Assembly: GCF_900089775.1 (NCBI RefSeq)
Contig: NZ_FLOB01000002.1
Span: 620,001-684,000 of the forward strand
Length of the DNA stretch: 64,000 nucleotides
DNA from: Marinomonas spartinae
Lineage (GTDB): Bacteria > Pseudomonadota > Gammaproteobacteria > Pseudomonadales > Marinomonadaceae
Direction of reading: 5' to 3'
The notes beneath the pieces were generated by a model that was not told the origin of the DNA, did not search any database, and saw nothing but the letters and a program-made list of their open reading frames with translations. Below are positions 1 through 64,000 of the stretch, one piece after another (within the stretch, counting starts at the first letter, position 1; every line of letters begins with the position of its first letter). Both the position numbers and the translations under genes were made by a program.

Positions 1-1
1 C

Positions 2-643
2 GCGTGTTCGCTGGCGGCAAAGCTGGAAGTGATTGCGGCAGATCCGCTAAAGGGGATCGGTTGGCGGGATTTTTCGACCAGCAAAGAAAAGGCGAATTCT
101 GGGCGTTTGAAGGTCGATGACCTGGCAACGGTGGCGGCAGAGATTAATAAGGCGCAGTTTAACCGGCGTTTGTTTTTCACGCTGCAGTTATGCCAAGCCA
201 CACGCATTGAAGAAACATGCTTGGCGGAATGGTCACATTTTTATCTTGATCGTGGCGAGTGGGTTATCCCCGCTGAGAATACGAAAACAGGCGTGGAGTT
301 GCGTACGCCGCTGTCTCCTGAGCTGGTCGCGCTGTTGCGGCAGGCTAGGGCATCGCGTCGCGGCCAGTATGTTTTTAGCCGTTGCGGTAAGCGGCCCATT
401 AGCACGATGACGGCTTGTAATTGGTATAAGGATCTGCGCAGCGGCATGGATATGTATTTTACGTCTCATGACATGCGTAAACTTGCTAACGATTATTGGA
501 TGCAAAGCGGCGTTGATAGCACCGTGCGGAAAATGCTTCTTAACCACTCTCGCGGGGATTTGGAAGGTCGATATGAGAGTGAATACGCATGGCCGCTGAT
601 GGTGGAGGCCGTAGGGAAATTGGCTGCGGAAGTGGTTTTGTAG
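2..643 (+). CDS. int: Tyrosine recombinase / phage integrase, 3' part
   Basis: C-terminal catalytic part of a tyrosine site-specific recombinase that would integrate and excise the prophage. The frame is open at base 2, so the N-terminal arm- and core-binding domains lie upstream. The catalytic set is visible in order: Arg in ATRIEET, His and Arg in SHDMRKL, His in LLNHSRG and the probable nucleophile Tyr in GRYESEYAW. A terminator follows immediately. Given the tRNA-Val remnant at the other end of the prophage, this enzyme probably recombines in a tRNA-Val(GAC) gene. That target is inferred, because the left attachment site is not visible. Confidence 0.9.
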   Translation, partial: ACSLAAKLEVIAADPLKGIGWRDFSTSKEKANSGRLKVDDLATVAAEINKAQFNRRLFFTLQLCQATRIEETCLAEWSHFYLDRGEWVIPAENTKTGVELRTPLSPELVALLRQARASRRGQYVFSRCGKRPISTMTACNWYKDLRSGMDMYFTSHDMRKLANDYWMQSGVDSTVRKMLLNHSRGDLEGRYESEYAWPLMVEAVGKLAAEVVL

Positions 644-652
644 GAAATAAAA

Positions 653-676
653 AGCCCTCGCGGGGAGGGCTTTTTT
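653..676 (+). terminator. Rho-independent terminator after integrase
   Basis: AGCCCTC and GAGGGCT form a 7-bp stem around a GCGGG loop, directly followed by TTTTTT, ten bases after the integrase stop. It separates the plus-strand integrase from the converging minus-strand early genes. Confidence 0.8.
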
Positions 677-689
677 ATCTATTTTTATC

Positions 690-950
690 TTATGCCATTT
701 CAATTTTTGTCAAAAGATCATTTAGCAATAAGAATCCCTCAAAAGTCTGTTTGTCAGTCAGATCTCGTGGTGTTTTATCTAAAAAGTCAGAAAGTTTTTC
801 CGCTTTTCTCTTAACATGGACACTTAAATTTTTTGAAGAAAAATCTCTGTTTTTGTTTTCTTCAAGTAAATCTTGGTTGTCGATTGAGTTTGCTAGTGTG
901 TATCCATCAGCAAGATTTTTTTCCAAGAAAAGATTTATTAGTGTAGTCAT
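690..950 (-). CDS. Small hypothetical phage early protein (86 aa)
   Basis: Charged, helical 86-residue protein with no motif I recognise. The start at 950 is well supported: an AGAGGAT ribosome site sits at proper spacing, and the upstream region is one of three copies of a conserved leader (promoter, palindrome, hairpin). Its promoter matches the one in front of the gene at 2749-3117, so the two are probably co-regulated. It lies next to the integrase, a position where phages often place excision or small host-interaction genes, but nothing in the sequence identifies such a role. Confidence 0.6.
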   Translation of the reverse strand: MTTLINLFLEKNLADGYTLANSIDNQDLLEENKNRDFSSKNLSVHVKRKAEKLSDFLDKTPRDLTDKQTFEGFLLLNDLLTKIEMA

Positions 951-1028
951 GATGTATATCCTCTTAGTTAGGTTGGCTTCGGGCGATTCCCGTAAGCACA
1001 GTTATACTATAGCGTCGCGTTTGCGACG
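951..1028 (-). promoter_or_regulatory. Early promoter with palindromic operator and structured 5' leader, copy A
   Basis: Read on the minus strand: a perfect inverted repeat (CGTCGC, 4-base spacer, GCGACG; 1013-1028), a -10-like TATAGT just downstream, then a leader whose segment 976-997 folds as GCTT-A-CGGG, loop AATCG, CCCG-AAGC. The conserved string CTAACTAAGAGGA then supplies the ribosome site. The same arrangement recurs at 3118-3194, and the hairpin part recurs at 2667-2711. Confidence 0.65.
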
Positions 1029-1058
1029 TTTAAAACGTTAAGTTGAATTTCTTTGAAA

Positions 1059-1292
1059 TTATTTTCTATCACCCAAACTAAACACCGATGTCATAGAGCC
1101 AAATTCATGCGCGTGCTCAATGCGCTCAAATTTATTAATCTCTTTTAAGTGTTTCATATTGAGTTCAGGATTCGTTCGCCCTTGACCCAGCAAAAGAACG
1201 CTTGACCCGCTGGTCACGAACTTGTCTTTTTCAGTTATTTCAAACGTTCGCTTTCCTATTTTTAACGTCAGAAGCACTTTTGATTTAATCAA
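1059..1292 (-). CDS. Small hypothetical protein (77 aa)
   Basis: 77-residue protein whose start overlaps the end of the upstream gene (1285-1773) by eight bases, so the two are probably translationally coupled. The N-terminal half (KVLLTLKIGKRTFEITEKD) reads like a short beta-sheet domain. No family is recognised. It is the last gene of the minus-strand early transcript before an intergenic gap. Confidence 0.5.
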   Translation of the reverse strand: MIKSKVLLTLKIGKRTFEITEKDKFVTSGSSVLLLGQGRTNPELNMKHLKEINKFERIEHAHEFGSMTSVFSLGDRK

Positions 1293-1773
1293 TGCCCAGC
1301 TCCTTGGCTTTTGCTTCCTGTCTCGCCCACTCTAAGTCCTCTTCACGAGTACGCGCAAAGAATTTATAGATGTAGCTTTCTTTGTCTGTTTCTATATCAG
1401 TCAGTAATTCTGCGTCACTGTTTTCTGAAAATATCGCGGCGCATACACTTTGATGTAATCGCCACCATACTTTGTTCCCCGTCGGGAAATCGACGGCGAA
1501 GTCTTCAAAGGTTGGATACCATTTGATTTTCTGGCTTTCTTGTTCAGCATCAAAAATACCATCAATGCACTCGGTACGTTGTGAGCATAGTGCATAGATT
1601 TCAGTGTCGATATCGTCAGGAATGGCGTGCTGTCCAGACTCCCAGCGTTGCCAGCTTCGAGCTGGATGTTTGCCGCCTAAGCCCGCGATACACTCGGCAG
1701 CTTCGGTTGTGGATGCGAAGAATAGTCCGCGCATTGCTTGAAGTTCTGGTGCTGTTAATTTAGACCATGACAT
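1285..1773 (-). CDS. YdiL/DUF1870-like helix-turn-helix protein
   Basis: The first 60 residues match the pattern of the YdiL-type N-terminal domain: a short helix-turn-helix, then a W-x-x-W-E-S-G motif (SWQRWESGQ) and an acidic segment (IPDDID). Such domains resemble Cro/CI folds, and this is the only candidate DNA-binding regulator I see in the early region. The remaining ~100 residues are unrecognised. It starts two bases after the stop of 1776-2666 and is probably in the same transcript. Calling it the lysogeny repressor would be speculation. Confidence 0.55.
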   Translation of the reverse strand: MSWSKLTAPELQAMRGLFFASTTEAAECIAGLGGKHPARSWQRWESGQHAIPDDIDTEIYALCSQRTECIDGIFDAEQESQKIKWYPTFEDFAVDFPTGNKVWWRLHQSVCAAIFSENSDAELLTDIETDKESYIYKFFARTREEDLEWARQEAKAKELGID

Positions 1774-1775
1774 TT

Positions 1776-2666
1776 TTAATTTAACTCCTTTAATTTTTGG
1801 AATGGTTTATTGGGCGCGTAACCCGTCGAGTATCCCAGCCCTGAATTCATTTTGTGGTAAAAGATGAATTCAGGTTCGCTTCTAAAATAAGTTGCAGCAA
1901 TTTGATTTCTTGTCTTATCTAGAACACCCTTGTATTTCTCAAGTAGCCCCCTAAGGGCTAAATGATTGGAAAGGCAATCTTTAATTTCATCCAAAACATC
2001 GTCGTGATATTCATTCCTGTTCTTTTCGACGTTTTCGATGTGATTAAAATAGAGATCAATAATTTTGGATTCGCTCATAAATTCGCTTTCTGGGGCATTA
2101 AACTCGATTAAGAGTCTTTCGTACTCATACATTTCATGCTCGTACGTTTTCTTCACTGCTTTTAAGTTTTCAAGAGAGCGATTAGCGTATTGGTCTCGCG
2201 TGTCGTACGGGTGAGCGTCGTGAGGTAGCCACGTTTCTAAGTACTCCCATTCCGCTTTCCAGCGAATTTCGAAAAACGGGGTTCTCACCCCATGCCTCGC
2301 TCCGTCTAGTAATACATACACGCTCTCTGAGTCGCAGCCTATTCCAGTGAAGTTGCTGTCGCTGGTGAGCCAGCAACCAAAGGCTTCGAGTACGTCGATA
2401 TCGACGTTGAAGCTCTTGAGCACAAGCTCTCTTAAATTCTGTCTTTTTCGCTTCGGTAGAATCTGTAATGTGCATCCATAGCAAAGCCCAAAGTAACGGC
2501 TCCCCTCGTAAGCCATTCTAAAACCGTGAGGACGCCCATAGTAGCCGCCATGTTCGGCGGCGAAGCCATTAATTGCTTCAATCTCGCAAACATCACTTTC
2601 ATTATATTCAATGTCTTTTTCGTATTCTGTTATGTCGGTGCATTTAAATTTCAGAATGGCTTTCAT
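1776..2666 (-). CDS. Hypothetical phage protein (296 aa)
   Basis: A 296-residue soluble, acidic and aromatic-rich protein without a motif I recognise. It is preceded by leader copy C with an AGAGGA ribosome site. It forms a tight run with 1285-1773 and 1059-1292. The middle segment (150-230) is rich in Glu, Lys and Tyr and probably helical or coiled. As the largest early gene of this compact prophage it may be involved in replication or host takeover, but nothing in the sequence shows it. Confidence 0.55.
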   Translation of the reverse strand: MKAILKFKCTDITEYEKDIEYNESDVCEIEAINGFAAEHGGYYGRPHGFRMAYEGSRYFGLCYGCTLQILPKRKRQNLRELVLKSFNVDIDVLEAFGCWLTSDSNFTGIGCDSESVYVLLDGARHGVRTPFFEIRWKAEWEYLETWLPHDAHPYDTRDQYANRSLENLKAVKKTYEHEMYEYERLLIEFNAPESEFMSESKIIDLYFNHIENVEKNRNEYHDDVLDEIKDCLSNHLALRGLLEKYKGVLDKTRNQIAATYFRSEPEFIFYHKMNSGLGYSTGYAPNKPFQKLKELN

Positions 2667-2711
2667 GTTGTTGTCCTCTTAGTTAGGTTTGCTTCGGTCT
2701 GTACCGTAAGC
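2667..2711 (-). promoter_or_regulatory. Structured 5' leader, copy C (hairpin without operator)
   Basis: Minus-strand hairpin GCTT-A-CGGT, loop ACAG, ACCG-AAGC (2691-2711), followed by CTAACTAAGAGGA and the ATG at 2666. Compared with copies A and B the pair closing the loop is changed from G-C to T-A on both sides, a compensatory change that keeps the stem. The palindromic operator of the other two copies is absent here. This copy lies directly behind a terminator hairpin. Confidence 0.6.
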
Positions 2712-2720
2712 AGTTGAAAT

Positions 2721-2744
2721 AAGCGCCCCATCATTGGGGCGCTT
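2721..2744 (-). terminator. Strong hairpin terminator between early genes
   Basis: AAGCGCCCCA pairs with TGGGGCGCTT around a 4-base loop. On the minus strand it follows the stop of 2749-3117 and is trailed only by ATTT, so it may terminate weakly or protect the 3' end. On the plus strand it is trailed by AGTTTT. Confidence 0.6.
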
Positions 2745-2748
2745 AGTT

Positions 2749-3117
2749 TTAGATCATTGATTCAAGTTGTTCTTTTGCTAACTGATTTGCTCTTTTGTTA
2801 AGAGCGTCTAATACTGTGTAGTCATCTTCGATGAACGCTAGCAGCTCCTGTGACTCGTCTGCGTCACAGCCGTAAATTGTGGCTACAGCCATTTCATAAC
2901 CGTTGTACGCCATCATTCCGTTATTTCGCTCTTCGCTTTGGTAGATAACTTCAAAGCTTTTTTCTTCTCCATTGAACGTAACGTCAACCACGAAGTTTAC
3001 TTGAAAGCCTTCAAGAACAGGTCCGTAAGTCGCGGCGTTTGAAAACTCTTGGTTAAGCTCTGTGAAGTCTGTGAATGTTTCTTCAGAAGTGATTTTGAAT
3101 GAAATTGAATTAGTCAT
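2749..3117 (-). CDS. Hypothetical phage early protein (122 aa)
   Basis: 122-residue protein, mostly beta-like in the first 80 residues (alternating hydrophobic stretches, VNFVVDVTFNGEEKSFEVIY) with a helical tail. No family is recognised. The ATG at 3117 follows a GAGGATC ribosome site and the full copy B of the repeated leader. It is the promoter-proximal gene of the minus-strand early block. A hairpin separates it from the next gene. Confidence 0.55.
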   Translation of the reverse strand: MTNSISFKITSEETFTDFTELNQEFSNAATYGPVLEGFQVNFVVDVTFNGEEKSFEVIYQSEERNNGMMAYNGYEMAVATIYGCDADESQELLAFIEDDYTVLDALNKRANQLAKEQLESMI

Positions 3118-3194
3118 GATGTGATCCTCTTAGTTAGGTTGGCTTCGGGCGGTTCCCGTAAGCACAGTTATACTATATCGTCGCGTTTGCGACG
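3118..3194 (-). promoter_or_regulatory. Early promoter with palindromic operator and structured 5' leader, copy B
   Basis: Nearly identical to copy A: inverted repeat CGTCGCGTTTGCGACG at 3179-3194, -10-like ATAGTATAAC, hairpin 3142-3163 (loop AACCG) and CTAACTAAGAGGA ahead of the ATG. Positions that differ from copy A fall in loops or outside the hairpin, which points to selection on the structure as well as the sequence. Confidence 0.65.
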
Positions 3195-3525
3195 TGTAAA
3201 GCACTTTATTGAATTTATTTTAAATTATTTTTCTTTTATTTTCCGTCACCATGCCGTCACTAATGGAATTTACATAAGTGGCATTTTATTAGTGTTTATG
3301 CACCTTTGAAGTCGATTGTTTTGTATTCCAATGAAGAATACAAAGTTAGCTTTTCGCGCGCGCAAGGCTTGCGAGAGGGGAAGTTAGGAGGTACATTTTG
3401 TTCATGCTCTGAGAACTGTGTTTGAAGGGCAACACACTATATAGAACCCGCCAGTATTTCGTATTGAGCGGGTTTTTTCGTTTCTAGCCTCGCAATCGCG
3501 GGGCTTTCTTGTTTTTGGAGTCTGC
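3195..3525. other. Intergenic region between early and lysis modules, two terminator hairpins
   Basis: No gene is visible. Near 3318-3342 TTGTATTC and GAATACAA form an inverted repeat. At 3445-3478 AACCCGC and GCGGGTT flank a 15-base loop followed by a T run. At 3486-3505 AGCCTCGC-AATC-GCGGGGCT makes a second hairpin. Late transcription of the lysis genes probably starts in or passes through this region, possibly with antitermination. The GC-rich stretch 3353-3388 resembles a segment near 57617. Confidence 0.5.
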
Positions 3526-3855
3526 ATGAGTGATTTAGATTCGTTTAAAGAGCTTATAGCTGCTCAACGTATCGAAAATAAAGAGCAATTTGCAGAGCAA
3601 AGACGGGCAATAACGGAGCTGGTTAAATCTGTATCTGAACTCAGCTCAATACTAGCGCGTTCAGAGGAGCGACATCTTAGGCATGATGATGGTGTTAGGC
3701 GCCATGACAACGTTTTAGATGATCATGAGATTCGTATTAGACGGGTTGAGGTTAAAACAACAACGGCGACAGGTAGTTGGAAAACCATAACTTTTCTTGG
3801 TTCATTTGTCGCTGCAGTCATCACTATTGCATTGAATTATTGGGGCATCAAATGA
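3526..3855 (+). CDS. Membrane-anchored coiled-coil protein, holin-like (109 aa)
   Basis: Residues 1-80 are highly charged and helical with coiled-coil character. Residues 84-105 form one hydrophobic transmembrane segment (TITFLGSFVAAVITIALNYW). This C-terminal anchor layout resembles XhlA-like holin accessory proteins. It lies directly upstream of the endolysin and overlaps it by ATGA, which supports a lysis role. The holin assignment is inferred from position and topology. Confidence 0.55.
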   Translation: MSDLDSFKELIAAQRIENKEQFAEQRRAITELVKSVSELSSILARSEERHLRHDDGVRRHDNVLDDHEIRIRRVEVKTTTATGSWKTITFLGSFVAAVITIALNYWGIK

Positions 3856-4367
3856 GCGGTTTAAACCTTTCTCAATTCCGTGAATACGTTGTGTTGCCTG
3901 CGTTACAGCAGATCGGTGCGTATTCATTAGCGGCGGATCAACTGGTAATGGGGACGCTGTCGCAAGAGTCACACGGCACCTACATAAAACAGCTCGGCAA
4001 AGGCCCAGCTATGGGGCTGTTTCAGATGGAGCCATTCACTCATAAAGATTTGTGGCTCAAATTTATTAAATACAAGCCTGCATTGCGTGACGCGCTGCTT
4101 AATATGACGTCTGACAGCGTCGATGAGAATTACGATGCCTGCGGCTGGCCAGACCATAACGCATTGGTTTGGAACAATCGATACGCTGCGGCAATGTGCC
4201 GTACGCACTATTTAAGAGTGCCGGAAGTGTTGCCTAATGCTAATGATATCAGCGGCTTAGCGAGCTATTGGAAACGATTTTATAACACTATCCATGGCGC
4301 TGGTGCTGTTAACGAGTTCATTAAAAACTTTCCATACGATTTGTATGGGCTAGAGAGAGAGGTGTGA
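3852..4367 (+). CDS. Phage endolysin, lytic transglycosylase-like (171 aa)
   Basis: Would cleave peptidoglycan during lysis. The N-terminal part has a lysozyme-like pattern: catalytic Glu candidate in LSQESHGTY followed by GPAMGLFQMEP, which matches the E-S...G-x-x-Q-x-x-P pattern of SLT-type enzymes. No signal peptide is seen, so export would depend on the neighbouring holin. The ATG at 3852 overlaps the preceding stop by ATGA. The next gene also overlaps. Confidence 0.7.
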   Translation: MSGLNLSQFREYVVLPALQQIGAYSLAADQLVMGTLSQESHGTYIKQLGKGPAMGLFQMEPFTHKDLWLKFIKYKPALRDALLNMTSDSVDENYDACGWPDHNALVWNNRYAAAMCRTHYLRVPEVLPNANDISGLASYWKRFYNTIHGAGAVNEFIKNFPYDLYGLEREV

Positions 4368-4369
4368 TT

Positions 4370-4675
4370 ATGCGTGTATTTCGTTTGATGTTTACGCTTG
4401 GTTTGATGTTGTTATTTATGCCGTTTTCTGCTTATGCAGCGGATGCCGTGGCAACCGATAATGGCGGTGTTATCGCCATGATTGTTGGCGCCTTACCTTC
4501 ACTGGTTGAGATGCTGCCCGCTTGGGTTGGTGTGGTGATTGGTGTGTTATATGCGGTGGCTCATGCTGTTGCGATGTTGCCCAAGCGCTTTACAGATAGT
4601 TGGCCTAATTGGTTGAAAGCATTGATTAATTTGTTAGCCGCTAACTATGGCAAGGCTAAGAATAAAGATGGTTAG
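4370..4675 (+). CDS. Small membrane protein of the lysis cassette (holin candidate)
   Basis: About 101 residues with an N-terminal hydrophobic signal-like segment ending in AYA and a second hydrophobic helix (AWVGVVIGVLYAVAHAVAML), then a basic C-terminus. A GTG at 4364 is also possible and would overlap the preceding stop. I prefer the ATG because of the GAGAGAGGTG upstream. Between endolysin and spanins, a two-helix membrane protein is most simply a holin or antiholin. The exact role is not shown by any motif. Confidence 0.55.
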   Translation: MRVFRLMFTLGLMLLFMPFSAYAADAVATDNGGVIAMIVGALPSLVEMLPAWVGVVIGVLYAVAHAVAMLPKRFTDSWPNWLKALINLLAANYGKAKNKDG

Positions 4676-4889
4676 TTTACTGAAATTCCTACTCATCCTG
4701 ATCGAATGGGGTGTACAGCTAAAGAGGCGTGATGATGAAGCACAGAAACAACAGCGCTTACATCAAGCGCGCACTGATCCTGCTAACTATCTGCGCCAGT
4801 TTGGGCGGGTGCACGACGTTAAGCCCGATGAGTCAGCCAGCCCAATGCCAGGCGGTAGAGCCAGTGCTGATAAACACGACAGTCAATGA
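4668..4889 (+). CDS. Rz-like inner-membrane spanin candidate (73 aa)
   Basis: Short protein with a hydrophobic N-terminus (LLKFLLILIEWGVQL) followed by a charged, helical periplasmic part. This is the layout of an i-spanin, which spans the periplasm and joins an outer-membrane lipoprotein to fuse the membranes at lysis. The strongest support is that an Rz1-like lipoprotein gene is nested in the +1 frame inside it, the classical Rz/Rz1 architecture. Confidence 0.6.
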   Translation: MVSLLKFLLILIEWGVQLKRRDDEAQKQQRLHQARTDPANYLRQFGRVHDVKPDESASPMPGGRASADKHDSQ

Positions 4890-4977
4890 CGTGGCGTTCA
4901 CTGTTCCTATCGATGAGATGGGGCAAATAACCGCCTACATAGAGCAGTTGAGGCAGTGTGTGTATGGACGACTTTAG
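4729..4977 (+). CDS. Rz1-like outer-membrane spanin lipoprotein (82 aa)
   Basis: Signal peptide with a lipobox (ICASLGGCTTL, Cys near residue 28) and a short mature part, as expected for an o-spanin. It starts inside the Rz-like gene in another frame and runs past its end. The mature part contains conserved-looking Cys and Pro residues and ends in a predicted helix. Confidence 0.65.
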   Translation: MMMKHRNNSAYIKRALILLTICASLGGCTTLSPMSQPAQCQAVEPVLINTTVNDVAFTVPIDEMGQITAYIEQLRQCVYGRL

Positions 4978-5695
4978 ATTTTCAATTAAAAATGATTTTG
5001 ATGGAATTGATAGGATTCTCAATAGCTTAGAAAAGGATTTAATTCCCAAGGCAACTGTTCGGGCACTTAATCGTACAGCTGACAAAGTACAGGAGCATCT
5101 CGTAAAGATTGTGTTGCCTAAGTATATCGATAGGCCTACACGCTGGACGCTAAACGCAGTAATGACACGGTATGCGAGACAGAAAAGAATGGAAGCTGTC
5201 ATCCTTTTAAAGGATAGAAGTTACGTATCAAAGGGGGGCGGTGATGCTGCAAGTTATTTAAACCCAATGATTGAGGGTGGTGATCGTAATGCTAAGAACT
5301 TTGAGAGGCGGCTTAGACGTTCTGGTTTGATTCGAAAAGGACAGTATGCTGTGCCTGGCGCAGACATTCGTCTTGATAGGTTCGGTAACATACCTAAATC
5401 AACATCAGCTCATATATTGCGGGACGTACAGGCATTTACAGAGTCTGGGCACAGCCAGAACACAATGCGAAAAGCCCGTAAGTTTTTTATGTTACCAAAG
5501 GCGCCACATAAGCCGATTGGTATCTACTATCGACAAGGCAAGAAGCTTAAGCAAGCGATCGTCTTCACTGATGATGCACCGAACTACGAAAGGCGTTTGC
5601 CATTCTACAAAGAGGCAGACAAGAAAGCCCGTGACGTAATAAGTGAGGAATTTTCGGAAGCAGCCAAATATTATGCGGTTAAGGTGGCTAAGTGA
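4964..5695 (+). CDS. Putative phage virion/tail protein (243 aa)
   Basis: Resembles the minor tail protein Z type by its N-terminal pattern (PKATVRALNRTADKV) and basic, soluble character. I am not certain of the family. A GTG at 4958 is an alternative start. It overlaps the spanin gene by 14 bases. Its position between lysis genes and the small terminase is unusual, since lambda gpZ lies in the tail-completion block. The protein has many Arg and Lys residues and no signal or membrane segment. Confidence 0.5.
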   Translation: MDDFRFSIKNDFDGIDRILNSLEKDLIPKATVRALNRTADKVQEHLVKIVLPKYIDRPTRWTLNAVMTRYARQKRMEAVILLKDRSYVSKGGGDAASYLNPMIEGGDRNAKNFERRLRRSGLIRKGQYAVPGADIRLDRFGNIPKSTSAHILRDVQAFTESGHSQNTMRKARKFFMLPKAPHKPIGIYYRQGKKLKQAIVFTDDAPNYERRLPFYKEADKKARDVISEEFSEAAKYYAVKVAK

Positions 5696-6032
5696 TTGAT
5701 AAATATAATTATGGGTCCTTCCTAGACTTAAAGCATATGGGGGTTATTCTGACCTCATGGTATTTCTAGCTATAAAATGTTCCTAGGACTTCCTTCCTTT
5801 TTGATGATCGGTCATAGAAAGTAGTTTTGTTTGTTTTTGAGTTTTCTGTGATCGATTTTGTCATTATTTTTTATTCTATTTTTGATTTTAAAAACCGACG
5901 ACTTGGGTAACCGCTTCGAAGTCTCCTTATCTGTTTTTCACTAAGCAACATTGTTGTGTGTATGAGGGTGTCAGCTCTTGATTGAATAATGTTTGCTTTC
6001 AAATATTTAGCTTTTCTTTGTGGGTTTTGGAA
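5696..6032. other. AT-rich non-coding region before the terminase (possible cos/late promoter)
   Basis: No convincing gene in 337 bp. In lambda-like phages the cos site lies just before the small terminase gene, so this is the natural place to look for one. I do not recognise a cos sequence by eye. The segment contains several short inverted words (for example CCTAGGA) and T-rich runs. Confidence 0.35.
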
Positions 6033-6518
6033 ATGGGTAAAAAAGTCCAGAAAAAAGAGCTTGCCGACATACTTGGAGTGACTGAAAAAACGCTCACCAC
6101 GTGGCAAAAAAACGGCATGCCGATAGAGATTGTCGGCGGTCGTGGACAGCGAAATACATACGATACTGAGTCCGTAATTGAGTGGCTTGTAACCCAGCGA
6201 ATGTTGAAAGCAGGAGTGGGGCAGGGTAAGGAAGTTTCTAGCGCTTATGATCTAGAAATAGAAACCGCACGATTGAAGCACTGGCAAGCCACAGAAAAAG
6301 AGATTTCAGTGCGTGAAGAAGCCAAGCAATTAGTAAGACGACCTGATATTGAATTCAAGCTAGGCCAGATCATCACCTCTGCAAAATCAGGTTTGATGAA
6401 CTTAGCGCCGCGTCTTTCTCAGCGTCTTGGATTAACCAAAGAGCAAAAAGCGATCGTAGAAGACGAGGTAAAATCCGCGCTGGTAAGCATGGGAGGCGAT
6501 CATGTCATTGACGAGTGA
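6033..6518 (+). CDS. Terminase small subunit (Nu1-like)
   Basis: Binds the packaging site on concatemeric DNA and recruits the large subunit. The N-terminus carries a winged helix-turn-helix typical of Nu1 (KKELADILGVTEKTLTTWQ), followed by GRGQRNTYDTESVIEWL and a helical oligomerisation part. The ATG at 6033 begins the HTH directly and has AAA-rich upstream sequence. An upstream ATG at 5982 would add an unrelated hydrophobic tail. It overlaps the large subunit gene by 17 bases. Confidence 0.85.
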   Translation: MGKKVQKKELADILGVTEKTLTTWQKNGMPIEIVGGRGQRNTYDTESVIEWLVTQRMLKAGVGQGKEVSSAYDLEIETARLKHWQATEKEISVREEAKQLVRRPDIEFKLGQIITSAKSGLMNLAPRLSQRLGLTKEQKAIVEDEVKSALVSMGGDHVIDE

Positions 6519-8529
6519 TGACTTCTTACAAGACATCAGCTTCGCTAATATGGACGAAGTTTACGAAGATCTAGAGCCACTTTGGCTACCACCGCCAGAC
6601 GAGTCAATCACGGAATGGGCAGAAAAATATCGAAAGCTTTCAGCAGAAAACAGTGCATTACCAGGTGATTACCGAGTATCAGTAACACCGTTTCTAAGAG
6701 AGATTCAAGACGCGTGTTGTGATCCAGAGATACCGCGCGTTGTTTGTCAGAAATCCGCGCAAGTAGCATGGACAGATGGCGTAATAAACAACGTGCTCGG
6801 CTTTCACATACACCGCGATCCTTGCCCAGCGCTTGTATTGTTCCCAACTGAGGATATGGCCGAGCGTTATTCGAAAGAAAAATTCGCTCCAATGGTTCGA
6901 GATAGTGAACCGCTTGCCAAGCGAATCAATCAACAATCTCGAAACGCTGGCAATACGATACTAAGTAAGCATTTCCGAGGCGGTCACCTTGAGTTAGTCG
7001 GTTCAAATGCACCTTCAAAACTAGCATCATCCCCAATTCGATTGATTTTAGTAGAAGAGCCCGACCGCTGTTCGCGTAACTCAGGCGGTGAAGGTAACTC
7101 ACTAAAGCTGGCATACGAGCGTGGCAAGACCTTTTACAACCGAAAGATCATCCTCGGCGGCTCCCCCACATTAAAGGGACAGAGCGAAATAGAACGCGAA
7201 ATGGCGCTTAGTGATAAGCGCCATTTCTTTATCCCGTGCCCATGTTGTGGCGATTTTATAACGCTTAAGTGGGATATGGTTGTTTGGGAAAAAGCCGAAG
7301 AAGAAATTCATGAGGTTTACGAAGAGCACCTACCAGAAACCGCCAAAATTAAATGCTCAAGTTGTGAAGGGCTTTTTACAAATAATCAAAAAAACGAAGC
7401 GCTGCAGCTTGGCGAATGGCGAGCGACCGCACCATTTACTGGTGTAGCTGGTTTTTACATAAATGAGTTATACAGCCCATTCCCGAACGCCAAACTTCAG
7501 GATGTAGTAGAGAAATTCTTAGAGGCTCATAAATTCGAAAAAATGGGTGATAACACCCTGATGACAACATGGAAAAACACGTCAATGGGTGAAACCTTTG
7601 AGGTGGAAAGTGAAAGCATAGACGCCACAGGATTTGAGAATCGACGAGAAGTATATCAGGCCGAAGTGCCACACGATGGCATTATCATAACCTGCTGGTT
7701 TGATACGCAAGATGATCGTTTCGAGGGTGAATTTGTTGCATGGGGGCCAAACGAGGAAACGTGGTCACTAGATTACGTTAAATTATATGGCGATCTATCC
7801 CGTCCAGAGATATGGAACGAGCTAGAAAGGCACATGAACCGTGAATTTATCAGCGCCACAGGCGTGATTCATCGCGCTAGGTTGTGTGGCATTGATGCAG
7901 GCGGTCACTTTACGTCAGAGGTTCATAAATTCTGTCGTCGTGATCCGTTCCGATATATTCCGACATTTGGTTCTAAAGAAAAAGGCTCAACAAAGCCGGT
8001 TGCCAGCTTTCCGAATAAAGCTAATCCAAAACATAAAACATATTTAACTGAGTTAAATACAGTCACGGCAAAACAAGTGATCTATGCGCGAATCAAGCAT
8101 CAGAAGCACGGCCCCGGCTATTGCCATTTCCCATTAAAAGAAGTGTACGACGAGCGTTATTTTCATGGGTTAGTGATCGAGAAAATGACGATCAAACATA
8201 AAAACGGTCAAGGTTATGTGGACTTTGAAAACCCCATTGGAGGTCGAAACGAGCCGCTAGATTGTCGCGTCGGCAACTTCGCAATGATCCGAATACTACA
8301 GCAAAACTTTGGTATGCAGCTCAGATCGCTTCAAAAACTCATGGATAAAACAATGCCAACTATCGAGCCGTCAGCGCTTCAATTTGTGCAAACCGAAATC
8401 GAGCCAGAGGCGCCAAAGTCGACAGAAAAGCCAGCGCCAAAGCCAGCTGAGCAAACGGTGGTAACATCAACTGAACCGCCCAAGCCAAAAAAACGATCCT
8501 TTGGAAAGGTGGGGAGTATTAAATCGTGA
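6502..8529 (+). CDS. Terminase large subunit (GpA family)
   Basis: ATP-driven packaging motor and nuclease, 675 residues, the usual size for lambda gpA homologues. Visible features: the ATPase region with CQKSAQVAWTDG, a Walker-B-like LILVEEPDRC, a Cys-rich pair of knuckles (CPCCG near 249 and CSSCEG near 287), and the C-terminal nuclease region with acidic patches (WFDTQDDRFEGE, GIDAGGH). The last ~50 residues are Pro/Lys/Glu-rich. It overlaps gpW by four bases. Confidence 0.92.
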   Translation: MSLTSDDFLQDISFANMDEVYEDLEPLWLPPPDESITEWAEKYRKLSAENSALPGDYRVSVTPFLREIQDACCDPEIPRVVCQKSAQVAWTDGVINNVLGFHIHRDPCPALVLFPTEDMAERYSKEKFAPMVRDSEPLAKRINQQSRNAGNTILSKHFRGGHLELVGSNAPSKLASSPIRLILVEEPDRCSRNSGGEGNSLKLAYERGKTFYNRKIILGGSPTLKGQSEIEREMALSDKRHFFIPCPCCGDFITLKWDMVVWEKAEEEIHEVYEEHLPETAKIKCSSCEGLFTNNQKNEALQLGEWRATAPFTGVAGFYINELYSPFPNAKLQDVVEKFLEAHKFEKMGDNTLMTTWKNTSMGETFEVESESIDATGFENRREVYQAEVPHDGIIITCWFDTQDDRFEGEFVAWGPNEETWSLDYVKLYGDLSRPEIWNELERHMNREFISATGVIHRARLCGIDAGGHFTSEVHKFCRRDPFRYIPTFGSKEKGSTKPVASFPNKANPKHKTYLTELNTVTAKQVIYARIKHQKHGPGYCHFPLKEVYDERYFHGLVIEKMTIKHKNGQGYVDFENPIGGRNEPLDCRVGNFAMIRILQQNFGMQLRSLQKLMDKTMPTIEPSALQFVQTEIEPEAPKSTEKPAPKPAEQTVVTSTEPPKPKKRSFGKVGSIKS

Positions 8530-8753
8530 CAGAGCTACAAGAAGCGCAAGCCGAATTGGCCGCACTCAAAGCGGCCAAATCAAAACGCCTACTCGGCACA
8601 GCAACGCAAAGCGTATCGGGCGATGGAGACAGCATCTCTTTTGCCACGGTGTCAATTCAACAAATGAATGCCGAAATTACCCGTCTTACTCGTCGCATTC
8701 GTGCGCTAGGTGGTGGGGGTCGAGGCATCACAGCTAATCCGGTGCCACGATGA
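8526..8753 (+). CDS. Head-tail joining protein, gpW-like (75 aa)
   Basis: Small helical protein of the expected size and position for gpW, which seals the portal after packaging. The N-terminal helix (LQEAQAELAALKAAK) and the helix QQMNAEITRLTRRIRAL flank a short beta region. It ends with a Gly-rich tail. It overlaps the terminase upstream and the portal downstream by four bases each, so all are translationally coupled. Confidence 0.75.
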   Translation: MTELQEAQAELAALKAAKSKRLLGTATQSVSGDGDSISFATVSIQQMNAEITRLTRRIRALGGGGRGITANPVPR

Positions 8754-10273
8754 TACTTGACCATACAGGACAACCTTTTCGAAGTGATCCAGCGTATCGC
8801 GGTGCGAACAACGATCATCACAAGAATTGGCGACCACGAAAACGCAGTGCAGACGCCGACCTACTGCCAGAAAAAAGCATTTTAGATGCCCGTCAAGCGG
8901 ATCTTTTTCGCAACAACGGTGTAGCAAAGGGCGCAAAGCAAACCATGACCGACCACGTCGTCGGCTCCATGTTAATGCCCACACCAAAGCCAAATTATCA
9001 AGCGCTGGGCAAAGACCCTGAATGGGCGCGTGAGTGGGCGAAAAAAGCCAAAAGCCTTTTTAAACTTTGGGCTAACTCTCACGACGCATCGCTGGCGCGA
9101 AATCAGAACTTTCATTCTATGACGCAGCTGACGTTCATGCAGTCGTTTGATGCGGGTGAAAGCTTTGCTGTGCCGCGTTGGAAGAAAGCGCGCGACAACG
9201 CATTTTGTATTCAAATCATCGACCCTGATCGCGTTTGCACGCCATATGGCAAAACAGACGGTGCAGGCATGCGACGAGGGATAGAAAAAAACAGTGATGG
9301 TGAGGCGATCGCTTACCACATTGCCAATCGTCACCCGATTGATATTTCACGCGATCTTTTAAAATGGACAAGAGTGCCAGCTCGAACCCCTTGGGGCCGT
9401 CGCATGGTGATCCATACTTACGACATTACGCGGCCAGAGCAATCGCGCGGTGTCGGTGCTTTGGTGTCGGCTTTATCTGAGTTCAAGATATTAGACGACT
9501 ACTCACAAGCCGAGCTAAAAGCGGCGGCAAACAACGCTTTGATCGCGGCATTTGTTAAATCGGATATGCCCGATGAGCTGATAAGGCAAATTTACACCCC
9601 GTCTGCTGATGGTGACGCAGGCGCTACAGTTTCCAGCGAGTATCTAGATGCTAGGAACAGTATGGATTATTCCATGCGCCCTAACTCAGTTATTCCACTG
9701 TTACCAAATGAGGACGTTACCCCGTTTTTACCGGGTCGACCAAATCCATCTTACAGCGCCTTTGTAGAAAATATCTTTCGTCAAATTGGTGTTTCGTTCG
9801 GCATGCCTTACGAAATGTTGATGAAGGATTTCAGTAAAACCAACTACTCAAGCGCTCGCGCGTCCATGCTGGAAGCCTATAAGTTTGTGAAAAATCGACG
9901 TGCTTGGCTTATCTCATCATGGGCGCAACCCGTTTACGAGTTATGGCTAGAAGAGCAGGTCAACAAAGGCACCCTAGAGGCGCCTGATTTTTATGCGAAT
10001 CGCGCAGCGTATTGTCAGTGCGGCTGGATCGCCAGCGGCAAAGGCTGGGTTGACCCAGTGAAAGAGGCGCAAGGTGCCAAGCTTCGTGTTGAGTACGGTT
10101 TTTCAACTTACGAAGCGGAATGTGCCGAGCAAGGGCTAGATTGGGAAGATAACTTAGAGCAGATCGCTCATGAGCGCCAAGTAATGGCAGAAAAGGGTGT
10201 CAAACTCTCCGACATTTACCAACAAATAGGTGATTCCAGTGACACAGAAGAATCGAATAATGCTACTGCTTGA
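8750..10273 (+). CDS. Portal protein (lambda gpB family)
   Basis: 507-residue portal that forms the dodecameric DNA channel at the head vertex. It shows the lambda-portal pattern: an N-terminal PAYRGANN region, DHVVGSMLMPTPKPNY, a conserved RIIDPDRV-like segment (CIQIIDPDRVC), and the C-terminal crown helices with YEMLMKDFSKTNYSSAR. The end overlaps the protease/scaffold gene, as in lambda. Confidence 0.9.
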   Translation: MILDHTGQPFRSDPAYRGANNDHHKNWRPRKRSADADLLPEKSILDARQADLFRNNGVAKGAKQTMTDHVVGSMLMPTPKPNYQALGKDPEWAREWAKKAKSLFKLWANSHDASLARNQNFHSMTQLTFMQSFDAGESFAVPRWKKARDNAFCIQIIDPDRVCTPYGKTDGAGMRRGIEKNSDGEAIAYHIANRHPIDISRDLLKWTRVPARTPWGRRMVIHTYDITRPEQSRGVGALVSALSEFKILDDYSQAELKAAANNALIAAFVKSDMPDELIRQIYTPSADGDAGATVSSEYLDARNSMDYSMRPNSVIPLLPNEDVTPFLPGRPNPSYSAFVENIFRQIGVSFGMPYEMLMKDFSKTNYSSARASMLEAYKFVKNRRAWLISSWAQPVYELWLEEQVNKGTLEAPDFYANRAAYCQCGWIASGKGWVDPVKEAQGAKLRVEYGFSTYEAECAEQGLDWEDNLEQIAHERQVMAEKGVKLSDIYQQIGDSSDTEESNNATA

Positions 10274-11543
10274 CGAGATTTTTAACCGAAATCTTGCAGT
10301 AACCCCACAGTATTTCTCTGTGCTGCTCGGGGCGCTTAAGAAAAATGGGAAAATTGACTTTTCACTATTGGAAATGAACGGTGAAACGCTTGAATCTGCC
10401 CAGCTTGTTGATATGGCCGCTGGGTTTAGTCGAGAGACCGTTCGGCCTTATCGTGTGCAAAATGGTGTCGCCATCATCCCTGTGCATGGTTCGTTAACGC
10501 ATCGATTTGGATATCTACAGCCAACCAGTGGCATGACAGGATACGACGGCATTCGCGCCAATATTGAAATGGCGCAGAATGATGCGGCTGTTAAGGGTTT
10601 TATTTACGACATTAATTCTCCTGGCGGTTCAGTTGATGGTTTGTTTGATTTGACAGATTGGGCGAAAGCCTTTGTTACCAAACCAACCCGCGCCATTGTC
10701 GACCCTCAAGCCTGCAGCGCTGCACAAATGTTTGCATCAGTGGCCGACACGGTGACGCTATCGCGTACCGACCGCATGGGCTCAATCGGTGCGATCATGG
10801 CGCATGTCGATATTTCTAAAATGCTGGAAGATGGTGGCGAAAAAATCACACTCATCACTGCTGGCTCACGAAAAGCCGAGGGCAACTCATACGAGCCTTT
10901 GCCTGATGATGTATTCGATCGAAAAAAAGCCGAACTTGAAGAAATACGAACCATGTTCGTGCAAACTCTTGTCGACAATCGTGGCTGTGATTTTAACGCG
11001 CTGATGGCCACCGAAGCGGCGGTACTCAATGCAAAACAAGCGGTCGAGCTAAAGCTAGCCGACAAAATCATGTCTCCAGCGGATTCGTTGGCAGAATTCA
11101 TTGACCAGATCAACCCAACCAACACCGGAGTAATCCCAATGTCAAAACCAGACTCAAACGCAAACGCGCAGGAATCACAAGGCCCACAGTTAGACGAAAG
11201 CGCAATTCGTGCCGAAGCAACCACTGCCGAGCGAGAGCGCATCAAAGGCATCATCATGTCGGAGCAAAGTGAAGGCCGTACGGAAATGGCACATCACATC
11301 GCTTTCAACACAAGCATGAGTGCATCAGAAGGTGAAGCCTTGCTCGGTGTATCGCCTATTTCTGCCACGCTTGAATCGACCACCGAACAAAAAACGGCAA
11401 CGACCGATTTTGCAAAGGTAATGAGCAAGTTTGATCCAGACGTGCCATCAGATGATAACGATTTGGATACTAGCGCCGATGCTGATGGTAAACAAAAATC
11501 AAAAAACCCGCTGATCGCGGCTCACTCACAAATGCATGCCTAA
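10230..11543 (+). CDS. Capsid maturation protease with C-terminal scaffold (gpC/Nu3-like)
   Basis: S49 (SppA-like) serine protease that processes the prohead. The first ~280 residues hold the protease with DINSPGGSVDG, the probable nucleophile Ser in PQACSAAQMF and a Lys in the following TAGSRKAEG region. Residues ~300-437 are low-complexity and acidic, as in the scaffold. Lambda expresses that part separately as Nu3, and an internal ATG near 11141 could do so here. The start is uncertain: GTG at 10230 or 10239, or ATG at 10260. Confidence 0.85.
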   Translation: MIPVTQKNRIMLLLDEIFNRNLAVTPQYFSVLLGALKKNGKIDFSLLEMNGETLESAQLVDMAAGFSRETVRPYRVQNGVAIIPVHGSLTHRFGYLQPTSGMTGYDGIRANIEMAQNDAAVKGFIYDINSPGGSVDGLFDLTDWAKAFVTKPTRAIVDPQACSAAQMFASVADTVTLSRTDRMGSIGAIMAHVDISKMLEDGGEKITLITAGSRKAEGNSYEPLPDDVFDRKKAELEEIRTMFVQTLVDNRGCDFNALMATEAAVLNAKQAVELKLADKIMSPADSLAEFIDQINPTNTGVIPMSKPDSNANAQESQGPQLDESAIRAEATTAERERIKGIIMSEQSEGRTEMAHHIAFNTSMSASEGEALLGVSPISATLESTTEQKTATTDFAKVMSKFDPDVPSDDNDLDTSADADGKQKSKNPLIAAHSQMHA

Positions 11544-11595
11544 CTGAGCCTAAGCGCTCTTTTCGACTCATAGTCAATTAAAGAAAGGTTTTATT

Positions 11596-11976
11596 ATGTC
11601 TGATAACTACGGAATGGCGTCTGTTGAAGACGTTAGCGAAAACTTTATCCCGTTTATTACGGGTGAAAAACCACAAATCACTGACACGGTCACGATTGCC
11701 AGCGGTAGCAACGTCGCTCAACGTGCATTACTAGGTCGTGTGACAGCAACGGGTAAATATATCCCTTGTGTAAAAACGGCAACCGATGGCTCACAGATTC
11801 CCCGTCGAATTGCGATTTATGCAACCGATGCTACTGCGGCAGACGCGTTATGTCCTGTTTATTGCGAAGTGGAATGTAACCCAAGCCTGTTGGTGCTGGA
11901 TGATTCATGGTCCAGTACAAACGAAGTGAAAGAACTGTTAGCGGATCAAGGCATTTACTTGCGCTTGCCTGTTTAA
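11596..11976 (+). CDS. Head decoration protein (gpD-like)
   Basis: 126-residue protein between protease and capsid genes, the place of lambda gpD, whose trimers stabilise the expanded shell. The sequence has the decoration-family run ITDTVTIASGSNVAQRALLGRV. It has its own AGAAAGG ribosome site. A terminator-like hairpin follows before the capsid gene. Confidence 0.85.
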   Translation: MSDNYGMASVEDVSENFIPFITGEKPQITDTVTIASGSNVAQRALLGRVTATGKYIPCVKTATDGSQIPRRIAIYATDATAADALCPVYCEVECNPSLLVLDDSWSSTNEVKELLADQGIYLRLPV

Positions 11977-12014
11977 ACAACCCCACAAAAACGCCCTTTT
12001 AAAAATCAATCAAG

Positions 12015-12038
12015 AACGCCCAAAGAGGGCGTTTTTTT
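12015..12038 (+). terminator. Hairpin between D and E genes
   Basis: AACGCCC-AAAGA-GGGCGTT followed by seven T. It may partially attenuate transcription and set the D/E ratio. The capsid ATG lies 14 bases downstream. Confidence 0.7.
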
Positions 12039-12051
12039 ATGGAGTTAAGTT

Positions 12052-13089
12052 ATGCCTAATCCAGTAAATGACCGCTACGAGCTAGCCCAGTACATCGAAG
12101 AACAAGCCGTCACCCCAACGTTTTACCTAAACCGTTTTGCGTCGACCATCATTGAAAGCGAGGAAGAATATGTCCTTGTCGAGATGAAGTTCGCAGGCAA
12201 AGAAGTAGCACCATTGGTGATGCCGATGGAGCAAGGTCAAGTAATTTATGAGCGCGCAACCTCTACTAAGCGCTTAACACCTGGCTACACCAAAATGAAA
12301 GACATTGTTACCCCGTCTAATTCTTTGCGTCGACGTGCTGGCGAAAGAGTGCGCGATAAGGTGACACCTAAAGATCGCTTAAACGCAGCAACAACAGAGC
12401 AATTTATCACCCATGATCAACGTCTAACGCGGTTATGTGAATTGATGGCTGCGCATGGTTTTGCTGACGGCAAACTAACACTCACGTATAAAGATGGTCG
12501 CCAAGCCTTGGTTGATTTTGGTCGATCGCCAGCGTTGACGGTCGTGCTTGATGGTGAAGCGGGGAATGAATATTGGAACGATCCAAACGCCAAAATTGTG
12601 GATCAGATTGATATCCAGTGCAAACGCATGTCAGATGCCGAAGGCGGCGTGGCGCCAACGGACATGATTTTGCCGTTAGATGTGTGGCAGCCGTTCAAAA
12701 ATAACGCCCAAGTGAAAGACTCGCTAGATACGGACTTTTCTGGTCAGTCTGGTGCATTAGAACGCGGTGTCACCATGCCTGAAGGCATTGTCTTGAAAGG
12801 CGTGTTGGGCAATAACTTAGCGGTCTGGGTAGACACTCGCACCGTGTCAGTAAAAGGCGTTCAAACCGCTATGCAGAAGGCTAAGAAAGTGACTTTCTTG
12901 TCTGATGCGGTGGCAGGGGCGCAGCACTTTGGCGCTATTTTAGACGTTGAAGCCATGATTGCTATTCGAATGTTTAGCAAATTTAAAGATGAGTTTGACC
13001 CATCTTTGCGTGTCGCTTTATCTGTTTCCGCCCCACTTGTTGCACCTGGCAACCCGAACGCAACCTCTTCCATGACCGTATTGGAATAA
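12052..13089 (+). CDS. Major capsid protein (gpE family)
   Basis: 345-residue coat protein with the lambda gpE-type N-terminus (LAQYIEEQAVTPTFYLNRF) and the conserved TPGYTKMKDIVTP segment. Size and position fit. It has a clear ribosome site (GGAGTT) and is bracketed by two hairpin terminators, consistent with a separately abundant message. Confidence 0.92.
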   Translation: MPNPVNDRYELAQYIEEQAVTPTFYLNRFASTIIESEEEYVLVEMKFAGKEVAPLVMPMEQGQVIYERATSTKRLTPGYTKMKDIVTPSNSLRRRAGERVRDKVTPKDRLNAATTEQFITHDQRLTRLCELMAAHGFADGKLTLTYKDGRQALVDFGRSPALTVVLDGEAGNEYWNDPNAKIVDQIDIQCKRMSDAEGGVAPTDMILPLDVWQPFKNNAQVKDSLDTDFSGQSGALERGVTMPEGIVLKGVLGNNLAVWVDTRTVSVKGVQTAMQKAKKVTFLSDAVAGAQHFGAILDVEAMIAIRMFSKFKDEFDPSLRVALSVSAPLVAPGNPNATSSMTVLE

Positions 13090-13121
13090 TTCAGCGGCTA
13101 ATCAAGTAAAACCACCTAACT

Positions 13122-13148
13122 AAAAGCGGCCTGATAGTCGCTTTTTTT
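13122..13148 (+). terminator. Hairpin terminator after capsid gene
   Basis: AAAAGCG and CGCTTTT flank a 10-base loop followed by a T run. The ribosome site of the next gene is directly downstream, so read-through must occur. Confidence 0.65.
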
Positions 13149-13162
13149 ATTGGAGAAATAAC

Positions 13163-13522
13163 ATGACTCAAGCACAAAAAGATCAAGCTACAAAAACCAA
13201 AGCCATTGCCGATGCAGAAGCCAAAGCCATTGCGGATGCAGAAGCTAAAGCAGAGGAAGAAGCCAAAGCGGCGGAAGAAGCCAAAGCGGCGGAAGCAGCC
13301 AAAGCGGCGGAAGCAGCCAAAGCGGCGGAAGAAGCCAAAGCGGCGGAAGAAGCCAAAGCGGCGGAAGCAGCCAAAGCGGCGGAAGCAGCCAAAGCCGCCG
13401 ACAGTTTAGGTATGGTTGCGATTAATACGATCGGGAACCACAAGCCCGGCACTCGCTTCACTGCGAAAGACAAAGCTGCATTCGATCGCTTTATCTCGCT
13501 AGGCGCAGCGAAAAAGGCGTAA
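13163..13522 (+). CDS. FI-like accessory packaging/head protein with Ala-Lys-Glu repeats (119 aa)
   Basis: Residues ~10-80 are an alternating Ala/Lys/Glu helix built of five-residue steps such as EAKAA and EEAKA. The C-terminal 40 residues (MVAINTIGNHKPGTRFTAKDKAAF) form a small globular part common in this position. Lambda gpFI lies at the same place and also has an unusual composition. The repeat at the DNA level is a near-perfect 15-base minisatellite, so length variation between related phages is likely. Confidence 0.65.
   Translation: MTQAQKDQATKTKAIADAEAKAIADAEAKAEEEAKAAEEAKAAEAAKAAEAAKAAEEAKAAEEAKAAEAAKAAEAAKAADSLGMVAINTIGNHKPGTRFTAKDKAAFDRFISLGAAKKA
13262..13395 (+). repeat. 15-bp coding minisatellite in the FI-like gene
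   Basis: About nine tandem copies of a 15-base unit (GCCAAAGCGGCGGAA with G/C variants) encode AKAAE steps. The copies are nearly identical, so they are recent or kept uniform by slippage and recombination. Unit length is a multiple of three, so copy-number changes keep the frame. Confidence 0.85.
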
Positions 13523-13526
13523 TGCC

Positions 13527-13808
13527 ATGAACAAGCTCGAAATGTTCCGGTTGATGTCCCAAAATTTTGGCGAAGAGGCTTTTCACGAGTCAGCGCCAGA
13601 GCAAGCCATTGTCGTGCGTTTTAAAAACGACTTCCTCGATGGAAATGATTTTGTTGGGGAGGGCAACGTGCTGACCGTAGCGGATGTGGATATACCTGAA
13701 AACCCGCTCGGCTCCAAGATTACCATCGCAGGCACAGCGTATTACCTACGTCAGCCTGTTGGTGGGGGCGCTGGCGTCACTAAGTACCAAGTTGAGAAGG
13801 TGATGTAA
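13527..13808 (+). CDS. Head-tail connector, FII-like (93 aa)
   Basis: Small beta-rich protein in the place of lambda gpFII, which forms the tail-attachment ring of the head. The pattern NPLGSKITIAGTAYYLRQPV fits a small beta-barrel. The last base of its stop is the first base of the next ATG (TAATG). Confidence 0.6.
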   Translation: MNKLEMFRLMSQNFGEEAFHESAPEQAIVVRFKNDFLDGNDFVGEGNVLTVADVDIPENPLGSKITIAGTAYYLRQPVGGGAGVTKYQVEKVM

Positions 13809-14218
13809 TGCACAAAATCGAATCCATCATGGTGGCCATAACCAATGCGCTAACCAGCGCCATGCAGCCCACTGTGGTCGAACGAACGCCAGTGTACAAA
13901 TCTGATAAAACGCGCGTACTCATTCGGCAGGGAGCTGAAACCACAGAAGGTGAGGGCGCTTTTACGGATGCGGTATTTGATCTGGTCATTACGCAAGTGG
14001 TGCTCACTCAGTCCACACAGCTGGAAGTTTTAGCTAATCAGTATCGCGGCGATATTCATAAAGCTCTAATGGCACTGCAGGGTAAAGTGCCAGGCATGAC
14101 GGAAATCAGCTCATATCGAGTGGGTGAATCAGAAATTAACTCAGAACAGCCAGCACTTAGTCGTGAGCTTGTGTACCAAGTTCGCTACCGCTACAACACT
14201 CAGGACCCAAGCTTATGA
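13808..14218 (+). CDS. Tail terminator, gpU/gpZ-like (136 aa)
   Basis: Located between the head connector and the tail tube gene, where lambda has Z and U. The sequence (VFDLVITQVVLTQSTQLEVLANQYRGDIHKAL) fits a U-like tail-terminator fold with a central helix. No separate gpZ is visible here, although the gene at 4964 may supply that role. It overlaps the next small gene by ATGA. Confidence 0.55.
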   Translation: MHKIESIMVAITNALTSAMQPTVVERTPVYKSDKTRVLIRQGAETTEGEGAFTDAVFDLVITQVVLTQSTQLEVLANQYRGDIHKALMALQGKVPGMTEISSYRVGESEINSEQPALSRELVYQVRYRYNTQDPSL

Positions 14219-14331
14219 CCAAGAAAAAGCCAACTGCACCGCCAAAAATGACGCATAAACCGCGCCAAGGCGGCACCGTAATTAAACATAAACCAGACAG
14301 CGAGACGACCAATGAAACTGACAAAGCGTAG
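14215..14331 (+). CDS. Very small basic phage protein (38 aa)
   Basis: A 38-codon gene starting in the ATGA overlap with the U-like gene and ending 20 bases inside the tail tube gene in another frame. Its product is rich in Lys, Pro and Thr and begins MTKKKPTAPPKMTHKPRQGG. The tight coupling on both sides argues for a translated gene or a translational bridge. Function unknown. Confidence 0.5.
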   Translation: MTKKKPTAPPKMTHKPRQGGTVIKHKPDSETTNETDKA

Positions 14332-15244
14332 TGTTATCGCTCTAAAAATTGAAGCCACCCAAGGCACTGATGCCACGCCAACAGCGGCAGAAAATGCCAA
14401 ATTGGTGGAAGACCTAAAATGGTCGCCAGCCAATGAGCGAATGGCGGCACGTAATCCTGTTAGGGCCACTTTTGGTGAGCTGAAAAAAATCTATGCAGGC
14501 CACTTGCTAGAAGTGTCTTTTACCATGGAAATCAAAGGGTCGGGCGTGGTTGGTACGGCGCCAGAAATGGGGGATGCATTGAAAGCATGTGGTTTCCAAG
14601 AAACCATCACGGCAGATACGTCAGTCGAATACTTGCCTGCCACTACAGGTCAGAAATCTTGCACTATTTACGTATGGGAAGATGGCGACGTTATCAAGCT
14701 AACCGGCTGCATGGGCAAAGTAACTTTTGATCTATCAACTGGCTCAATCGGCAAAGCATCATTCACATTCACCGGACATCAATCTGGCAATATTTCTGCT
14801 ATTGATGTCCCTGCAGCGTCCTATTCGTCTATTGTGCCAGTGCCATTGATTGGCGTTGCATTTAGTCTTGGCGGCGCGTTGGATGTGTCGAAATTAACGG
14901 TAGATATGGGCATAACTGTAGCCACGCCAGACTCTATGTCTAGCACAGATGGCTATGGTGATATTTATATTAGTGATCGTAATGTGACTGGCTCCATTGA
15001 CCCACTGGCGAAAACGGCCGATCAAAAAGACTACTTGATTGATTGGAAAAATGGTGCCGAATCAGTGTTAACAACGGGCGGGATTGGTGATCAGGCAGGC
15101 AATATTTACACTATTTCCATGCCGAAAGTGTACAACGTTTCCGCACCAAAAGCCGCCGATCGTAATGGCCAAGTGACGCGCGATATCAGCTTGGCAGCCT
15201 TGCCAACCGCTGGCGATGACGAATTCAGCTTATTATTCACGTAA
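14312..15244 (+). CDS. Major tail tube protein (gpV-like)
   Basis: 310 residues. The N-terminal two thirds read as a tail-tube fold of long beta strands. The C-terminal third could be a surface domain, as lambda gpV has. It lies before the G/T chaperone and tape measure genes, as expected. Start is ATG at 14312 within the end of the 38-aa gene, with GAGACGACC upstream. Confidence 0.75.
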   Translation: MKLTKRSVIALKIEATQGTDATPTAAENAKLVEDLKWSPANERMAARNPVRATFGELKKIYAGHLLEVSFTMEIKGSGVVGTAPEMGDALKACGFQETITADTSVEYLPATTGQKSCTIYVWEDGDVIKLTGCMGKVTFDLSTGSIGKASFTFTGHQSGNISAIDVPAASYSSIVPVPLIGVAFSLGGALDVSKLTVDMGITVATPDSMSSTDGYGDIYISDRNVTGSIDPLAKTADQKDYLIDWKNGAESVLTTGGIGDQAGNIYTISMPKVYNVSAPKAADRNGQVTRDISLAALPTAGDDEFSLLFT

Positions 15245-15255
15245 GGAGTTACATT

Positions 15256-15606
15256 GTGGTAACCATTAATTCAGAAAGCAAAATCGCACCGACTTGGTTT
15301 AAGTCTGATCGAGACGAATCAGGGGACGTAGAGTGGTTATTAAAGCCGCTCAGTGGCTTAGAGTTTATGCAGGTGCAATCAGGTGCGAGCATTAATTCAG
15401 AAGGTCATTTTACCTACAGCGGACAAGCGATGCGAGATGCGCTGCGTTTTGCTATTCAGAATTGGAAAGGTTTTTTCGACGCAGAGGGCAAGCCAATCGA
15501 ATACAGCCAACACATGTTGAATCTTGTTAAGCAAAAATACTTAGTTGAAGTGTTTAACGAGATTATCAACCGTGCCTTTATTCGAGAATACGAAGAAAAA
15601 AACTAA
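15256..15606 (+). CDS. Tail assembly chaperone, gpG-like (116 aa)
   Basis: Short soluble protein between tail tube and tape measure genes, the place of lambda gpG. GTG start at 15256 after AAGGAGTTACATT. The gene ends ...GAA GAA AAA AAC TAA, and a canonical slippery heptamer overlaps the last codons, so a fraction of ribosomes should continue into the next frame to make a G-T fusion. The chaperone coats the tape measure protein during tail assembly. Confidence 0.8.
   Translation: MVTINSESKIAPTWFKSDRDESGDVEWLLKPLSGLEFMQVQSGASINSEGHFTYSGQAMRDALRFAIQNWKGFFDAEGKPIEYSQHMLNLVKQKYLVEVFNEIINRAFIREYEEKN
15597..15603 (+). promoter_or_regulatory. Programmed -1 frameshift site A AAA AAC
   Basis: The zero-frame codons are gaA AAA AAC immediately before the stop TAA (15604-15606). 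Shifting back by one moves into a frame with no stop up to 15902. Lambda and many siphophages use -1 slippage in the same gene pair. Confidence 0.85.
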
Positions 15607-15902
15607 TCATCGCAGTGGCCGTATACAGCAATGCGGATCAATTTGATTGCAATCACTGTACATGGGGGCGCCACTGCGACAAAAACAACCCAGCGCCAAT
15701 GAAACAATGGGTAATAGATGACGTTATTGAATCGGATACGTGTCTAAAACCTATGATTACTCACCAAAGCAACGAACTAATCAAACTTTACAGTCATTTC
15801 AAAAAAAACCGCTTCCCGCTGTCTGGCGGACTGCTTGACCAGCCAGAATCTTTTATACGAGCCATGAATATCATAGAAGGGGCTTTGCAGAACGATGAGT
15901 GA
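15603..15902 (+). CDS. Frameshift extension of the tail chaperone (gpT part)
   Basis: Frame open from the slip site and reachable by -1 frameshift. An isolated GTG at 15615 is possible but lacks a clear ribosome site. The sequence starts with a Cys-rich cluster (CNHCTWGRHC) that could bind zinc and continues with a helical region. The G-T fusion would be ~215 residues. The stop overlaps the tape measure start (ATGAGTGA). Confidence 0.75.
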   Translation, partial: LIIAVAVYSNADQFDCNHCTWGRHCDKNNPAPMKQWVIDDVIESDTCLKPMITHQSNELIKLYSHFKKNRFPLSGGLLDQPESFIRAMNIIEGALQNDE

Positions 15903-18900
15903 TACACGCCACCAATTTATTATAACCGCGACAGACCGCACTCGTGCGGCATTTGATTCTGCAAAGGCCAACTTTCAAGAGCTTAAAAAAACGGCCCTTT
16001 CTGCTCAGTCTCTTATTGCAGCGGGGTTGGGCGGGGTTGGGATTGTCAGCTTTACCAAAGAGATGGCCAGCTTAGGCGAATCATCGCTAATCGCAGCGGA
16101 CAATCTCAACACAACAACAGAACAAATCACGTCTTTGCAGTATGCCGCGAGCAAATACAACATCGATGGCGAAGCCATGAATGATGTGCTCAAAGATATG
16201 TCGGTACGCATTCAAGAATTTGCGACAATCGGCACAGGCGAGGCCGCTGATTTTTTTGAAACATTGAATCTGAATGTAAAAGACTTTGTCGACTTAGCAC
16301 CGGATAAGCTGCTTTATAAAGTAGCGCAAGAGCTTGACGGACTGAGCGATGCTAGCGCTCGAGTATATCTTGATCAACTGGGTAGCGATAACCTGGTTGC
16401 ACTATTGCCATTGTTGCGTAATAGCGCCAAAGGCTTGCGCGAAATGCAAGACGAAGCCTACGCAACAAACAAAGTGCTCAAGCAAACAGACGCGATCAAG
16501 TTGGCAGCGATTGCCAATGAAATCAATGTTATGCAGAACGCCGCCAAAACGCTATCACAGCAATTGGCAGCGGAGTTTGAGCCAGCCGTAAAAGGTGTGA
16601 GCGATTTGTTTAACGATTTTGCAAGCGATGGTGACGCGGTATCGAATGCACTGGATACCATGTCAACAGCAGGCACCGTAGTGGCTTCTGTATACGCGGG
16701 CCGCATGACGACCGCATTTGTCACATCAATGCAGGCTAAGTTCGCTGATACAGTTGCGTCCAAGCAAAATGCCGCCGCCAATGTAGAAGAAGCTAAGGCG
16801 GCACTAGCTAAAGCAGAAATAAAGCTCACTACTGAGCAGTTGGCGTATAAAGAATCCATTGCCGCTAAAAAACGTGATGCGGCAGAAAGCGAAAAATTAT
16901 CCGCGTCTAACCTAGAAAGAGCGAAGTCTGCCCAGGCTGCAGCAGCAGCAGACGTGGAAGCGGCATCCGCCTTAAAGTCACACGCCGCCCAGTTGGACCA
17001 TGCGAAACAAAGAGCGGATAAACTGAAAGCAGCTGAGGCAGAGCTGACCGCCTCTAAAGCGCGTCTTGCAACAGCCACTCAACGAGCGGAAAAAGCAGAA
17101 CAGGCTCATCAGGCGCAAGTTGCTAAAAATAGCGCTGCAATTCAAGTGGCAACAGATAACACCAAGAAGCTAGACCGTGCAAAATTAGATTTAGAAAAAT
17201 CGACACAGCGGCTTACCACGGTGCAAAAAGCGCATAATGCATCAATGCGAGCAGGTTCTATTGCCGCGCGTGGCTTGAGCAGTGCATTAGGTTTGGTGGG
17301 GGGGCCAATTGGTCTGTTATTCACAGGTGTAACCGTGTTAAGCATGCTGCAAAGCAGCGCAGCGGATGCTACAGAAGAAATTGATTTATTAGGCGTATCT
17401 ACAGACCAGTTAAACAATAAACTGGCCACAACGTCGTACAATAACTTAACTGCTTCATTAGACCAGGTGAATGAAAAAATAGCGGCCTCATCCGCAAAAA
17501 TTAAAGCGTTACAGTCTGAAAAGGTCGAACATCCAGCAAGTTTTAGAGGGCGATCTGGAAATGTTAAATCCAAATCACTTCAAAAAGAGATGGATGAAAA
17601 ACAATCTCTTATGGAGCTTGGTTTAAGCATTAGCACCGAAATTGAGGCGCGTGAAACCCGAGTGAAAAAAGCGCAGACAGAAGCGCGTAAGCAGATATCG
17701 ACACAAGCACTAAATGATCGTATAAAACTGATTCAAACCGCATCTCAGACAGCGGAGCAAAGCAGAAAAGCGGCTTTTGATAAACAGATGTCTGATATCA
17801 CCTCCTTTTACGATAAAGAAAAGTCGATATTAGACAGTCGGCATAAAAATAACCTTATAAGCAACAAAGAGTACAAAGAGAAAGAGAATAAAATTGAACT
17901 AGATCGGAGAGACTTGAAGTTTAAGACAAAGCAAAGCTATGCACTTCAAGAAGAGCGTTTCGAGTTGGCTCAACGTCAAAAACGTTTAGCTGCCTTTTCT
18001 GAAAACTACACTAAGCGAGAGCAAATGACGCTAGAACACCAGCAGCGTGTGCTCCAGTATATGCAAGACAACGGCATCACGAATGACCAAGACGCTAAAG
18101 TGATTGCTTTCCAAAAAGAGTCCTATGATTACCAGTTAAAAATGTTCAAAGAATACCAAAAAGGCATTCTCAAAGGGTATGACGATTACGGAAAAACCGA
18201 GCTGCAAAAAGAGAAGGACCGCTACGCTGAAGAGATAAAGCTGCTTGATAAACACTTACGCGATAAGGATATTACCCAAAAACAATACGATAGTGCCAAG
18301 CTTATCGCAGACAAACGAACCGCTGAAAATCAGAAAAAGGCTGAGCAGCAAGACCTAGAGACCAGTCTAAACAAACAAAGAGACTTTAATAATCTCTTTG
18401 TTGGTATGGCGAACAGTAAAAACAAAGAGTTGGCAGCAATAGGTAAAGCAGCGGCTATCTACAATATAGGAATCCAAACTTATCAGGGCGCTATGGCAGC
18501 TTATACGGCGTTAGCGCCAATTCCTATCGTTGGTCCAGCCTTGGGGATTGCGGCAGCCGCTGCCTTAACTGCCTATGGTCTTGAGCAAGTCGGTAATGTA
18601 AAAAACCAAACCTATCATACTGGTGGTATTGCTGGTCAGGACTCGGACAACTACTCCGCACGCTTGGCAGCCAATGAAGTGCCCGCCATATTGTTAAAAG
18701 GCGAAGAGGTGCTGACACAAACAGACCCGAGACACCGTAATAACTTAACGCTATCGAAAGACTCTACGGGCGAGAGTGGCAAAGGCTCAACGATTAACCA
18801 AATTTCGTTTGGTGATATTGTTGTTCAGGTAAGCACATCAAAATCCAGCAATTCAACAGATATTGGGCAGGCTGCAGGTGAGCAAATCGCCACTCAAATT

Positions 18901-18999
18901 GTCGCGGTTCTTAAGTCTAAAGTGGGGCAAAAACTCGTCTATAACGGAGTTTCTGCCGAAGCTGGGCGCAATGGAGGAAAAATAAAAGGCGTGCGATAG
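15895..18999 (+). CDS. Tape measure protein (gpH-like)
   Basis: 1034-residue protein that sets tail length. Residues ~1-230 resemble tape-measure N-termini, the middle (~280-470) is a long Ala/Lys/Glu coiled coil, a hydrophobic segment lies at ~460-490, a second charged coiled coil follows, and residues ~850-900 hold a hydrophobic Ala-Pro-rich region (TALAPIPIVGPALGIAAAAALTAYG, quoted here only by its ends TALAPI and LTAYG). Position after G/T fits. Confidence 0.85.
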   Translation: MSDTRHQFIITATDRTRAAFDSAKANFQELKKTALSAQSLIAAGLGGVGIVSFTKEMASLGESSLIAADNLNTTTEQITSLQYAASKYNIDGEAMNDVLKDMSVRIQEFATIGTGEAADFFETLNLNVKDFVDLAPDKLLYKVAQELDGLSDASARVYLDQLGSDNLVALLPLLRNSAKGLREMQDEAYATNKVLKQTDAIKLAAIANEINVMQNAAKTLSQQLAAEFEPAVKGVSDLFNDFASDGDAVSNALDTMSTAGTVVASVYAGRMTTAFVTSMQAKFADTVASKQNAAANVEEAKAALAKAEIKLTTEQLAYKESIAAKKRDAAESEKLSASNLERAKSAQAAAAADVEAASALKSHAAQLDHAKQRADKLKAAEAELTASKARLATATQRAEKAEQAHQAQVAKNSAAIQVATDNTKKLDRAKLDLEKSTQRLTTVQKAHNASMRAGSIAARGLSSALGLVGGPIGLLFTGVTVLSMLQSSAADATEEIDLLGVSTDQLNNKLATTSYNNLTASLDQVNEKIAASSAKIKALQSEKVEHPASFRGRSGNVKSKSLQKEMDEKQSLMELGLSISTEIEARETRVKKAQTEARKQISTQALNDRIKLIQTASQTAEQSRKAAFDKQMSDITSFYDKEKSILDSRHKNNLISNKEYKEKENKIELDRRDLKFKTKQSYALQEERFELAQRQKRLAAFSENYTKREQMTLEHQQRVLQYMQDNGITNDQDAKVIAFQKESYDYQLKMFKEYQKGILKGYDDYGKTELQKEKDRYAEEIKLLDKHLRDKDITQKQYDSAKLIADKRTAENQKKAEQQDLETSLNKQRDFNNLFVGMANSKNKELAAIGKAAAIYNIGIQTYQGAMAAYTALAPIPIVGPALGIAAAAALTAYGLEQVGNVKNQTYHTGGIAGQDSDNYSARLAANEVPAILLKGEEVLTQTDPRHRNNLTLSKDSTGESGKGSTINQISFGDIVVQVSTSKSSNSTDIGQAAGEQIATQIVAVLKSKVGQKLVYNGVSAEAGRNGGKIKGVR

Positions 19000-19314
19000 G
19001 ACTGTTAAAAGAGATACTCTTAATTTCCAACCAGTTATTGTGGTGTTTTTAGAAAGTTTGCAATCTTGTCATTCCTGATCTAGTATCCACCTTGAGGCGT
19101 CAGAACCTCTCAATTAGGCGGAAATCCAACCCCGTAGTGTTGGTTTTTTTGTGCTCAAAATTCATGCGCAAATGTAACTCCTGTTAAGTCGGGAGGGCGG
19201 TAGTGATAAAATACCTTCGGGGAAAGCTACCCGCGGTTCCTTTTTGGCCGTTCTGAACCTCCTGACACCCAATCAGTTATTGGGTATTTCAGAGAATGCA
19301 AAAAGGAGATCATT
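19000..19314 (+). other. Intergenic region at the start of the cargo cassette
   Basis: No gene in 315 bp. Contains a hairpin with T run around 19128-19151 (CCAAC...GTTGG then TTTTTTT), which probably ends late transcription, and a strong AAAAGGAGATC ribosome site before 19315. The stretch between has CG-rich short repeats (GGGAGGGCGG, CTACCCGCGG) and may include the cassette's own promoter or a small RNA. Confidence 0.4.
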
Positions 19315-19719
19315 ATGATCTGTAATCAAGCCATAACGGCACCTTATCCAACGCGCTTTAGTCTATCCCTAGACCATGCAGGCGCCAATCTTTCTAACAG
19401 TAACTGGGCAGTAAGGCCTACCTCCAACTATCGAAAAGCCAACCGCTTTGGCCGTGAAATGGCCGCACACTTCTTGCAACAGCTAAAAGACGACCCCGAC
19501 AATGTGGGGGCGGGTGTGCTGGGGCATATCGCGGGGGATATCGATTTTCAAGACAAAACCGCCACAAAGGGCTATTGGGTGGGCTTTTTTAGCTATTTAG
19601 AGCGACACCTTTACCGATCTGCCAAGCGGTGCGATGTGTTTGTGGATTTGGCTTTTGTGCAGGCCGAATACGACCATAGAGCACAATATGCAACCGAACT
19701 GGCTAGAATGGAGGGATAA
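19315..19719 (+). CDS. Hypothetical phage cargo protein (134 aa)
   Basis: Soluble 134-residue protein with no recognised motif. It has an excellent ribosome site and is followed after three bases by the antirepressor gene, so the two form a small operon. A central segment with VGFFSYLERHLYRSAKR looks helical and amphipathic. It sits in the tail gene block where it has no structural counterpart in lambda, so I treat it as cargo. Confidence 0.5.
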   Translation: MICNQAITAPYPTRFSLSLDHAGANLSNSNWAVRPTSNYRKANRFGREMAAHFLQQLKDDPDNVGAGVLGHIAGDIDFQDKTATKGYWVGFFSYLERHLYRSAKRCDVFVDLAFVQAEYDHRAQYATELARMEG

Positions 19720-19722
19720 ACG

Positions 19723-20469
19723 ATGCAATCACTTGTGATCAAACAAAATGGATGCCCGGTGACCACTTCATTGGCCATCGCTGACGGCATTGGAAATACT
19801 CACAAAACAGTTATTCAGCTGATACGGCAGAATACAGTTGACTTGGAGGATTTCGGAAGGGTCGCATTTGAAATGCGATCCTTTGAAACAAAAGGTGGCT
19901 CTCAAAATAGAGAGGTAGCAATACTCAATGAGCAGCAAGCAACACTACTGCTGACTTATATGCGCAATAATGAGACGGTAAAGGCGTTTAAAAAACGCCT
20001 GGTTAAAGCCTTCTTTGAAATGCGCGACCAGTTGCATGCTAGTGCGCCTAATATAAACCAGCTCAGTAAAATGGACATACTGAAATTAGCGATGGAGTCT
20101 GAAGAACAGCGGCTAAAACTTGAACAGACAAACAAACAATTGTCTCAGAAAGTAGAGCAGGACGCGCCAAAGGTGCAATTTGCTGAACGAGTATATATTT
20201 CACCTGATGCGATCAGCGTAGGGGAAGCCGCTAAGATAATCGGCACTGGCCAGCGGCGATTATTTGATTTTCTGCGCAATATTGGCTGGATTTCTCGACG
20301 AAACGAGCCATATCAACAGAAGATAGAACAAGGCTTGCTGAATGTGAAACTTAGCAACTTTCAACATCCAGAGCACGGATTAAAACAATCTGTCACCACC
20401 GTGGTGACAGGAAAGGGGCTAACGAAGCTCAAACAATTGTGGGATGAAGAACACCCACAGCTTCATTAA
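19723..20469 (+). CDS. Rha-family / KilAC antirepressor-like regulator
   Basis: 248 residues in two domains. Residues 1-110 match the Rha regulatory protein pattern (TSLAIADGIGNTHKTVIQLI, ILNEQQATLLLTYMRN, FKKRLVKAFFEMRDQL). After a helical linker, residues ~150-245 resemble the ANT/KilAC DNA-binding domain (ISVGEAAKIIGTGQRRLFDFL, ending GKGLTKLKQLWDEE). Such proteins act in lytic induction or regulate phage late events. Its place inside the tail operon is unusual. Confidence 0.8.
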   Translation: MQSLVIKQNGCPVTTSLAIADGIGNTHKTVIQLIRQNTVDLEDFGRVAFEMRSFETKGGSQNREVAILNEQQATLLLTYMRNNETVKAFKKRLVKAFFEMRDQLHASAPNINQLSKMDILKLAMESEEQRLKLEQTNKQLSQKVEQDAPKVQFAERVYISPDAISVGEAAKIIGTGQRRLFDFLRNIGWISRRNEPYQQKIEQGLLNVKLSNFQHPEHGLKQSVTTVVTGKGLTKLKQLWDEEHPQLH

Positions 20470-20475
20470 GTGATA

Positions 20476-20499
20476 AAAGCGCCTCGCTCGGGGCGCTTT
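20476..20499. terminator. Bidirectional terminator between convergent genes
   Basis: AAAGCGCC and GGCGCTTT form an 8-bp stem, with T runs on the plus side and A runs upstream. It serves both the antirepressor and the converging minus-strand gene. Confidence 0.8.
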
Positions 20500-20501
20500 G
20501 T

Positions 20502-21050
20502 TTATTGCATGCTTTGATAGTTCGCTTTAACTTTTTCTAGTCGAGATAGGAATTCCTCTTTTGCAGAATGGATATCGACCACCTTGTTCAGATATGGTTT
20601 TCTCGAAAAAACGTTAATTTCATCAATATTAAATGGATTATCGTAAAGCCGAAGTATATCAACTTTTTTCTTTTTCCCGTTTTCTTCTTTTATGTAGAAT
20701 ATTTTTATATTGTTTTTACGCAGGGCTACCTCAAATCCTGCATTTTTACAGGCTTCGCTTAGCGATTCACCATCTTCTTCTAGAAGTTCTTCGAGTGTAT
20801 CATGATAGATGTTACTCATGTCGTATGCAGGTCTTTCTTGGTTTACGCATAACGACATTTTTTCAAGTTCAAGAGTTTTCTCTTTCTCGGTTGTTAAACA
20901 CTGAACTGTAACCTCACTATGTCTTATATCGAGAGGAAATATTGTTCGGCTTGTGTTTGGTTGTGAACCGCCAGAGTAATTAATTTTTAAAGGCTCCCCG
21001 GTTTTTTGCGCTCTATAAAGTGCGGTAACAAGCAGATCTACATCATCCAT
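20502..21050 (-). CDS. WYL-like domain protein (182 aa)
   Basis: Residues ~18-70 fit a WYL-type small beta-barrel (LKINYSGGS, then RTIFPLDI, TVQCLTTEKEKTLELEKM), the ligand-sensing fold seen in many prokaryotic regulators and defence proteins. The WYL call rests on pattern only. The rest is charged and helical, with a second beta region around KIFYIKEENGKKKKVDILRL. No DNA-binding domain is visible. It is divergent from the tail genes and probably expressed from the prophage as lysogenic cargo. Confidence 0.4.
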   Translation of the reverse strand: MDDVDLLVTALYRAQKTGEPLKINYSGGSQPNTSRTIFPLDIRHSEVTVQCLTTEKEKTLELEKMSLCVNQERPAYDMSNIYHDTLEELLEEDGESLSEACKNAGFEVALRKNNIKIFYIKEENGKKKKVDILRLYDNPFNIDEINVFSRKPYLNKVVDIHSAKEEFLSRLEKVKANYQSMQ

Positions 21051-21071
21051 AAACTAACCCCTATGGTAATC

Positions 21072-21635
21072 TTATTTTTTCTCTTCTATTGCTTTCAACA
21101 TATTTCTAAACCCTAGAATAGCAGTTCTTTTTCCACCTGGAATACGGTCAATTGAACAGCTGGCCACTTCATATCCTGTTGCTTTTTCTATTTTCATTTG
21201 GCAGGTTTTGGCGGTCAGTATATTTTTAAATTCTGACATCGGTATTAGTGCGTAAGCGGTGCTTTTCATGCCAGACAGCTTGGAGTTGTCAAAATCCAAG
21301 TCACTTAAACCAATGGGGTAAATTTTTGTCTTGCCGTTGACTTTAAATGCGACCTCGTCAAATTTCACATAGCCGCCATCTTCCTGAAAGGTGAGGTTGA
21401 CGAATTGAGGGGATTTGGATGTCCAGACCGCACCAAGTCGTGTAGATACAGGGTCAAAAATACTGGCGTCAGGGTTGTAAAGCGCGTCAGGAGTAAGATA
21501 TATGATTTTCGTGTTATCAAACGAGTTTTTGTCTACAGTGAGTTTCCCCATCCCTGCAAAGCTATCCATTGTATCTATCATGGAGGTGCATCCAGTTAAA
21601 GAAAGAGCCACAGTTAATAATATTGTTTGTTTCAT
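21072..21635 (-). CDS. Prophage-encoded lipoprotein (187 aa)
   Basis: Signal peptide with a clear lipobox (SLTGCTSM, Cys at residue 16), so the mature protein is lipid-anchored. The remaining 170 residues are beta-rich with two Cys near the end (KTCQMKI, VASCSID). No known family is recognised. A lipoprotein expressed by the lysogen could serve surface exclusion or fitness. It shares a direction and probably a transcript with the WYL-like gene. Confidence 0.6.
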   Translation of the reverse strand: MKQTILLTVALSLTGCTSMIDTMDSFAGMGKLTVDKNSFDNTKIIYLTPDALYNPDASIFDPVSTRLGAVWTSKSPQFVNLTFQEDGGYVKFDEVAFKVNGKTKIYPIGLSDLDFDNSKLSGMKSTAYALIPMSEFKNILTAKTCQMKIEKATGYEVASCSIDRIPGGKRTAILGFRNMLKAIEEKK

Positions 21636-21754
21636 TTGTCAGTCCTTTGTCAGGTCAAATGCTTTATTTATACGTAGTTTATCTTGAAAAGGGAAGTTAG
21701 CAGAGGTAAATTATTCACACTGCGGTTTTTGTGACCGCTGCATATCTTTTATTA

Positions 21755-21779
21755 AAAGCTCGCCTTGGCGGGCTTTTTT
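21755..21779 (+). terminator. Terminator-like hairpin ahead of the late tail genes
   Basis: AAAGCTCGCC-TT-GGCGGGCTTT followed by a T run. It marks the right edge of the cargo cassette. The late tail gene starts 19 bases downstream, so late transcription must read through it or restart after it. Confidence 0.75.
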
Positions 21780-21797
21780 TATGTCCTTGAGGTGCCA

Positions 21798-22349
21798 ATG
21801 CTCCCCTATATTGATGAAGCAGAGGTGACCATCACCTCTAATGATCCCAACACGGTTACCCGGTCGCGCTCAGGCAGAAAGATTTCTCGTAATTTAGAGC
21901 AACAACGCTGGGAGATTGCTGTTACTTGGCCTAATTATCTGGATGCAAAATCTCTTGTTTTAGAGGTGGCGTTAGATGCAATGAAAGGCCAGTCCATTGA
22001 TGACGACATTATTCACCCCGTGCGCTCTTACCACAAAGATGCAACCAGCAATTGGCAGGTTCAAACGACAACCCAAGCGGGCGCTGAGTCTATTCAAATT
22101 ACGGGGGGAGGGTCGTTAACAGTTGGTCATTACATACGATTTAACGGTCACAGCAAAGTGTATCGAGTGATGTCGTCATCCGACAACACCGTTTCTATCT
22201 TTCCTAAGCTCCGTCGTGCTGTTTTTGCCGCAGAAGCAGTAATTACGCAAGCCGTGCCAATTACTGTCACCCGTACAGACGATGCAATATCGTACAAAAC
22301 CAAGGGCCCGTTAACCACGGTTTCAGCAAGCTTTGAGGAGATGTTGTAA
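21798..22349 (+). CDS. Late tail protein, tail-tip assembly (183 aa)
   Basis: Resembles tail proteins located between tape measure and J in siphophages with DUF2163 neighbours. The sequence is beta-rich and includes HYIRFNGHSKVYRVMSSSDN, typical of tail-tip barrels. I chose the ATG at 21798, which has TTGAGGTG upstream, because a longer frame from 21765 would start inside a terminator hairpin. It precedes the next gene by two bases. Confidence 0.6.
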   Translation: MLPYIDEAEVTITSNDPNTVTRSRSGRKISRNLEQQRWEIAVTWPNYLDAKSLVLEVALDAMKGQSIDDDIIHPVRSYHKDATSNWQVQTTTQAGAESIQITGGGSLTVGHYIRFNGHSKVYRVMSSSDNTVSIFPKLRRAVFAAEAVITQAVPITVTRTDDAISYKTKGPLTTVSASFEEML

Positions 22350-22351
22350 AC

Positions 22352-22864
22352 ATGATTATTCGTAACTTAATCAAGATGTCATTTCGCAGTGGTGGCGACC
22401 TTTTAATGACAGACGGCGGTATCCCAGTTGAATTCATGGGGGATGTATATGAGCCTGATTTGTATCTTGCCACAGACGGTATTGGTGATGTGGAGGAAAC
22501 TCTTGAAATAACAACAGGTGATTTTCAGGTTACGTTAAACATAGCTTCTGAATACGACCCTGTTCTTCTGGCGTTTTACGATGATGATTATCTAAATCAA
22601 ACCATTACCTATTACCGCCAATATATTTGGGACGATGGCTCAGAAGAGTTTGATAAGCTATTTGAAGGTCGGATGATTGAATATGAAGCGACCGATGCGG
22701 AAGACGGCTACACAATAGAAGTCACATCAAGCGCCAATATTATTCATTGGCAACAAGTGCGCGGCCGTTCTACAAACTCAGATTCCCAACACCAATTCTA
22801 CCCCGATGATAGAGGCTTGGATTATGCCGGTACAGAAATCAGCGATATTAAATGGGGTAAATAA
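22352..22864 (+). CDS. Tail protein, DUF2163-like (170 aa)
   Basis: 170-residue tail-tip component that lies directly before J and overlaps its start by one base. The pattern RSGGDLLMTDGGIPVEFMGDVYEPD and the beta-rich body fit tail proteins that form the ring under the tube. It probably contributes to the baseplate-like hub that holds J. Confidence 0.6.
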   Translation: MIIRNLIKMSFRSGGDLLMTDGGIPVEFMGDVYEPDLYLATDGIGDVEETLEITTGDFQVTLNIASEYDPVLLAFYDDDYLNQTITYYRQYIWDDGSEEFDKLFEGRMIEYEATDAEDGYTIEVTSSANIIHWQQVRGRSTNSDSQHQFYPDDRGLDYAGTEISDIKWGK

Positions 22865-25800
22865 TGGGCTTTTTTAGCAAGATTTTTAAAAGTGTTCGCA
22901 AGATAGTAGATCCAATTGTTAACGTTGTGGATGATGCTATCGATTGGGTTGGAGGGTTATTAAAACCAGAGGTGCCAGGTACTGATCCAGCAGACAGTGC
23001 GGCCTCAGGCTTAACCGTTAACAAAAGCTCATCTTCTGCAAACATCCCTGTTATTTATGGTCGCAGAAAAGTTGGGGGCACTCGCGTGTTTCTGAATACG
23101 ACAGGACCAAAAAATAAATACCTCAACTCAGTTTTAGTTCAATGTGTGGGCCCCGTTCATAGCTCAAGCTCCGTTACTGTGTCTGATAAAGCTGAAAGCG
23201 AATACGGAGCCTTGCTTCGGCATACATTTCATCATGGTTATCCATCGCAAGCCGCTGATGCGAACTTGGTTTCGGAATTAAGTGAATGGACATCGAATCA
23301 TCGCTTGCAAGGGCTTGCTTATGAAGCGGTGCAATATACCTATGATCAAGACAAGTACAGCGGCCTGCCTGTCTTTAAATCCATTATAGAAGGCGCTCTG
23401 TTATATGACCCACGCACAGGCAGTACAGGTTATTCGGATAATTTTGCGTTAGTGGTTTTGGATTATTTTCGTTCAGCTGAATATGGCGTCGGCATGTCTG
23501 ATACTTTGATTGATTTTGAATCGTTCAAAACATCAGCGACACTTGCCGATGTCAGCTACCCAAGCAATTCAAATAGCTCAATAATGGTAAAACGGTTTTC
23601 TTGTAACGCCGCTATCGACACATCCAAAACGCCATTTGACAATATTAAGCAGTTAGTGTCCGAGAGTCGCGCTTTTCTCACGCAAACTGCGGGCGTTTGG
23701 CGCTATGTGATTCAAAATGATGCGAACCCAAACCATACGATTACTTATGACGATATAATAGGAGATATCTCAAAAAGTCCTAATGGTGCACGAGATAAAT
23801 ATAATCGCGTCACCATCACCTATGTCGACCCCGACAAACAATGGGAAACAAACGAAGCAACTTACCCAATCAATGACGCTGAATATCAGGGTTATTTAGC
23901 AGAGGATAATTGGGAAGAGTCTCATGCTGATATTACTGTTGAGTCGTGCACGAATCGATATCAAGCACTAGACATTGCGCGCCAAGCGCTATTAGAAAGC
24001 CGCAAAGGTGGTGTTATATCGTTTAATGGCCAGCCATGGACGATTAAGGTTCGCTGTGGTGACTTGTTAGTCATGGATATGCCTGGTCTTAACGATGGCA
24101 TTTTGTGGCGAGTAGCAACGCGAACCCTTGATGCCGATGGCTCGGTTTCATTTGCTTGTGCAATGTATGACCCTTCTATCTTTCCTTGGATTGATATTCC
24201 AGATCAGCAAGTTGTAACTAAGCCAACGATTGCGGATGCCAGTGTATTACCGCCGCCTGAAACATTGTCTTACTTGTCTAATAACTGGAATGAGGGGACT
24301 GTAGGGGCCTTAACATGGCCTCAATCAAACAGCGCATTTGTCCACGATTATTTAATCGAGATTTATCGCGCATCAGATAGCATTCAAGTGTTGACTACGA
24401 CGCTGTCCAGCTCAAATGATTGGGCCGACGACTACATACCAATCTTGAATTTGCCTTATCTTGCAGCTGGTAATTACTATGCGACCGTTCGAGCTCGTAA
24501 TGCTCTCACTAGATCGAGCGCAACAACAGCCACTTTTTCTGTCAATGTGCCTGTTGTTGATCGTGTTACTGGGCTGGCTGTCGTTGGTGAGTTTGATAGC
24601 TCTCTAACGCTAAAATGGTCTGCATTAGTGTCGCCTGCTTTAAGGCATTATCAGGTTGAAATTTATAATGTTCAAAGTGGACATGCTTTAGCAAGTATTA
24701 ATACGGTAACTGAAACCACAACCATTAGTTTTGAATTATTTAAATCAATGGGGTTTCCTCGTTCGTTTGAAGTGCGAGTGAGTGGCGTGAATGTTGCTGG
24801 CGTTGTTGGTGAGTCTGCAGCATTGGCCGTGTCTAAGCCAGCACCAATCGCTCCCGCTATACAGGCTTGGGCCTCTGTTAACGATATAAAATTGACATTG
24901 TCAGCACCTTCAAATGCAAAGGGCGCGGTTGTTTGGCTTGCTAATGTGGCCCCAGTGCCAAAAAATGATGCAAACCAGCGTTACAAAGGCGAGAGCCTTT
25001 CTATCACGTTAGATGGCTTGGCAGCGTTAACAGAATACAAAATTGCCATTGCCTCTTACGACGCCTTTGGCCTTGGTGAGTCAAGCGCTCACACTGTTAC
25101 GACGTTAAACGATGCAGTTTCTGATGCTATTAATCAGTTAAAAGAACGTGATTTATCACTGTCTGATGACATTGAACAAGTCGCGAAAGCGGCAGCTGAG
25201 CGAGTGCAAAAGCAGCAATTTGAAACGGATGATGTTGCTGAGCAGTTGTTTAAATCGGCTGCTCGTGCAGCTGAAATGCAACGCTATCAACTCAGTCAGA
25301 ACGATGAGTACTATCGCATCCTGAATGCCGTTGTTGAAATCGATCCGTCAAACGGGACCATCATAAATCGCGCTTATCAATACACGAACGATCGCTTTAG
25401 CGAAGCTAAGTTGTTGATTGATGGTGTTGATGCATCTATCGCGTTGCAAGCTTCTCGCATTGATACAACAAACGACCGCTTGACCGACGCTGAATCTGAG
25501 CTATCAGTACAAGCGGGGCTGATCAATCAGCGGGCAACGTTCACGCAGCTAACAGAAACCGTGGCGGGGGCTATTGCCGCCATTCAACCGGCTTACGTCA
25601 CCACGTTTAACACTGGTTTAGATGGCTGGGTCGCGCAAAGTGGCACGGCAGTTTACAACGCTGGTGCATGGGTTGATTTAACGCTGGGCGATATCGCCGC
25701 GACAATGGATTACAGCGGCGCAGATAACCATGTTATTCAGTTATCAATTGCGCGAGAAAGTGGGGCAGTGTGGGCAGGTAAAGTCCAATATAAAACCGCT

Positions 25801-27681
25801 TCGCACGACTACTCGTCCGATTATGAAATGGACATTCCTGAAATATTGGACGATGGCCAGCTGTACACAGTGACTGTTGATTTTGGTGATGTAGAGGATT
25901 ACACAGCAAGCAATATCACTGGATTGCGCATTATCTTGGGTGAAACCACGGATGATATGTATCAGCTCCACAGTTTGCAGGCAGGCAAACGCACTGCCGC
26001 ACAAGCAGCAATTGAAGGGCTCCAAGGTCGTGTTAGCTCAGCAGAGCAAAATATTGATGCAGTCAGCGGCCAATTGTCTAACTATGTGACCACCACGTTT
26101 TATGAGCAAAATACTCTAACTCAAAACGATGTTCAGCAGACTTTAGATAGTTGGAACGCTCAGTACAGCGTCATTGCGAAGCTTACGGAGCTTGACGAAA
26201 ACGGCACGGTCACCAAGGCCAATTCAGCAGAGCAATGGATTGACGGTGCTGAAGCATTGATTTCGCAAATCGCACAATCGACAACACAGCAAGAGTATGG
26301 AGCTCGAGTAAGTGCAGTTGAGCAAACGCTCGATGCACAGGCGGGGTCTATCTCTCAGCAAATTGTTAGCACCCATCAATCTCAAGTCGATAATGATGAT
26401 CTTTCTGAAAATGCGTTTCTTGAAGCCGCTAATGCCGCAGCCTCAGAGCGTGAGCAACTCAAGCAAAATGACACGATTGCGCTCGCTCGCAGTGAGACAA
26501 AAGCGGTGGCCAATGAAACCACGGCACTGGCTCAAACAGTCGATGAGTTAGAAGTGGTGGTTGATGAAAATAAAGCTGAGTTTAGCGATTACCGCCGCGC
26601 TGCAATAGGCTATTGTGTTGATTCCAGCGGCAATCCAACAAGTCACGAGACCGCCGCGTCTTGCGAGTTGGCAGGTAATACATGGAGAGGTAATTCGTCT
26701 ATTGCCGAAGCGTTGCGAAACGTCAAAGTAACTGGCACCAATGCCGATGGGGAAACCGTCGAAATATCAGCAGGGAATATGTATCAAACGATACTCGAAG
26801 CAGATGGTCGCGGCGCCGCAACAGCGGCTTTGCTCGCTGTTTACGGGGATCAGCTGGCAGGTGTTTTTGCTAATGCGGGCGTCGACGGTAGCTCTCTTGA
26901 ATTCATTGCAAATCAGATGAAGTTCAAGACTCAGAACGGCACAAAAACGCCGTTTCGCATCGAGGGGGATCAGGTCTATGCAAATGAATTGATTGTCGAT
27001 GGTGCCAGCATCAAAGATGCGACGATCACATCAGAAAAAGTTGTCAACTCTGCTATCACTAATGCCCAGATAGCCAATGCGGCTATTACGTCTGCAAAAA
27101 TTGCGAACGGGCAAATAACAAATGCTCACATAGCTAATGCAGCTATTACGTCAGCAAAAATAGGTGATGGACAAATAACAAATGCTCATATCGCTAATGC
27201 TGCTATTACGTCAGCAAAAATAGGTGATGGACAAATCACGAATGCAAAAATAGGCGATGTGATTCAGTCCGCCAACTATTCGCCAGGTGTGTCCGGCTGG
27301 CGGATTTTGAAGAATGGATCAGCTGAGTTTAACGGCGTTGTTGTGTCGCGTGAAATGACCGTGGCAAGCGGCACATTTTCGTTGGGGAGAGTTCAAGGCG
27401 GTGATGGCACGATAAAATATGATGCCATTCTTGATACAGGGTATCCGGCAAACGCATGGAGCGGCAGCAAATTTTATACGGGTGTTGCCGTAGGTTTTGT
27501 CAATACTGGTGTTCAATCAAATACTCCCTCAACTTCAGCGTGGGGAGTGTCCGCAGAAGTTATCCCATTAACTCGTTTCTACAGCCAAGCGACCATTAAT
27601 CTAAGAATTAGAGTATATGGTGCGTACAACGTGACGTTGGATCCATGCAATATCAGCTGGCGCCTTCTTAGAGTTACTTAA
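22864..27681 (+). CDS. Central tail fibre / host specificity protein J
   Basis: 1605 residues. The N-terminal ~450 residues match the J-type hub (SSANIPVIYGRRKVGGTRVF, later the receptor-hub repeats). Residues ~480-760 contain fibronectin-III-like beta domains (three or more), then long coiled coil (750-870, 1040-1250), a central GYCVDSSG...HETAASCE motif (~1245-1265) and a C-terminal Gly-Asn repeat region (1400-1460) ending in a small beta domain. It forms the tail tip that contacts the host. CRISPR spacer 10 matches the HETAASCE region. Confidence 0.88.
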   Translation: MGFFSKIFKSVRKIVDPIVNVVDDAIDWVGGLLKPEVPGTDPADSAASGLTVNKSSSSANIPVIYGRRKVGGTRVFLNTTGPKNKYLNSVLVQCVGPVHSSSSVTVSDKAESEYGALLRHTFHHGYPSQAADANLVSELSEWTSNHRLQGLAYEAVQYTYDQDKYSGLPVFKSIIEGALLYDPRTGSTGYSDNFALVVLDYFRSAEYGVGMSDTLIDFESFKTSATLADVSYPSNSNSSIMVKRFSCNAAIDTSKTPFDNIKQLVSESRAFLTQTAGVWRYVIQNDANPNHTITYDDIIGDISKSPNGARDKYNRVTITYVDPDKQWETNEATYPINDAEYQGYLAEDNWEESHADITVESCTNRYQALDIARQALLESRKGGVISFNGQPWTIKVRCGDLLVMDMPGLNDGILWRVATRTLDADGSVSFACAMYDPSIFPWIDIPDQQVVTKPTIADASVLPPPETLSYLSNNWNEGTVGALTWPQSNSAFVHDYLIEIYRASDSIQVLTTTLSSSNDWADDYIPILNLPYLAAGNYYATVRARNALTRSSATTATFSVNVPVVDRVTGLAVVGEFDSSLTLKWSALVSPALRHYQVEIYNVQSGHALASINTVTETTTISFELFKSMGFPRSFEVRVSGVNVAGVVGESAALAVSKPAPIAPAIQAWASVNDIKLTLSAPSNAKGAVVWLANVAPVPKNDANQRYKGESLSITLDGLAALTEYKIAIASYDAFGLGESSAHTVTTLNDAVSDAINQLKERDLSLSDDIEQVAKAAAERVQKQQFETDDVAEQLFKSAARAAEMQRYQLSQNDEYYRILNAVVEIDPSNGTIINRAYQYTNDRFSEAKLLIDGVDASIALQASRIDTTNDRLTDAESELSVQAGLINQRATFTQLTETVAGAIAAIQPAYVTTFNTGLDGWVAQSGTAVYNAGAWVDLTLGDIAATMDYSGADNHVIQLSIARESGAVWAGKVQYKTASHDYSSDYEMDIPEILDDGQLYTVTVDFGDVEDYTASNITGLRIILGETTDDMYQLHSLQAGKRTAAQAAIEGLQGRVSSAEQNIDAVSGQLSNYVTTTFYEQNTLTQNDVQQTLDSWNAQYSVIAKLTELDENGTVTKANSAEQWIDGAEALISQIAQSTTQQEYGARVSAVEQTLDAQAGSISQQIVSTHQSQVDNDDLSENAFLEAANAAASEREQLKQNDTIALARSETKAVANETTALAQTVDELEVVVDENKAEFSDYRRAAIGYCVDSSGNPTSHETAASCELAGNTWRGNSSIAEALRNVKVTGTNADGETVEISAGNMYQTILEADGRGAATAALLAVYGDQLAGVFANAGVDGSSLEFIANQMKFKTQNGTKTPFRIEGDQVYANELIVDGASIKDATITSEKVVNSAITNAQIANAAITSAKIANGQITNAHIANAAITSAKIGDGQITNAHIANAAITSAKIGDGQITNAKIGDVIQSANYSPGVSGWRILKNGSAEFNGVVVSREMTVASGTFSLGRVQGGDGTIKYDAILDTGYPANAWSGSKFYTGVAVGFVNTGVQSNTPSTSAWGVSAEVIPLTRFYSQATINLRIRVYGAYNVTLDPCNISWRLLRVT
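26636..26667 (+). other. Protospacer in J gene matched by CRISPR spacer 10
   Basis: The 32 bases differ from spacer 10 (54813-54844) only at positions 8 (T here, C in the spacer) and 22 (C here, T in the spacer). The first change is synonymous (Ser), the second changes Val in the spacer version to Ala here. The two bases upstream are TC, not the CC expected for the type I-F PAM. Confidence 0.9.
27061..27240 (+). repeat. Three 60-bp tandem repeats in the C-terminal part of J
   Basis: Each unit encodes a 20-residue step of the form NAHIANAAITSAKIGDGQIT. A partial fourth unit follows at 27241. This is a typical trimeric fibre repeat, and variation in copy number would change shaft length near the tip. 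Confidence 0.85.
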
Positions 27682-27699
27682 TCAAATTTGGAGTTTAAA

Positions 27700-29172
27700 A
27701 TGGCTAATTGGTTATATTTGCCGTCTATTTCTGTCGCTTTCGGGGACGTTACCGTCTCCGTCGGCGGCAGTGTTGACTTATCTGGTGTCAAATCTGGCTG
27801 GGCGTTAATAGTAAATGGAGCCCCCACTGAAATCGCCAGCGGTACATCTATTGATGGCAGTGGTAATAGTACACTTTCGCTTGCGAAACCATGGAGTATG
27901 GCGACAGTAACTAATCAGCCTGCCGCTGTGCAGCCTACTGGCGCGCCATTTTTAGAGGGGATTGCAGCGCTTCGTGAGACAAATGAATTTGCAGCAAAAA
28001 CGCATCAAGTTCTTGAGGAAATGGTCACCCAAGATAAGGATGTAGCGATCACCGACGCATCCGGCACGACACATACGTTTGCGTCACTCGTAAAGCTTGA
28101 TCGTGAAATAGCAGAACAGCGATCAAGCCTTGAAAATGATTATGCCGAAAAAACCGAATCACTAACAATTTCGGCAACTATGGGCTACCGCAATGCGGTG
28201 GAGCGAATCAGCGGCGGCAAACGCACACTAATTACCGACGCTTTTTCAAATCTTGAAGAGATGTGCGTCATCGGTCGCAGAAATTACGAAGATCTCGATT
28301 TGCCCGAGCTGAATCTCGGGACAGGCATCATGACTGCATTTCTGACGAATGGTGCACCTCGATCTGAGGTGTTTATCAGCCCCTATCAAAGCACCAGTGT
28401 GGACGGAAAATTGGCGGGCGTAGGCGGTCAGTATCCGACGGGTTCGCTAAATTTTGACCAGATGAAAGCTATGTACAAAGCCAAGGGTGCTGGCTGGCAC
28501 ATGATCAGTATGCACGAATGGGAGTTGTTGCGTTTGATTTCACTCAAATTCAACCCCGAGATTACTGGCAATACATATTACGGCCGCTCTCACGCTCGTC
28601 GATATGAAAGCGCAACGCGCCAAGACGGCAAAGCGCCTGGCGACACGTCGAGTTACGGCTATACGAGAGCTGGCGCAGGGCCAAGCTCATGGTCGCACGA
28701 CGGCACGGATTACGGCGTCTTCGATTTGGTCGGCAATAAGTGGGAGTGGGTTGATCAGTTCAAATTGCTTGAAGGCGAGATTATTTGCACATCTGACAAT
28801 CAGCCTGAACTAGACGAATCCCTCTGGACTCGCCAGGGGATTTATTACGATAACGCAACGGGCGTGCCAAAGCTGAGCACCGCTGTTACATCTAGATCAG
28901 ATGGCAGTCAGTACTCGTACAGCGCGCTAAATAGCAATGTAACAAAAGACGCAAGTTATACGGGTAACGAGCTAATGCGTCGCCTTGGCGTTGAGCACGC
29001 CGCCCCCAGTTCGGAGGGTGGCATCTGGGTGCGCAATGTGGGCGAACGATTCCCGATTCGCGGTGGCAGCTCGGGCTACGCAGGTGCTGCGGGGCCGTCG
29101 GCTCTCAGCGTCACTGATCCTCGTTCGAACGTGAGCTCGTCTATCGTGTCTCGCTCAGCTTATTTTGCTTAG
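27700..29172 (+). CDS. DGR variable protein: receptor-binding tail protein with C-type lectin / FGE-like domain
   Basis: 490 residues. The C-terminal ~250 residues have the formylglycine-generating/sulfatase-like C-type lectin fold pattern: WHMISMHEWELLRLI, SYGYTRAGAGPSSWSHDG, DYGVFDLVGNKWEWVD, and a last strand region ERFPIRGGSSGYAG that holds the variable repeat at residues ~450-487. Mtd- and TvpA-type DGR targets use this fold to display variable side chains. Located after J, it is probably the tail-tip adhesin. The ATG at 27700 has TTTGGAG upstream. Confidence 0.88.
   Translation: MANWLYLPSISVAFGDVTVSVGGSVDLSGVKSGWALIVNGAPTEIASGTSIDGSGNSTLSLAKPWSMATVTNQPAAVQPTGAPFLEGIAALRETNEFAAKTHQVLEEMVTQDKDVAITDASGTTHTFASLVKLDREIAEQRSSLENDYAEKTESLTISATMGYRNAVERISGGKRTLITDAFSNLEEMCVIGRRNYEDLDLPELNLGTGIMTAFLTNGAPRSEVFISPYQSTSVDGKLAGVGGQYPTGSLNFDQMKAMYKAKGAGWHMISMHEWELLRLISLKFNPEITGNTYYGRSHARRYESATRQDGKAPGDTSSYGYTRAGAGPSSWSHDGTDYGVFDLVGNKWEWVDQFKLLEGEIICTSDNQPELDESLWTRQGIYYDNATGVPKLSTAVTSRSDGSQYSYSALNSNVTKDASYTGNELMRRLGVEHAAPSSEGGIWVRNVGERFPIRGGSSGYAGAAGPSALSVTDPRSNVSSSIVSRSAYFA
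29048..29160 (+). repeat. DGR variable repeat (VR)
   Basis: 113-bp segment at the 3' end of the target gene that aligns without gaps to the template at 29582-29694. Eleven positions differ, and every one is an A in the template. The changed codons lie in nine of the template's Asn/Asp codons. The last 20 bases before the stop are identical to the template end, as expected for an initiation region. Confidence 0.95.
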
Positions 29173-29194
29173 CTGCTTGCTGTTCTTCTGATCT

Positions 29195-29210
29195 CCCCGC
29201 GATAGCGGGG
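29195..29210 (+). other. GC-rich hairpin downstream of VR
   Basis: CCCCGC-GATA-GCGGGG, a 6-bp perfect stem with a 4-base loop, 34 bases after the end of VR. Known DGRs have a hairpin or cruciform downstream of VR that promotes homing. It could also act as a terminator of the target gene, as it is followed by TTTTG. Confidence 0.6.
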
Positions 29211-29227
29211 TTTTGCTTGGGTTTAAA

Positions 29228-29578
29228 ATGCAAACGAACTTAATGATAGAGTCAAAATTTAACGATGCTATGGCGTACGCGCACAACGCCATCAAAAATT
29301 TTCCGCGATACGAAAAATACACGCTGGGTGTGGAGATTAGTAAAACGATGTGGGAAATAAAAAGACACATGATCGCCGCTAGATTTTTACATCATAAAAA
29401 GACCGCACTACGCAATCTCGATCACGAAATGAAGTTGCACATGGAGCAGGTCCGGTTTGCTAAAAAAACTCATGCGATAAACGCGCGACGTTACGAAATA
29501 TGGTGCAAGATGCTGATAGAAATAGGTAAAATGATCGGCGGTTGGATTAAGTCTCAACCGCAGGCGGCGTCATTATGA
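29228..29578 (+). CDS. avd: Avd-like DGR accessory protein (116 aa)
   Basis: Small basic helical protein, ~116 residues, the size and position of Avd, the four-helix pentamer that binds the DGR reverse transcriptase and is needed for mutagenic homing. Four helices can be read. It starts at ATG 29228 (AAA-rich upstream). Its stop overlaps the start of the RT frame by ATGA, so translation of the two is coupled. The frame lies between VR and TR. Confidence 0.8.
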   Translation: MQTNLMIESKFNDAMAYAHNAIKNFPRYEKYTLGVEISKTMWEIKRHMIAARFLHHKKTALRNLDHEMKLHMEQVRFAKKTHAINARRYEIWCKMLIEIGKMIGGWIKSQPQAASL

Positions 29579-30822
29579 ATAGATTCCCGATTCGCGGTGG
29601 CAACTCGAACAACGCAGGTGATGCGGGGCCGTCGGCTCTCAACGTCAATAATCCTCGTTCGAACGTGAACTCGAATATCGTGTCTCGCTCAGCTCTTGAT
29701 ATCGCCAGAATCGATGCACTCATGGGTGCGTCGAGTGTGCATTTTGAAAAGGATGATGTCGCCCCAGCTATTGCTGAAACACAAACAGAACAGGCGGGTG
29801 CGCCCGCTTTGTTCGATCAAATCTATCAATTCGACAACCTTATAAGTGCGGCTTATTCGTGCCGTAAAAACAAATCAAAAGCCCCGTCCTGTTTGCGCTA
29901 CTTCGATAATCTCGAAGAAAACATCATCCAAATGCAAAATGAGCTCATCTGGAAAACATACAAAACAGATCGATACCGTCACTTTTGGGTGTTTGAGCCG
30001 AAACGACGAAAAATATCTGCCCCAAGCTTTCGTGATCGCGTTTTTCAGCGTGCAATTTACAACATCATCATGCCCATTATCGATAGGCGATTTATTGACG
30101 ACAGTTACGCATGTCGCAAAAACAAAGGCACTCATGCTGGAGTCGATCGAGCTCAGCAATTCGTCAGGCAAGTCGAGCAGCAACACGGTGTGGCATACGC
30201 ACTGAAAGCCGATGTCAGCAAATACTTTTCTAGCATCCGGCACGATACGCTAAAGCGGTTATTGCGCCATCACATTCAGTGCGAGCAAACGCTGGAACTG
30301 ATTGATTATGTGATCGATTCCGGCCCCTGCGAGTCTCCAGGCGTTGGGATATTGCCAGGCAGTATATTGAATCAAATTGCTGCGAACGTGTATTTGCACG
30401 AGCTAGACCGTTATGCAAAGCACACGCTTAGAGCGCAGAGATATATGCGCTACATCGATGACTTTATCGTTGTGCATCATAATAAAGAGTATTTGCATCT
30501 AGCGTTGCGGAAAATCGAAATGTTTTTAGAGCGACAACTCGCACTGACGCTCAACAACAAAACCCAGATATTTCCTGTCTCCAAGCAAAACGGTCGTAGC
30601 TTGGATTACCTCGGTTACCATATTTACTCGCACACCAAGCGCCTTCGAAAAAGCAGCGTCAAGCGCATCAAGACAAAAATACGCAAGCATGCAAAAGGCA
30701 AAATCACCGACGATGATATGCGTAAAATGGCAGCATCATGGCATGGCCACGCCAAGCACGCAGACAGCGACGGACTAATTAAATCACTCAACACACTCGC
30801 GGAGTCACTAAAAAATGAATGA
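29575..30822 (+). CDS. DGR reverse transcriptase
   Basis: Group II-like reverse transcriptase that copies TR RNA with adenine errors. Visible RT motifs: KRRKISAPSFRDRVFQRA (motif 2 region), an ALKADVSKYFSSI motif 3, PGSILNQIAANVYLHELD (motif 4, GxxxNQ at 262-267 where DGR enzymes usually have GxxxSQ), the catalytic YIDD at 293-296 and the following LDYLGYHIYS. The start at 29575 overlaps Avd by ATGA. An internal ATG at 29722 would give 366 residues without the TR-encoded part. No clear ribosome site precedes the latter. Confidence 0.92.
   Translation: MNRFPIRGGNSNNAGDAGPSALNVNNPRSNVNSNIVSRSALDIARIDALMGASSVHFEKDDVAPAIAETQTEQAGAPALFDQIYQFDNLISAAYSCRKNKSKAPSCLRYFDNLEENIIQMQNELIWKTYKTDRYRHFWVFEPKRRKISAPSFRDRVFQRAIYNIIMPIIDRRFIDDSYACRKNKGTHAGVDRAQQFVRQVEQQHGVAYALKADVSKYFSSIRHDTLKRLLRHHIQCEQTLELIDYVIDSGPCESPGVGILPGSILNQIAANVYLHELDRYAKHTLRAQRYMRYIDDFIVVHHNKEYLHLALRKIEMFLERQLALTLNNKTQIFPVSKQNGRSLDYLGYHIYSHTKRLRKSSVKRIKTKIRKHAKGKITDDDMRKMAASWHGHAKHADSDGLIKSLNTLAESLKNE
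29582..29694 (+). repeat. DGR template repeat (TR), inside the RT reading frame
   Basis: 113-bp template with 24 adenines, nearly all in Asn codons (AAC/AAT) that adenine mutagenesis can change widely. It is complete and uninterrupted. It lies within the first 40 codons of the RT frame (29575), in the same frame as the VR, so the RT frame begins with a lectin-like peptide. Confidence 0.95.
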
Positions 30823-31117
30823 ATTTACGTATATCTACGACGGCCAGACTCACACAGACGCCACGCCAGAATTTATGGCAAAACTTGGCATTAACGAAGA
30901 AACACAAGAAAGCATTATTCGACAGCAAGCGTTTGAAACAGAGCAAGCAGCAGCGCAGCGAATGAAAAACCGTGAAATGGCATATAAAAGCGAAAGCGAC
31001 CCGCTATTTCTAGAAGCCCTACGAAAATCCGCAGCAGGCGACGAAGAGGGGGCAGAAGTCGCTCGGACTCTTGGGCTCCGAGCTGTTGAGCAGATACAGG
31101 CTAAATACCCGATTTAG
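30815..31117 (+). CDS. Small phage protein after the DGR (100 aa)
   Basis: 100-residue acidic protein that overlaps the RT end by eight bases (ATGAATGA). It opens with FTYIYDGQTHTDATPEFM and continues as a Glu/Gln-rich helix, a composition seen in small tail-fibre-associated proteins. Function unknown. Coupling to RT suggests it could belong to the DGR module, but its position at the end of the prophage also fits a fibre assembly factor. Confidence 0.45.
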   Translation: MNEFTYIYDGQTHTDATPEFMAKLGINEETQESIIRQQAFETEQAAAQRMKNREMAYKSESDPLFLEALRKSAAGDEEGAEVARTLGLRAVEQIQAKYPI

Positions 31118-31323
31118 AAATCAATATAAGCCGCGAAAGCGTTTTTTTTGTACCATAAAAATTCATATCGGAGTGGCGATATATTGCACTTTGCTCGAAT
31201 GATTCTTATCTAAGCATAATGTAAGTTACTGATTTTGTTATTGATGTACAGGTCTAGAATAAAGGATAAAACACACCTGTTTTTCTTTTTAAATCATCGC
31301 TTTACTGTCAAAGCGAAGCAACT

Positions 31324-31368
31324 TTGACATGGTAGAGGTCAGCAGTTCGAATCTGCTTAGTCCTACCA
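31324..31368 (+). repeat. attR-like 3' fragment of tRNA-Val(GAC), copy 1
   Basis: 45 bases that read as the anticodon loop (TTGACAT, anticodon GAC), anticodon 3' strand, variable loop, T arm (AGCAG-TTCGAAT-CTGCT), acceptor 3' strand and CCA of tRNA-Val. The 5' half of the gene is absent: the preceding bases do not pair with GGTAG. It therefore marks an attachment site. An identical 45-bp copy lies at 53656-53700. Confidence 0.88.
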
Positions 31369-31400
31369 AAATTTATACTTACTCTTCAGTAAGTTACGAA

Positions 31401-31426
31401 AGCCGAACCCAGTGTTCGGCTTTTTT
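31401..31426 (+). terminator. Terminator downstream of the tRNA-Val fragment
   Basis: AGCCGAA and TTCGGCT flank a 7-base loop, with a T run. It is followed by the sequence GGGACCAAAAAGGGACC, which commonly lies next to integrase genes at tRNA sites, although no integrase gene follows here. Confidence 0.7.
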
Positions 31427-31541
31427 GTATCTGAATTGGGACCAAAAAGGGACCAGATTGATACCACTTTGATCCTAACTTTGTATTTTTACTGCTTTTT
31501 AGTGACCTTTACCCTTTAAGCTAGTCTAATTTTTTGCGTTC

Positions 31542-31868
31542 TTAATCTTTTAATATTTGTAATACTTTGAATTGATTTGCAAGTTTCTCAATAAATCCAT
31601 CTACGTGTTGAACTCCCCAATTTCGTGCTACAAAGTAGCCTTCGTTGTTGAAGATAATTTCTGGCTGTTTTTTATAGCGGTACTTAGAATATTTTTTTTC
31701 ATTGTCTGTTATTTCATCTAAAGTTTTAAGCAACTGAAAACTACAGGACTTATCAGCTCTTAAAAATTCGAAAGCAGCTTGATCAAGCAGGCCGTATTCG
31801 TTTAATGCCGTAACAGCTATGTAACCTAGATCAGATTTTTTAAACCCTTCTTCATTGTAGTGGCATAG
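31542..31868 (-). pseudogene. 5'-truncated hypothetical gene
   Basis: A minus-strand reading frame of ~108 codons without an in-frame ATG. It opens right after an in-frame stop at 31869-31871, exactly where the plus-strand kinase fragment begins. The protein is Lys- and aromatic-rich (FNNEGYFVARNWGVQHVDG) with no recognised family. A TTG at 31733 would allow a 63-residue start, but the frame upstream looks coding too. Most likely the rest was lost at a recombination junction. Confidence 0.5.
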
Positions 31869-31872
31869 TTAA

Positions 31873-32529
31873 TTTGGCCAGTCTGCGGCAGGGGCAGCAA
31901 TTGATCACTTGGTAATGATGCATCCTTCTTCGGCCGAAGCGCAGCAGTTAGCAAAGGAAGCCAAACTTCCTTTGAGTGTATGGCTGTCTAATCGTGCTAA
32001 ATCAAACATTCATAATTTGAGTGAAGCGATCAATCTAGCCAAGGGAGTTCACGTTGTCCCTGAGTTTTTGGGTAATAGGGCGCCTTTTGCTGATCCAAAA
32101 GCCAGAGCAATCATGGCGGGGTTAAATATGGATAAATCTATTGATAGCCTAGTAACACTTTATATCGCTGGTATTTGCGGACTTGCTTATGGGTTGCGAC
32201 AAATTATCGAAGCTCAGGCAGAACAAGGGTTGACCATCTCAAGGGTTATTATAAGTGGCGGTGCTGGACAAGATCCATTGGTGCGTCAGCTCATTTCTGA
32301 CGCAACTGGTAAAGAGGTTATTGCGCCAAGCTCGGATGAACCCGTCATGCTTGGAACCGCTATGCTAGCCGCGGTTGCTGCTGGCAGATATTCCAACTTA
32401 GAAAGTGCGATGAAAGCCATGTCTTCTTTTGGGAAAAAGTATGTACCGGCCGAGACTGATATCTGCAAACAGCATGATGCTCGATTCTTAGCGTTTTGTA
32501 GACTTCAATCTGTTGCTAGGGAGTTGTAA
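31873..32529 (+). pseudogene. FGGY-family pentulose kinase, 5'-truncated
   Basis: C-terminal FGGY domain of a ribulokinase/xylulokinase-type sugar kinase. The fragment begins with GQSAAGAAIDHL, which is normally internal, and carries the ATP-binding SGGAGQDPLVRQL segment and a normal C-terminus. The N-terminal domain with the catalytic Asp is missing, so it should be inactive. It is followed by a HAD phosphatase two bases later, as in polyol/pentulose operons. Confidence 0.8.
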
Positions 32530-32531
32530 CC

Positions 32532-33245
32532 GTGACATTCGATACTGAAATAGCAATGGCATCTGAACTTAGAAAGCTCAAGTTAATTATCTTTGATTGC
32601 GATGGCGTGTTAGTGGACAGTGAAAATTTGTCTATTGTGGCTTTGCATGATGTGATTCTTAAACAAGGTGGAATACTGAGTGAAGAAGAGGTAATTCAAC
32701 AATTCCAAGGTCGCAGTATGAAATCGGCACGGGATGAATTGTTCGCCAAACAAGGCGTAATGCTATCGCAGGAATCGTTGGATGAAATGAACAAACAGTT
32801 GTTTACGTGTTTTAAAGAAGAGCTACAGCCCGTTAAAGGTGTAAGGAGCTTCATTGAATCACTCGATTTGCCTGTTTGCGTTGCTTCATCCTCTCATCCA
32901 GAACGAATTGATGTGAGTCTAACCGCTACAAAGCTTAAGTCGTATTTTGCTGGCAATATTTTCTCTTCCACTATGGTTCAAAATGGCAAACCAGCACCGG
33001 ATTTGTTTTTATTGGCAGCAAAAAATATGTCTGTTCCTGCGGACTGTGCTCTAGTTATTGAAGACAGTCCGGCTGGTGTCGAAGCCGCTCGACGTGCCGG
33101 GATGCTTTGTATAGGCCTGACTGCTGGCTCTCATGCAAAGCATCCAAATCACAAACAACGACTTATTGAGGCTGGAGCCCATTGGGTTGTAAGTAGCTAT
33201 GAAGAGGTTGCTGAAGTTGTTGAGAAGCTATCAGAGGTCAACTAA
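32532..33245 (+). CDS. HAD-family sugar-phosphate phosphatase (237 aa)
   Basis: Haloacid-dehalogenase-type hydrolase, beta-phosphoglucomutase-like subfamily. Motif I is IFDCDGVLVDSE (nucleophile Asp ~21), motif II is in VCVASSSHPER, motif III Lys in MVQNGKPAPDLF and motif IV is EDSPAGVEAARRAG. GTG start at 32532, or an ATG at 32556. It probably acted downstream of the sugar kinase in the original operon. The frame is intact, but its partner is truncated. Confidence 0.8.
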   Translation: MTFDTEIAMASELRKLKLIIFDCDGVLVDSENLSIVALHDVILKQGGILSEEEVIQQFQGRSMKSARDELFAKQGVMLSQESLDEMNKQLFTCFKEELQPVKGVRSFIESLDLPVCVASSSHPERIDVSLTATKLKSYFAGNIFSSTMVQNGKPAPDLFLLAAKNMSVPADCALVIEDSPAGVEAARRAGMLCIGLTAGSHAKHPNHKQRLIEAGAHWVVSSYEEVAEVVEKLSEVN

Positions 33246-33284
33246 CCTAAGAGTAATGGACTTATCAGACTTTGCTATACGTTA

Positions 33285-34550
33285 TTAAACTCGAAAATCC
33301 TCATGAAGTCTCTGCCAATGCTCTCTTAGGTGCTGTTTGTGCTCTTCATTCATGGGTAGGTTTTTTAAAGCCTCAGGCCAAAGGCTTCTGGCTTTTTCCA
33401 TTACATTGTCCAGATGCGGTTTGATTGCTCGCCATGGAATATCTGATTTAGTTGCCCAATGTTCAAAGTGTTTATATGAGACATCATACCAAGCCTTCGT
33501 CTTTGCAAGGTTAAGGGCAAAGTGTTGTTCGTTTTGAATATACACACTGGTGGTAACTATGTCGTAAGCCGGGGAAAGTCTGGGAGTTACTTGATCTGAA
33601 TACAGTAAGCTCCAGTTTTTCAAATGGGCGTCGCCGTTTGCTAATAGGATGTTGGCGAGTAAACGACGGGCAAGTTGTTGGGCGTCATTTAGACCATCAC
33701 CAGAAAACTGATACAGGATTTTTGCTATTTGTTCGTAGTTGCCTGAATTGTATTTTTCATGTGGGTACTTCACAAGAACTTGAGCAAAGTCTTCCATGTG
33801 AATACGTTGGTCGTCACGCCGATCAAACCGTTTTATGGCGAAAGCTAATTTTTCATCCGGAAGGTTGATTTGAGGAAGGTTGTCTAATTGGTCTATCTCG
33901 ACCAATTTTATTTCAGGAATATCCACGCCAATGAGAGAAGCGAGAGTCATGGCAGTAAACTCATTGGCGGGCACTTCTTTGTGTTTAGTGGAGGGTGTTT
34001 TCACAATCCAATCGCCAAGCACATTGTCTTTCGACAAATTATATCGACCGTCTTTTTCCGTCATGGAAAACTTCATTTGAACACCAGCCAAGGAAAACTT
34101 GTTCTCTTGGCTTAGTTTGTCGAATTTAACCGCTTTTAGTTGGCCATGAGATGAGAATAAATGTAGAGGAACATCTTCAGGCTCCATCGGTTCAGCGACT
34201 AATGCGCCCGGTAAATCCATGCCCAGATAAGACAAAATATGAAACTCATTATCAACATGGGTTTTGAGTCCTTGAGCGATCAGCTCTCGCAAAGAACCTT
34301 CAGGCAATAGATTAGACAAAATAGGGTGCAAGCGTTGGTTGGTCGCCCATGGCTCTGATAGCATTTTATCAGCACGCGGAAAATTTTGATGGGTGGTTAA
34401 GCTAAAAGTGGGGCGCGCTATATTAGATTGAAAGCTTTCAGCAAAATGAAGAATATTACGTCCATTTTTTGCCCCTGCCAAATACCCCACTAGATGGCCA
34501 TGAAATGTCAACTTAAGAACACTAATTTCCGTTGTCATCTTCGTCCCCAT
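33285..34550 (-). CDS. hipA: HipA-family serine/threonine kinase toxin, copy 1
   Basis: HipA toxins phosphorylate aminoacyl-tRNA synthetases and slow growth; the partner HipB-like antitoxin represses and binds them. 421 residues with N-terminal couple_HipA region (NLLPEGSLREL), the ATP-loop region and GDWIVKTPS, catalytic GDAHLKNWSL and metal-binding SPAYDI motifs. Start at 34538 (MTTEIS) or 34550. It overlaps the antitoxin gene. A nearly identical copy lies at 50124-51389. Confidence 0.9.
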   Translation of the reverse strand: MGTKMTTEISVLKLTFHGHLVGYLAGAKNGRNILHFAESFQSNIARPTFSLTTHQNFPRADKMLSEPWATNQRLHPILSNLLPEGSLRELIAQGLKTHVDNEFHILSYLGMDLPGALVAEPMEPEDVPLHLFSSHGQLKAVKFDKLSQENKFSLAGVQMKFSMTEKDGRYNLSKDNVLGDWIVKTPSTKHKEVPANEFTAMTLASLIGVDIPEIKLVEIDQLDNLPQINLPDEKLAFAIKRFDRRDDQRIHMEDFAQVLVKYPHEKYNSGNYEQIAKILYQFSGDGLNDAQQLARRLLANILLANGDAHLKNWSLLYSDQVTPRLSPAYDIVTTSVYIQNEQHFALNLAKTKAWYDVSYKHFEHWATKSDIPWRAIKPHLDNVMEKARSLWPEALKNLPMNEEHKQHLREHWQRLHEDFRV

Positions 34551-34869
34551 CTTCTAGTAATCCTTTCCATAGATCATCCGATAGTTTTTTTTGTTCGTCA
34601 GCATGAGTTGGCTGTTTGTGCGGTAAAGATGTGTTGTTACCATCACTTTCAAGAACCGCTAAAACAGCATTCAACTTTTCTTTTGGAATCAGCATGATAT
34701 CGCTGTTTAGGCCCTTGGCAATCAGTTCAAGCGTATCGAGTCTTGGGTTGCCTTTTGCTTCAAGTCGTTGATATTGCTGTCTAGAAATACCAATACGCAT
34801 AGGCATGTCATTCTGCTTGAGTTTTAGTGCTAAACGACGATTTTTGATTTGCTGTAGTAGATTCATCAT
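34522..34869 (-). CDS. hipB: HipB-like antitoxin, copy 1
   Basis: 115-residue Cro/CI-type helix-turn-helix protein (LKQNDMPMRIGISRQQYQRLE) with a C-terminal acidic tail. It would repress its own operon and neutralise HipA. It ends inside the HipA start. The gene is preceded by AACTTAAGTG palindrome-like sequence. Confidence 0.88.
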   Translation of the reverse strand: MMNLLQQIKNRRLALKLKQNDMPMRIGISRQQYQRLEAKGNPRLDTLELIAKGLNSDIMLIPKEKLNAVLAVLESDGNNTSLPHKQPTHADEQKKLSDDLWKGLLEDGDEDDNGN

Positions 34870-34998
34870 AAGGAAACTAATAAGTTGCTTTTTAATTTAT
34901 AGAAACATATTAGTTGCTATTTCGATGTAAGGCAACTTAAGTGTTTCTTTTTTCGATATCTGAAAGTGCGGAAATATAAGGAAGTATTTTTTTAGTCC

Positions 34999-35130
34999 AT
35001 GGATAAATGGAATGATGAAACCAATGGTGACGATATACTTGAAGTTTATGAAAACCTCGATTTAGATAGGTTTTTATGTCAATTGTTGTCTTGTAAAGTC
35101 TGGGAAGTCCAAATGATTATCAAAATTTAA
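34999..35130 (+). CDS. Possible short gene (43 aa)
   Basis: ATG to TAA frame whose product is acidic (begins MDKWNDETNGDDILEVYENL). Codon use is plausible, but there is no convincing ribosome site. It may be the remnant of a larger gene. Confidence 0.25.
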   Translation: MDKWNDETNGDDILEVYENLDLDRFLCQLLSCKVWEVQMIIKI

Positions 35131-35153
35131 GTTTGAGTTGCTTTACGCTTTTT

Positions 35154-35263
35154 ACTTGCATATAGTTTATTGATTACTTGCACATAGTTTATTGATTACT
35201 TGCACATAGTTTATTGATTACTTGCACATAGTTTATTGATTACTTGCACATAGTTTATTGATT
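35154..35263 (+). repeat. Five 22-bp tandem repeats upstream of the copper operon
   Basis: Unit of 22 bp beginning ACTTGCACATAG and ending TTTATTGATT. Copies 2-5 are identical and copy 1 has one change (T for C). The period is close to two helical turns, and each unit holds TTGCAC and TTTATT, which could be promoter- or operator-like. The array ends 20 bp before the first copper gene. Confidence 0.85.
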
Positions 35264-35283
35264 AGTAGCAGAGAGTTTTATAA

Positions 35284-35703
35284 ATGCCATCATTTGTTTT
35301 AAATAACATCAGCATATCAGCGAGAAAACACGGTTTCGTGTGTTTGTTGCTGTTTGTGCTATCGTTATTTTCGATGGCAATGGCAACGAACAGTATGATG
35401 TCGCCTTCCTCGAATATGATGTCTATGGAAGCGCATACCATGTCTGATTTATCAGTTCATCATATGTCTTCTGAAGAAGTTTCCTCTTGTGCCTCAACCT
35501 CGGCGGATGAATGTTCCAGTCTGACATCAGAGCATAATCATCAAAATTGTATGGACAATCATTGCAGTAACTTTTCAGCCTTACTGGTCAGTTACCATTC
35601 TTACTCTGACAAAATCACCTCTGTTCATACGGCTCTGTTGTCTGAATTTTACGTTTCTACCCATCCAAATACGCCTTACTTCCCCCCTATAGTCATTTCT
35701 TAA
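35284..35703 (+). CDS. Small Met/His/Cys-rich secreted protein of the copper cluster (139 aa)
   Basis: N-terminal hydrophobic signal (CLLLFVLSLFSMAMA), then a Met- and His-rich stretch (MMSPSSNMMSMEAHTM, HHMSSEEV) and a His/Cys cluster (HNHQNCMDNHC). The composition fits periplasmic copper binding. It ends YFPPIVIS, similar to the end of the protein at 43352 (YRPPILS), so the two are probably related. First gene of the cluster. Confidence 0.6.
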   Translation: MPSFVLNNISISARKHGFVCLLLFVLSLFSMAMATNSMMSPSSNMMSMEAHTMSDLSVHHMSSEEVSSCASTSADECSSLTSEHNHQNCMDNHCSNFSALLVSYHSYSDKITSVHTALLSEFYVSTHPNTPYFPPIVIS

Positions 35704-35773
35704 ATTCGCTGTTTCACTCATCGCTTTCATTCGCGTTGAGATTTTATGAATTTAAAAATGAGTAGTCGAGCCA

Positions 35774-37162
35774 ATGGCCAAACACAATTTTTTGGCATTC
35801 TGTCATGTATTACAGAGTGTCTATTGCCGTCGATTTTTAATCGGTAAAACGCATCGTATTGCCTCCGTTTTCCTATTGTCGTTACTGCCACTTGTTGCGA
35901 GCGCAGAAGTATTAAGCCTGCAACAAGCGGTGGAAAAAGCCGTCTCCCAAGATGATTGGTTGATTTCCAGCCAGCAAAAAGAAAATGCCATTCGTGCCTT
36001 AAGTCAAGGTATGACGGCGTTGCCGGATCCAAAAATCAATGTTGGTTTATTGAATATGCCAACCGACAGTTTTGATTTTAACCAAGAAGCGATGACGCAA
36101 TTTAGCGTGTCGGTATCGCAGATGTTTCCAGCTGGCGATACCTTACGTTTAACAGGAGAAAAGTACGCCGCACAAGGCGATCAAATGCCCTTGATGCGAG
36201 ATAATCGTCGCGCAATGCTGGCGATGGAAGTGTCAAATCTTTGGCTAACGGCCTACAGCTACGAAGAAAGTATCAAACTCGTTAAGCAAAATAGAACCTT
36301 GTTCGAACAACTTCACGAGGTAGTGGAAAGCAGTTATAGCTCGGCGTACGGGCGAGCCAAACAGCAAGATTTAGTGCGTTCTGAGCTGGAGTTGATTAAG
36401 TTAGATCATCGTCTAACACAGCTTCGCCAAGCGAAAGAAAATGCACTGAAAAAATTATCCCAATATATTCTTCCGGCCATGGCTGGTCAGAATAAAGCTG
36501 ATCAAGAAATCACTCTGAAAACAACGGGTGAACCCATTATGGTAACCCCGTCTAATAGCCGTTCGTCGCTTTCATCGAATTCATTGGCATTGGCGGCTCG
36601 TCTGAGCCAGCATCCGTTGGTTCGCATTGTCGATGTTCAATCCAATACCGCGCAGATAGATAAATCGATTGCCGAGCAAAAGTACAAACCAGAATGGGGC
36701 GTTACCTTGGGCTATGGGTATCGCGGTGATGACCTAAGTGGTAAAGATCGAGCCGATCTGGCGTCGATTGCGGTGAGTGTCAGCGTGCCAATCTTTTCAT
36801 CTAGTCGACAGGATGCTCAGGTGAAAGCTGCATCCTTACAAGTTGAGTCTTTTCTTTCTGAAAAGCAGCTGGTGCTGAATGAACTCATGGCGAAATACCG
36901 TGTTCTGACATCTGATATTACTCTGCTAGATCAACGAATCCGTCTTTATCAAACAAAGTTACTTCCTAGTTACAGAGAAAGCGCACAAGCCATGTTGAAT
37001 GCTTATACCAGCAATGATGGTGTTTTTTCGGATGTGGTTCAGGCGCGTATCGCGACATTGAATGCGCATATTGAATTGTTGAATATTCGCATTGAGCGTT
37101 TCAAGCGCTTGGCAGAATTGAATTATGTGATGGCACAAGGTGAAGAGGTGAAACTCAAATGA
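35774..37162 (+). CDS. cusC: CusC-like outer membrane efflux channel
   Basis: TolC-family outer-membrane protein that forms the exit duct of the tripartite copper/silver pump. 462 residues with an N-terminal signal (FLLSLLPLVASAE), two TolC-like repeats of long coiled-coil helices (for example LEQLHEVVESSYSSAYGRAKQQDLV and TLNAHIELLNIRIERFKRLAELNY, ends given only), separated by a beta region around 270-330. It overlaps the adaptor gene by four bases, so the three pump genes form one operon. Confidence 0.85.
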   Translation: MAKHNFLAFCHVLQSVYCRRFLIGKTHRIASVFLLSLLPLVASAEVLSLQQAVEKAVSQDDWLISSQQKENAIRALSQGMTALPDPKINVGLLNMPTDSFDFNQEAMTQFSVSVSQMFPAGDTLRLTGEKYAAQGDQMPLMRDNRRAMLAMEVSNLWLTAYSYEESIKLVKQNRTLFEQLHEVVESSYSSAYGRAKQQDLVRSELELIKLDHRLTQLRQAKENALKKLSQYILPAMAGQNKADQEITLKTTGEPIMVTPSNSRSSLSSNSLALAARLSQHPLVRIVDVQSNTAQIDKSIAEQKYKPEWGVTLGYGYRGDDLSGKDRADLASIAVSVSVPIFSSSRQDAQVKAASLQVESFLSEKQLVLNELMAKYRVLTSDITLLDQRIRLYQTKLLPSYRESAQAMLNAYTSNDGVFSDVVQARIATLNAHIELLNIRIERFKRLAELNYVMAQGEEVKLK

Positions 37163-38712
37163 AAGTAATCGGGTATATCGGCGTATTTGTACTAGGTGGC
37201 GTTCTTTCGGCTACGGGTTATCACTTTGGTCTTCAAGCATTTAATGCCATGAACGGGGAAATGAATGCTGGTGCATCAGTCACGAAAGGTGAAAAAGCGC
37301 CTTTATATTGGGTGGCGCCAATGGACCCAAATTACCGTCGTGACAAGCCGGGTCAATCTCCTATGGGAATGGATTTGATTCCTTTTTATGGCGATGATCA
37401 AGGTTCCAATAATCAGGGCGCTGGTACTGTGAGTATCTCGCCTGAAGTCGTTAATAACCTTGGCGTGCGAACAGGAAAAGTGTTTGAAGGCGTGCTGAAA
37501 CCAGACATTCGTACTGTGGGCTATTTGGCCTACAACGAAGACAAGATTGTTCATATTCATCCTCGTGTCGAAGGTTGGATCGAAAAGAGCTTTATTAAAT
37601 TCAATGGTGATTCAGTTGAAAAAGGTCAGCCTTTGTTCGATCTGTATTCACCAACCTTGGTGAATGCGCAGGAAGAATTTGTCTTTGCGTTAGCGCGCAA
37701 AGACCAGCGCATGATCAACGCGGGTGAAGAAAGGCTAAAAGCTCTGCAAGTGTCGAGCAGTTTTATCCAAGCGTTAAAGACAAAGCGCAAAGTGTCTCAA
37801 ACAGTGCGATTTTTTGCGCCACAAAGCGGCGTTATTGACAACCTTGGAATTCAAGATGGTTTCTACATTAAGCCAGGCACAACTTTGATGTCGATCGCGG
37901 ATTTGAGTGAGGTGTGGTTGGATGCTGAAGTGTTTGAACGACAAGCGCATCTTGTCGCGGTGGGTCAACCGGTTGAGGCTGTTATGGATTTCCTACCGGG
38001 GAAAACCTTTGCCAGTAACGTGGATTTTATTTATCCGACTCTAAATGCCAAAAACCGCACTTTGCGTGTTCGCATTCGTTTAGACAACCCTGAGCAACTT
38101 TTGAAGCCAGATATGTTTGCCCATGTTCGTATTGAAACCACGGAGCCAGGTAAAAAACGCTTGATACCAAAAGAAGCGCTAATTCGTGGCGGCGAGCAAA
38201 GCCGCGTGGTACTGGCATTGGGTGAAGGGCGTTATAAATCGATTGCAGTCGAAACCGGCGCGTTCGGTGATGACTACGTGGAAATTTTAGACGGCTTGGT
38301 GCTGGGTGATGAGGTCGTGACATCGGCGCAGTTTTTGTTGGACTCTGAATCCAGCAAAAGCTCGGATTTCAAACGCATGAATATAGACAGTGAGCAGACT
38401 TCAATGCCTGCCAGTGGCACTGAAATGGCTAACACGGCAATGTCTGGTAATGAAATGTCAGCAGCAGAACCTACCAACAATGTTTGGGTAGCTGCCCGTA
38501 TTAATCGTATCGATGCGACAACACGCAAGGTGAATGTGGACCACGATGCTATTGCTGATTGGAATTGGCCAAAAATGACGATGGACTTTGCACTAGCCGA
38601 TTGGTTAGAACTAGATGAATTACCGATTGGCAAAAATATTCAACTTGAGATTACGCGTGAAAGCAGCGTGAAGTTCATGGTCACTGACTATTTTGACGCT
38701 GACACTGAGTAG
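37159..38712 (+). CDS. cusB: CusB-like periplasmic adaptor with N-terminal metal-binding and C-terminal CusF-like domains
   Basis: 517-residue adaptor. Order: signal/TM (residues 1-25), heavy-metal-binding domain (YWVAPMDPNYRRDKPGQSPM), the barrel-sandwich and alpha-hairpin core (PRVEGWIEKSF, LYSPTLVNAQEEF), beta-barrel, and from ~430 a CusF-like domain (INRIDATTRKVNVDHDAI, WPKMTMDF with Trp and Met copper ligands). Fusion of CusF to CusB removes the need for a separate chaperone. None is seen as a free gene. Confidence 0.85.
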   Translation: MKVIGYIGVFVLGGVLSATGYHFGLQAFNAMNGEMNAGASVTKGEKAPLYWVAPMDPNYRRDKPGQSPMGMDLIPFYGDDQGSNNQGAGTVSISPEVVNNLGVRTGKVFEGVLKPDIRTVGYLAYNEDKIVHIHPRVEGWIEKSFIKFNGDSVEKGQPLFDLYSPTLVNAQEEFVFALARKDQRMINAGEERLKALQVSSSFIQALKTKRKVSQTVRFFAPQSGVIDNLGIQDGFYIKPGTTLMSIADLSEVWLDAEVFERQAHLVAVGQPVEAVMDFLPGKTFASNVDFIYPTLNAKNRTLRVRIRLDNPEQLLKPDMFAHVRIETTEPGKKRLIPKEALIRGGEQSRVVLALGEGRYKSIAVETGAFGDDYVEILDGLVLGDEVVTSAQFLLDSESSKSSDFKRMNIDSEQTSMPASGTEMANTAMSGNEMSAAEPTNNVWVAARINRIDATTRKVNVDHDAIADWNWPKMTMDFALADWLELDELPIGKNIQLEITRESSVKFMVTDYFDADTE

Positions 38713-38721
38713 GGGAATATC

Positions 38722-41700
38722 ATGATTGAAGCGATCATTCGTTGGTCCATAAACAACCGATTCATGGTGTTGTTGGCTACTTTTATTTTAGTGGGCGCTG
38801 GCTTGTATTCGTTAAAGAATACTCCCGTTGATGCCATTCCTGACTTGTCTGATGTGCAAGTTATCATTAAAACCAGCTATCCAGGACAAGCGCCACAAGT
38901 TGTGGAAGATCAAGTTACGTACCCGTTGACCACGGCGATGTTGTCTGTGCCCGGTGCTCAAACAGTGCGCGGTTATTCGTTCTTTGGGGATTCGTATGTC
39001 TACGTGATTTTTGATGAAGATACCGATATGTATTGGGCGAGAAGCCGAGTGTTGGAGTATTTAAGTCAGGTTGCGCCATCCTTGCCCAGTAACGCAAGGG
39101 CGCAATTGGGGCCAGACGCAACGGGCGTCGGCTGGGTGTATTTGTATGCCTTGGTGGATAAAACCGGTCAAAACGACTTGAGTCAATTGCGTTCACTGCA
39201 AGACTGGTTCTTGAAGTATGAATTACAAACCGTGCCTGGCGTATCGGAAGTGGCGCCCATTGGCGGCATGGTGAAGCAATATCAGGTAAGTGTGAATCCA
39301 GATAAATTGCGCGCGTTAAACATGCCATTGAGTCACATTCAAAATGCCATTAAACGCGGTAATCAGGAAGTCGGCGCGTCGGTCATTGAAATGGCAGAAG
39401 CTGAATACATGGTTCGAGCGTCTGGTTATATTCAGAGCGTCGAAGATATTGAAATGATTCCGCTTGGCGTCAGTGAAAGTGGCACACCGTTGACGATCAA
39501 AGATGTTGCAGACGTTGGTATTGGCCCACAAATGCGTCGAGGGTTAGCAGATCTCAATGGTGAAGGCGAAACTGTCGGCGGCGTGGTGGTGATGCGTTTT
39601 GGTGAAAACGCACAGAAAACCATCGAAGGCGTAAAAGCGAAATTGGAAACCTTGAAATCCAGCTTGCCAAAAGGCGTTGAGGTGGTGACGGTTTATGATC
39701 GTTCCGGTTTGATTGATCGTGCCGTGGAGAATTTATGGACCAAACTGCTGGAAGAGTTCCTTGTGGTTGCGTTGGTTTGTATGGTGTTTCTTTTTCATGT
39801 GCGTTCCTCTTTGGTGGCCATCATCAGTCTGCCTGTCGGTATTTTGACCGCCTTCATCGTCATGCATTTGCAGGGTATTAATGCCAATATCATGTCGCTT
39901 GGCGGTATTGCGATTGCCATTGGCGCCATGATTGATGGCGCAATCGTGATGATAGAAAATCTCCATAAGCATATGGAAAAAGTCGAAATGACCAAGGAAA
40001 ACCGTTGGCAGGTTGTGACCGCCGCGGCTACCGAAGTCGGCCCCGCGTTATTCTTTAGTCTGCTTATTATCACCGTCAGTTTCGTGCCTGTGTTTACCTT
40101 GGAATCCCAAGAAGGACGGATGTTTGGCCCGTTGGCCTATACCAAAACCTATGCCATGGCCGCATCGGCGGCATTAGCCATCACTCTGGTGCCTGTTTTG
40201 ATGGGGTACTTTGTGCGAGGTAAAGTCTTGCCTGAGCATAAAAACCCCGTTAATCGGGCTTTGATCGCGGTGTATATGCCGGCGTTAAAAGCCGTGTTGA
40301 GTTTTCCGAAAACCACCATTTTGGTGGCGATTGCTATATTTGCCATTGGTATGTGGCCGTTAAATAAGTTGGGAAGTGAGTTTATTCCTAACTTAGACGA
40401 AGGTGATTTGATGTATATGCCAACAGCGTATCCGGGGATCTCCATCGGACAAGCACGTCAGGTATTACAGCAAACCAATAAACTGATTGCGACCTTGCCA
40501 GAAGTGAAAACTGTCTTTGGGAAGGTTGGCCGTGCAGAAACCGCGACAGACCCAGCACCTTTGACGATGATCGAAACCTTTATTCAACTCAAGCCTCACT
40601 CTGAATGGCGAGACGGCATGACCAGCGACAAGATCAAGCAAGAGCTTGATCAGCTGGTCAAGATCCCTGGCATTACTAACGCTTGGGTAATGCCGATCAA
40701 AACACGAATCGACATGCTGGCAACGGGCATCAAAACCCCTGTGGGTATAAAGGTTGCAGGTCCTGATCTGAAAGTGATTCAAGATATTGGTTTGCAGCTA
40801 GAGAAAATCTTGAAACCAGTTGAAGGCACGGCATCGGTTTATTCTGAGCGTGTGGCCGGTGGTCGTTACGTCAATATAGACATTAATCGCGCGAAGGCAT
40901 CGCGTTATGGGTTGAACATTCAAGATGTTCAAGAGCTTATCTCTTCGGCGGTGGGTGGCATGAATGTCACTAATACTATTGAGGGGCTTGAGCGCTATCC
41001 CATTAATGTTCGCTATCCACAAGAATATCGTGATTCACCAGAGCAATTAGCCCTTTTGCCAATCGTGACTCCGAATGGTTTACGAATTGCTTTAGGGGAT
41101 ATTGCTGATGTTTATGTGGAAGAAGGTCCGCCAGGATTAAAAAGTGAAAACGCGCGTTTAAACGGTTGGACCTTTGTGGACATTGAAGGTGTAGATATTG
41201 GCCGTTATGTCGAAAACGCACAAAAAATCGTAGCAGACCAAGTGCAATTACCAGCAGGTTATTCATTAAATTGGTCTGGTCAATATGAGTATATGCAACG
41301 GGCAAAAGAAAAGCTGACCTATGTGGTTCCGCTCACATTGGCCATTATCATTGTCCTCTTGTATATCAACTTCCGTAACTTCTCCGAGGTGGCGATCATT
41401 ATGGGCACCTTGCCATTTGCTATGGTGGGTAGTATCTGGTTGATGTATTTATCTGGTTTCAACTTCTCGGTTGCAGTGGGGGTTGGCTTTATTGCGCTGG
41501 CTGGCGTGGCCGTGGAAATCGGCGTCATTATGCTGATGTATTTGAATCAAGCTTGGGCAGAGACACAAAAAAAATGCGCTGAAAAAGGCGTCTTACCTCG
41601 CGCGGACACGCTTTACCATGCGGTGCTTCATGGCTCTGGTATGCGAGTTCGTCCGGTGATGATGACGGCGGTATCCATCATTATCGGCTTGTTGCCAATT

Positions 41701-41841
41701 TTATATGGTACTGGAACGGGATCGGAGGTGATGAGTCGAATCGCTGCACCTATGGTTGGCGGTATGGTGAGCGCGGTCGTACTGACGTTATTAGTTTTGC
41801 CTGCGGTGTATTTTCTATGGAAAAAATCTTCATTGAAATGA
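38722..41841 (+). CDS. cusA: CusA-like Cu(I)/Ag(I) RND efflux pump
   Basis: 1039-residue heavy-metal RND proton antiporter, with twelve predicted membrane segments and two large periplasmic loops. Recognisable: [16 protein letters not shown], the TM4 region ([16 protein letters not shown]) with acidic proton-relay residues, and the copper-type [19 protein letters not shown] segment. Start ATG at 38722 follows GGGGAATATC ten bases after CusB. Together with CusC and CusB it exports copper out of the cell. Confidence 0.92.
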
Positions 41842-41971
41842 GTGTTTGTTTCAATCGATGTAAAACGCGGTTTTTCAGAGCCGCACAAAATGCTGGTACA
41901 GGTGGGCTCCTCTTTGTGCCAGTGCAAACCAATATTAAGCTCAAAGCAATTAAACTTTAAAGGATCATAGT

Positions 41972-42319
41972 ATGAACAAAATCAAATTAGCGCTTTCTGT
42001 ATTCGCAATGACAGCTGCTGTAAACGTATATGCACACGGCATGATGACAATGACATACCCCAAAGACGGTGCCATGCTAATGGCTCAAGCAGAACGAGTA
42101 GAGCTAAATTTCCAGAACCCTATGAAAGTTGTAAGTCTCAAGGTAGTAGGATCTAAAGGTAAGCCCGTGTCGGTTCGGTTTAATCGTGACGGTGCAACAA
42201 CGAAAAATTTTCAAACTATGTTACCAATGTTGGCGCCGGACAGTTATACAGTTCATTGGAAAGCAATGGGCGAAGATGGACACATGATGAAAGGCTCTTA
42301 TGGTTTTATGCAGCATTAA
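41972..42319 (+). CDS. copC: CopC-like periplasmic copper-binding protein
   Basis: 115 residues with a signal peptide ending at VYAHG, so the mature N-terminus is His, the copper ligand used by CopC-family proteins. The beta-sandwich pattern (YPKDGAMLMAQAERVELNF, ... YTVHWKAMGEDGHMMKGSYGF) includes the GHxxxGxxxF motif. It would carry Cu(II) in the periplasm for uptake by CopD. It precedes CopD by ~80 bp. Confidence 0.9.
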   Translation: MNKIKLALSVFAMTAAVNVYAHGMMTMTYPKDGAMLMAQAERVELNFQNPMKVVSLKVVGSKGKPVSVRFNRDGATTKNFQTMLPMLAPDSYTVHWKAMGEDGHMMKGSYGFMQH

Positions 42320-42400
42320 TTTGAACATTTAAACTGTTTAGTTCAACTGGCTAATTAGATTATATCTTTTAGGCTTTTCATTTTATAAAAAAGGGGCTGT

Positions 42401-43294
42401 ATGATGTTAACGAACTGGGAAATCGCGCAATTATTGACACGTTGGTTATTGTATTTTGGTATATCAAGCGTTGTAGGTGGGCTATTTGCATTTTGTTTGT
42501 TGCGTCATCAGTCTGCTTTATTGAGTAGTATAAAAAGGTACGTACGAGGAGGTGCGTTGATTGGTTTAGCGGCGACAATAGCTTATTTTTTTATCCTCGT
42601 TGGTGGGGCGATGGAGGAAGGTCTTTGGTCTATGTTTGATCCAGAGATGGTCTCTATCTATTGGGATTCGCCTGCGGGCAGTACCTTAATCGCTAATGTG
42701 ATTGGTTATTGCTTGGTGATCATAGCGTCATTTACCCTTGGGTCGGATCGTGCCTTCAGTCTGTGGCCATTTTCACGCCTTGCATTAATGGTCGCTTCCT
42801 TGGGCATAGCCAGTTTGATTTATTCGTTTTCATTCACGGGTCATGCGACAGAGCAAGCTTGGTATTATCAAATTATATTCTTTACTCATATCTTGATTGC
42901 TGCTTGGTGGTTAGGGTTGCTATTCCCTTTGTGGTTGGTTGCGCGAAAATCCACGCACCAGGAATCTAATCGAATCTTAGAGCGTTTTGGCGAACTTGCA
43001 GCGGTTGCTGTTTTGATTTTGATTATCTGTGGAGCATGGATGAGCTATGTTCTGACAGGATGGCAAGACTTATTCTCGTCAGACTATGGTTTCTGGTTGT
43101 TGGTGAAACTTGCTTTGGTCGTTGTTATTCTGGTGATGGCGGCATACCATAAATTACATCTTGTGCCGTTAATACTGAAACGCGGTAATACATTTCTTAT
43201 TCAAAAATCTATTTTAATGGAAAAAATGATCGCTTCTTCTATTTTGGTGGTCACGGCGATATTTACGACGTTTGTTGGTCCTCCAATGCATTAA
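42401..43294 (+). CDS. copD: CopD-like copper uptake membrane protein
   Basis: 297 residues with about eight hydrophobic segments. The His pattern FSFTGHATEQAW, IIFFTHILIAAWWLGLLFPLW and YHKLHLVPLIL is typical of CopD, which works with CopC in moving copper across the inner membrane. Start ATG at 42401, or 42404. Confidence 0.85.
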   Translation: MMLTNWEIAQLLTRWLLYFGISSVVGGLFAFCLLRHQSALLSSIKRYVRGGALIGLAATIAYFFILVGGAMEEGLWSMFDPEMVSIYWDSPAGSTLIANVIGYCLVIIASFTLGSDRAFSLWPFSRLALMVASLGIASLIYSFSFTGHATEQAWYYQIIFFTHILIAAWWLGLLFPLWLVARKSTHQESNRILERFGELAAVAVLILIICGAWMSYVLTGWQDLFSSDYGFWLLVKLALVVVILVMAAYHKLHLVPLILKRGNTFLIQKSILMEKMIASSILVVTAIFTTFVGPPMH

Positions 43295-43351
43295 TTAGAG
43301 GTGTATTTAAAGTGATGTTGTTTGGGGTGAAAGTTGATTGGGGGAAGAATA

Positions 43352-43747
43352 ATGAGACAAAATAAAATCGTTATCATTATATTTGTTTTGCTCGTGTTTG
43401 TTAGCCAGATAATGACTTCTGTGGCTGGTCCAATGGCATATCACTCAATGCAACTTACTGCTACTGCTACTTATGGCTCGATGGTCGATCATAAGGCTTC
43501 GTTGCACAACGCGTCTGTTGAAACACACACAGATCAGTATGTTCAAATATTGCCGGTCACGAATGCGTTAGATTGTTGCAAAGACAAAAGCTCGTGTCCG
43601 ATGAGCGTTTGCATGTCGATGGCCGCGATCATTGATCGTCAGTGGATTTATTACGGCTCTCAACTGAGTCAGAGTAGTGCTCATCTAGTTCAACAAGAGC
43701 TACCGTTGAATAGCTCTTCTTTATATCGCCCTCCGATACTTTCTTAA
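43352..43747 (+). CDS. Small Cys/Met-rich secreted protein of the copper cluster (131 aa)
   Basis: N-terminal hydrophobic segment (IVIIIFVLLVFVSQIM), then Met-rich sequence and a Cys cluster (CCKDKSSCPMSVCMSMAA). It ends YRPPILS. It resembles the first gene of the cluster in layout and C-terminus and probably binds copper in the periplasm. The ATG at 43352 has GGGGGAAG upstream. Confidence 0.6.
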   Translation: MRQNKIVIIIFVLLVFVSQIMTSVAGPMAYHSMQLTATATYGSMVDHKASLHNASVETHTDQYVQILPVTNALDCCKDKSSCPMSVCMSMAAIIDRQWIYYGSQLSQSSAHLVQQELPLNSSSLYRPPILS

Positions 43748-43878
43748 TCTTTGGATGAATCCGTCGTTTTGTCGGACGCTCCAAGGCCACTAACCGTTAT
43801 TTTCTATTATTAACCTTTTATCCACTACAGGGATAATGCCTGTATTGGATCTTCTCAAGAACATTGTTGGAGACAATT

Positions 43879-43962
43879 ATGTCTTTTATTCATTACATTA
43901 TTTGGTTGCACCTGCAAACAGGTGTTGTGGGTTTAATTAGATTAAGGGAGTTCAGTTTATGA
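43879..43962 (+). CDS. 27-aa leader peptide overlapping copA
   Basis: ATG to TGA frame with a good GGAGACAA ribosome site; its stop overlaps the copA start by ATGA. The peptide is hydrophobic at first (MSFIHYIIWLHLQTG). It may couple translation of copA or be a short membrane peptide. No similar peptide is known to me. Confidence 0.4.
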   Translation: MSFIHYIIWLHLQTGVVGLIRLREFSL

Positions 43963-46046
43963 CAGTATTCAAACCTTCACACGAAGAGCAGAACAAATCA
44001 TCGAGCGGTACAGTGCTTAGCCGTCGTCAGTTTGTATTTGGTGCTTCTGCCATGCTGGCTTTAACTACCATTCCGTTTTCAAAAAATGCACTAGCAAGTG
44101 CCATTGGCCAATCTTTAACTCAGTTATCTGGGAAAGTTTTTGATTTAAGCATTGATTATAAAACCGTTAATTTTACGGGAACGCCTGCTAGAGCAACGGT
44201 CATTAATCAACTGTTTCCCGGACCCTTGTTACGCTGGAAAGAAGGTGAAACGGTCACGCTAAGAGTAAAAAACAATCTTGATCATGACAGCTCTTTGCAC
44301 TGGCATGGGATGATTTTACCGACAGAAATGGATGGCGTTCCTGGCCTTAGTTTTGCGGGCATCAAACCGGGAGAAACATTCGAATATAAATTTCCAGTTA
44401 AGCAAAGTGGTACCTATTGGTATCACAGTCATTCAGGTTTTCAAGAACAAACGGGAGTGTATGGCGCGATTGTTATAGACCCTAAAGAAGCAGACCCTGT
44501 TGTGTTTGATCGGGAGCATGTCATCATGCTGTCGGACTGGTCGGATGAGGCGCCTGAAACGATATATGCGAATTTAAAGAAGCAATCAGACTATTACAAT
44601 TACAGTGAAAGAACGATGTCTGATTTGTTTTCTGATATCAAAAAACAAGGGTTGGTGAACACATGGAGAGCACGCTCCATGTGGAATCAGGAACGTATGA
44701 GTGACCGAGATATTTCTGATGTCACGGGCGCCACCTATACGTATTTAATGAATGGGAACCCACCGGCACAACCTTGGCAAGCACTCTTTAAACAAGGAGA
44801 AAAAGTTCGTCTTCGCTTTATTAATAGCTCTGCGATGACGATATTTGATGTGCGAATTCCAGGTTTAAAAATGACCGTGGTAGCGAGTGATGGACAAAAT
44901 GTTCAGCCTGTTACCATCGATGAATTTCGAATTGGTGTTGCGGAAACTTACGATGTGATAGTCGAGCCGAAGATGGAGGATGCTTATTGTATTTTCGTTC
45001 AGAGCATTGACCGTTCTGGTTATACCGTTGGTAACTTCACGTCAGATGAAATGTTCACGGCCAAAATCCCTGATATGGACCCTATGCCGATCTTAGGGCA
45101 TGGCGATATGGGCATGAATATGGAGGGCATGGACCACAGTAAAATGGCGATGGGTTCGGACTCTATGTCGGGCATGGAAGGCATGGACCACAGTAAAATG
45201 GCGATGGGTTCGGACTCTATGTCGGGCATGGAAGGCATGGACCACAGTAAAATGGCAATGGGTTCAGACTCTATGTCGGGCATGGAAGGCATGGACCACA
45301 GCAAAATGGCAATGGGCTCAGGCTCAATGGCTGGCATGGAAGGCATGGATCACAGCAAAATGGCAATGGGTTCAGGCTCAATGGCTGGCATGGAAGGCAT
45401 GGATCACAGCAAAATGGCAATGGGTTCAGGCTCAATGACTGGCATGGAAGGGATGGATCTCAGTCAGCCAAGTATGGTTATGCCTACTTTAGGTTTAGCA
45501 GGTTACGGCAGTGACAATGAGATTAAGCATCTAGATTCAGAAAATGGTCCTCAAGTAGACATGCAATCAGGCATGCCTCAAAGCGGCCTTAACGACCCAG
45601 GTATTGGCTTAAGGGATCATCAAGCGAACTATAACCGTAAAGTACTGACCTACGCAGACCTAAAAGGCTTGCATCCTACTCATGATAAACGTCAACCCAC
45701 TCGAGAAATCCAGCTGCATCTAACGGGCAATATGAATCGTTATATGTGGTCAATTAATGGAATCAATTTTGCTGATTCCGCTCCACTTGAATTGGCGTAT
45801 AACGAAAGAGTGCGAATTACCTTGGTGAACGACACCATGATGATTCATCCCATGCATCTACATGGTGTATGGAGCGAGTTAGAAACAGGAGACCCTGATT
45901 ACATTCCACGTAAGCATACTGTGATGGTTCAGCCTGGTTCAAAAATCAGCTATTTAGTCACCGCAGACGCCTTGGGGCAATGGGCATATCACTGCCATTT
46001 GCTATATCACATGCCTGGCATGTTTAGAAAAGTGGTCATCAAATAA
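43959..46046 (+). CDS. copA: CopA-like multicopper oxidase with MxxMxHxxM repeats
   Basis: 695 residues. Tat signal SRRQFVFGASAMLALTTI. Copper-binding motifs of a laccase-type oxidase: LHWHGM, YWYHSHSGFQEQTG, HPMHLHGVW and YHCHLLYHMPGM (type 1 and trinuclear sites all present). Between ~385 and ~495 lies a Met/Asp/His-rich repeat block. It oxidises Cu(I) in the periplasm and sequesters copper. Followed by copB after 12 bases. Confidence 0.93.
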   Translation: MTVFKPSHEEQNKSSSGTVLSRRQFVFGASAMLALTTIPFSKNALASAIGQSLTQLSGKVFDLSIDYKTVNFTGTPARATVINQLFPGPLLRWKEGETVTLRVKNNLDHDSSLHWHGMILPTEMDGVPGLSFAGIKPGETFEYKFPVKQSGTYWYHSHSGFQEQTGVYGAIVIDPKEADPVVFDREHVIMLSDWSDEAPETIYANLKKQSDYYNYSERTMSDLFSDIKKQGLVNTWRARSMWNQERMSDRDISDVTGATYTYLMNGNPPAQPWQALFKQGEKVRLRFINSSAMTIFDVRIPGLKMTVVASDGQNVQPVTIDEFRIGVAETYDVIVEPKMEDAYCIFVQSIDRSGYTVGNFTSDEMFTAKIPDMDPMPILGHGDMGMNMEGMDHSKMAMGSDSMSGMEGMDHSKMAMGSDSMSGMEGMDHSKMAMGSDSMSGMEGMDHSKMAMGSGSMAGMEGMDHSKMAMGSGSMAGMEGMDHSKMAMGSGSMTGMEGMDLSQPSMVMPTLGLAGYGSDNEIKHLDSENGPQVDMQSGMPQSGLNDPGIGLRDHQANYNRKVLTYADLKGLHPTHDKRQPTREIQLHLTGNMNRYMWSINGINFADSAPLELAYNERVRITLVNDTMMIHPMHLHGVWSELETGDPDYIPRKHTVMVQPGSKISYLVTADALGQWAYHCHLLYHMPGMFRKVVIK
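45120..45443 (+). repeat. Six 54-bp repeats in copA encoding Met/His-rich 18-mers
   Basis: Six copies of an 18-residue step MEGMDHSKMAMGSxSMxG; three have DSMSG, two GSMAG and one GSMTG. A degenerate seventh follows (MEGMDLSQ). Each copy offers Met and His copper ligands. The two subtypes show stepwise expansion. Confidence 0.93.
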
Positions 46047-46058
46047 GGAGAGTAATAA

Positions 46059-46772
46059 ATGAAAAACTTTAATTCACTAGGCTTTACATTAGTGATGGCA
46101 ACGGCTTCTGTTATGAGCTCTTTGTCTTATGCAGGTGCGGAAGATGACCCTTTATTAAGTTATGTCGCCATCGACCAATTAGAAAAAGGCCTTGAGTCAG
46201 ACGATCCAATCAGCTTTAGTTTTCAAGCATGGGTTGGTTATGATATGGATAAAATCTGGCTTAAAACGTCAAGTGAATACCAGAATAGTGACGACCAGGG
46301 CCTAGAAGTACAGGCTCTATACAGTCATGCCGTAGCGCCGTATTGGGATATGCAGATGGGCGTAAGGCGAGATATTAAACCGTCCCCATCTCGTGATTGG
46401 TTGGTGCTTGGTTTCCAAGGTTTGGCTCCGTATTTTTTCGACATTGACGGTGCTTTCTTTGTTGGAGAAAAAGGGCAAACCTCCATTCGTTTAAGCATCG
46501 AACAGGAATGGTTAATCACTCAAAAACTGATATTAACGCCTGAATTTGAAATGAACGCCTATGGTAAGAGTGATGACGAGTTAAGCATGGGTGCTGGTCT
46601 TACTGATATCAATGCAGGCCTTCGACTAAAGTATGAAATAACACGTAAGTTTGCACCTTATATAGGTATAGACTGGAGTAAAAAGCTCGGTGCTACGGCT
46701 GATCTTGCTCGTGATAATGGAGATAGCATTAGCAACTCTCAGTTTGTCATTGGCGTAACGGCTTGGTTTTAA
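46059..46772 (+). CDS. copB: CopB-like outer membrane copper resistance protein
   Basis: 237 residues, signal peptide (ending SLSYAG), then a beta-barrel of alternating strands and a C-terminal aromatic end (VIGVTAWF). The family is usually longer because of an N-terminal Met-rich region, which this protein lacks; the repeats are in CopA instead. It probably binds or exports copper at the outer membrane. Confidence 0.85.
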   Translation: MKNFNSLGFTLVMATASVMSSLSYAGAEDDPLLSYVAIDQLEKGLESDDPISFSFQAWVGYDMDKIWLKTSSEYQNSDDQGLEVQALYSHAVAPYWDMQMGVRRDIKPSPSRDWLVLGFQGLAPYFFDIDGAFFVGEKGQTSIRLSIEQEWLITQKLILTPEFEMNAYGKSDDELSMGAGLTDINAGLRLKYEITRKFAPYIGIDWSKKLGATADLARDNGDSISNSQFVIGVTAWF

Positions 46773-46871
46773 TTTTTTTACAAGAAGTAAAAGGGATGTC
46801 AGTGAGATGAAAGATAAAAGTCTCACTAACATCACCATTAATTTCTACGATATAAAAGAAAGGACAATACC

Positions 46872-47099
46872 ATGATGAACGAAAGTATGTTTGGTAGCAC
46901 AATGTGGGCAGGACACTGGTTATGGATGTTAGTGATTGCGACCTTAGTCGTTATACCTGTCTATAGAATATGCAAGCGAGCTGGATATTCTGGCTGGCTG
47001 GGACTGCTGATACTGGTCCCAATGGTCAATCTGATTTTGTTGTATTTCATTGCTTTTTCTGACTGGCCCGCGAGTAAAAAAGGAGCACAGGATGAGTGA
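46872..47099 (+). CDS. Small membrane protein between copB and the copper ATPase (75 aa)
   Basis: Two hydrophobic segments ([18 protein letters not shown] and [21 protein letters not shown]) joined by CKRAGYSGW. The end overlaps the ATPase start by eight bases. A small membrane protein of this kind often accompanies copper ATPases, but its role is unknown. Confidence 0.55.
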
Positions 47100-49440
47100 G
47101 CATTCGAATCATCATGAACATAAAAGCCACGGTGTACATGACCCTGTGTGCAAAATGTCAGTGGATCCCCAAACTGCAGATTATAGCAGTCAGCATGCCG
47201 GAAAAACTTGGTATTTCTGTTCTTCCGGTTGTCAGTCGAAGTTCGATAATAATCCAGAAAAGTATCTCAGTGAAGAAAATGAGCAGACAGAGTCGGTTGC
47301 ATCCGGAACCATGTTTACCTGTCCTATGCATCCAGAAATTCGTCAACAAGGCCCGGGTGAATGCCCAATTTGTGGCATGTCGCTTGAACCTGAGGCGGTA
47401 AGCCTCGACGACGGCCCTTCCGAAGAACTTGCTTACATGACTCGTCGATTCTGGATTGGTTTGGCCCTTGCTCTTCCGGTTTTTTTGATCGAAATGGGAG
47501 GTCATCTTTTTAATATTGACCACATTGTGTCGCCACAAACATCCAACTGGATTCAGTTAGTTTTAGCGACGCCAGTGGTCGTTTGGTGTGGTCTTCCATT
47601 CTTTGTACGTGGTTGGAAATCAGTACTCAGTCGCAATCTTAATATGTTCACACTTATTGCCATCGGTACGGGCGTCTCTCTGTTGTACAGTCTTGTCGCG
47701 ACCTTGGCTCCGCAGATATTTCCTGACGCTTTTCACGCGGACGATGGCTCGGTCGCAGTGTACTTCGAGGCGTCCGCTGTCATTGTTGTACTAGTGTTGC
47801 TGGGACAGGTACTTGAACTCCAAGCTCGAGAAAAAACCTCTGGGGCTATCAAAGCCCTATTAGATCTGGCTCCAGCCACGGCAAGAAAACTGGACGATGA
47901 TGGTAGTGAGTCTGATGTGTCGCTCGATCAAATAAAGGTTGGTGATCGATTGCGAGTTCGGCCAGGCGATAAGGTGCCTCTAGATGGCGAAGTGCTTGAG
48001 GGTAGTTCCAACGTTGATGAATCCATGGTCACTGGTGAACCCTTGGCTATTACTAAGAAAACTGGAGATCAGGTAATTGGTGGTAGCATAAATCAGCAAG
48101 GCAGTTTTATTTTACGAGCCGACAAAGTCGGACGAGACACAATGCTATCTCAGATCGTCCAGATGGTCGCCAGTGCGCAGCGAAGTCGTGCGCCTATTCA
48201 GGGAATGGCTGACAAAATGGCTGGTTGGTTCGTCCCAGTTGTTCTGCTGGTCTCTATCATTGCGTTCGGGGTCTGGTCTATCGTCGGTCCAACGCCGCCC
48301 ATGGCCTTTGGTCTGATTGCCGCTGTGAGTGTGCTGATTATTGCATGTCCCTGTGCGCTTGGTCTGGCGACGCCTATGTCTATCATGGTCGGTGTCGGTC
48401 GTGGTGCTCAGGTTGGTGTCTTGATACGAGATGCCGAGGCGTTAGAGCGGATGGAGAAAGTAGACACAGTGGTAGTGGATAAAACCGGGACTTTAACAGA
48501 GGGTAAACCTCAGGTGACAAAGCTGGTCTCGGCAAATGGTTTCAGCGATGAGGACTTGATGCGTTATTCCGGTAGCCTTGAAAAGGGCAGCGAGCACCCT
48601 TTGGCACATGCTATTTTGGATAAAGCTAAAACAATGAACCTAACATTACCAGACGCCATAGATTTCGACTCTCCAAACGGCAAAGGCGTTACTGGTGAAG
48701 TCGATGGAAAAAGGGTTCTGCTTGGTAATCGATTGTTAATGCAGTCAGAAAATGTTGATACATCCGCCTTTGAGGAAGAAGCCAATCAACTTCGAGAGGA
48801 CGGTGCAACAGTAATTTTTGCCGCAGTTGATGGAAAGGTTTGTGGTTTGCTGGCGATTGCAGACCCGATCAAGGACACCACTAAAGCGGCAATAGCCGCT
48901 CTGCAGAATGAAGGGATTCGTGTGGTTATGCTGACCGGAGATAATCGTACCTCTGCCGAAGCTGTAGCTCGAAAACTCCACATTGATGAAGTGAAGGCAG
49001 AAGTATTGCCGGAAGATAAAGGCAATGTTATTCAACAGCTTAAAAATGAGGGTCGTGTTGTTGTTATGGCTGGTGATGGTGTTAATGATGCGCCAGCCTT
49101 GGCAACCGCAGATGTAGGTATTGCCATGGGGACAGGAACCGACGTGGCTATCGAAAGTGCGGGTATTACTCTATTACGTGGCGATCTGATGGGCATCGTG
49201 GAGGCACGGCGATTATCCCTGGCAACCATGCGTAATATTCGACAGAACCTGTTCTTTGCATTCATTTATAACATGGCAGGAGTACCGATTGCTGCAGGAG
49301 TACTTTATCCGTTTACAGGTATTCTCTTATCGCCTATTTTTGCCGCTGTAGCTATGTCGCTCTCCTCGGTGAGTGTCATACTAAATGCTTTAAGGTTGCG
49401 TGCGGTAAAATTATCAGATAGCCAAATTAATAGTAAATAG
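47092..49440 (+). CDS. copA2: P1B-type copper-exporting ATPase with YHS and metal-binding N-terminus
   Basis: 782 residues. The N-terminus has a His-rich start, a YHS domain ([11 protein letters not shown] ... [11 protein letters not shown]) and a heavy-metal-binding domain ([20 protein letters not shown]). The core shows [10 protein letters not shown] in the membrane, [11 protein letters not shown] (phosphorylated Asp), an HP locus (GSEHPLAH), and [10 protein letters not shown]. It exports Cu(I) from cytoplasm to periplasm. ATG at 47092 with AAAGGAGCAC. A TTG at 47050 would add 14 residues inside the upstream gene. Confidence 0.93.
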
Positions 49441-49463
49441 CTAATTTTGAAAGAGGTGAATAT

Positions 49464-49907
49464 ATGAAGGTAATAAATAAAAGCATTGCAGCTTCAATCT
49501 TAACGTTAGTAAGTGCTAGCGTGTTTGCACAACCTATAATAGATCTCTACAAGTCTCCGACATGTGGTTGTTGTGTTAAATGGGGTGAGCTAATGGAGGC
49601 AGAGGGGTATACCGTTAATTATCATCACACAGAAGACTGGTCCTCTTTAAAGAAAGATGCGGGTATGCCCATGCAACTACAGTCGTGTCACACCGCTGTT
49701 ATCGACGGTTACTTAATTGAAGGGCATGTGCCAGAACAAGATGTGGCACGTTTAATACTTGAGAAACCTGAAAATGTATCAGGGTTGGCTGTGCCTGGAA
49801 TGCCAAGGTATTCTCCTGGCATGGCTGCAAAAGGTCAGCAATACAAAGATTTTAATGTGATTCAGTTTAGCCAAAAAGGAACGATGACAGTTTATCAACA
49901 ATATTGA
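49464..49907 (+). CDS. DUF411 metal-binding protein (CopG-like)
   Basis: 147 residues, signal peptide (ends VFAQP), then LYKSPTCGCCVKWGELM with the CxCC copper site, and MQLQSCHTAVIDGYLIEGH. DUF411 proteins are periplasmic and act in copper resistance. Last gene of the cluster. Confidence 0.88.
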   Translation: MKVINKSIAASILTLVSASVFAQPIIDLYKSPTCGCCVKWGELMEAEGYTVNYHHTEDWSSLKKDAGMPMQLQSCHTAVIDGYLIEGHVPEQDVARLILEKPENVSGLAVPGMPRYSPGMAAKGQQYKDFNVIQFSQKGTMTVYQQY

Positions 49908-49972
49908 TAAACGATAAATCCATCAAATCCAACAGGTTATCAAGCTGAAAGGAAAAAGCCGAGCTATGAAGT

Positions 49973-50014
49973 GACCCCCAATAGTTGGACTATCCAATTA
50001 CTGGGGGTCTTTTT
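49973..50014 (+). terminator. Long hairpin terminator after the copper cluster (possible IS3-family end)
   Basis: GACCCCCAATAGTTGGA pairs with TCCAATTACTGGGGGTC with two mismatches, followed by TTTTT. The stem starts TGACCCCC, which resembles an IS3-family end. The next bases, ATGTCTAAGTACAAT, could be the first codons of a transposase that is otherwise gone. It works as a terminator in either reading. Confidence 0.6.
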
Positions 50015-50123
50015 ATGTCTAAGTACAATAGACGTTCAATTCTCATACTTCGGTATATATCCCTATCTATATGTCTATAAAGAATATGATTAATCTGGAT
50101 TTATTAGACTTTGCTATACAGTA

Positions 50124-51389
50124 TTAAACTCGAAAATCTTTATGAAGTTTCTGCCAATGCGCTTTTAGCTGTTGTTTGTGCTCTTCATTCATCGGTAGGT
50201 TTTTTAAAGCCTCAGGCCAAAGGCTTCTCGCTTTTTTCATCACATCATCCAGATGCGGTTTGATCGCTCGCCATGGAATATCTGATTTAGTAGCCCAATG
50301 TTCAAAGTGCTTATATGAGACATCGTACCAAGCTTTTGTCTTAGCTAGATTAAGGGCAAAGTGTTGCTCGCTTTTAATATAAACACTGGTGGTGACTATG
50401 TCGTAAGCGGGGGAAAGTCTGGGTGTGACTTGATCTGTATACAGTAAGCTCCAGTTTTTCAAATGGGCGTCGCCGTTTGCTAATAGGATGTTGGTGAGTA
50501 TACGACGAGCAAGTTGCTGGACATCACTTAAACCATTACCAGAAAACTGATACAGGATTTTTGCTATTTGTTCGTAGTTGCCAGAACTGTATTTTTCATG
50601 TGGGTACTTCACAAGAACTTGAGCAAAGTCTTCCATGTGAATGCGTTGGTCGTCACGCCGATCAAACCGTTTTATGGCGAAAGCTAATTTTTCATCCGGA
50701 AGGTTGATTTGAGGAAGGTTGTCTAATTGGTCTATCTCGACCAATTTTATTTCAGGAATATCCACGCCAATGAGAGAAGCGAGAGTCATGGCAGTAAACT
50801 CATTGGCGGGCACTTCTTTGTGTTTAGTGGAGGGTGTTTTCACAATCCAATCGCCAAGCACATTGTCTTTCGACAAATTATATCGACCGTCTTTTTCCGT
50901 CATGGAAAACTTCATTTGAACACCAGCCAAGGAAAACTTGTTCTCTTGGCTTAGTTTGTCGAATTTAACCGCTTTTAGTTGGCCATGAGATGAGAATAAA
51001 TGTAGAGGAACATCTTCAGGCTCCATCGGTTCAGCGACTAATGCGCCCGGTAAATCCATGCCCAGATAAGACAAAATATGAAACTCATTATCAACATGGG
51101 TTTTGAGTCCTTGAGCGATCAGCTCTCGCAAAGAACCTTCAGGCAATAGATTAGACAAAATAGGGTGCAAGCGTTGGTTGGTCGCCCATGGCTCTGATAG
51201 CATTTTATCAGCACGCGGAAAATTTTGATGGGTGGTTAAGCTAAAAGTGGGGCGCGCTATATTAGATTGAAAGCTTTCAGCAAAATGAAGAATATTACGT
51301 CCATTTTTTGCCCCTGCCAAATACCCCACTAGATGGCCATGTAATGTCAACTTAAGAACACTAATTTCCGTTGTCATCTTCGTCCCCAT
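50124..51389 (-). CDS. hipA: HipA-family kinase toxin, copy 2
   Basis: 421 residues, same domain order and all catalytic motifs as copy 1 (GDAHLKNWSL, SPAYDI). Differences cluster in the C-terminal third (for example KYSSGNYEQ against KYNSGNYEQ, and a different C-terminal tail) and in one residue near the start. Both copies look functional. Having the same antitoxin specificity, one HipB could neutralise both. Confidence 0.9.
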   Translation of the reverse strand: MGTKMTTEISVLKLTLHGHLVGYLAGAKNGRNILHFAESFQSNIARPTFSLTTHQNFPRADKMLSEPWATNQRLHPILSNLLPEGSLRELIAQGLKTHVDNEFHILSYLGMDLPGALVAEPMEPEDVPLHLFSSHGQLKAVKFDKLSQENKFSLAGVQMKFSMTEKDGRYNLSKDNVLGDWIVKTPSTKHKEVPANEFTAMTLASLIGVDIPEIKLVEIDQLDNLPQINLPDEKLAFAIKRFDRRDDQRIHMEDFAQVLVKYPHEKYSSGNYEQIAKILYQFSGNGLSDVQQLARRILTNILLANGDAHLKNWSLLYTDQVTPRLSPAYDIVTTSVYIKSEQHFALNLAKTKAWYDVSYKHFEHWATKSDIPWRAIKPHLDDVMKKARSLWPEALKNLPMNEEHKQQLKAHWQKLHKDFRV

Positions 51390-51708
51390 CTTCTAGTAAT
51401 CCTTTCCATAGATCATCCGATAGTTTTTTTTGTTCATCAGAATGATCAGGCTGTTTGTGCGGTAAAGATGTGTTGTCACCATCGCTTTCAAGAACCGCTA
51501 AAACAGCATTCAGCTTTTCTTTTGGAATCAGCATGACGTCGCTATTGAGACCCTTGGCAATCAGTTCAAGCGTATCGAGTCTTGGATTGCCTTTTGCTTC
51601 AAGCCGTTGGTACTGCTGCCTAGAAATGCCAACACGCATTAGCATGTCATTCTGCTTGAGTTTCAGTGCTAAACGGCGATGTTTGATTTGCTGTAGTAGG
51701 TTTATCAT
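51361..51708 (-). CDS. hipB: HipB-like antitoxin, copy 2
   Basis: 115 residues beginning MINLLQQIKHRRLALKLKQN, with the same helix-turn-helix as copy 1 and a C-terminal tail with a few changes (KQPDHSDEQ against KQPTHADEQ). A longer frame from 51747 would add 13 residues before the conserved start. I prefer 51708. Confidence 0.88.
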   Translation of the reverse strand: MINLLQQIKHRRLALKLKQNDMLMRVGISRQQYQRLEAKGNPRLDTLELIAKGLNSDVMLIPKEKLNAVLAVLESDGDNTSLPHKQPDHSDEQKKLSDDLWKGLLEDGDEDDNGN

Positions 51709-51798
51709 AAGGAAACTAATAAGTTGTTTTTTAATATATAGAAACATATTAGTTGCTATTTTTATTTAAGGCAACTTAAGAGTTTCTTTTTTCGGCGT

Positions 51799-52689
51799 TT
51801 AAAGTCCCATATCAAATTTCTTTGTCTGTAAATCAGGTTTGAGTATCAGGTCTGTCATGCTTTTAATTTCAAGTTGCACGTATTGCCAATATTCTGGATT
51901 ATCAATTGTTCGCTGTTTAATTTGGCTTGGAATGAAACGGCTCATTTCGTTGTTGAAGTCGGCTTTTACCTCTTCTTCGTTGAGTAATTTTTCGACCTGA
52001 AGGCTAAGCGATTCTATGAAGTGAGATTTTGTTTTTTCTCTTGCTGCAAGTTTTTTGCTGATCAGCTCTATGGATACGTCAATACCTCTTTGCTTGATCC
52101 AAAGAATATCCCAAACATCACGAGGTTTAATTCGTCTGGAACGGTATGCTAGAGCAATGAATTTATCTGCCAAGGTTTCTTCTAACGACTGTACTGGGAT
52201 CAAAAGTCCTTCTGTTGGAACGACGACATCGTAATGATTTATCAGTGGTCTTCTCTCAATGTCGAAAGAAGGGATAGCACAAATGTCGATATGCATTTTT
52301 TGACGTGGTAGATCAGGGCGGTTGGCTTCTTTTTCGATACTAATTTTCCAAGAAGATGTGTCTCCTTGTTTGTCTTGGTTCGGCTTATTTACCCAGACTT
52401 CTGTTTCATATTTTTTTTGTATGTACTTTTGAATCTCGACTTCCAGACCATCAAAATCATCAGGTTTAAAGTCATGCCCTCCATTAAAGTCTAAATCCTC
52501 AGACAATCGAGAGCTGTTGTGACATAAGCGAAGTGATGTGCCGCCAATAAAAGTCAGTGATTGCATAACCCCCTGTTTTACCATGACCGCCATAATATCA
52601 TGGTGCAATATTTCTTTTTCTATAACAGGTGTTATCCCTGCATACTCAGGATTGGTGTTAACAATTTGCTTTATGACTTCTTTGAGCAT
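51799..52689 (-). CDS. abiEii: AbiEii-like nucleotidyltransferase toxin
   Basis: 296-residue nucleotidyltransferase-like toxin of type IV AbiE systems. Visible: FIGGTSLRLCHNSSRLSEDLDF (nucleotide-binding GGTS and metal-binding D-x-D), and a C-terminal helical region with DKFIALAYRSRRIKPRDVWD. The stop is near the hipBA end. It lies one base after the antitoxin gene. Confidence 0.88.
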   Translation of the reverse strand: MLKEVIKQIVNTNPEYAGITPVIEKEILHHDIMAVMVKQGVMQSLTFIGGTSLRLCHNSSRLSEDLDFNGGHDFKPDDFDGLEVEIQKYIQKKYETEVWVNKPNQDKQGDTSSWKISIEKEANRPDLPRQKMHIDICAIPSFDIERRPLINHYDVVVPTEGLLIPVQSLEETLADKFIALAYRSRRIKPRDVWDILWIKQRGIDVSIELISKKLAAREKTKSHFIESLSLQVEKLLNEEEVKADFNNEMSRFIPSQIKQRTIDNPEYWQYVQLEIKSMTDLILKPDLQTKKFDMGL

Positions 52690-52690
52690 G

Positions 52691-53215
52691 TTATGCCTCC
52701 AGCATGTGCAGATTTCGATTACAGTTTTTTAAATCAATAAGAGCTTGGGTTGTTTTGGCCCGATACATTTTTATATCTGAATCGAAATAAATATTAGGAG
52801 CGATTGTCTCGATCGTTTTTTTTGTATGTGTAAACTCAATGACGCCATAAGGTGTCGGAAAAATACCACTTCTACCTTTTGTCATCACAGTGAGTCTGTC
52901 CATAACAATTTGTGAAATATCGCCTGTATAGCTAAGTTGGCTCTCTAGGCTGATATAGTTAAGTACGTCTCCTCTGAGCTTATTTACAACCTTGTAAATT
53001 GCCGTGGATCCATCTGGAGGAGTAATGGTACTTTCAAAAATACCCGCTGCAACTCTTCGTAACACACCTTTTCGTACGCAATCTGTAAGAAACTTTGTAA
53101 AAGCAGGTGTATGTTTTTCGCCTAGCATAAATGCTATCTCCGTAGCCGTATGAACACCTCCACCGGCTTTAGTAGCATGAGATAGTGCGGACAGTAATTT
53201 TTCTTTTTTTCTCAT
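52691..53215 (-). CDS. abiEi: AbiEi-like antitoxin / repressor
   Basis: 174 residues with a winged-helix-like N-terminal region (TATEIAFMLGEKHTPAFTKFLTDC) and a beta-rich C-terminal domain (LRGDVLNYISLESQLSY, YGVIEFTHTKK). AbiEi proteins repress their operon by binding inverted repeats. The repeated GTAGACCT/AGGTCTAC words upstream are the natural operators. Confidence 0.8.
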   Translation of the reverse strand: MRKKEKLLSALSHATKAGGGVHTATEIAFMLGEKHTPAFTKFLTDCVRKGVLRRVAAGIFESTITPPDGSTAIYKVVNKLRGDVLNYISLESQLSYTGDISQIVMDRLTVMTKGRSGIFPTPYGVIEFTHTKKTIETIAPNIYFDSDIKMYRAKTTQALIDLKNCNRNLHMLEA

Positions 53216-53218
53216 AAT

Positions 53219-53325
53219 GGTCTACGAATTATTACTTTATTGGTGTTAAATTGTAGACCTAATGAGTTAAGTAGACAAGATTTAGGTCTACAAAAAATTA
53301 CGTTTAAGGTGTTTTTTTGTAGACC
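53219..53325 (-). promoter_or_regulatory. Operator region of abiE: repeated GGTCTAC words
   Basis: GGTCTAC or its complement GTAGACC occurs four times (near 53219, 53254, 53284 and 53318), alternating in orientation, so they form inverted pairs around the start of abiEi. AT-rich promoter-like sequence lies between them. Confidence 0.6.
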
Positions 53326-53369
53326 TCTTATGATGGGATAAGCTTTGAATGGTATAAAGCTCTATTTTA

Positions 53370-53579
53370 CTTCGAATCAAAGCAACAAAAATGTCCAAAA
53401 GTATGCTTTGATTCAAAGCAATTGAAACTATGCATTTATGGGTATTTTTGCCTTTAAAGTATGGGGTGATTTGAGATGCTTTGATTCGAAGTGTAGAGGT
53501 CATGGGCCAAGATGGGATCAAAATGGGCCAAAATCCCCTGATATAGAGCTTTATTGCCTTATATTGCTTTGATTCAAAG
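53370..53579. repeat. Four copies of a palindromic CTTTGATTCAAAG motif
   Basis: Copies at 53370-53382 (CTTCGAATCAAAG), 53406-53418, 53479-53491 (CTTTGATTCGAAG) and 53567-53579. Two of them are perfect palindromes around a central T. They look like operators, but no gene begins within 300 bp in either direction except abiEi. The regulator is unknown. Confidence 0.7.
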
Positions 53580-53655
53580 TATGTGAGTTTACTAAGGTAT
53601 TGAATACGTTATATAAAGTCGTTGAACGCCATGTAAGAGAATATTCAGAGTAACC

Positions 53656-53700
53656 TTGACATGGTAGAGGTCAGCAGTTCGAATCTGCTTAGTCCTACCA
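53656..53700 (+). repeat. attR-like 3' fragment of tRNA-Val(GAC), copy 2
   Basis: Identical to 31324-31368. The 5' half is missing here too. It is followed by a terminator that probably belonged to the original tRNA gene. Confidence 0.88.
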
Positions 53701-53722
53701 CCGACTTTAGTAATAAAGTCAA

Positions 53723-53752
53723 GGGCTTACATATATTTGTAAGCCCTTTTTT
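53723..53752 (+). terminator. Terminator downstream of tRNA-Val fragment 2
   Basis: GGGCTTAC-ATATATTT-GTAAGCCC followed by a T run. It lies at the expected distance downstream of a tRNA gene and may be the authentic terminator of the original tRNA-Val unit. Confidence 0.8.
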
Positions 53753-54003
53753 GTTTTTCTTTTTCCATATATTTTCCTTAAATTTTCCAAACGCTTCCAT
53801 TTTTTCTCTATGTTTTCAGTATTTTTGGCTGAATTAGCGTGTCTGTAAATTCATCGAAATTACTGTCATTTTCGTTCAGTCATAAAAAAGAGCGGCTAGT
53901 TCTCTTCTTCGTCGATGAGTTTAGCTAGTCCGCCTCATTTTTGGTCAAAAAATCGGAAATCCTTCTTCTTACACAAATTCACTTGGTGATTGCCTGTGCT
54001 TAA

Positions 54004-54114
54004 ATCTATATTGTATATATATGCAGTATTTTAGCGTTTGGTAAGCAAGTAAAGGCGAAGGTCGACAAGTGGACGGGTATTACGGTGGGCGTGGGAATTA
54101 CGCCTTGGTTTTAA
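54004..54114 (+). pseudogene. C-terminal gene remnant before the CRISPR leader
   Basis: A 36-codon open piece without a start, ending in GVGITPWF and a stop. It could be the end of an outer-membrane protein. It is followed by a strong hairpin (AATGCCAAGCCC / GGGCTTGGCATT). The remnant has no identifiable partner. Confidence 0.3.
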
Positions 54115-54244
54115 CCCTTTTTTCTCGACCTAATGCCAAGCCCTTATAAATAGGGGCTTGGCATTTCCTGTTTAAAAAAGGGTATTTTTGCTAAAAATAC
54201 ACAAAGCTCTTTAACAATCAAATAGTTAATGCCAATTTTGTCTA
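54115..54244 (+). promoter_or_regulatory. CRISPR leader
   Basis: AT-rich, about 130 bp, directly before the first repeat. It includes the palindrome AATGCCAAGCCC-...-GGGCTTGGCATT, which may end upstream transcription, and then the AT-rich end with TTTAACAATC. The first repeats are perfect and the last one is mutated at the far end, which places the leader on this side. Confidence 0.7.
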
Positions 54245-55473
54245 CTTCACCGCCGAACAGGCGGCTTAGAAAGCTGAGAATGGTAAGAAGTTCTAGAAAT
54301 AAAACTTCACCGCCGAACAGGCGGCTTAGAAAATCACAACCTTGTATCTTATTCCGAAGTATTTCTTCACCGCCGAACAGGCGGCTTAGAAATTGTAGAT
54401 GTCATGTATAGTGTTCCCTTGTATCTTCACCGCCGAACAGGCGGCTTAGAAATTGCTTGGCACCCATTCTCAAAATAAATTGATCTTCACCGCCGAACAG
54501 GCGGCTTAGAAATAATGGGTCAGGTCCATCATCATATATTTCAACTTCACCGCCGAACAGGCGGCTTAGAAAGACAAAATTGAACCTCATTTCTCCCCAG
54601 CGAACTTCACCGCCGAACAGGCGGCTTAGAAAAATCTGGCGGAGCTTAGTTTTTTTCTCTGTCCCTTCACCGCCGAACAGGCGGCTTAGAAAAGAGTTGT
54701 TCGCAGGTATCAGACTGTCGAATGCTTCACCGCCGAACAGGCGGCTTAGAAAGATGATGTACAGGTTTTTGACGTTGTTTTGCGCTTCACCGCCGAACAG
54801 GCGGCTTAGAAACAACAAGCCACGAGACCGCCGTGTCTTGCGAGCTTCACCGCCGAACAGGCGGCTTAGAAAATAGTAAACGGTATTGATAACCTAGAAA
54901 TCAGCTTCACCGCCGAACAGGCGGCTTAGAAAGCGATGGGCACCTGTTGTTTTTAGCAAGACGCCTTCACCGCCGAACAGGCGGCTTAGAAAGCGATGGG
55001 CACCTGTTGTTTTTAGCAAGACGCCTTCACCGCCGAACAGGCGGCTTAGAAAAAGACGCTCTTGAAAAACTTAAATCAAAAGGCCTTCACCGCCGAACAG
55101 GCGGCTTAGAAAAGAGTGGGATAGGGATGCCAACTGGCATGCATCTTCACCGCCGAACAGGCGGCTTAGAAACAAACGAGATTTACCACGGCGTGATCGG
55201 TGTATCTTCACCGCCGAACAGGCGGCTTAGAAACTGCCGCTTTACATTGTTCGGATGGGGTCATTCTTCACCGCCGAACAGGCGGCTTAGAAAAGACAGC
55301 TTTGAAGTGTTTGCCACCCAAAAGGCTTCACCGCCGAACAGGCGGCTTAGAAACGGCACTGGATTTTGCCTGTGCACAGTAATGGCTTCACCGCCGAACA
55401 GGCGGCTTAGAAACGGCACTGGATTTTGCCTGTGCACAGTAATGGCTTCACCGCCGAACAGGCGGCCTAGAAA
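54245..55473 (+). CRISPR. Type I-F-like CRISPR array, 21 repeats, 20 spacers
   Basis: 28-bp repeat beginning CTTCACCGCCGAACAGG and ending GGCTTAGAAA, which folds with stem CCGCC/GGCGG and loop GAACA. Spacers are 32 bp, except spacer 16, which is 33. Only the last repeat (55446) differs, with C for T in GGCTTAG. Spacers 12 and 13 are identical, as are 19 and 20, so 18 are different. Repeat and spacer lengths are those of type I-F. No cas gene is in the window. Confidence 0.97.
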
Positions 55474-55785
55474 TAAGACTAAAAAGCCTACTAGAAATGA
55501 ATCAGCCTCAAGTTTTACTTGCAAGTGATCCGCACCTTTGACGACGACCACCTCCAAACCAACCCCGCATGGGTCGACCAAACCATCGAACGTGTCAAAA
55601 ATGCCACAGGTAAACACTTCGGAGAGGGTTAGAGCAGGGAAGGATCAAGGGGCGAAAGCTCCTTGGTTACTGTTTGAGTTGGTTTTGCACTGTGATATGG
55701 CTTAATATTGCTGAGCTCTAAGAGGGTAATTACAGAGAAGTATTGGAGTCAAAAATAGGATTTATTGACAATCAAAGGATAGATT
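55474..55785. other. Non-coding region after the array with a gene fragment
   Basis: Positions 55501-55632 hold a 43-codon open piece without a start, ending HFGEG then stop, with a hydrophilic product (TFDDDHLQTNPAWVDQTIE). It is the 3' end of an unidentified gene. A ribosome site for the next gene (AAAGGATAGATT) lies at the end of the region. Confidence 0.4.
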
Positions 55786-56208
55786 ATGGAACTAATTCAA
55801 GTAGATGATGTTAGAGCGCAAATTGCTGAGCTAAAAAAGCTAGTGAGAGTTGTTGATCCAGGAACGCATCCCACTCTTACTAATAATGGTGTACGAGAAA
55901 TCGATTTTAAGTTTTCTAGTGATATGGAATACGTAGAAGCTTCTAGCGATGTTGGGCTTTCTTTTGCGACTAATATGAAAAAATTTAAAAAGCTTGTACA
56001 GTCAAAAGCTCGATTTCATGCAGAGATGGATATCTATACCATTGACGAATCTATGTTACAGGTAGATGGATTGAAAATTGTGCATGACCGCCCAGGCCAT
56101 GCGAGCTTGACGGTCACAAAAAGAATTCGTGTTCCAGAGCTTATACAGAAGCTTGAGATTGTGGCCCGAAAATTAGAGAAGATAGGAAGAATGAGGGTTT
56201 CATCATGA
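55786..56208 (+). CDS. Small protein resembling orphan toxin C-terminal domain, pair 1 (140 aa)
   Basis: 140 residues with a VDGLK...GHASLTVTKR segment. The paralogue at 56713 shares the pattern (xVxAxS...GxSxA, DGxK, GHxSxxVTxK, GRxR), so the two come from an old duplication. This DGxK/GH-S ending resembles C-terminal domains of polymorphic toxins, but I cannot name the family. The stop overlaps the next small gene by ATGA. Confidence 0.4.
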   Translation: MELIQVDDVRAQIAELKKLVRVVDPGTHPTLTNNGVREIDFKFSSDMEYVEASSDVGLSFATNMKKFKKLVQSKARFHAEMDIYTIDESMLQVDGLKIVHDRPGHASLTVTKRIRVPELIQKLEIVARKLEKIGRMRVSS

Positions 56209-56489
56209 AAAATATACATCAGCCAATAAAAGACATCATGTTTTATTATGCGTCGCACCCTGAAGATTCAACTATCTTAGCCATACTCAAAAAAGAATCG
56301 ATTGATTCTGAACAAGAAGCTAAGGATGTGCTTACGTTTTTAAACCTGATGTGTGACAAAATCGCTGAGGATGCCAAAAATAACGTTGTTGTTTTAAAGC
56401 AACCCATTCACACTACCGATGCTGAGAAAATCTGTGATGTGATGGAAGACTATATCGAAGATCAAGGGTATGAGTACTTAGTCGAATAA
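56205..56489 (+). CDS. Small acidic partner protein, pair 1 (94 aa)
   Basis: 94 residues, acidic and helical, with no recognised motif. It starts in the stop of the preceding gene. Small acidic proteins coupled to a toxin-like protein are often immunity proteins. This is an inference from arrangement. Confidence 0.4.
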   Translation: MKNIHQPIKDIMFYYASHPEDSTILAILKKESIDSEQEAKDVLTFLNLMCDKIAEDAKNNVVVLKQPIHTTDAEKICDVMEDYIEDQGYEYLVE

Positions 56490-56712
56490 TGAATACTTGG
56501 GGTCAAATGAAATATTCTCTTTGGCCCCTCTCAGATCCCGCCTCATTTCTGGTCGAAAAATCGGAAATTCGGCTATTTCACATAGCTTGTTACTCCTCAG
56601 ATCTGAGGAGTCAGTTAAAATATTTCGTAAAAATCGGATGGTGCAGCTGCTATCATGTTATGAATCGAGTATATTCGAGCAGCATAGTAGTATTAACGAA
56701 AAAGGAATTGTT

Positions 56713-57138
56713 ATGAGTGCTGGTAAGGAATCTTTGCTTATATTTGAGCATGAGCTTGAGTTAATAGAGCAAGAGTTAAAACATCATGTTATTCGTACTG
56801 CTAATTCAAAGCAGAGTCCTCAAAACCCGTTGAGGCCAGGAAAAGAAATTTCTTATGACCCCACTGGTAAGTTTGTTCTTGCCAACTCAAAAACAGGCAT
56901 TTCATTGGCGGCTAGCTTAAAGCAATTAGAGCGAATCATAAGACCTGGTATAAAAAAATGGCTTTTGGCTGTTGATCGCAATTCTGTGATGCCTGATGGC
57001 TTTAAAATGCAGCAAGATAATGGGCATCATTGGTCTATTGTCGTTACTCGGAAAATGAGTGTTGATGAGTACGAACGCAAGGTTCAGGATATCATTAAGA
57101 ATTGGCGAGTTATGGGGAGGTTCGTACGTTATGAGTGA
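56713..57138 (+). CDS. Small protein resembling orphan toxin C-terminal domain, pair 2 (141 aa)
   Basis: Paralogue of the protein at 55786: shared positions around FVLANSKTGISLAASLKQ, MPDGFKMQQ and GHHWSIVVTRK. An upstream extension in the same frame to 56497 looks non-coding. The ATG at 56713 has an AAAGGAAT ribosome site. It overlaps the next gene by eight bases. Confidence 0.4.
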   Translation: MSAGKESLLIFEHELELIEQELKHHVIRTANSKQSPQNPLRPGKEISYDPTGKFVLANSKTGISLAASLKQLERIIRPGIKKWLLAVDRNSVMPDGFKMQQDNGHHWSIVVTRKMSVDEYERKVQDIIKNWRVMGRFVRYE

Positions 57139-57421
57139 TTTTACAGAAGCACAAAAGAAGGCATTTTTATCATTATCAAAGCGATACGATAGCCAAGTAT
57201 TCGAAATAGCGTCGAAAGGTGGTGATACGCAGATTGAAGTATCATCCAAAGAAGAGGCGCGGTTGCTTGATAAATTTGCATCGAATATTTGTGATTGGGT
57301 GTTTAAAGATTTTTCTGATATCGATGGTGATGATGAAGATATCAATGCTGATGCTGAAATGGTCACCTACATGGTGTCAGATATTTTGTCAGAGTCCGGT
57401 TTTGATATCGATATGAAATAG
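57131..57421 (+). CDS. Small acidic partner protein, pair 2 (96 aa)
   Basis: 96 residues, strongly acidic in the second half (DFSDIDGDDEDINADAEM). Its start lies in the end of the preceding gene (ATGAGTGA). As in pair 1, this would be the candidate immunity protein. It is not clearly similar to the pair 1 partner. Confidence 0.4.
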   Translation: MSDFTEAQKKAFLSLSKRYDSQVFEIASKGGDTQIEVSSKEEARLLDKFASNICDWVFKDFSDIDGDDEDINADAEMVTYMVSDILSESGFDIDMK

Positions 57422-57440
57422 CGCTGAATGTTAAGTGAAG

Positions 57441-57464
57441 AAGCCACCTTCGGGTGGTTTTTTT
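57441..57464 (+). terminator. Terminator after the second pair
   Basis: AAGCCACC-TTCG-GGTGGTTT and a T run, 20 bases after the stop of 57131-57421. Confidence 0.75.
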
Positions 57465-58151
57465 GTGCCTAAACAAAACGTTTTCATTAAAAAAGACCTG
57501 TGATTTGCCGCCAACATGCCGCCATTGAGTTGATCAAGCCCTTTGCTCTAGCCCAATAAGCACAAGGCTTTAACCATAAAATGTCGCTTTCATAAGAAGA
57601 GAACGACATTTTGTTTTTTCGCGCGCAGGGCTTGCTAGGCTGGGAGTTAGGCGTTAAAGAATTTCGGGATCAAGATAAAAAAATAGCGTCTAGCCTTAAT
57701 CGACCCCAAACAAACTCCACGAGCAAAAACACCTTTCCGTCACCTCAGCCGACACTGCCCTGCTGGAAGCCGAGAGCGATTCCCTCAAGGAAAGTAATTG
57801 ATCAACAACATCGTCACCGCCATGAAACTGGAAAGCAATCCCATTGTCCTCCCCGCCAGCGACCTAAATGACACGGTACAAGCCATCCGCACTTTCCCAG
57901 AAAAATAAGCAACAGTAAATCGCACCGCTACACACCAAACTGGGTAAACGATAACGTCGAGCGGATCTCTTATTACAAATAATAAAACCAAACCGAGGCT
58001 CTCAGGCGAGGGCTTTGGTGGTTGTTTATCATGGGGTAAAAGGGTAGGTTTTGGATTGGGTTAGGGTTAGATGGCGTTGGCCGTTTTTGTAAGCTTTGAT
58101 GTTGTTTTAAAACGTTGCTTAATGGAATACCACTCTCTGGAAGTATCGTCA
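57465..58151. other. Degraded region with gene fragments
   Basis: No intact gene. Several short open pieces follow each other in different frames, for example around 57611-57871 and 57799-57907 (the latter ends in AIRTFPEK then stop). They look like 3' ends of decayed genes. A GC-rich word around 57617-57654 resembles 3353-3388. A weak hairpin around 57990-58020 precedes the next gene. Confidence 0.35.
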
Positions 58152-58154
58152 ATG

Positions 58155-58838
58155 ATGAGTTTTAAAGAAAGATACGAGCATATATATCAGTCAAACAATG
58201 AGTTTATTAAAGACAATCAAATCAATATAGATCCTTTACCTGTTGATGGAGATAGCAGATGGGGAGTGAGTGTCGTATTTCGCCCCAAAATACCTTTGGA
58301 AGTGTGGAGAGATCTCGATAAGTTAAAACCATTACTTGGCGAAAATCATTTTTATTATTGTGATAACAATGTACACGTTACTTTTAGGTCGCTAGAAGCC
58401 TACAGGCAGACTGTTTATGAGTCAGATAACTTAGTAAAACGGTATGCGGAAGTGTTAAAAACAACATTTAGTGATGTCGGTCGAATGCGTATTTCCTTGC
58501 GTGGGATAGTTGGTGTTAAAAGTGGTTTAATTTTGTGTGGCATTCCTGATTTTAATATGGCAGATCTCAGACTAGATTTCTTTGAGAGGTTACAACAAAG
58601 CAACCTTGTCACATCGGGGCCTGAAACATCTGTAAGTAAGTTAAGAAATACTTGCCACGCAAGCCTCACGGTGTTTTCTTCTGAATTAGACCTTCCTGCT
58701 GAAAGTCATGAGATGCTTTCAAATTTGCGTCATAAAGACTACGGCGAGGTTGATGTAACTGATATAGAAATTGTGTCATATAGAAGAACTCTTGATGTTA
58801 TTAATGTTCAGTCTTTGACAAAAATTGATCTTTCATAA
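58155..58838 (+). CDS. 2H phosphoesterase (LigT-like) family protein
   Basis: About 227 residues from the ATG at 58155 (a frame from 58071 adds a hydrophobic N-terminus with no ribosome site). The two H-x-T/S motifs of 2H phosphoesterases are visible: VHVTFRSLE and, ~100 residues later, CHASLTVFSSEL. Between them is a LRGIVGVKSG segment typical of the family. Members process 2',3'-cyclic or 2',5'-linked nucleotides. Substrate unknown. Confidence 0.55.
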   Translation: MSFKERYEHIYQSNNEFIKDNQINIDPLPVDGDSRWGVSVVFRPKIPLEVWRDLDKLKPLLGENHFYYCDNNVHVTFRSLEAYRQTVYESDNLVKRYAEVLKTTFSDVGRMRISLRGIVGVKSGLILCGIPDFNMADLRLDFFERLQQSNLVTSGPETSVSKLRNTCHASLTVFSSELDLPAESHEMLSNLRHKDYGEVDVTDIEIVSYRRTLDVINVQSLTKIDLS

Positions 58839-58853
58839 GGATAAAGGCAGAGC

Positions 58854-58937
58854 ATGGGCGTCGTTGGATTATTTGCTGATGTCAAAGCCGATGATCTTGT
58901 TACGTTCTATCGGAATTATGGCTTTATCTTCCTCTAG
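58854..58937 (+). pseudogene. GNAT acetyltransferase remnant (27 codons)
   Basis: The short frame reads like the last conserved strand and helix of a GNAT enzyme (VVGLFADVKADDLVTFYRNY, then GF). The rest of the gene is absent. TacT-like toxin-type acetyltransferases have this ending. Confidence 0.45.
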
Positions 58938-58942
58938 AAAGA

Positions 58943-58969
58943 GGAACACAAAGTCAAACTTTGTGTTCC
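58943..58969. terminator. Perfect 12-bp hairpin
   Basis: GGAACACAAAGT-CAA-ACTTTGTGTTCC. No T run follows. It may end the gene block on the plus strand or serve as a boundary hairpin. Confidence 0.6.
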
Positions 58970-59144
58970 GATCGAATTCATTGTGACGTTTTTCAAAGAT
59001 TGAGAATAACCAATTAAGGCAGCCATCCATTACGGATTGCTACCTTAACAGCTAACTCTTAGGGTTGGTTACGTTGTTTCCTGAGAGGGTACAGCATCGT
59101 TTCGTCTGAAACTTGGCTGTCCAAACAGTATCTAAATTTCACGT
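58970..59144. other. Short intergenic region
   Basis: No gene is visible in the 175 bp between the hairpin and the end of the regulator gene. Confidence 0.5.
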
Positions 59145-60053
59145 TCATCCCGTTAATTGAGCAGTATTTGTCCCAATTTCCTGTAATATCCACTGCCTGA
59201 ATGCTTCTGCATTGGGATGGGGGTGTTGCTTGATTGGCCTCGCAAGATAAAAGGCTTCTGAGGTTTCTATGCTGTGTTCAAAGGGGGAGATGAGTCTCCC
59301 GCTGGCTATCATTCCTTCAACAAGAGACGAACGTCCCAGCGCAACGCCTTCTCCTTGGGCTGCGGTTTCCAGTGCAGAGATCAGTGTATCAAACTGGATA
59401 TTGGAGGCGGCTTCCATATGCCCATATCCGGTTTTGTTAAGCCAATGTCCCCAACCTTCCTCGTATCCAAGTACATGTAAAAGTGTGCATTGTGATAACT
59501 CCTTAATCGACACAGGGGGGCGTTGTAAATTACTTAGTTTTGGGGCGCAAACGGGGATTAGGCGATCCCAAGTTAAGCGTTCGCAGATCATACCTTGCCA
59601 ATCGCCATGGCCATAGCGAATTTCCATATCAGCATCCTTCTGATCCACTTCATTTACCCAAATATTACTAGTGAAACGTAGAGAAATATTGGGGTGGGCT
59701 TCACGAAAACGCGCTAGCCTAAGAGCCAGCCAGCAGGTGTAGAAGACCAAACTTACTTTTAAGGTTAATGGACGATGTCGAATTTGTCCGAATATTTCAT
59801 CTGTTGCAGCTGACATACGTGCTATTGAATCACGAATCACTGGCAGATAAGCAAGACCAGAATCTGTCAATTCCAGTCCTCTTGGTAGGCGTTTAAATAG
59901 TGTACAACCTAGTTGTGATTCGAGTCCTCTTATTTGCTGACTTACGGCGGCTTGAGTGAGGTTTAGCTCTGTGGCTGCTTGAGTGAAATTCAAATGGCGA
60001 GCAGCAACATCAAAAGAGTGTAACCAATTTAAGGGTGGGAGACGCTTTTTCAT
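59145..60053 (-). CDS. dddR: LysR-type regulator (DddR-like, GcvA group)
   Basis: 302 residues from the ATG at 60053 (the frame continues to 60146, but that part lacks similarity to the family). Helix-turn-helix FTQAATELNLTQAAVSQQIRG, then the effector-binding domain. It follows dddC in the same direction, matching the dddTBCR order known from Marinomonas, where it regulates dddD in response to DMSP. The assignment rests on neighbourhood. Confidence 0.75.
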   Translation of the reverse strand: MKKRLPPLNWLHSFDVAARHLNFTQAATELNLTQAAVSQQIRGLESQLGCTLFKRLPRGLELTDSGLAYLPVIRDSIARMSAATDEIFGQIRHRPLTLKVSLVFYTCWLALRLARFREAHPNISLRFTSNIWVNEVDQKDADMEIRYGHGDWQGMICERLTWDRLIPVCAPKLSNLQRPPVSIKELSQCTLLHVLGYEEGWGHWLNKTGYGHMEAASNIQFDTLISALETAAQGEGVALGRSSLVEGMIASGRLISPFEHSIETSEAFYLARPIKQHPHPNAEAFRQWILQEIGTNTAQLTG

Positions 60054-60188
60054 ATTTGTTAGGGGTCTCAGAACGAAGTTTAAAGCGGAGCCTAGTATTG
60101 TTTTTTTTATGGAACGCGCCAAAAAATACTCACCGACTAAGCTCATTATTTTTTGTAATTGGCGGCCCTAGAAAGCCGCCAGTCAAGG

Positions 60189-61685
60189 TTACTTCATTGT
60201 TGGCATTGAGAACTCTATACCCTCTCGAACACCAGCAGAGGGCCAGCGTTGAGTGATCGTTTTACGCTTGGTATAGAAGCGTACAGCGTCCGGTCCATAG
60301 GCATGTAAATCACCAAATAAGGATCGCTTCCAGCCACCAAAGCTATGGTATGCCACAGGAACTGGTAGAGGGACGTTGATGCCTACCATACCGACCTGAA
60401 TATTATCACTGAAATAGCGAGCTGCTTCTCCATCTCGGGTGAAAATGCATGTGCCGTTACCATATTCATGTGCATCAATCAGATCCATTGCTTCCTGCAT
60501 CGTCTTCACTCGAACTACCTGCAATACTGGACCGAAGATCTCCTCTTTGTAGCTCAGCATGTCAGGCGTTACGCGGTCAAGCAGCGTACCGCCGACAAAG
60601 AAACCGTTCTCGTATCCTGATACTTGAGGGTTGCGTCCATCAACGACGACTTCGGCACCATTTTCTTCTGCGCTATCAATATAACCAACCACTTTATCTT
60701 TGTGAGCGCAGGTAATCACTGGGCCAAAATCGTTGCTTTTATCACTATGGTTTCCTACTTTGAGGCTGACCATGGCTTCTTTCATTTTACTAACGAGCTG
60801 GTCTGCAGCGGCATCGCCGACGGCAACGGCAACGGACAACGCCATACAACGTTCACCAGAGGAGCCAAAGGCGGCACCGAGTAGTTGATTGACCGCATTG
60901 TCCATATCTGCATCAGGCATCACAATGGCATGGTTTTTGGCGCCACCGAGGGCTTGGCAGCGTTTACCATTGGCGTTAGCGGTGCTGTAAATATACTCAG
61001 CGATAGGGGTAGAACCGACAAAACTGACTGCCTTAACTCGCTCGTCAGTCAGTAGTGTATCTACTGCTTCTTTGCCACCATTAACAACATTGAATACACC
61101 CTCTGGTAGCCCCGCTTCCTGTAGTAACTGTGCGACAAACAGTGTTGAGCTTGGGTCGCGTTCTGATGGCTTCAAGACAAAGGTGTTGCCGCAAGCGATT
61201 GCCATGGGGTACATCCAAAGTGGTACCATTACGGGGAAGTTGAATGGCGTAATGCCAGCAACCACACCTAGAGGTTGGAATTCGCTCCAAGAATCAATAT
61301 TGGGGCCCACATTTTTACTGTGCTCCCCCTTTAGTAGCTCAGGTATGCCACAAGCATACTCGACATTTTCAATACCACGCTGTAGTTCGCCTGCTGCGTC
61401 ATGAACGATTTTGCCATGCTCTTCACCTACCAGTTCACAGATCTTATCGGCATTTTCTTCCAAAAGTTGTTTGAACTTGAACATGATACGTGCGCGCTTC
61501 ATTGGCGGCGTATTGCGCCAAGCAGGGTAAGCCGCCTGAGCCGAAGCAATCGCTTCCTCGACAGTGCTTTTAGAGGCTAAATCGACCTTTTTGGTCACTT
61601 CTCCCGTAGCTGGGTTAAATACGTCTTGACTTTGGCTGCCTTCAACAAAAGTTTTACCGTTGATCAAATGTCCGATAGTGTTCAT
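60189..61685 (-). CDS. dddC: Methylmalonate-semialdehyde-type dehydrogenase (DddC-like)
   Basis: 498 residues, CoA-acylating aldehyde dehydrogenase. Motifs: VAGITPFNFPVMVPLWM, VSFVGSTPIAEYIY, LGGAKNHAIVMPD, the catalytic Cys in SSGERCMALS and EEIFGPVLQVV. In DMSP breakdown it would oxidise malonate semialdehyde to acetyl-CoA and CO2. It is preceded by the alcohol dehydrogenase gene at 38 bases. Confidence 0.88.
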   Translation of the reverse strand: MNTIGHLINGKTFVEGSQSQDVFNPATGEVTKKVDLASKSTVEEAIASAQAAYPAWRNTPPMKRARIMFKFKQLLEENADKICELVGEEHGKIVHDAAGELQRGIENVEYACGIPELLKGEHSKNVGPNIDSWSEFQPLGVVAGITPFNFPVMVPLWMYPMAIACGNTFVLKPSERDPSSTLFVAQLLQEAGLPEGVFNVVNGGKEAVDTLLTDERVKAVSFVGSTPIAEYIYSTANANGKRCQALGGAKNHAIVMPDADMDNAVNQLLGAAFGSSGERCMALSVAVAVGDAAADQLVSKMKEAMVSLKVGNHSDKSNDFGPVITCAHKDKVVGYIDSAEENGAEVVVDGRNPQVSGYENGFFVGGTLLDRVTPDMLSYKEEIFGPVLQVVRVKTMQEAMDLIDAHEYGNGTCIFTRDGEAARYFSDNIQVGMVGINVPLPVPVAYHSFGGWKRSLFGDLHAYGPDAVRFYTKRKTITQRWPSAGVREGIEFSMPTMK

Positions 61686-61723
61686 GTTATTTCCTATTTA
61701 ATAATAAATTAACGTTTGATATT

Positions 61724-62884
61724 TCAAGCCCAAAGAGTGCGATATATTTCCACGATCTCATTGTCACTAGGAATTCTAGGATTGTTTCCAGGTGAGCCTG
61801 ATGCCAGTGCCTGCTGAGCCATTGTCGGCATCAGTTCTAGAAAATGTTCACGGTCGATACCGAATTGCTCAGGTGTGGGGACTTGTAATTCACTATTCAA
61901 GTCGCGCAGTTCCTGAAGTAGTTTTTGGTTTGCTTGGTCAACACTGTCTGTTTCTTTGGCAATCCCCATCGCTTTGGCGCAATCTGCATAACGATCTGGT
62001 GCTGCAGGAATGGAGAACTCAGTAACACTTGGCAAGAGCATGGCGTTAGAGAGTCCATGTGGAACATGGAAGGCTGCTCCAATGGGGCGGCTCATGCCAT
62101 GTACTAAAGCAACGGAAGCATTCGAAAAGGCGATCCCCGCCATAGTTGCGCCGAGCATCATGGCTTCGCGTGCCTGCGTATCTTTACCATTGTGGTAAGC
62201 CTTGCGAAGGTTTGGTGCCAGTAACTTCATGGCAGCGAGTGCTTGGCTATCACTGTAAGGGCTCGCTTTACGGCTGACATAAGCTTCTATTGCATGGGTA
62301 AGGGCATCGATCCCTGTATCAGCAGTAATTCGTGGCGGCAGACTCAGTGTTAGTTTGTAATCCACAAGTGCCGCTATAGGCATGAAGCCGATGCCGACAC
62401 ATAACATTTTCTCGTCATTGGTTTCATCGGTAATAATGGTAAAGCGAGTCACTTCGGAGCCTGTGCCGGCCGTCGTTGGCACGGCAATGACTGGTAGACC
62501 GGCTTCGTTTACAACGCGAGGGAATTTATAATCTCGCATGGTTCCCCCAAAGTGGGCGAGAATTCCGATTGCCTTAGCGCTATCAATTGGGCTGCCACCG
62601 CCTAGAGCAATGATGCAGTCATAGTTACCATCACGTGCTTTTTCAACGCCTGCCTGAATGGAGGCAACTGTTGGTTCGGGGATGGTGTCGTCGAAGACAT
62701 CGGCATTTAACTCGTTTTCATTGAGTAGGGTTTGTAAGGTTTTGGCATAGCCAAGTTGTACCATCATCTTGTCGGTGATGATCAGTGGCCGTGTGCAACC
62801 CAGCCCTGCAAGTATATTGGGGATCTCTTTAGTTGCATCCGCGCCGACCTGCATGACTCGTGGTAGTATGATTTGAGTAGACAT
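61724..62884 (-). CDS. dddB: Iron-containing alcohol dehydrogenase (DddB-like)
   Basis: 386 residues of the group III family. Nucleotide-binding GGGSPIDSAKAIGIL, and metal-site residues in DALTHAIEAYVSRKASPYSD and HGMSRPIGAAFHVPHGLSNAM. It would convert 3-hydroxypropionate to malonate semialdehyde. Start ATG 62884 with AAGGAGTTG. Confidence 0.85.
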   Translation of the reverse strand: MSTQIILPRVMQVGADATKEIPNILAGLGCTRPLIITDKMMVQLGYAKTLQTLLNENELNADVFDDTIPEPTVASIQAGVEKARDGNYDCIIALGGGSPIDSAKAIGILAHFGGTMRDYKFPRVVNEAGLPVIAVPTTAGTGSEVTRFTIITDETNDEKMLCVGIGFMPIAALVDYKLTLSLPPRITADTGIDALTHAIEAYVSRKASPYSDSQALAAMKLLAPNLRKAYHNGKDTQAREAMMLGATMAGIAFSNASVALVHGMSRPIGAAFHVPHGLSNAMLLPSVTEFSIPAAPDRYADCAKAMGIAKETDSVDQANQKLLQELRDLNSELQVPTPEQFGIDREHFLELMPTMAQQALASGSPGNNPRIPSDNEIVEIYRTLWA

Positions 62885-63027
62885 ATCAACTCCTTGATTT
62901 TATAAAATACAGAGACTGCAATGCTCTTTGGATGATATTGCTAGCCAAAATCAACTTAGGTCTCTGAGTTAAGTTCCATCTCTTAGTTAACCAAGAGATG
63001 GGGTTAAAATTTTGTTGTTAAAGGGCT
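62885..63027 (-). other. Intergenic hairpin between transporter and alcohol dehydrogenase genes
   Basis: CCATCTCTT and AAGAGATGG form a perfect 9-bp stem (62976-63001). It could be an attenuator or a processing site in the operon. No T run follows on the minus strand. Confidence 0.5.
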
Positions 63028-64000
63028 CTATTTACTCGGTGCACTTACTGCTTGTACATCTTCCGTCGCTTTCTGAGCCCTCTCACGCAGAACGTTCACC
63101 GACTCTTCATAAAACTCCGCCTTTAGAGACTTACACAGTCCGATTACGGCAAGGATAACAATGACGGAGAAGGGCAGTGCGGCCACAATGGACGCCGTTT
63201 GCAGCGCCTTGAGTCCCCCCGCAATCAAAAGTGCGGCGGCTACCGCACCGACAGCAATCCCCCAGAAAATGCGATAGCGTGCACGAGGATGTTCATCCCC
63301 CATGGACAGCAGTGTACAAATAACTAAGGTGGCGGAGTCGGCAGAGGTGACGAAATAAGTAATCAGCATCAGCGTACAGAGACCAGCCATCAGCAGGGTT
63401 ATTATTTCACCGTTACCCAGTAGCTCGATTGTCTTGAAAAGCGCTGTGGTAGTGTCTTTATTTACGGCTTGGACAATGCCGCCGCCTCCGAACAATTGGA
63501 GGTACATAGCAGAGTCACCAAAGATCGTGATCCAAAGTGCAGCAAGAAGTGTTGGCGCAAGCAGAACGCCGAGAACAAATTCTCGGATAGTACGACCTTT
63601 GGATATACGGGCGATGAATATGCCACAGAAAGGAGACCAAGCAATCCACCAGCCCCAGTAAAAGATTGTCCACCAGCCTTGCCACTGGCTTTTAGGTGTT
63701 GTATCGACCCAAAGTCCTAGCTGTACGACGTGGGATATATAGTCGCCAAGATTGTTGAAAATTGAGCCCAGAATATAGATGGTTGGTCCGAAAATAACAA
63801 ACAGTGCGAGCATCACTATGGTCATCTGCATATTCAGCTCACTGAGAATTCGGATTCCCTTTTTTAGACCACTGAGTACAGACAGCGTCGCTAAAACAGA
63901 CAGTAGGGCTATCAGTCCGACTTGTATTCCTAACGACACTTTGATGCCGAATAAATAGGCCAATCCTGCGTTGATTTGTTGTGCACCTAATCCAAGTGAG
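63028..64000 (-). CDS. dddT: BCCT-family transporter, 3' part (DddT-like)
   Basis: Frame open to the window end, so the N-terminal half is missing. The signature FYWGWWIAWSPFCGIFIARI of betaine/carnitine/choline transporters is present, with at least seven hydrophobic segments. Such proteins import DMSP and glycine betaine. It is the first gene of the operon. Confidence 0.85.
   Translation of the reverse strand, partial: SLGLGAQQINAGLAYLFGIKVSLGIQVGLIALLSVLATLSVLSGLKKGIRILSELNMQMTIVMLALFVIFGPTIYILGSIFNNLGDYISHVVQLGLWVDTTPKSQWQGWWTIFYWGWWIAWSPFCGIFIARISKGRTIREFVLGVLLAPTLLAALWITIFGDSAMYLQLFGGGGIVQAVNKDTTTALFKTIELLGNGEIITLLMAGLCTLMLITYFVTSADSATLVICTLLSMGDEHPRARYRIFWGIAVGAVAAALLIAGGLKALQTASIVAALPFSVIVILAVIGLCKSLKAEFYEESVNVLRERAQKATEDVQAVSAPSK

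Follow-up and report, generated by a model that had tools for sequence, protein, structure and literature searches.

CRISPR array and its match to the prophage

The stretch of DNA analysed here (64,000 nt of a Marinomonas spartinae contig; hereafter the window) carries a prophage and a CRISPR array. In particular, the array (positions 54245–55473, plus strand) comprises 21 I-F-like repeats and 20 spacers, with spacers 12 and 13 identical to each other and spacers 19 and 20 identical to each other, and is preceded by a leader (54102–54244, plus strand), while prophage gene J (22864–27681, plus strand) encodes a 1605-aa protein of the Phage_Tail_Tip family (PF09327). Spacer 10 (54813–54844, plus strand) has its best match in the window in gene J, at 30 of 32 positions (26636–26667, plus strand). 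The mismatches are at position 8 (C in the spacer, T in the prophage) and position 22 (T in the spacer, C in the prophage), and the flanking 5′ dinucleotide (26634–26635) is TC, not CC: the outer PAM base (−2) is changed, and the base adjoining the protospacer is still C. These features, reported by an earlier reading of the DNA from its letters alone (the sequence-only reading), were reproduced exactly. Chance matches at this level or better are expected at 3e-11 for spacer 10 against the window and at approximately 2e-7 for the 84 distinct spacers against the 4.7-Mb genome, excluding coincidence, and within three mismatches the whole genome contains only the spacer itself and the J protospacer.

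We observed no follow-up immunity against the prophage among the other 83 distinct spacers, which reach at most 23/32 in the window and three other stretches of the same genome, and at most 22/32 in the stretch containing the left end of the prophage. An exact spacer scan of viral contigs returned no match, nor did a comparison of the window array with a phage collection. Four spacers of a second array (cis22, cis23, cis25, and cis38; see below) all match one phage region, in several relatives, the pattern one would expect from primed adaptation, a process described for type I-F (PMC4117759, available portion). Spacers 19 and 20 (55354–55445) match many genomes of the genus at up to 28/32, some of them with several copies. 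A 31-bp repeat (94% identical) lies on either side of the window array, at 53930–53960 and 56538–56568.

Resident type I-F system and leader lineage

The sequence-only reading depends on cas genes somewhere in the genome, and a complete I-F operon is present. The genome encodes one such operon, comprising cas1, cas2-3, and csy1–4 and associated with 28-nt repeats (locus L012, 4313–12877, on contig C20), a gene set and repeat length that place it in type I-F; csy3 and cas1 were called over their cut-offs, and cas2-3, csy1, csy2, and csy4 by similarity to other loci and by position. The whole genome yields one csy3 match and one cas1 match, both away from the window array. The array in cis to the operon has 50 repeats and lies approximately 332 kb before the start of the window, and contig C17 carries a third. 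The expectation of a CC PAM, also part of the sequence-only reading, holds for this genome: CC stands 5′ of 22 of 25 other protospacer places matched at 26/32 or better (10 spacers, 29 loci, spacer 10 left out; the window array contributes through spacer 19 only), and of 27 of 33 at 25/32 or better, as is typical of type I-F.

The window array has a leader that does not match the resident cas operon. Specifically, it is 77–84% identical to the leaders of five loci (G013, G019, G026, G030, and G032) from a different I-F cas lineage within the genus, 61–62% identical to those of two further loci of that lineage (G011 and G021), 65% identical to the leader on contig C17, and 46% identical to the resident leader. 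The Cas proteins of these seven other-lineage loci are 27–59% identical to the resident Cas proteins, and the cas1 and csy3 of that lineage are absent from the genome.

On its leader side, the resident cis array (L012:13008–15978) has 34 repeats of a newer type, two of them with one change, differing from the window repeats at 5 of 28 positions; these are followed by one hybrid repeat, and the remainder consists of 14 window-type repeats (13 unaltered, one singly changed) plus a hybrid at the far end. The repeat type switches at the hybrid repeat at C20:287049, as if two arrays had been joined by recombination inside a repeat, and genome G015 has a similar chimeric cis array. The resident operon is itself a mosaic, with cas1 90–93% and csy4 63–67% identical to those of G015, G038, and G039, and with cas2-3 and csy1–3 26–50% identical to those of any of the 12 other loci with a homologue (csy1 in 9 of the 12). 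G015 and G039 form a like mosaic with each other (cas1 96%, csy4 93%, cas2-3 42%).

Alleles of gene J and the protospacer differences

Among 48 Marinomonas genomes, the J segment that contains the protospacer was found in 5, the present one included. Three alleles, those of another M. spartinae genome, M. shanghaiensis, and G042, combine CC with the same position-8 base (C) as the spacer, at protospacer identities of 26/32, 27/32, and 25/32, respectively; the M. piezotolerans allele has TC and T at position 8 (23/32). Counting the resident allele, CC occurs with codon AGC in three of the five, and TC with AGT in two. As judged from these alleles, a targetable relative of the prophage is real, because three of the four other Marinomonas J alleles have CC and the spacer's position-8 base. 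A scan of both strands of locus L056 gives a protospacer at 26/32 with CC. The sequence-only reading proposed to seek perfect-match relatives with CC; in the sequences searched, relatives with CC reach 25–27/32, and none at 32/32 was found.

The codon overlapping the TC dinucleotide is AAT, where AAC, also Asn, would give CC; the codon at position 8 is AGT versus AGC, both Ser and hence synonymous; and the codon at position 22 is GCG (Ala) in the prophage versus GTG (Val) in the spacer. All five alleles read SHETA at the target. The sequence-only reading invoked a protein under host-recognition selection; the targeted part of J is conserved and does not lie in a variable host-recognition segment.

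The protospacer is located in a mosaic block of gene J (26398–27200, plus strand) that is 88.8% identical to M. spartinae, versus 99.6% for 25450–26397. For other allele pairs, identity also falls in the block, by approximately 3 to 10 points (for example from 75.3 to 67.4% for M. shanghaiensis), and for the M. shanghaiensis/G042 pair it rises by 2 points; because the block is more variable in other allele pairs too, recombination need not account for the whole loss of identity to M. spartinae. The protospacer and PAM contain 7 differences to M. spartinae in 34 bases, and the densest patch elsewhere contains 15. Since the site is not the densest patch and 51.1% of shuffled genes hold some 34-base window as dense, ordinary divergence would explain the protospacer differences without selection. 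Relative to the spacer, with a CC donor assumed, differences fall at 2 of 9 critical positions and 1 of 25 others (p = 0.16; three differences, giving little power).

By analogy with characterised I-F systems, the TC protospacer is probably functionally poor, because E. coli I-F needs G at target-strand position 2 or 3 (PMC3506596, in the portion available) and the three target-strand bases here are G-A-T. The Csy complex needs two G–C pairs (PMC4344526, likewise). The natural cases in the available portions of PMC5576922 and PMC3630108 concern the other PAM base than the one changed here, and the seed tests there concern positions 3 and 6, not 8. A close parallel for a tolerated self-target is spacer 6 of CRISPR2 in P. 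atrosepticum (PMC3630108, available text), an I-F spacer that likewise matches integrated DNA, next to a PAM altered at one base, and is not toxic; there the match is 100%, the change is at −1, and the active cas operon is of the same system, whereas here there are two mismatches, the change is at −2, and the leader is of another lineage. Type III-B rescue of the kind seen in M. mediterranea was considered and rejected: Cmr2 was not found in the genome, and the crRNA of spacer 10 could not pair with J mRNA because the spacer has its sense.

A comparison of gene J with the phage collection gave no match by DNA and six records at 31–36% identity by protein for the J segment. Beside gene J lies a diversity-generating retroelement, recognised by a reverse transcriptase ORF (29575–30822; RVT_1, E = 4.8e-20) and by template and variable repeats (29048–29160 and 29582–29694) that differ at 11 of 113 positions, 11 of 11 at template adenines.

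Aca2 homologue and candidate anti-CRISPR cassette

The prophage also encodes a homologue of the anti-CRISPR-associated regulator Aca2 and has two Aca2-type promoters before small ORFs, features absent from the sequence-only reading. The Aca2 homologue (1285–1773, minus strand) belongs to the Aca2 family by sequence (PF08965, E = 2.7e-26; a solved Aca2 chain, E = 1.5e-20; YdiL, E = 6.2e-10) and matches three records of the phage collection, two of them phage ZF40, whose Aca2 is the best match (41.7% identity). All further elements are on the minus strand. Promoter 1 (3172–3200) has the elements TTTACA and TATAGT, with the inverted repeat CGTCGC-AAAC-GCGACG (3179–3194) between them, and lies upstream of ORF-A (2749–3117; 122 aa), a candidate anti-CRISPR gene; ORF-B (1776–2666; 296 aa) is a candidate anti-CRISPR or anti-defence gene. 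Promoter 2 (1006–1034) has TTTAAA, the same inverted repeat (1013–1028), and TATAGT, and lies upstream of ORF-D (690–950; 86 aa). At both promoters the inverted repeat thus sits within the core promoter, in the same place as in the acrIF8-aca2 operon of Pectobacterium phage ZF40 (JQ177065; PMC8434428, available portion), and in both phages the cassette is located between lysis genes and the integrase. The cassettes differ in that the cargo here, in the phage searches, did not resemble the ZF40 record and comprises three ORFs behind two promoters.

Stem-loops are predicted in the 5′UTRs of ORF-A (3142–3163), ORF-B (2691–2711), and ORF-D (976–997), and a GCTTACGG...CCGAAGC pattern occurs before these three ORFs, three times in the window and in none of 100 shuffles. 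Aca2 reportedly binds RNA stem-loops as well. Folding energies of the isolated 53-nt UTRs have z = −2.35 and −3.34, and those of 81- and 91-nt stretches z = −1.12 and −0.93. Over five stem-loops, 81.6% of pairs are formed, a value reached in 57 of 500 shuffles and hence not significant, in a count in which one written pair is formed by no row and the alignment displaced two of the shorter rows; we therefore make no claim of covariation. The pattern was rejected as a predictor of Aca2: it matched at least 120 stretches of viral contigs, and among the 80 loci listed the only one with an Aca2 homologue in the DNA covered is the prophage's own record.

A search of 390 genomes of the order revealed a relative of ORF-A in 1 of the 389 others (50% identity, with a longer C-terminus), in a genome of another family, where it adjoins an Aca2 homologue, directly upstream, and revealed no relative of ORF-B in the 389. 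The G042 prophage has an Aca2 homologue at 75% identity and the same operators, without ORF-A or ORF-B; other ORFs occupy both places (169 and 69 aa), the shorter fitting an uncharacterised phage family (phrog_27479). In a small comparison of five genomes, both prophages from csy3-bearing hosts carry Aca2, and the stretches examined from the three prophages of hosts lacking csy3 yielded none (chance 0.1).

Comparison of ORF-A, ORF-B, and ORF-D with PDB sequences, Pfam, NCBIfam, PHROGs, and phage records matched no known Acr in the libraries searched (in most of which, as in the Aca2 and order-wide comparisons above, the window's minus-strand proteins were queried without the first residue; NCBIfam was also searched with full proteins). 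Foldseek with the ORF-A model (pLDDT 73) returned nothing at E ≤ 0.001, and the ORF-B model was unusable (pLDDT 36). The Aca2 homologue, its operators, and the cargo ORFs are regarded as a candidate Aca2-regulated anti-CRISPR cassette, a putative rival or additional reason for the coexistence of prophage and spacer. No title on Marinomonas anti-CRISPRs, or on Aca2 together with I-F self-targeting, covering the locus was found in a literature search that covered few subscription journals.

Origin and tolerance of the self-match

We consider it somewhat likelier than even, at roughly 60%, that four elements account for the locus jointly: archived memory of a relative, an array with a foreign leader, ordinary divergence of gene J, and a probable Aca2-regulated anti-CRISPR cassette. 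On this account, spacer 10 would preserve an old record of a phage that was a close relative of the resident prophage, with a J allele differing from the resident one at 2 of 32 positions, stored in an array whose leader belongs to an I-F cas lineage now missing from the genome. The prophage is most likely left uncut through its outer PAM base T and a mismatch at the seed edge, by extension from published I-F work, and the differences would be put down most simply to allele divergence and recombination in gene J, not to selected escape from this host. The cassette would independently allow coexistence with the resident, different I-F effector. The sequences themselves show the match, the cas operon, the foreign leader, the CC sister alleles, the J mosaic, and the Aca2 homologue with its operators; the silence of spacer 10, the function of the cassette, and the order of events are inferred. 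The donor-allele phage was not found in the sequences searched, and it counts against the archive account that two of the three differences fall on critical positions.

That same placement, at PAM −2 and seed position 8, favours the escape that the sequence-only reading proposed, in which an ancestor of the prophage was a target of spacer 10 and selection then favoured the changes in PAM and seed. Relatives with CC do exist, and I-F PAM escape is documented in the genus: in M. mediterranea MMB-1, phages CPG1g and CB5A are near matches to spacers of I-F array CRISPR04 with altered PAMs, and a relative with an intact PAM exists, as here (PMC5576922, available portion). There, however, the pre-escape phage was isolated, experiments demonstrated the escape, the PAM is altered at −1, and type III-B helps. 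The present case involves a prophage as target and a PAM altered at −2, in a genome in which Cmr2 was not found. A single change would have been enough for escape, yet three are present, one of them PAM-distal; the two at critical positions are silent third-codon states, AAT and AGT, also present in M. piezotolerans; and the mosaic block, the non-significant enrichment at critical positions (CC donor assumed), a protospacer less dense in differences than the densest patch, and the lack of a pre-escape or perfect-match phage among the sequences searched argue in the same direction. Of the proposal, what stands is that spacer 10 records a close relative of J and that CC sister alleles exist; the designation as an escape variant is not supported, and we regard selected escape as unlikely. 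A mismatched self-target is easily taken for an escape mutant; in this genome, divergence among J alleles, together with an orphaned array and the candidate cassette, explains the trace at least as well.

Two accounts of tolerance can be set beside the effect of the PAM. The match could be without effect because the window array is not expressed or its transcript is not processed by the resident Cas proteins, as would fit a leader from a lineage that has left neither its cas1 nor its csy3 in the genome, and newer resident repeats unlike those of the window. The resident cis array, however, still holds 15 window-type or terminal-hybrid repeats, and in G038 the window's repeat occurs alongside a csy4 that shares 63% identity with its resident counterpart, so the resident Csy4 may still process the window repeat; in a survey, arrays sharing a repeat acquire spacers alike whatever their distance from cas (PMC12814883, available portion). 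We hold a fully silent array to be doubtful. Alternatively, at least one of ORF-A, ORF-B, and ORF-D could inhibit the resident I-F system, so that spacer 10 would be tolerated even if it binds. Kinship to ZF40 Aca2, a ZF40-like repeat between −35 and −10 at both promoters, the ORF-A relative directly upstream of Aca2 in another family's genome, the conserved Aca2 and operators with exchanged cargo in G042, and the co-occurrence with csy3 all favour inhibition. Set against it are cargo ORFs that match no Acr, an ORF-A model without a fold match, an unusable ORF-B model, the five-genome size of the csy3 comparison, and the general finding that only 3% of Aca2-like proteins (35 of 1223) adjoin a known acr (PMC9410906, available portion). 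Inhibition of this kind is a real possibility, though short of even odds.

A more specific form of the idea is offered tentatively, with less confidence still: ORF-A, ORF-B, and ORF-D would be new anti-CRISPR families in a cassette with two promoters, on which Aca2 acts both through DNA operators and through 5′UTR stem-loops, and which neutralises a resident I-F system with exchanged cas2-3 and csy1–3 and a kept cas1, csy4, and leader, and the self-target would be a footprint of that conflict. The mismatched self-target is real, partly explained, and ordinary; the candidate cassette is the more interesting part of the locus. If active, it would add to the known anti-CRISPR candidates and offer a naturally occurring example of an I-F operon with an exchanged effector.

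Before the array, two HipA-type gene pairs (33285–34869 and 50124–51747), whose HipA genes are alike at 405 of 422 codons, flank an island (35284–49907) that by eye looks like metal resistance.
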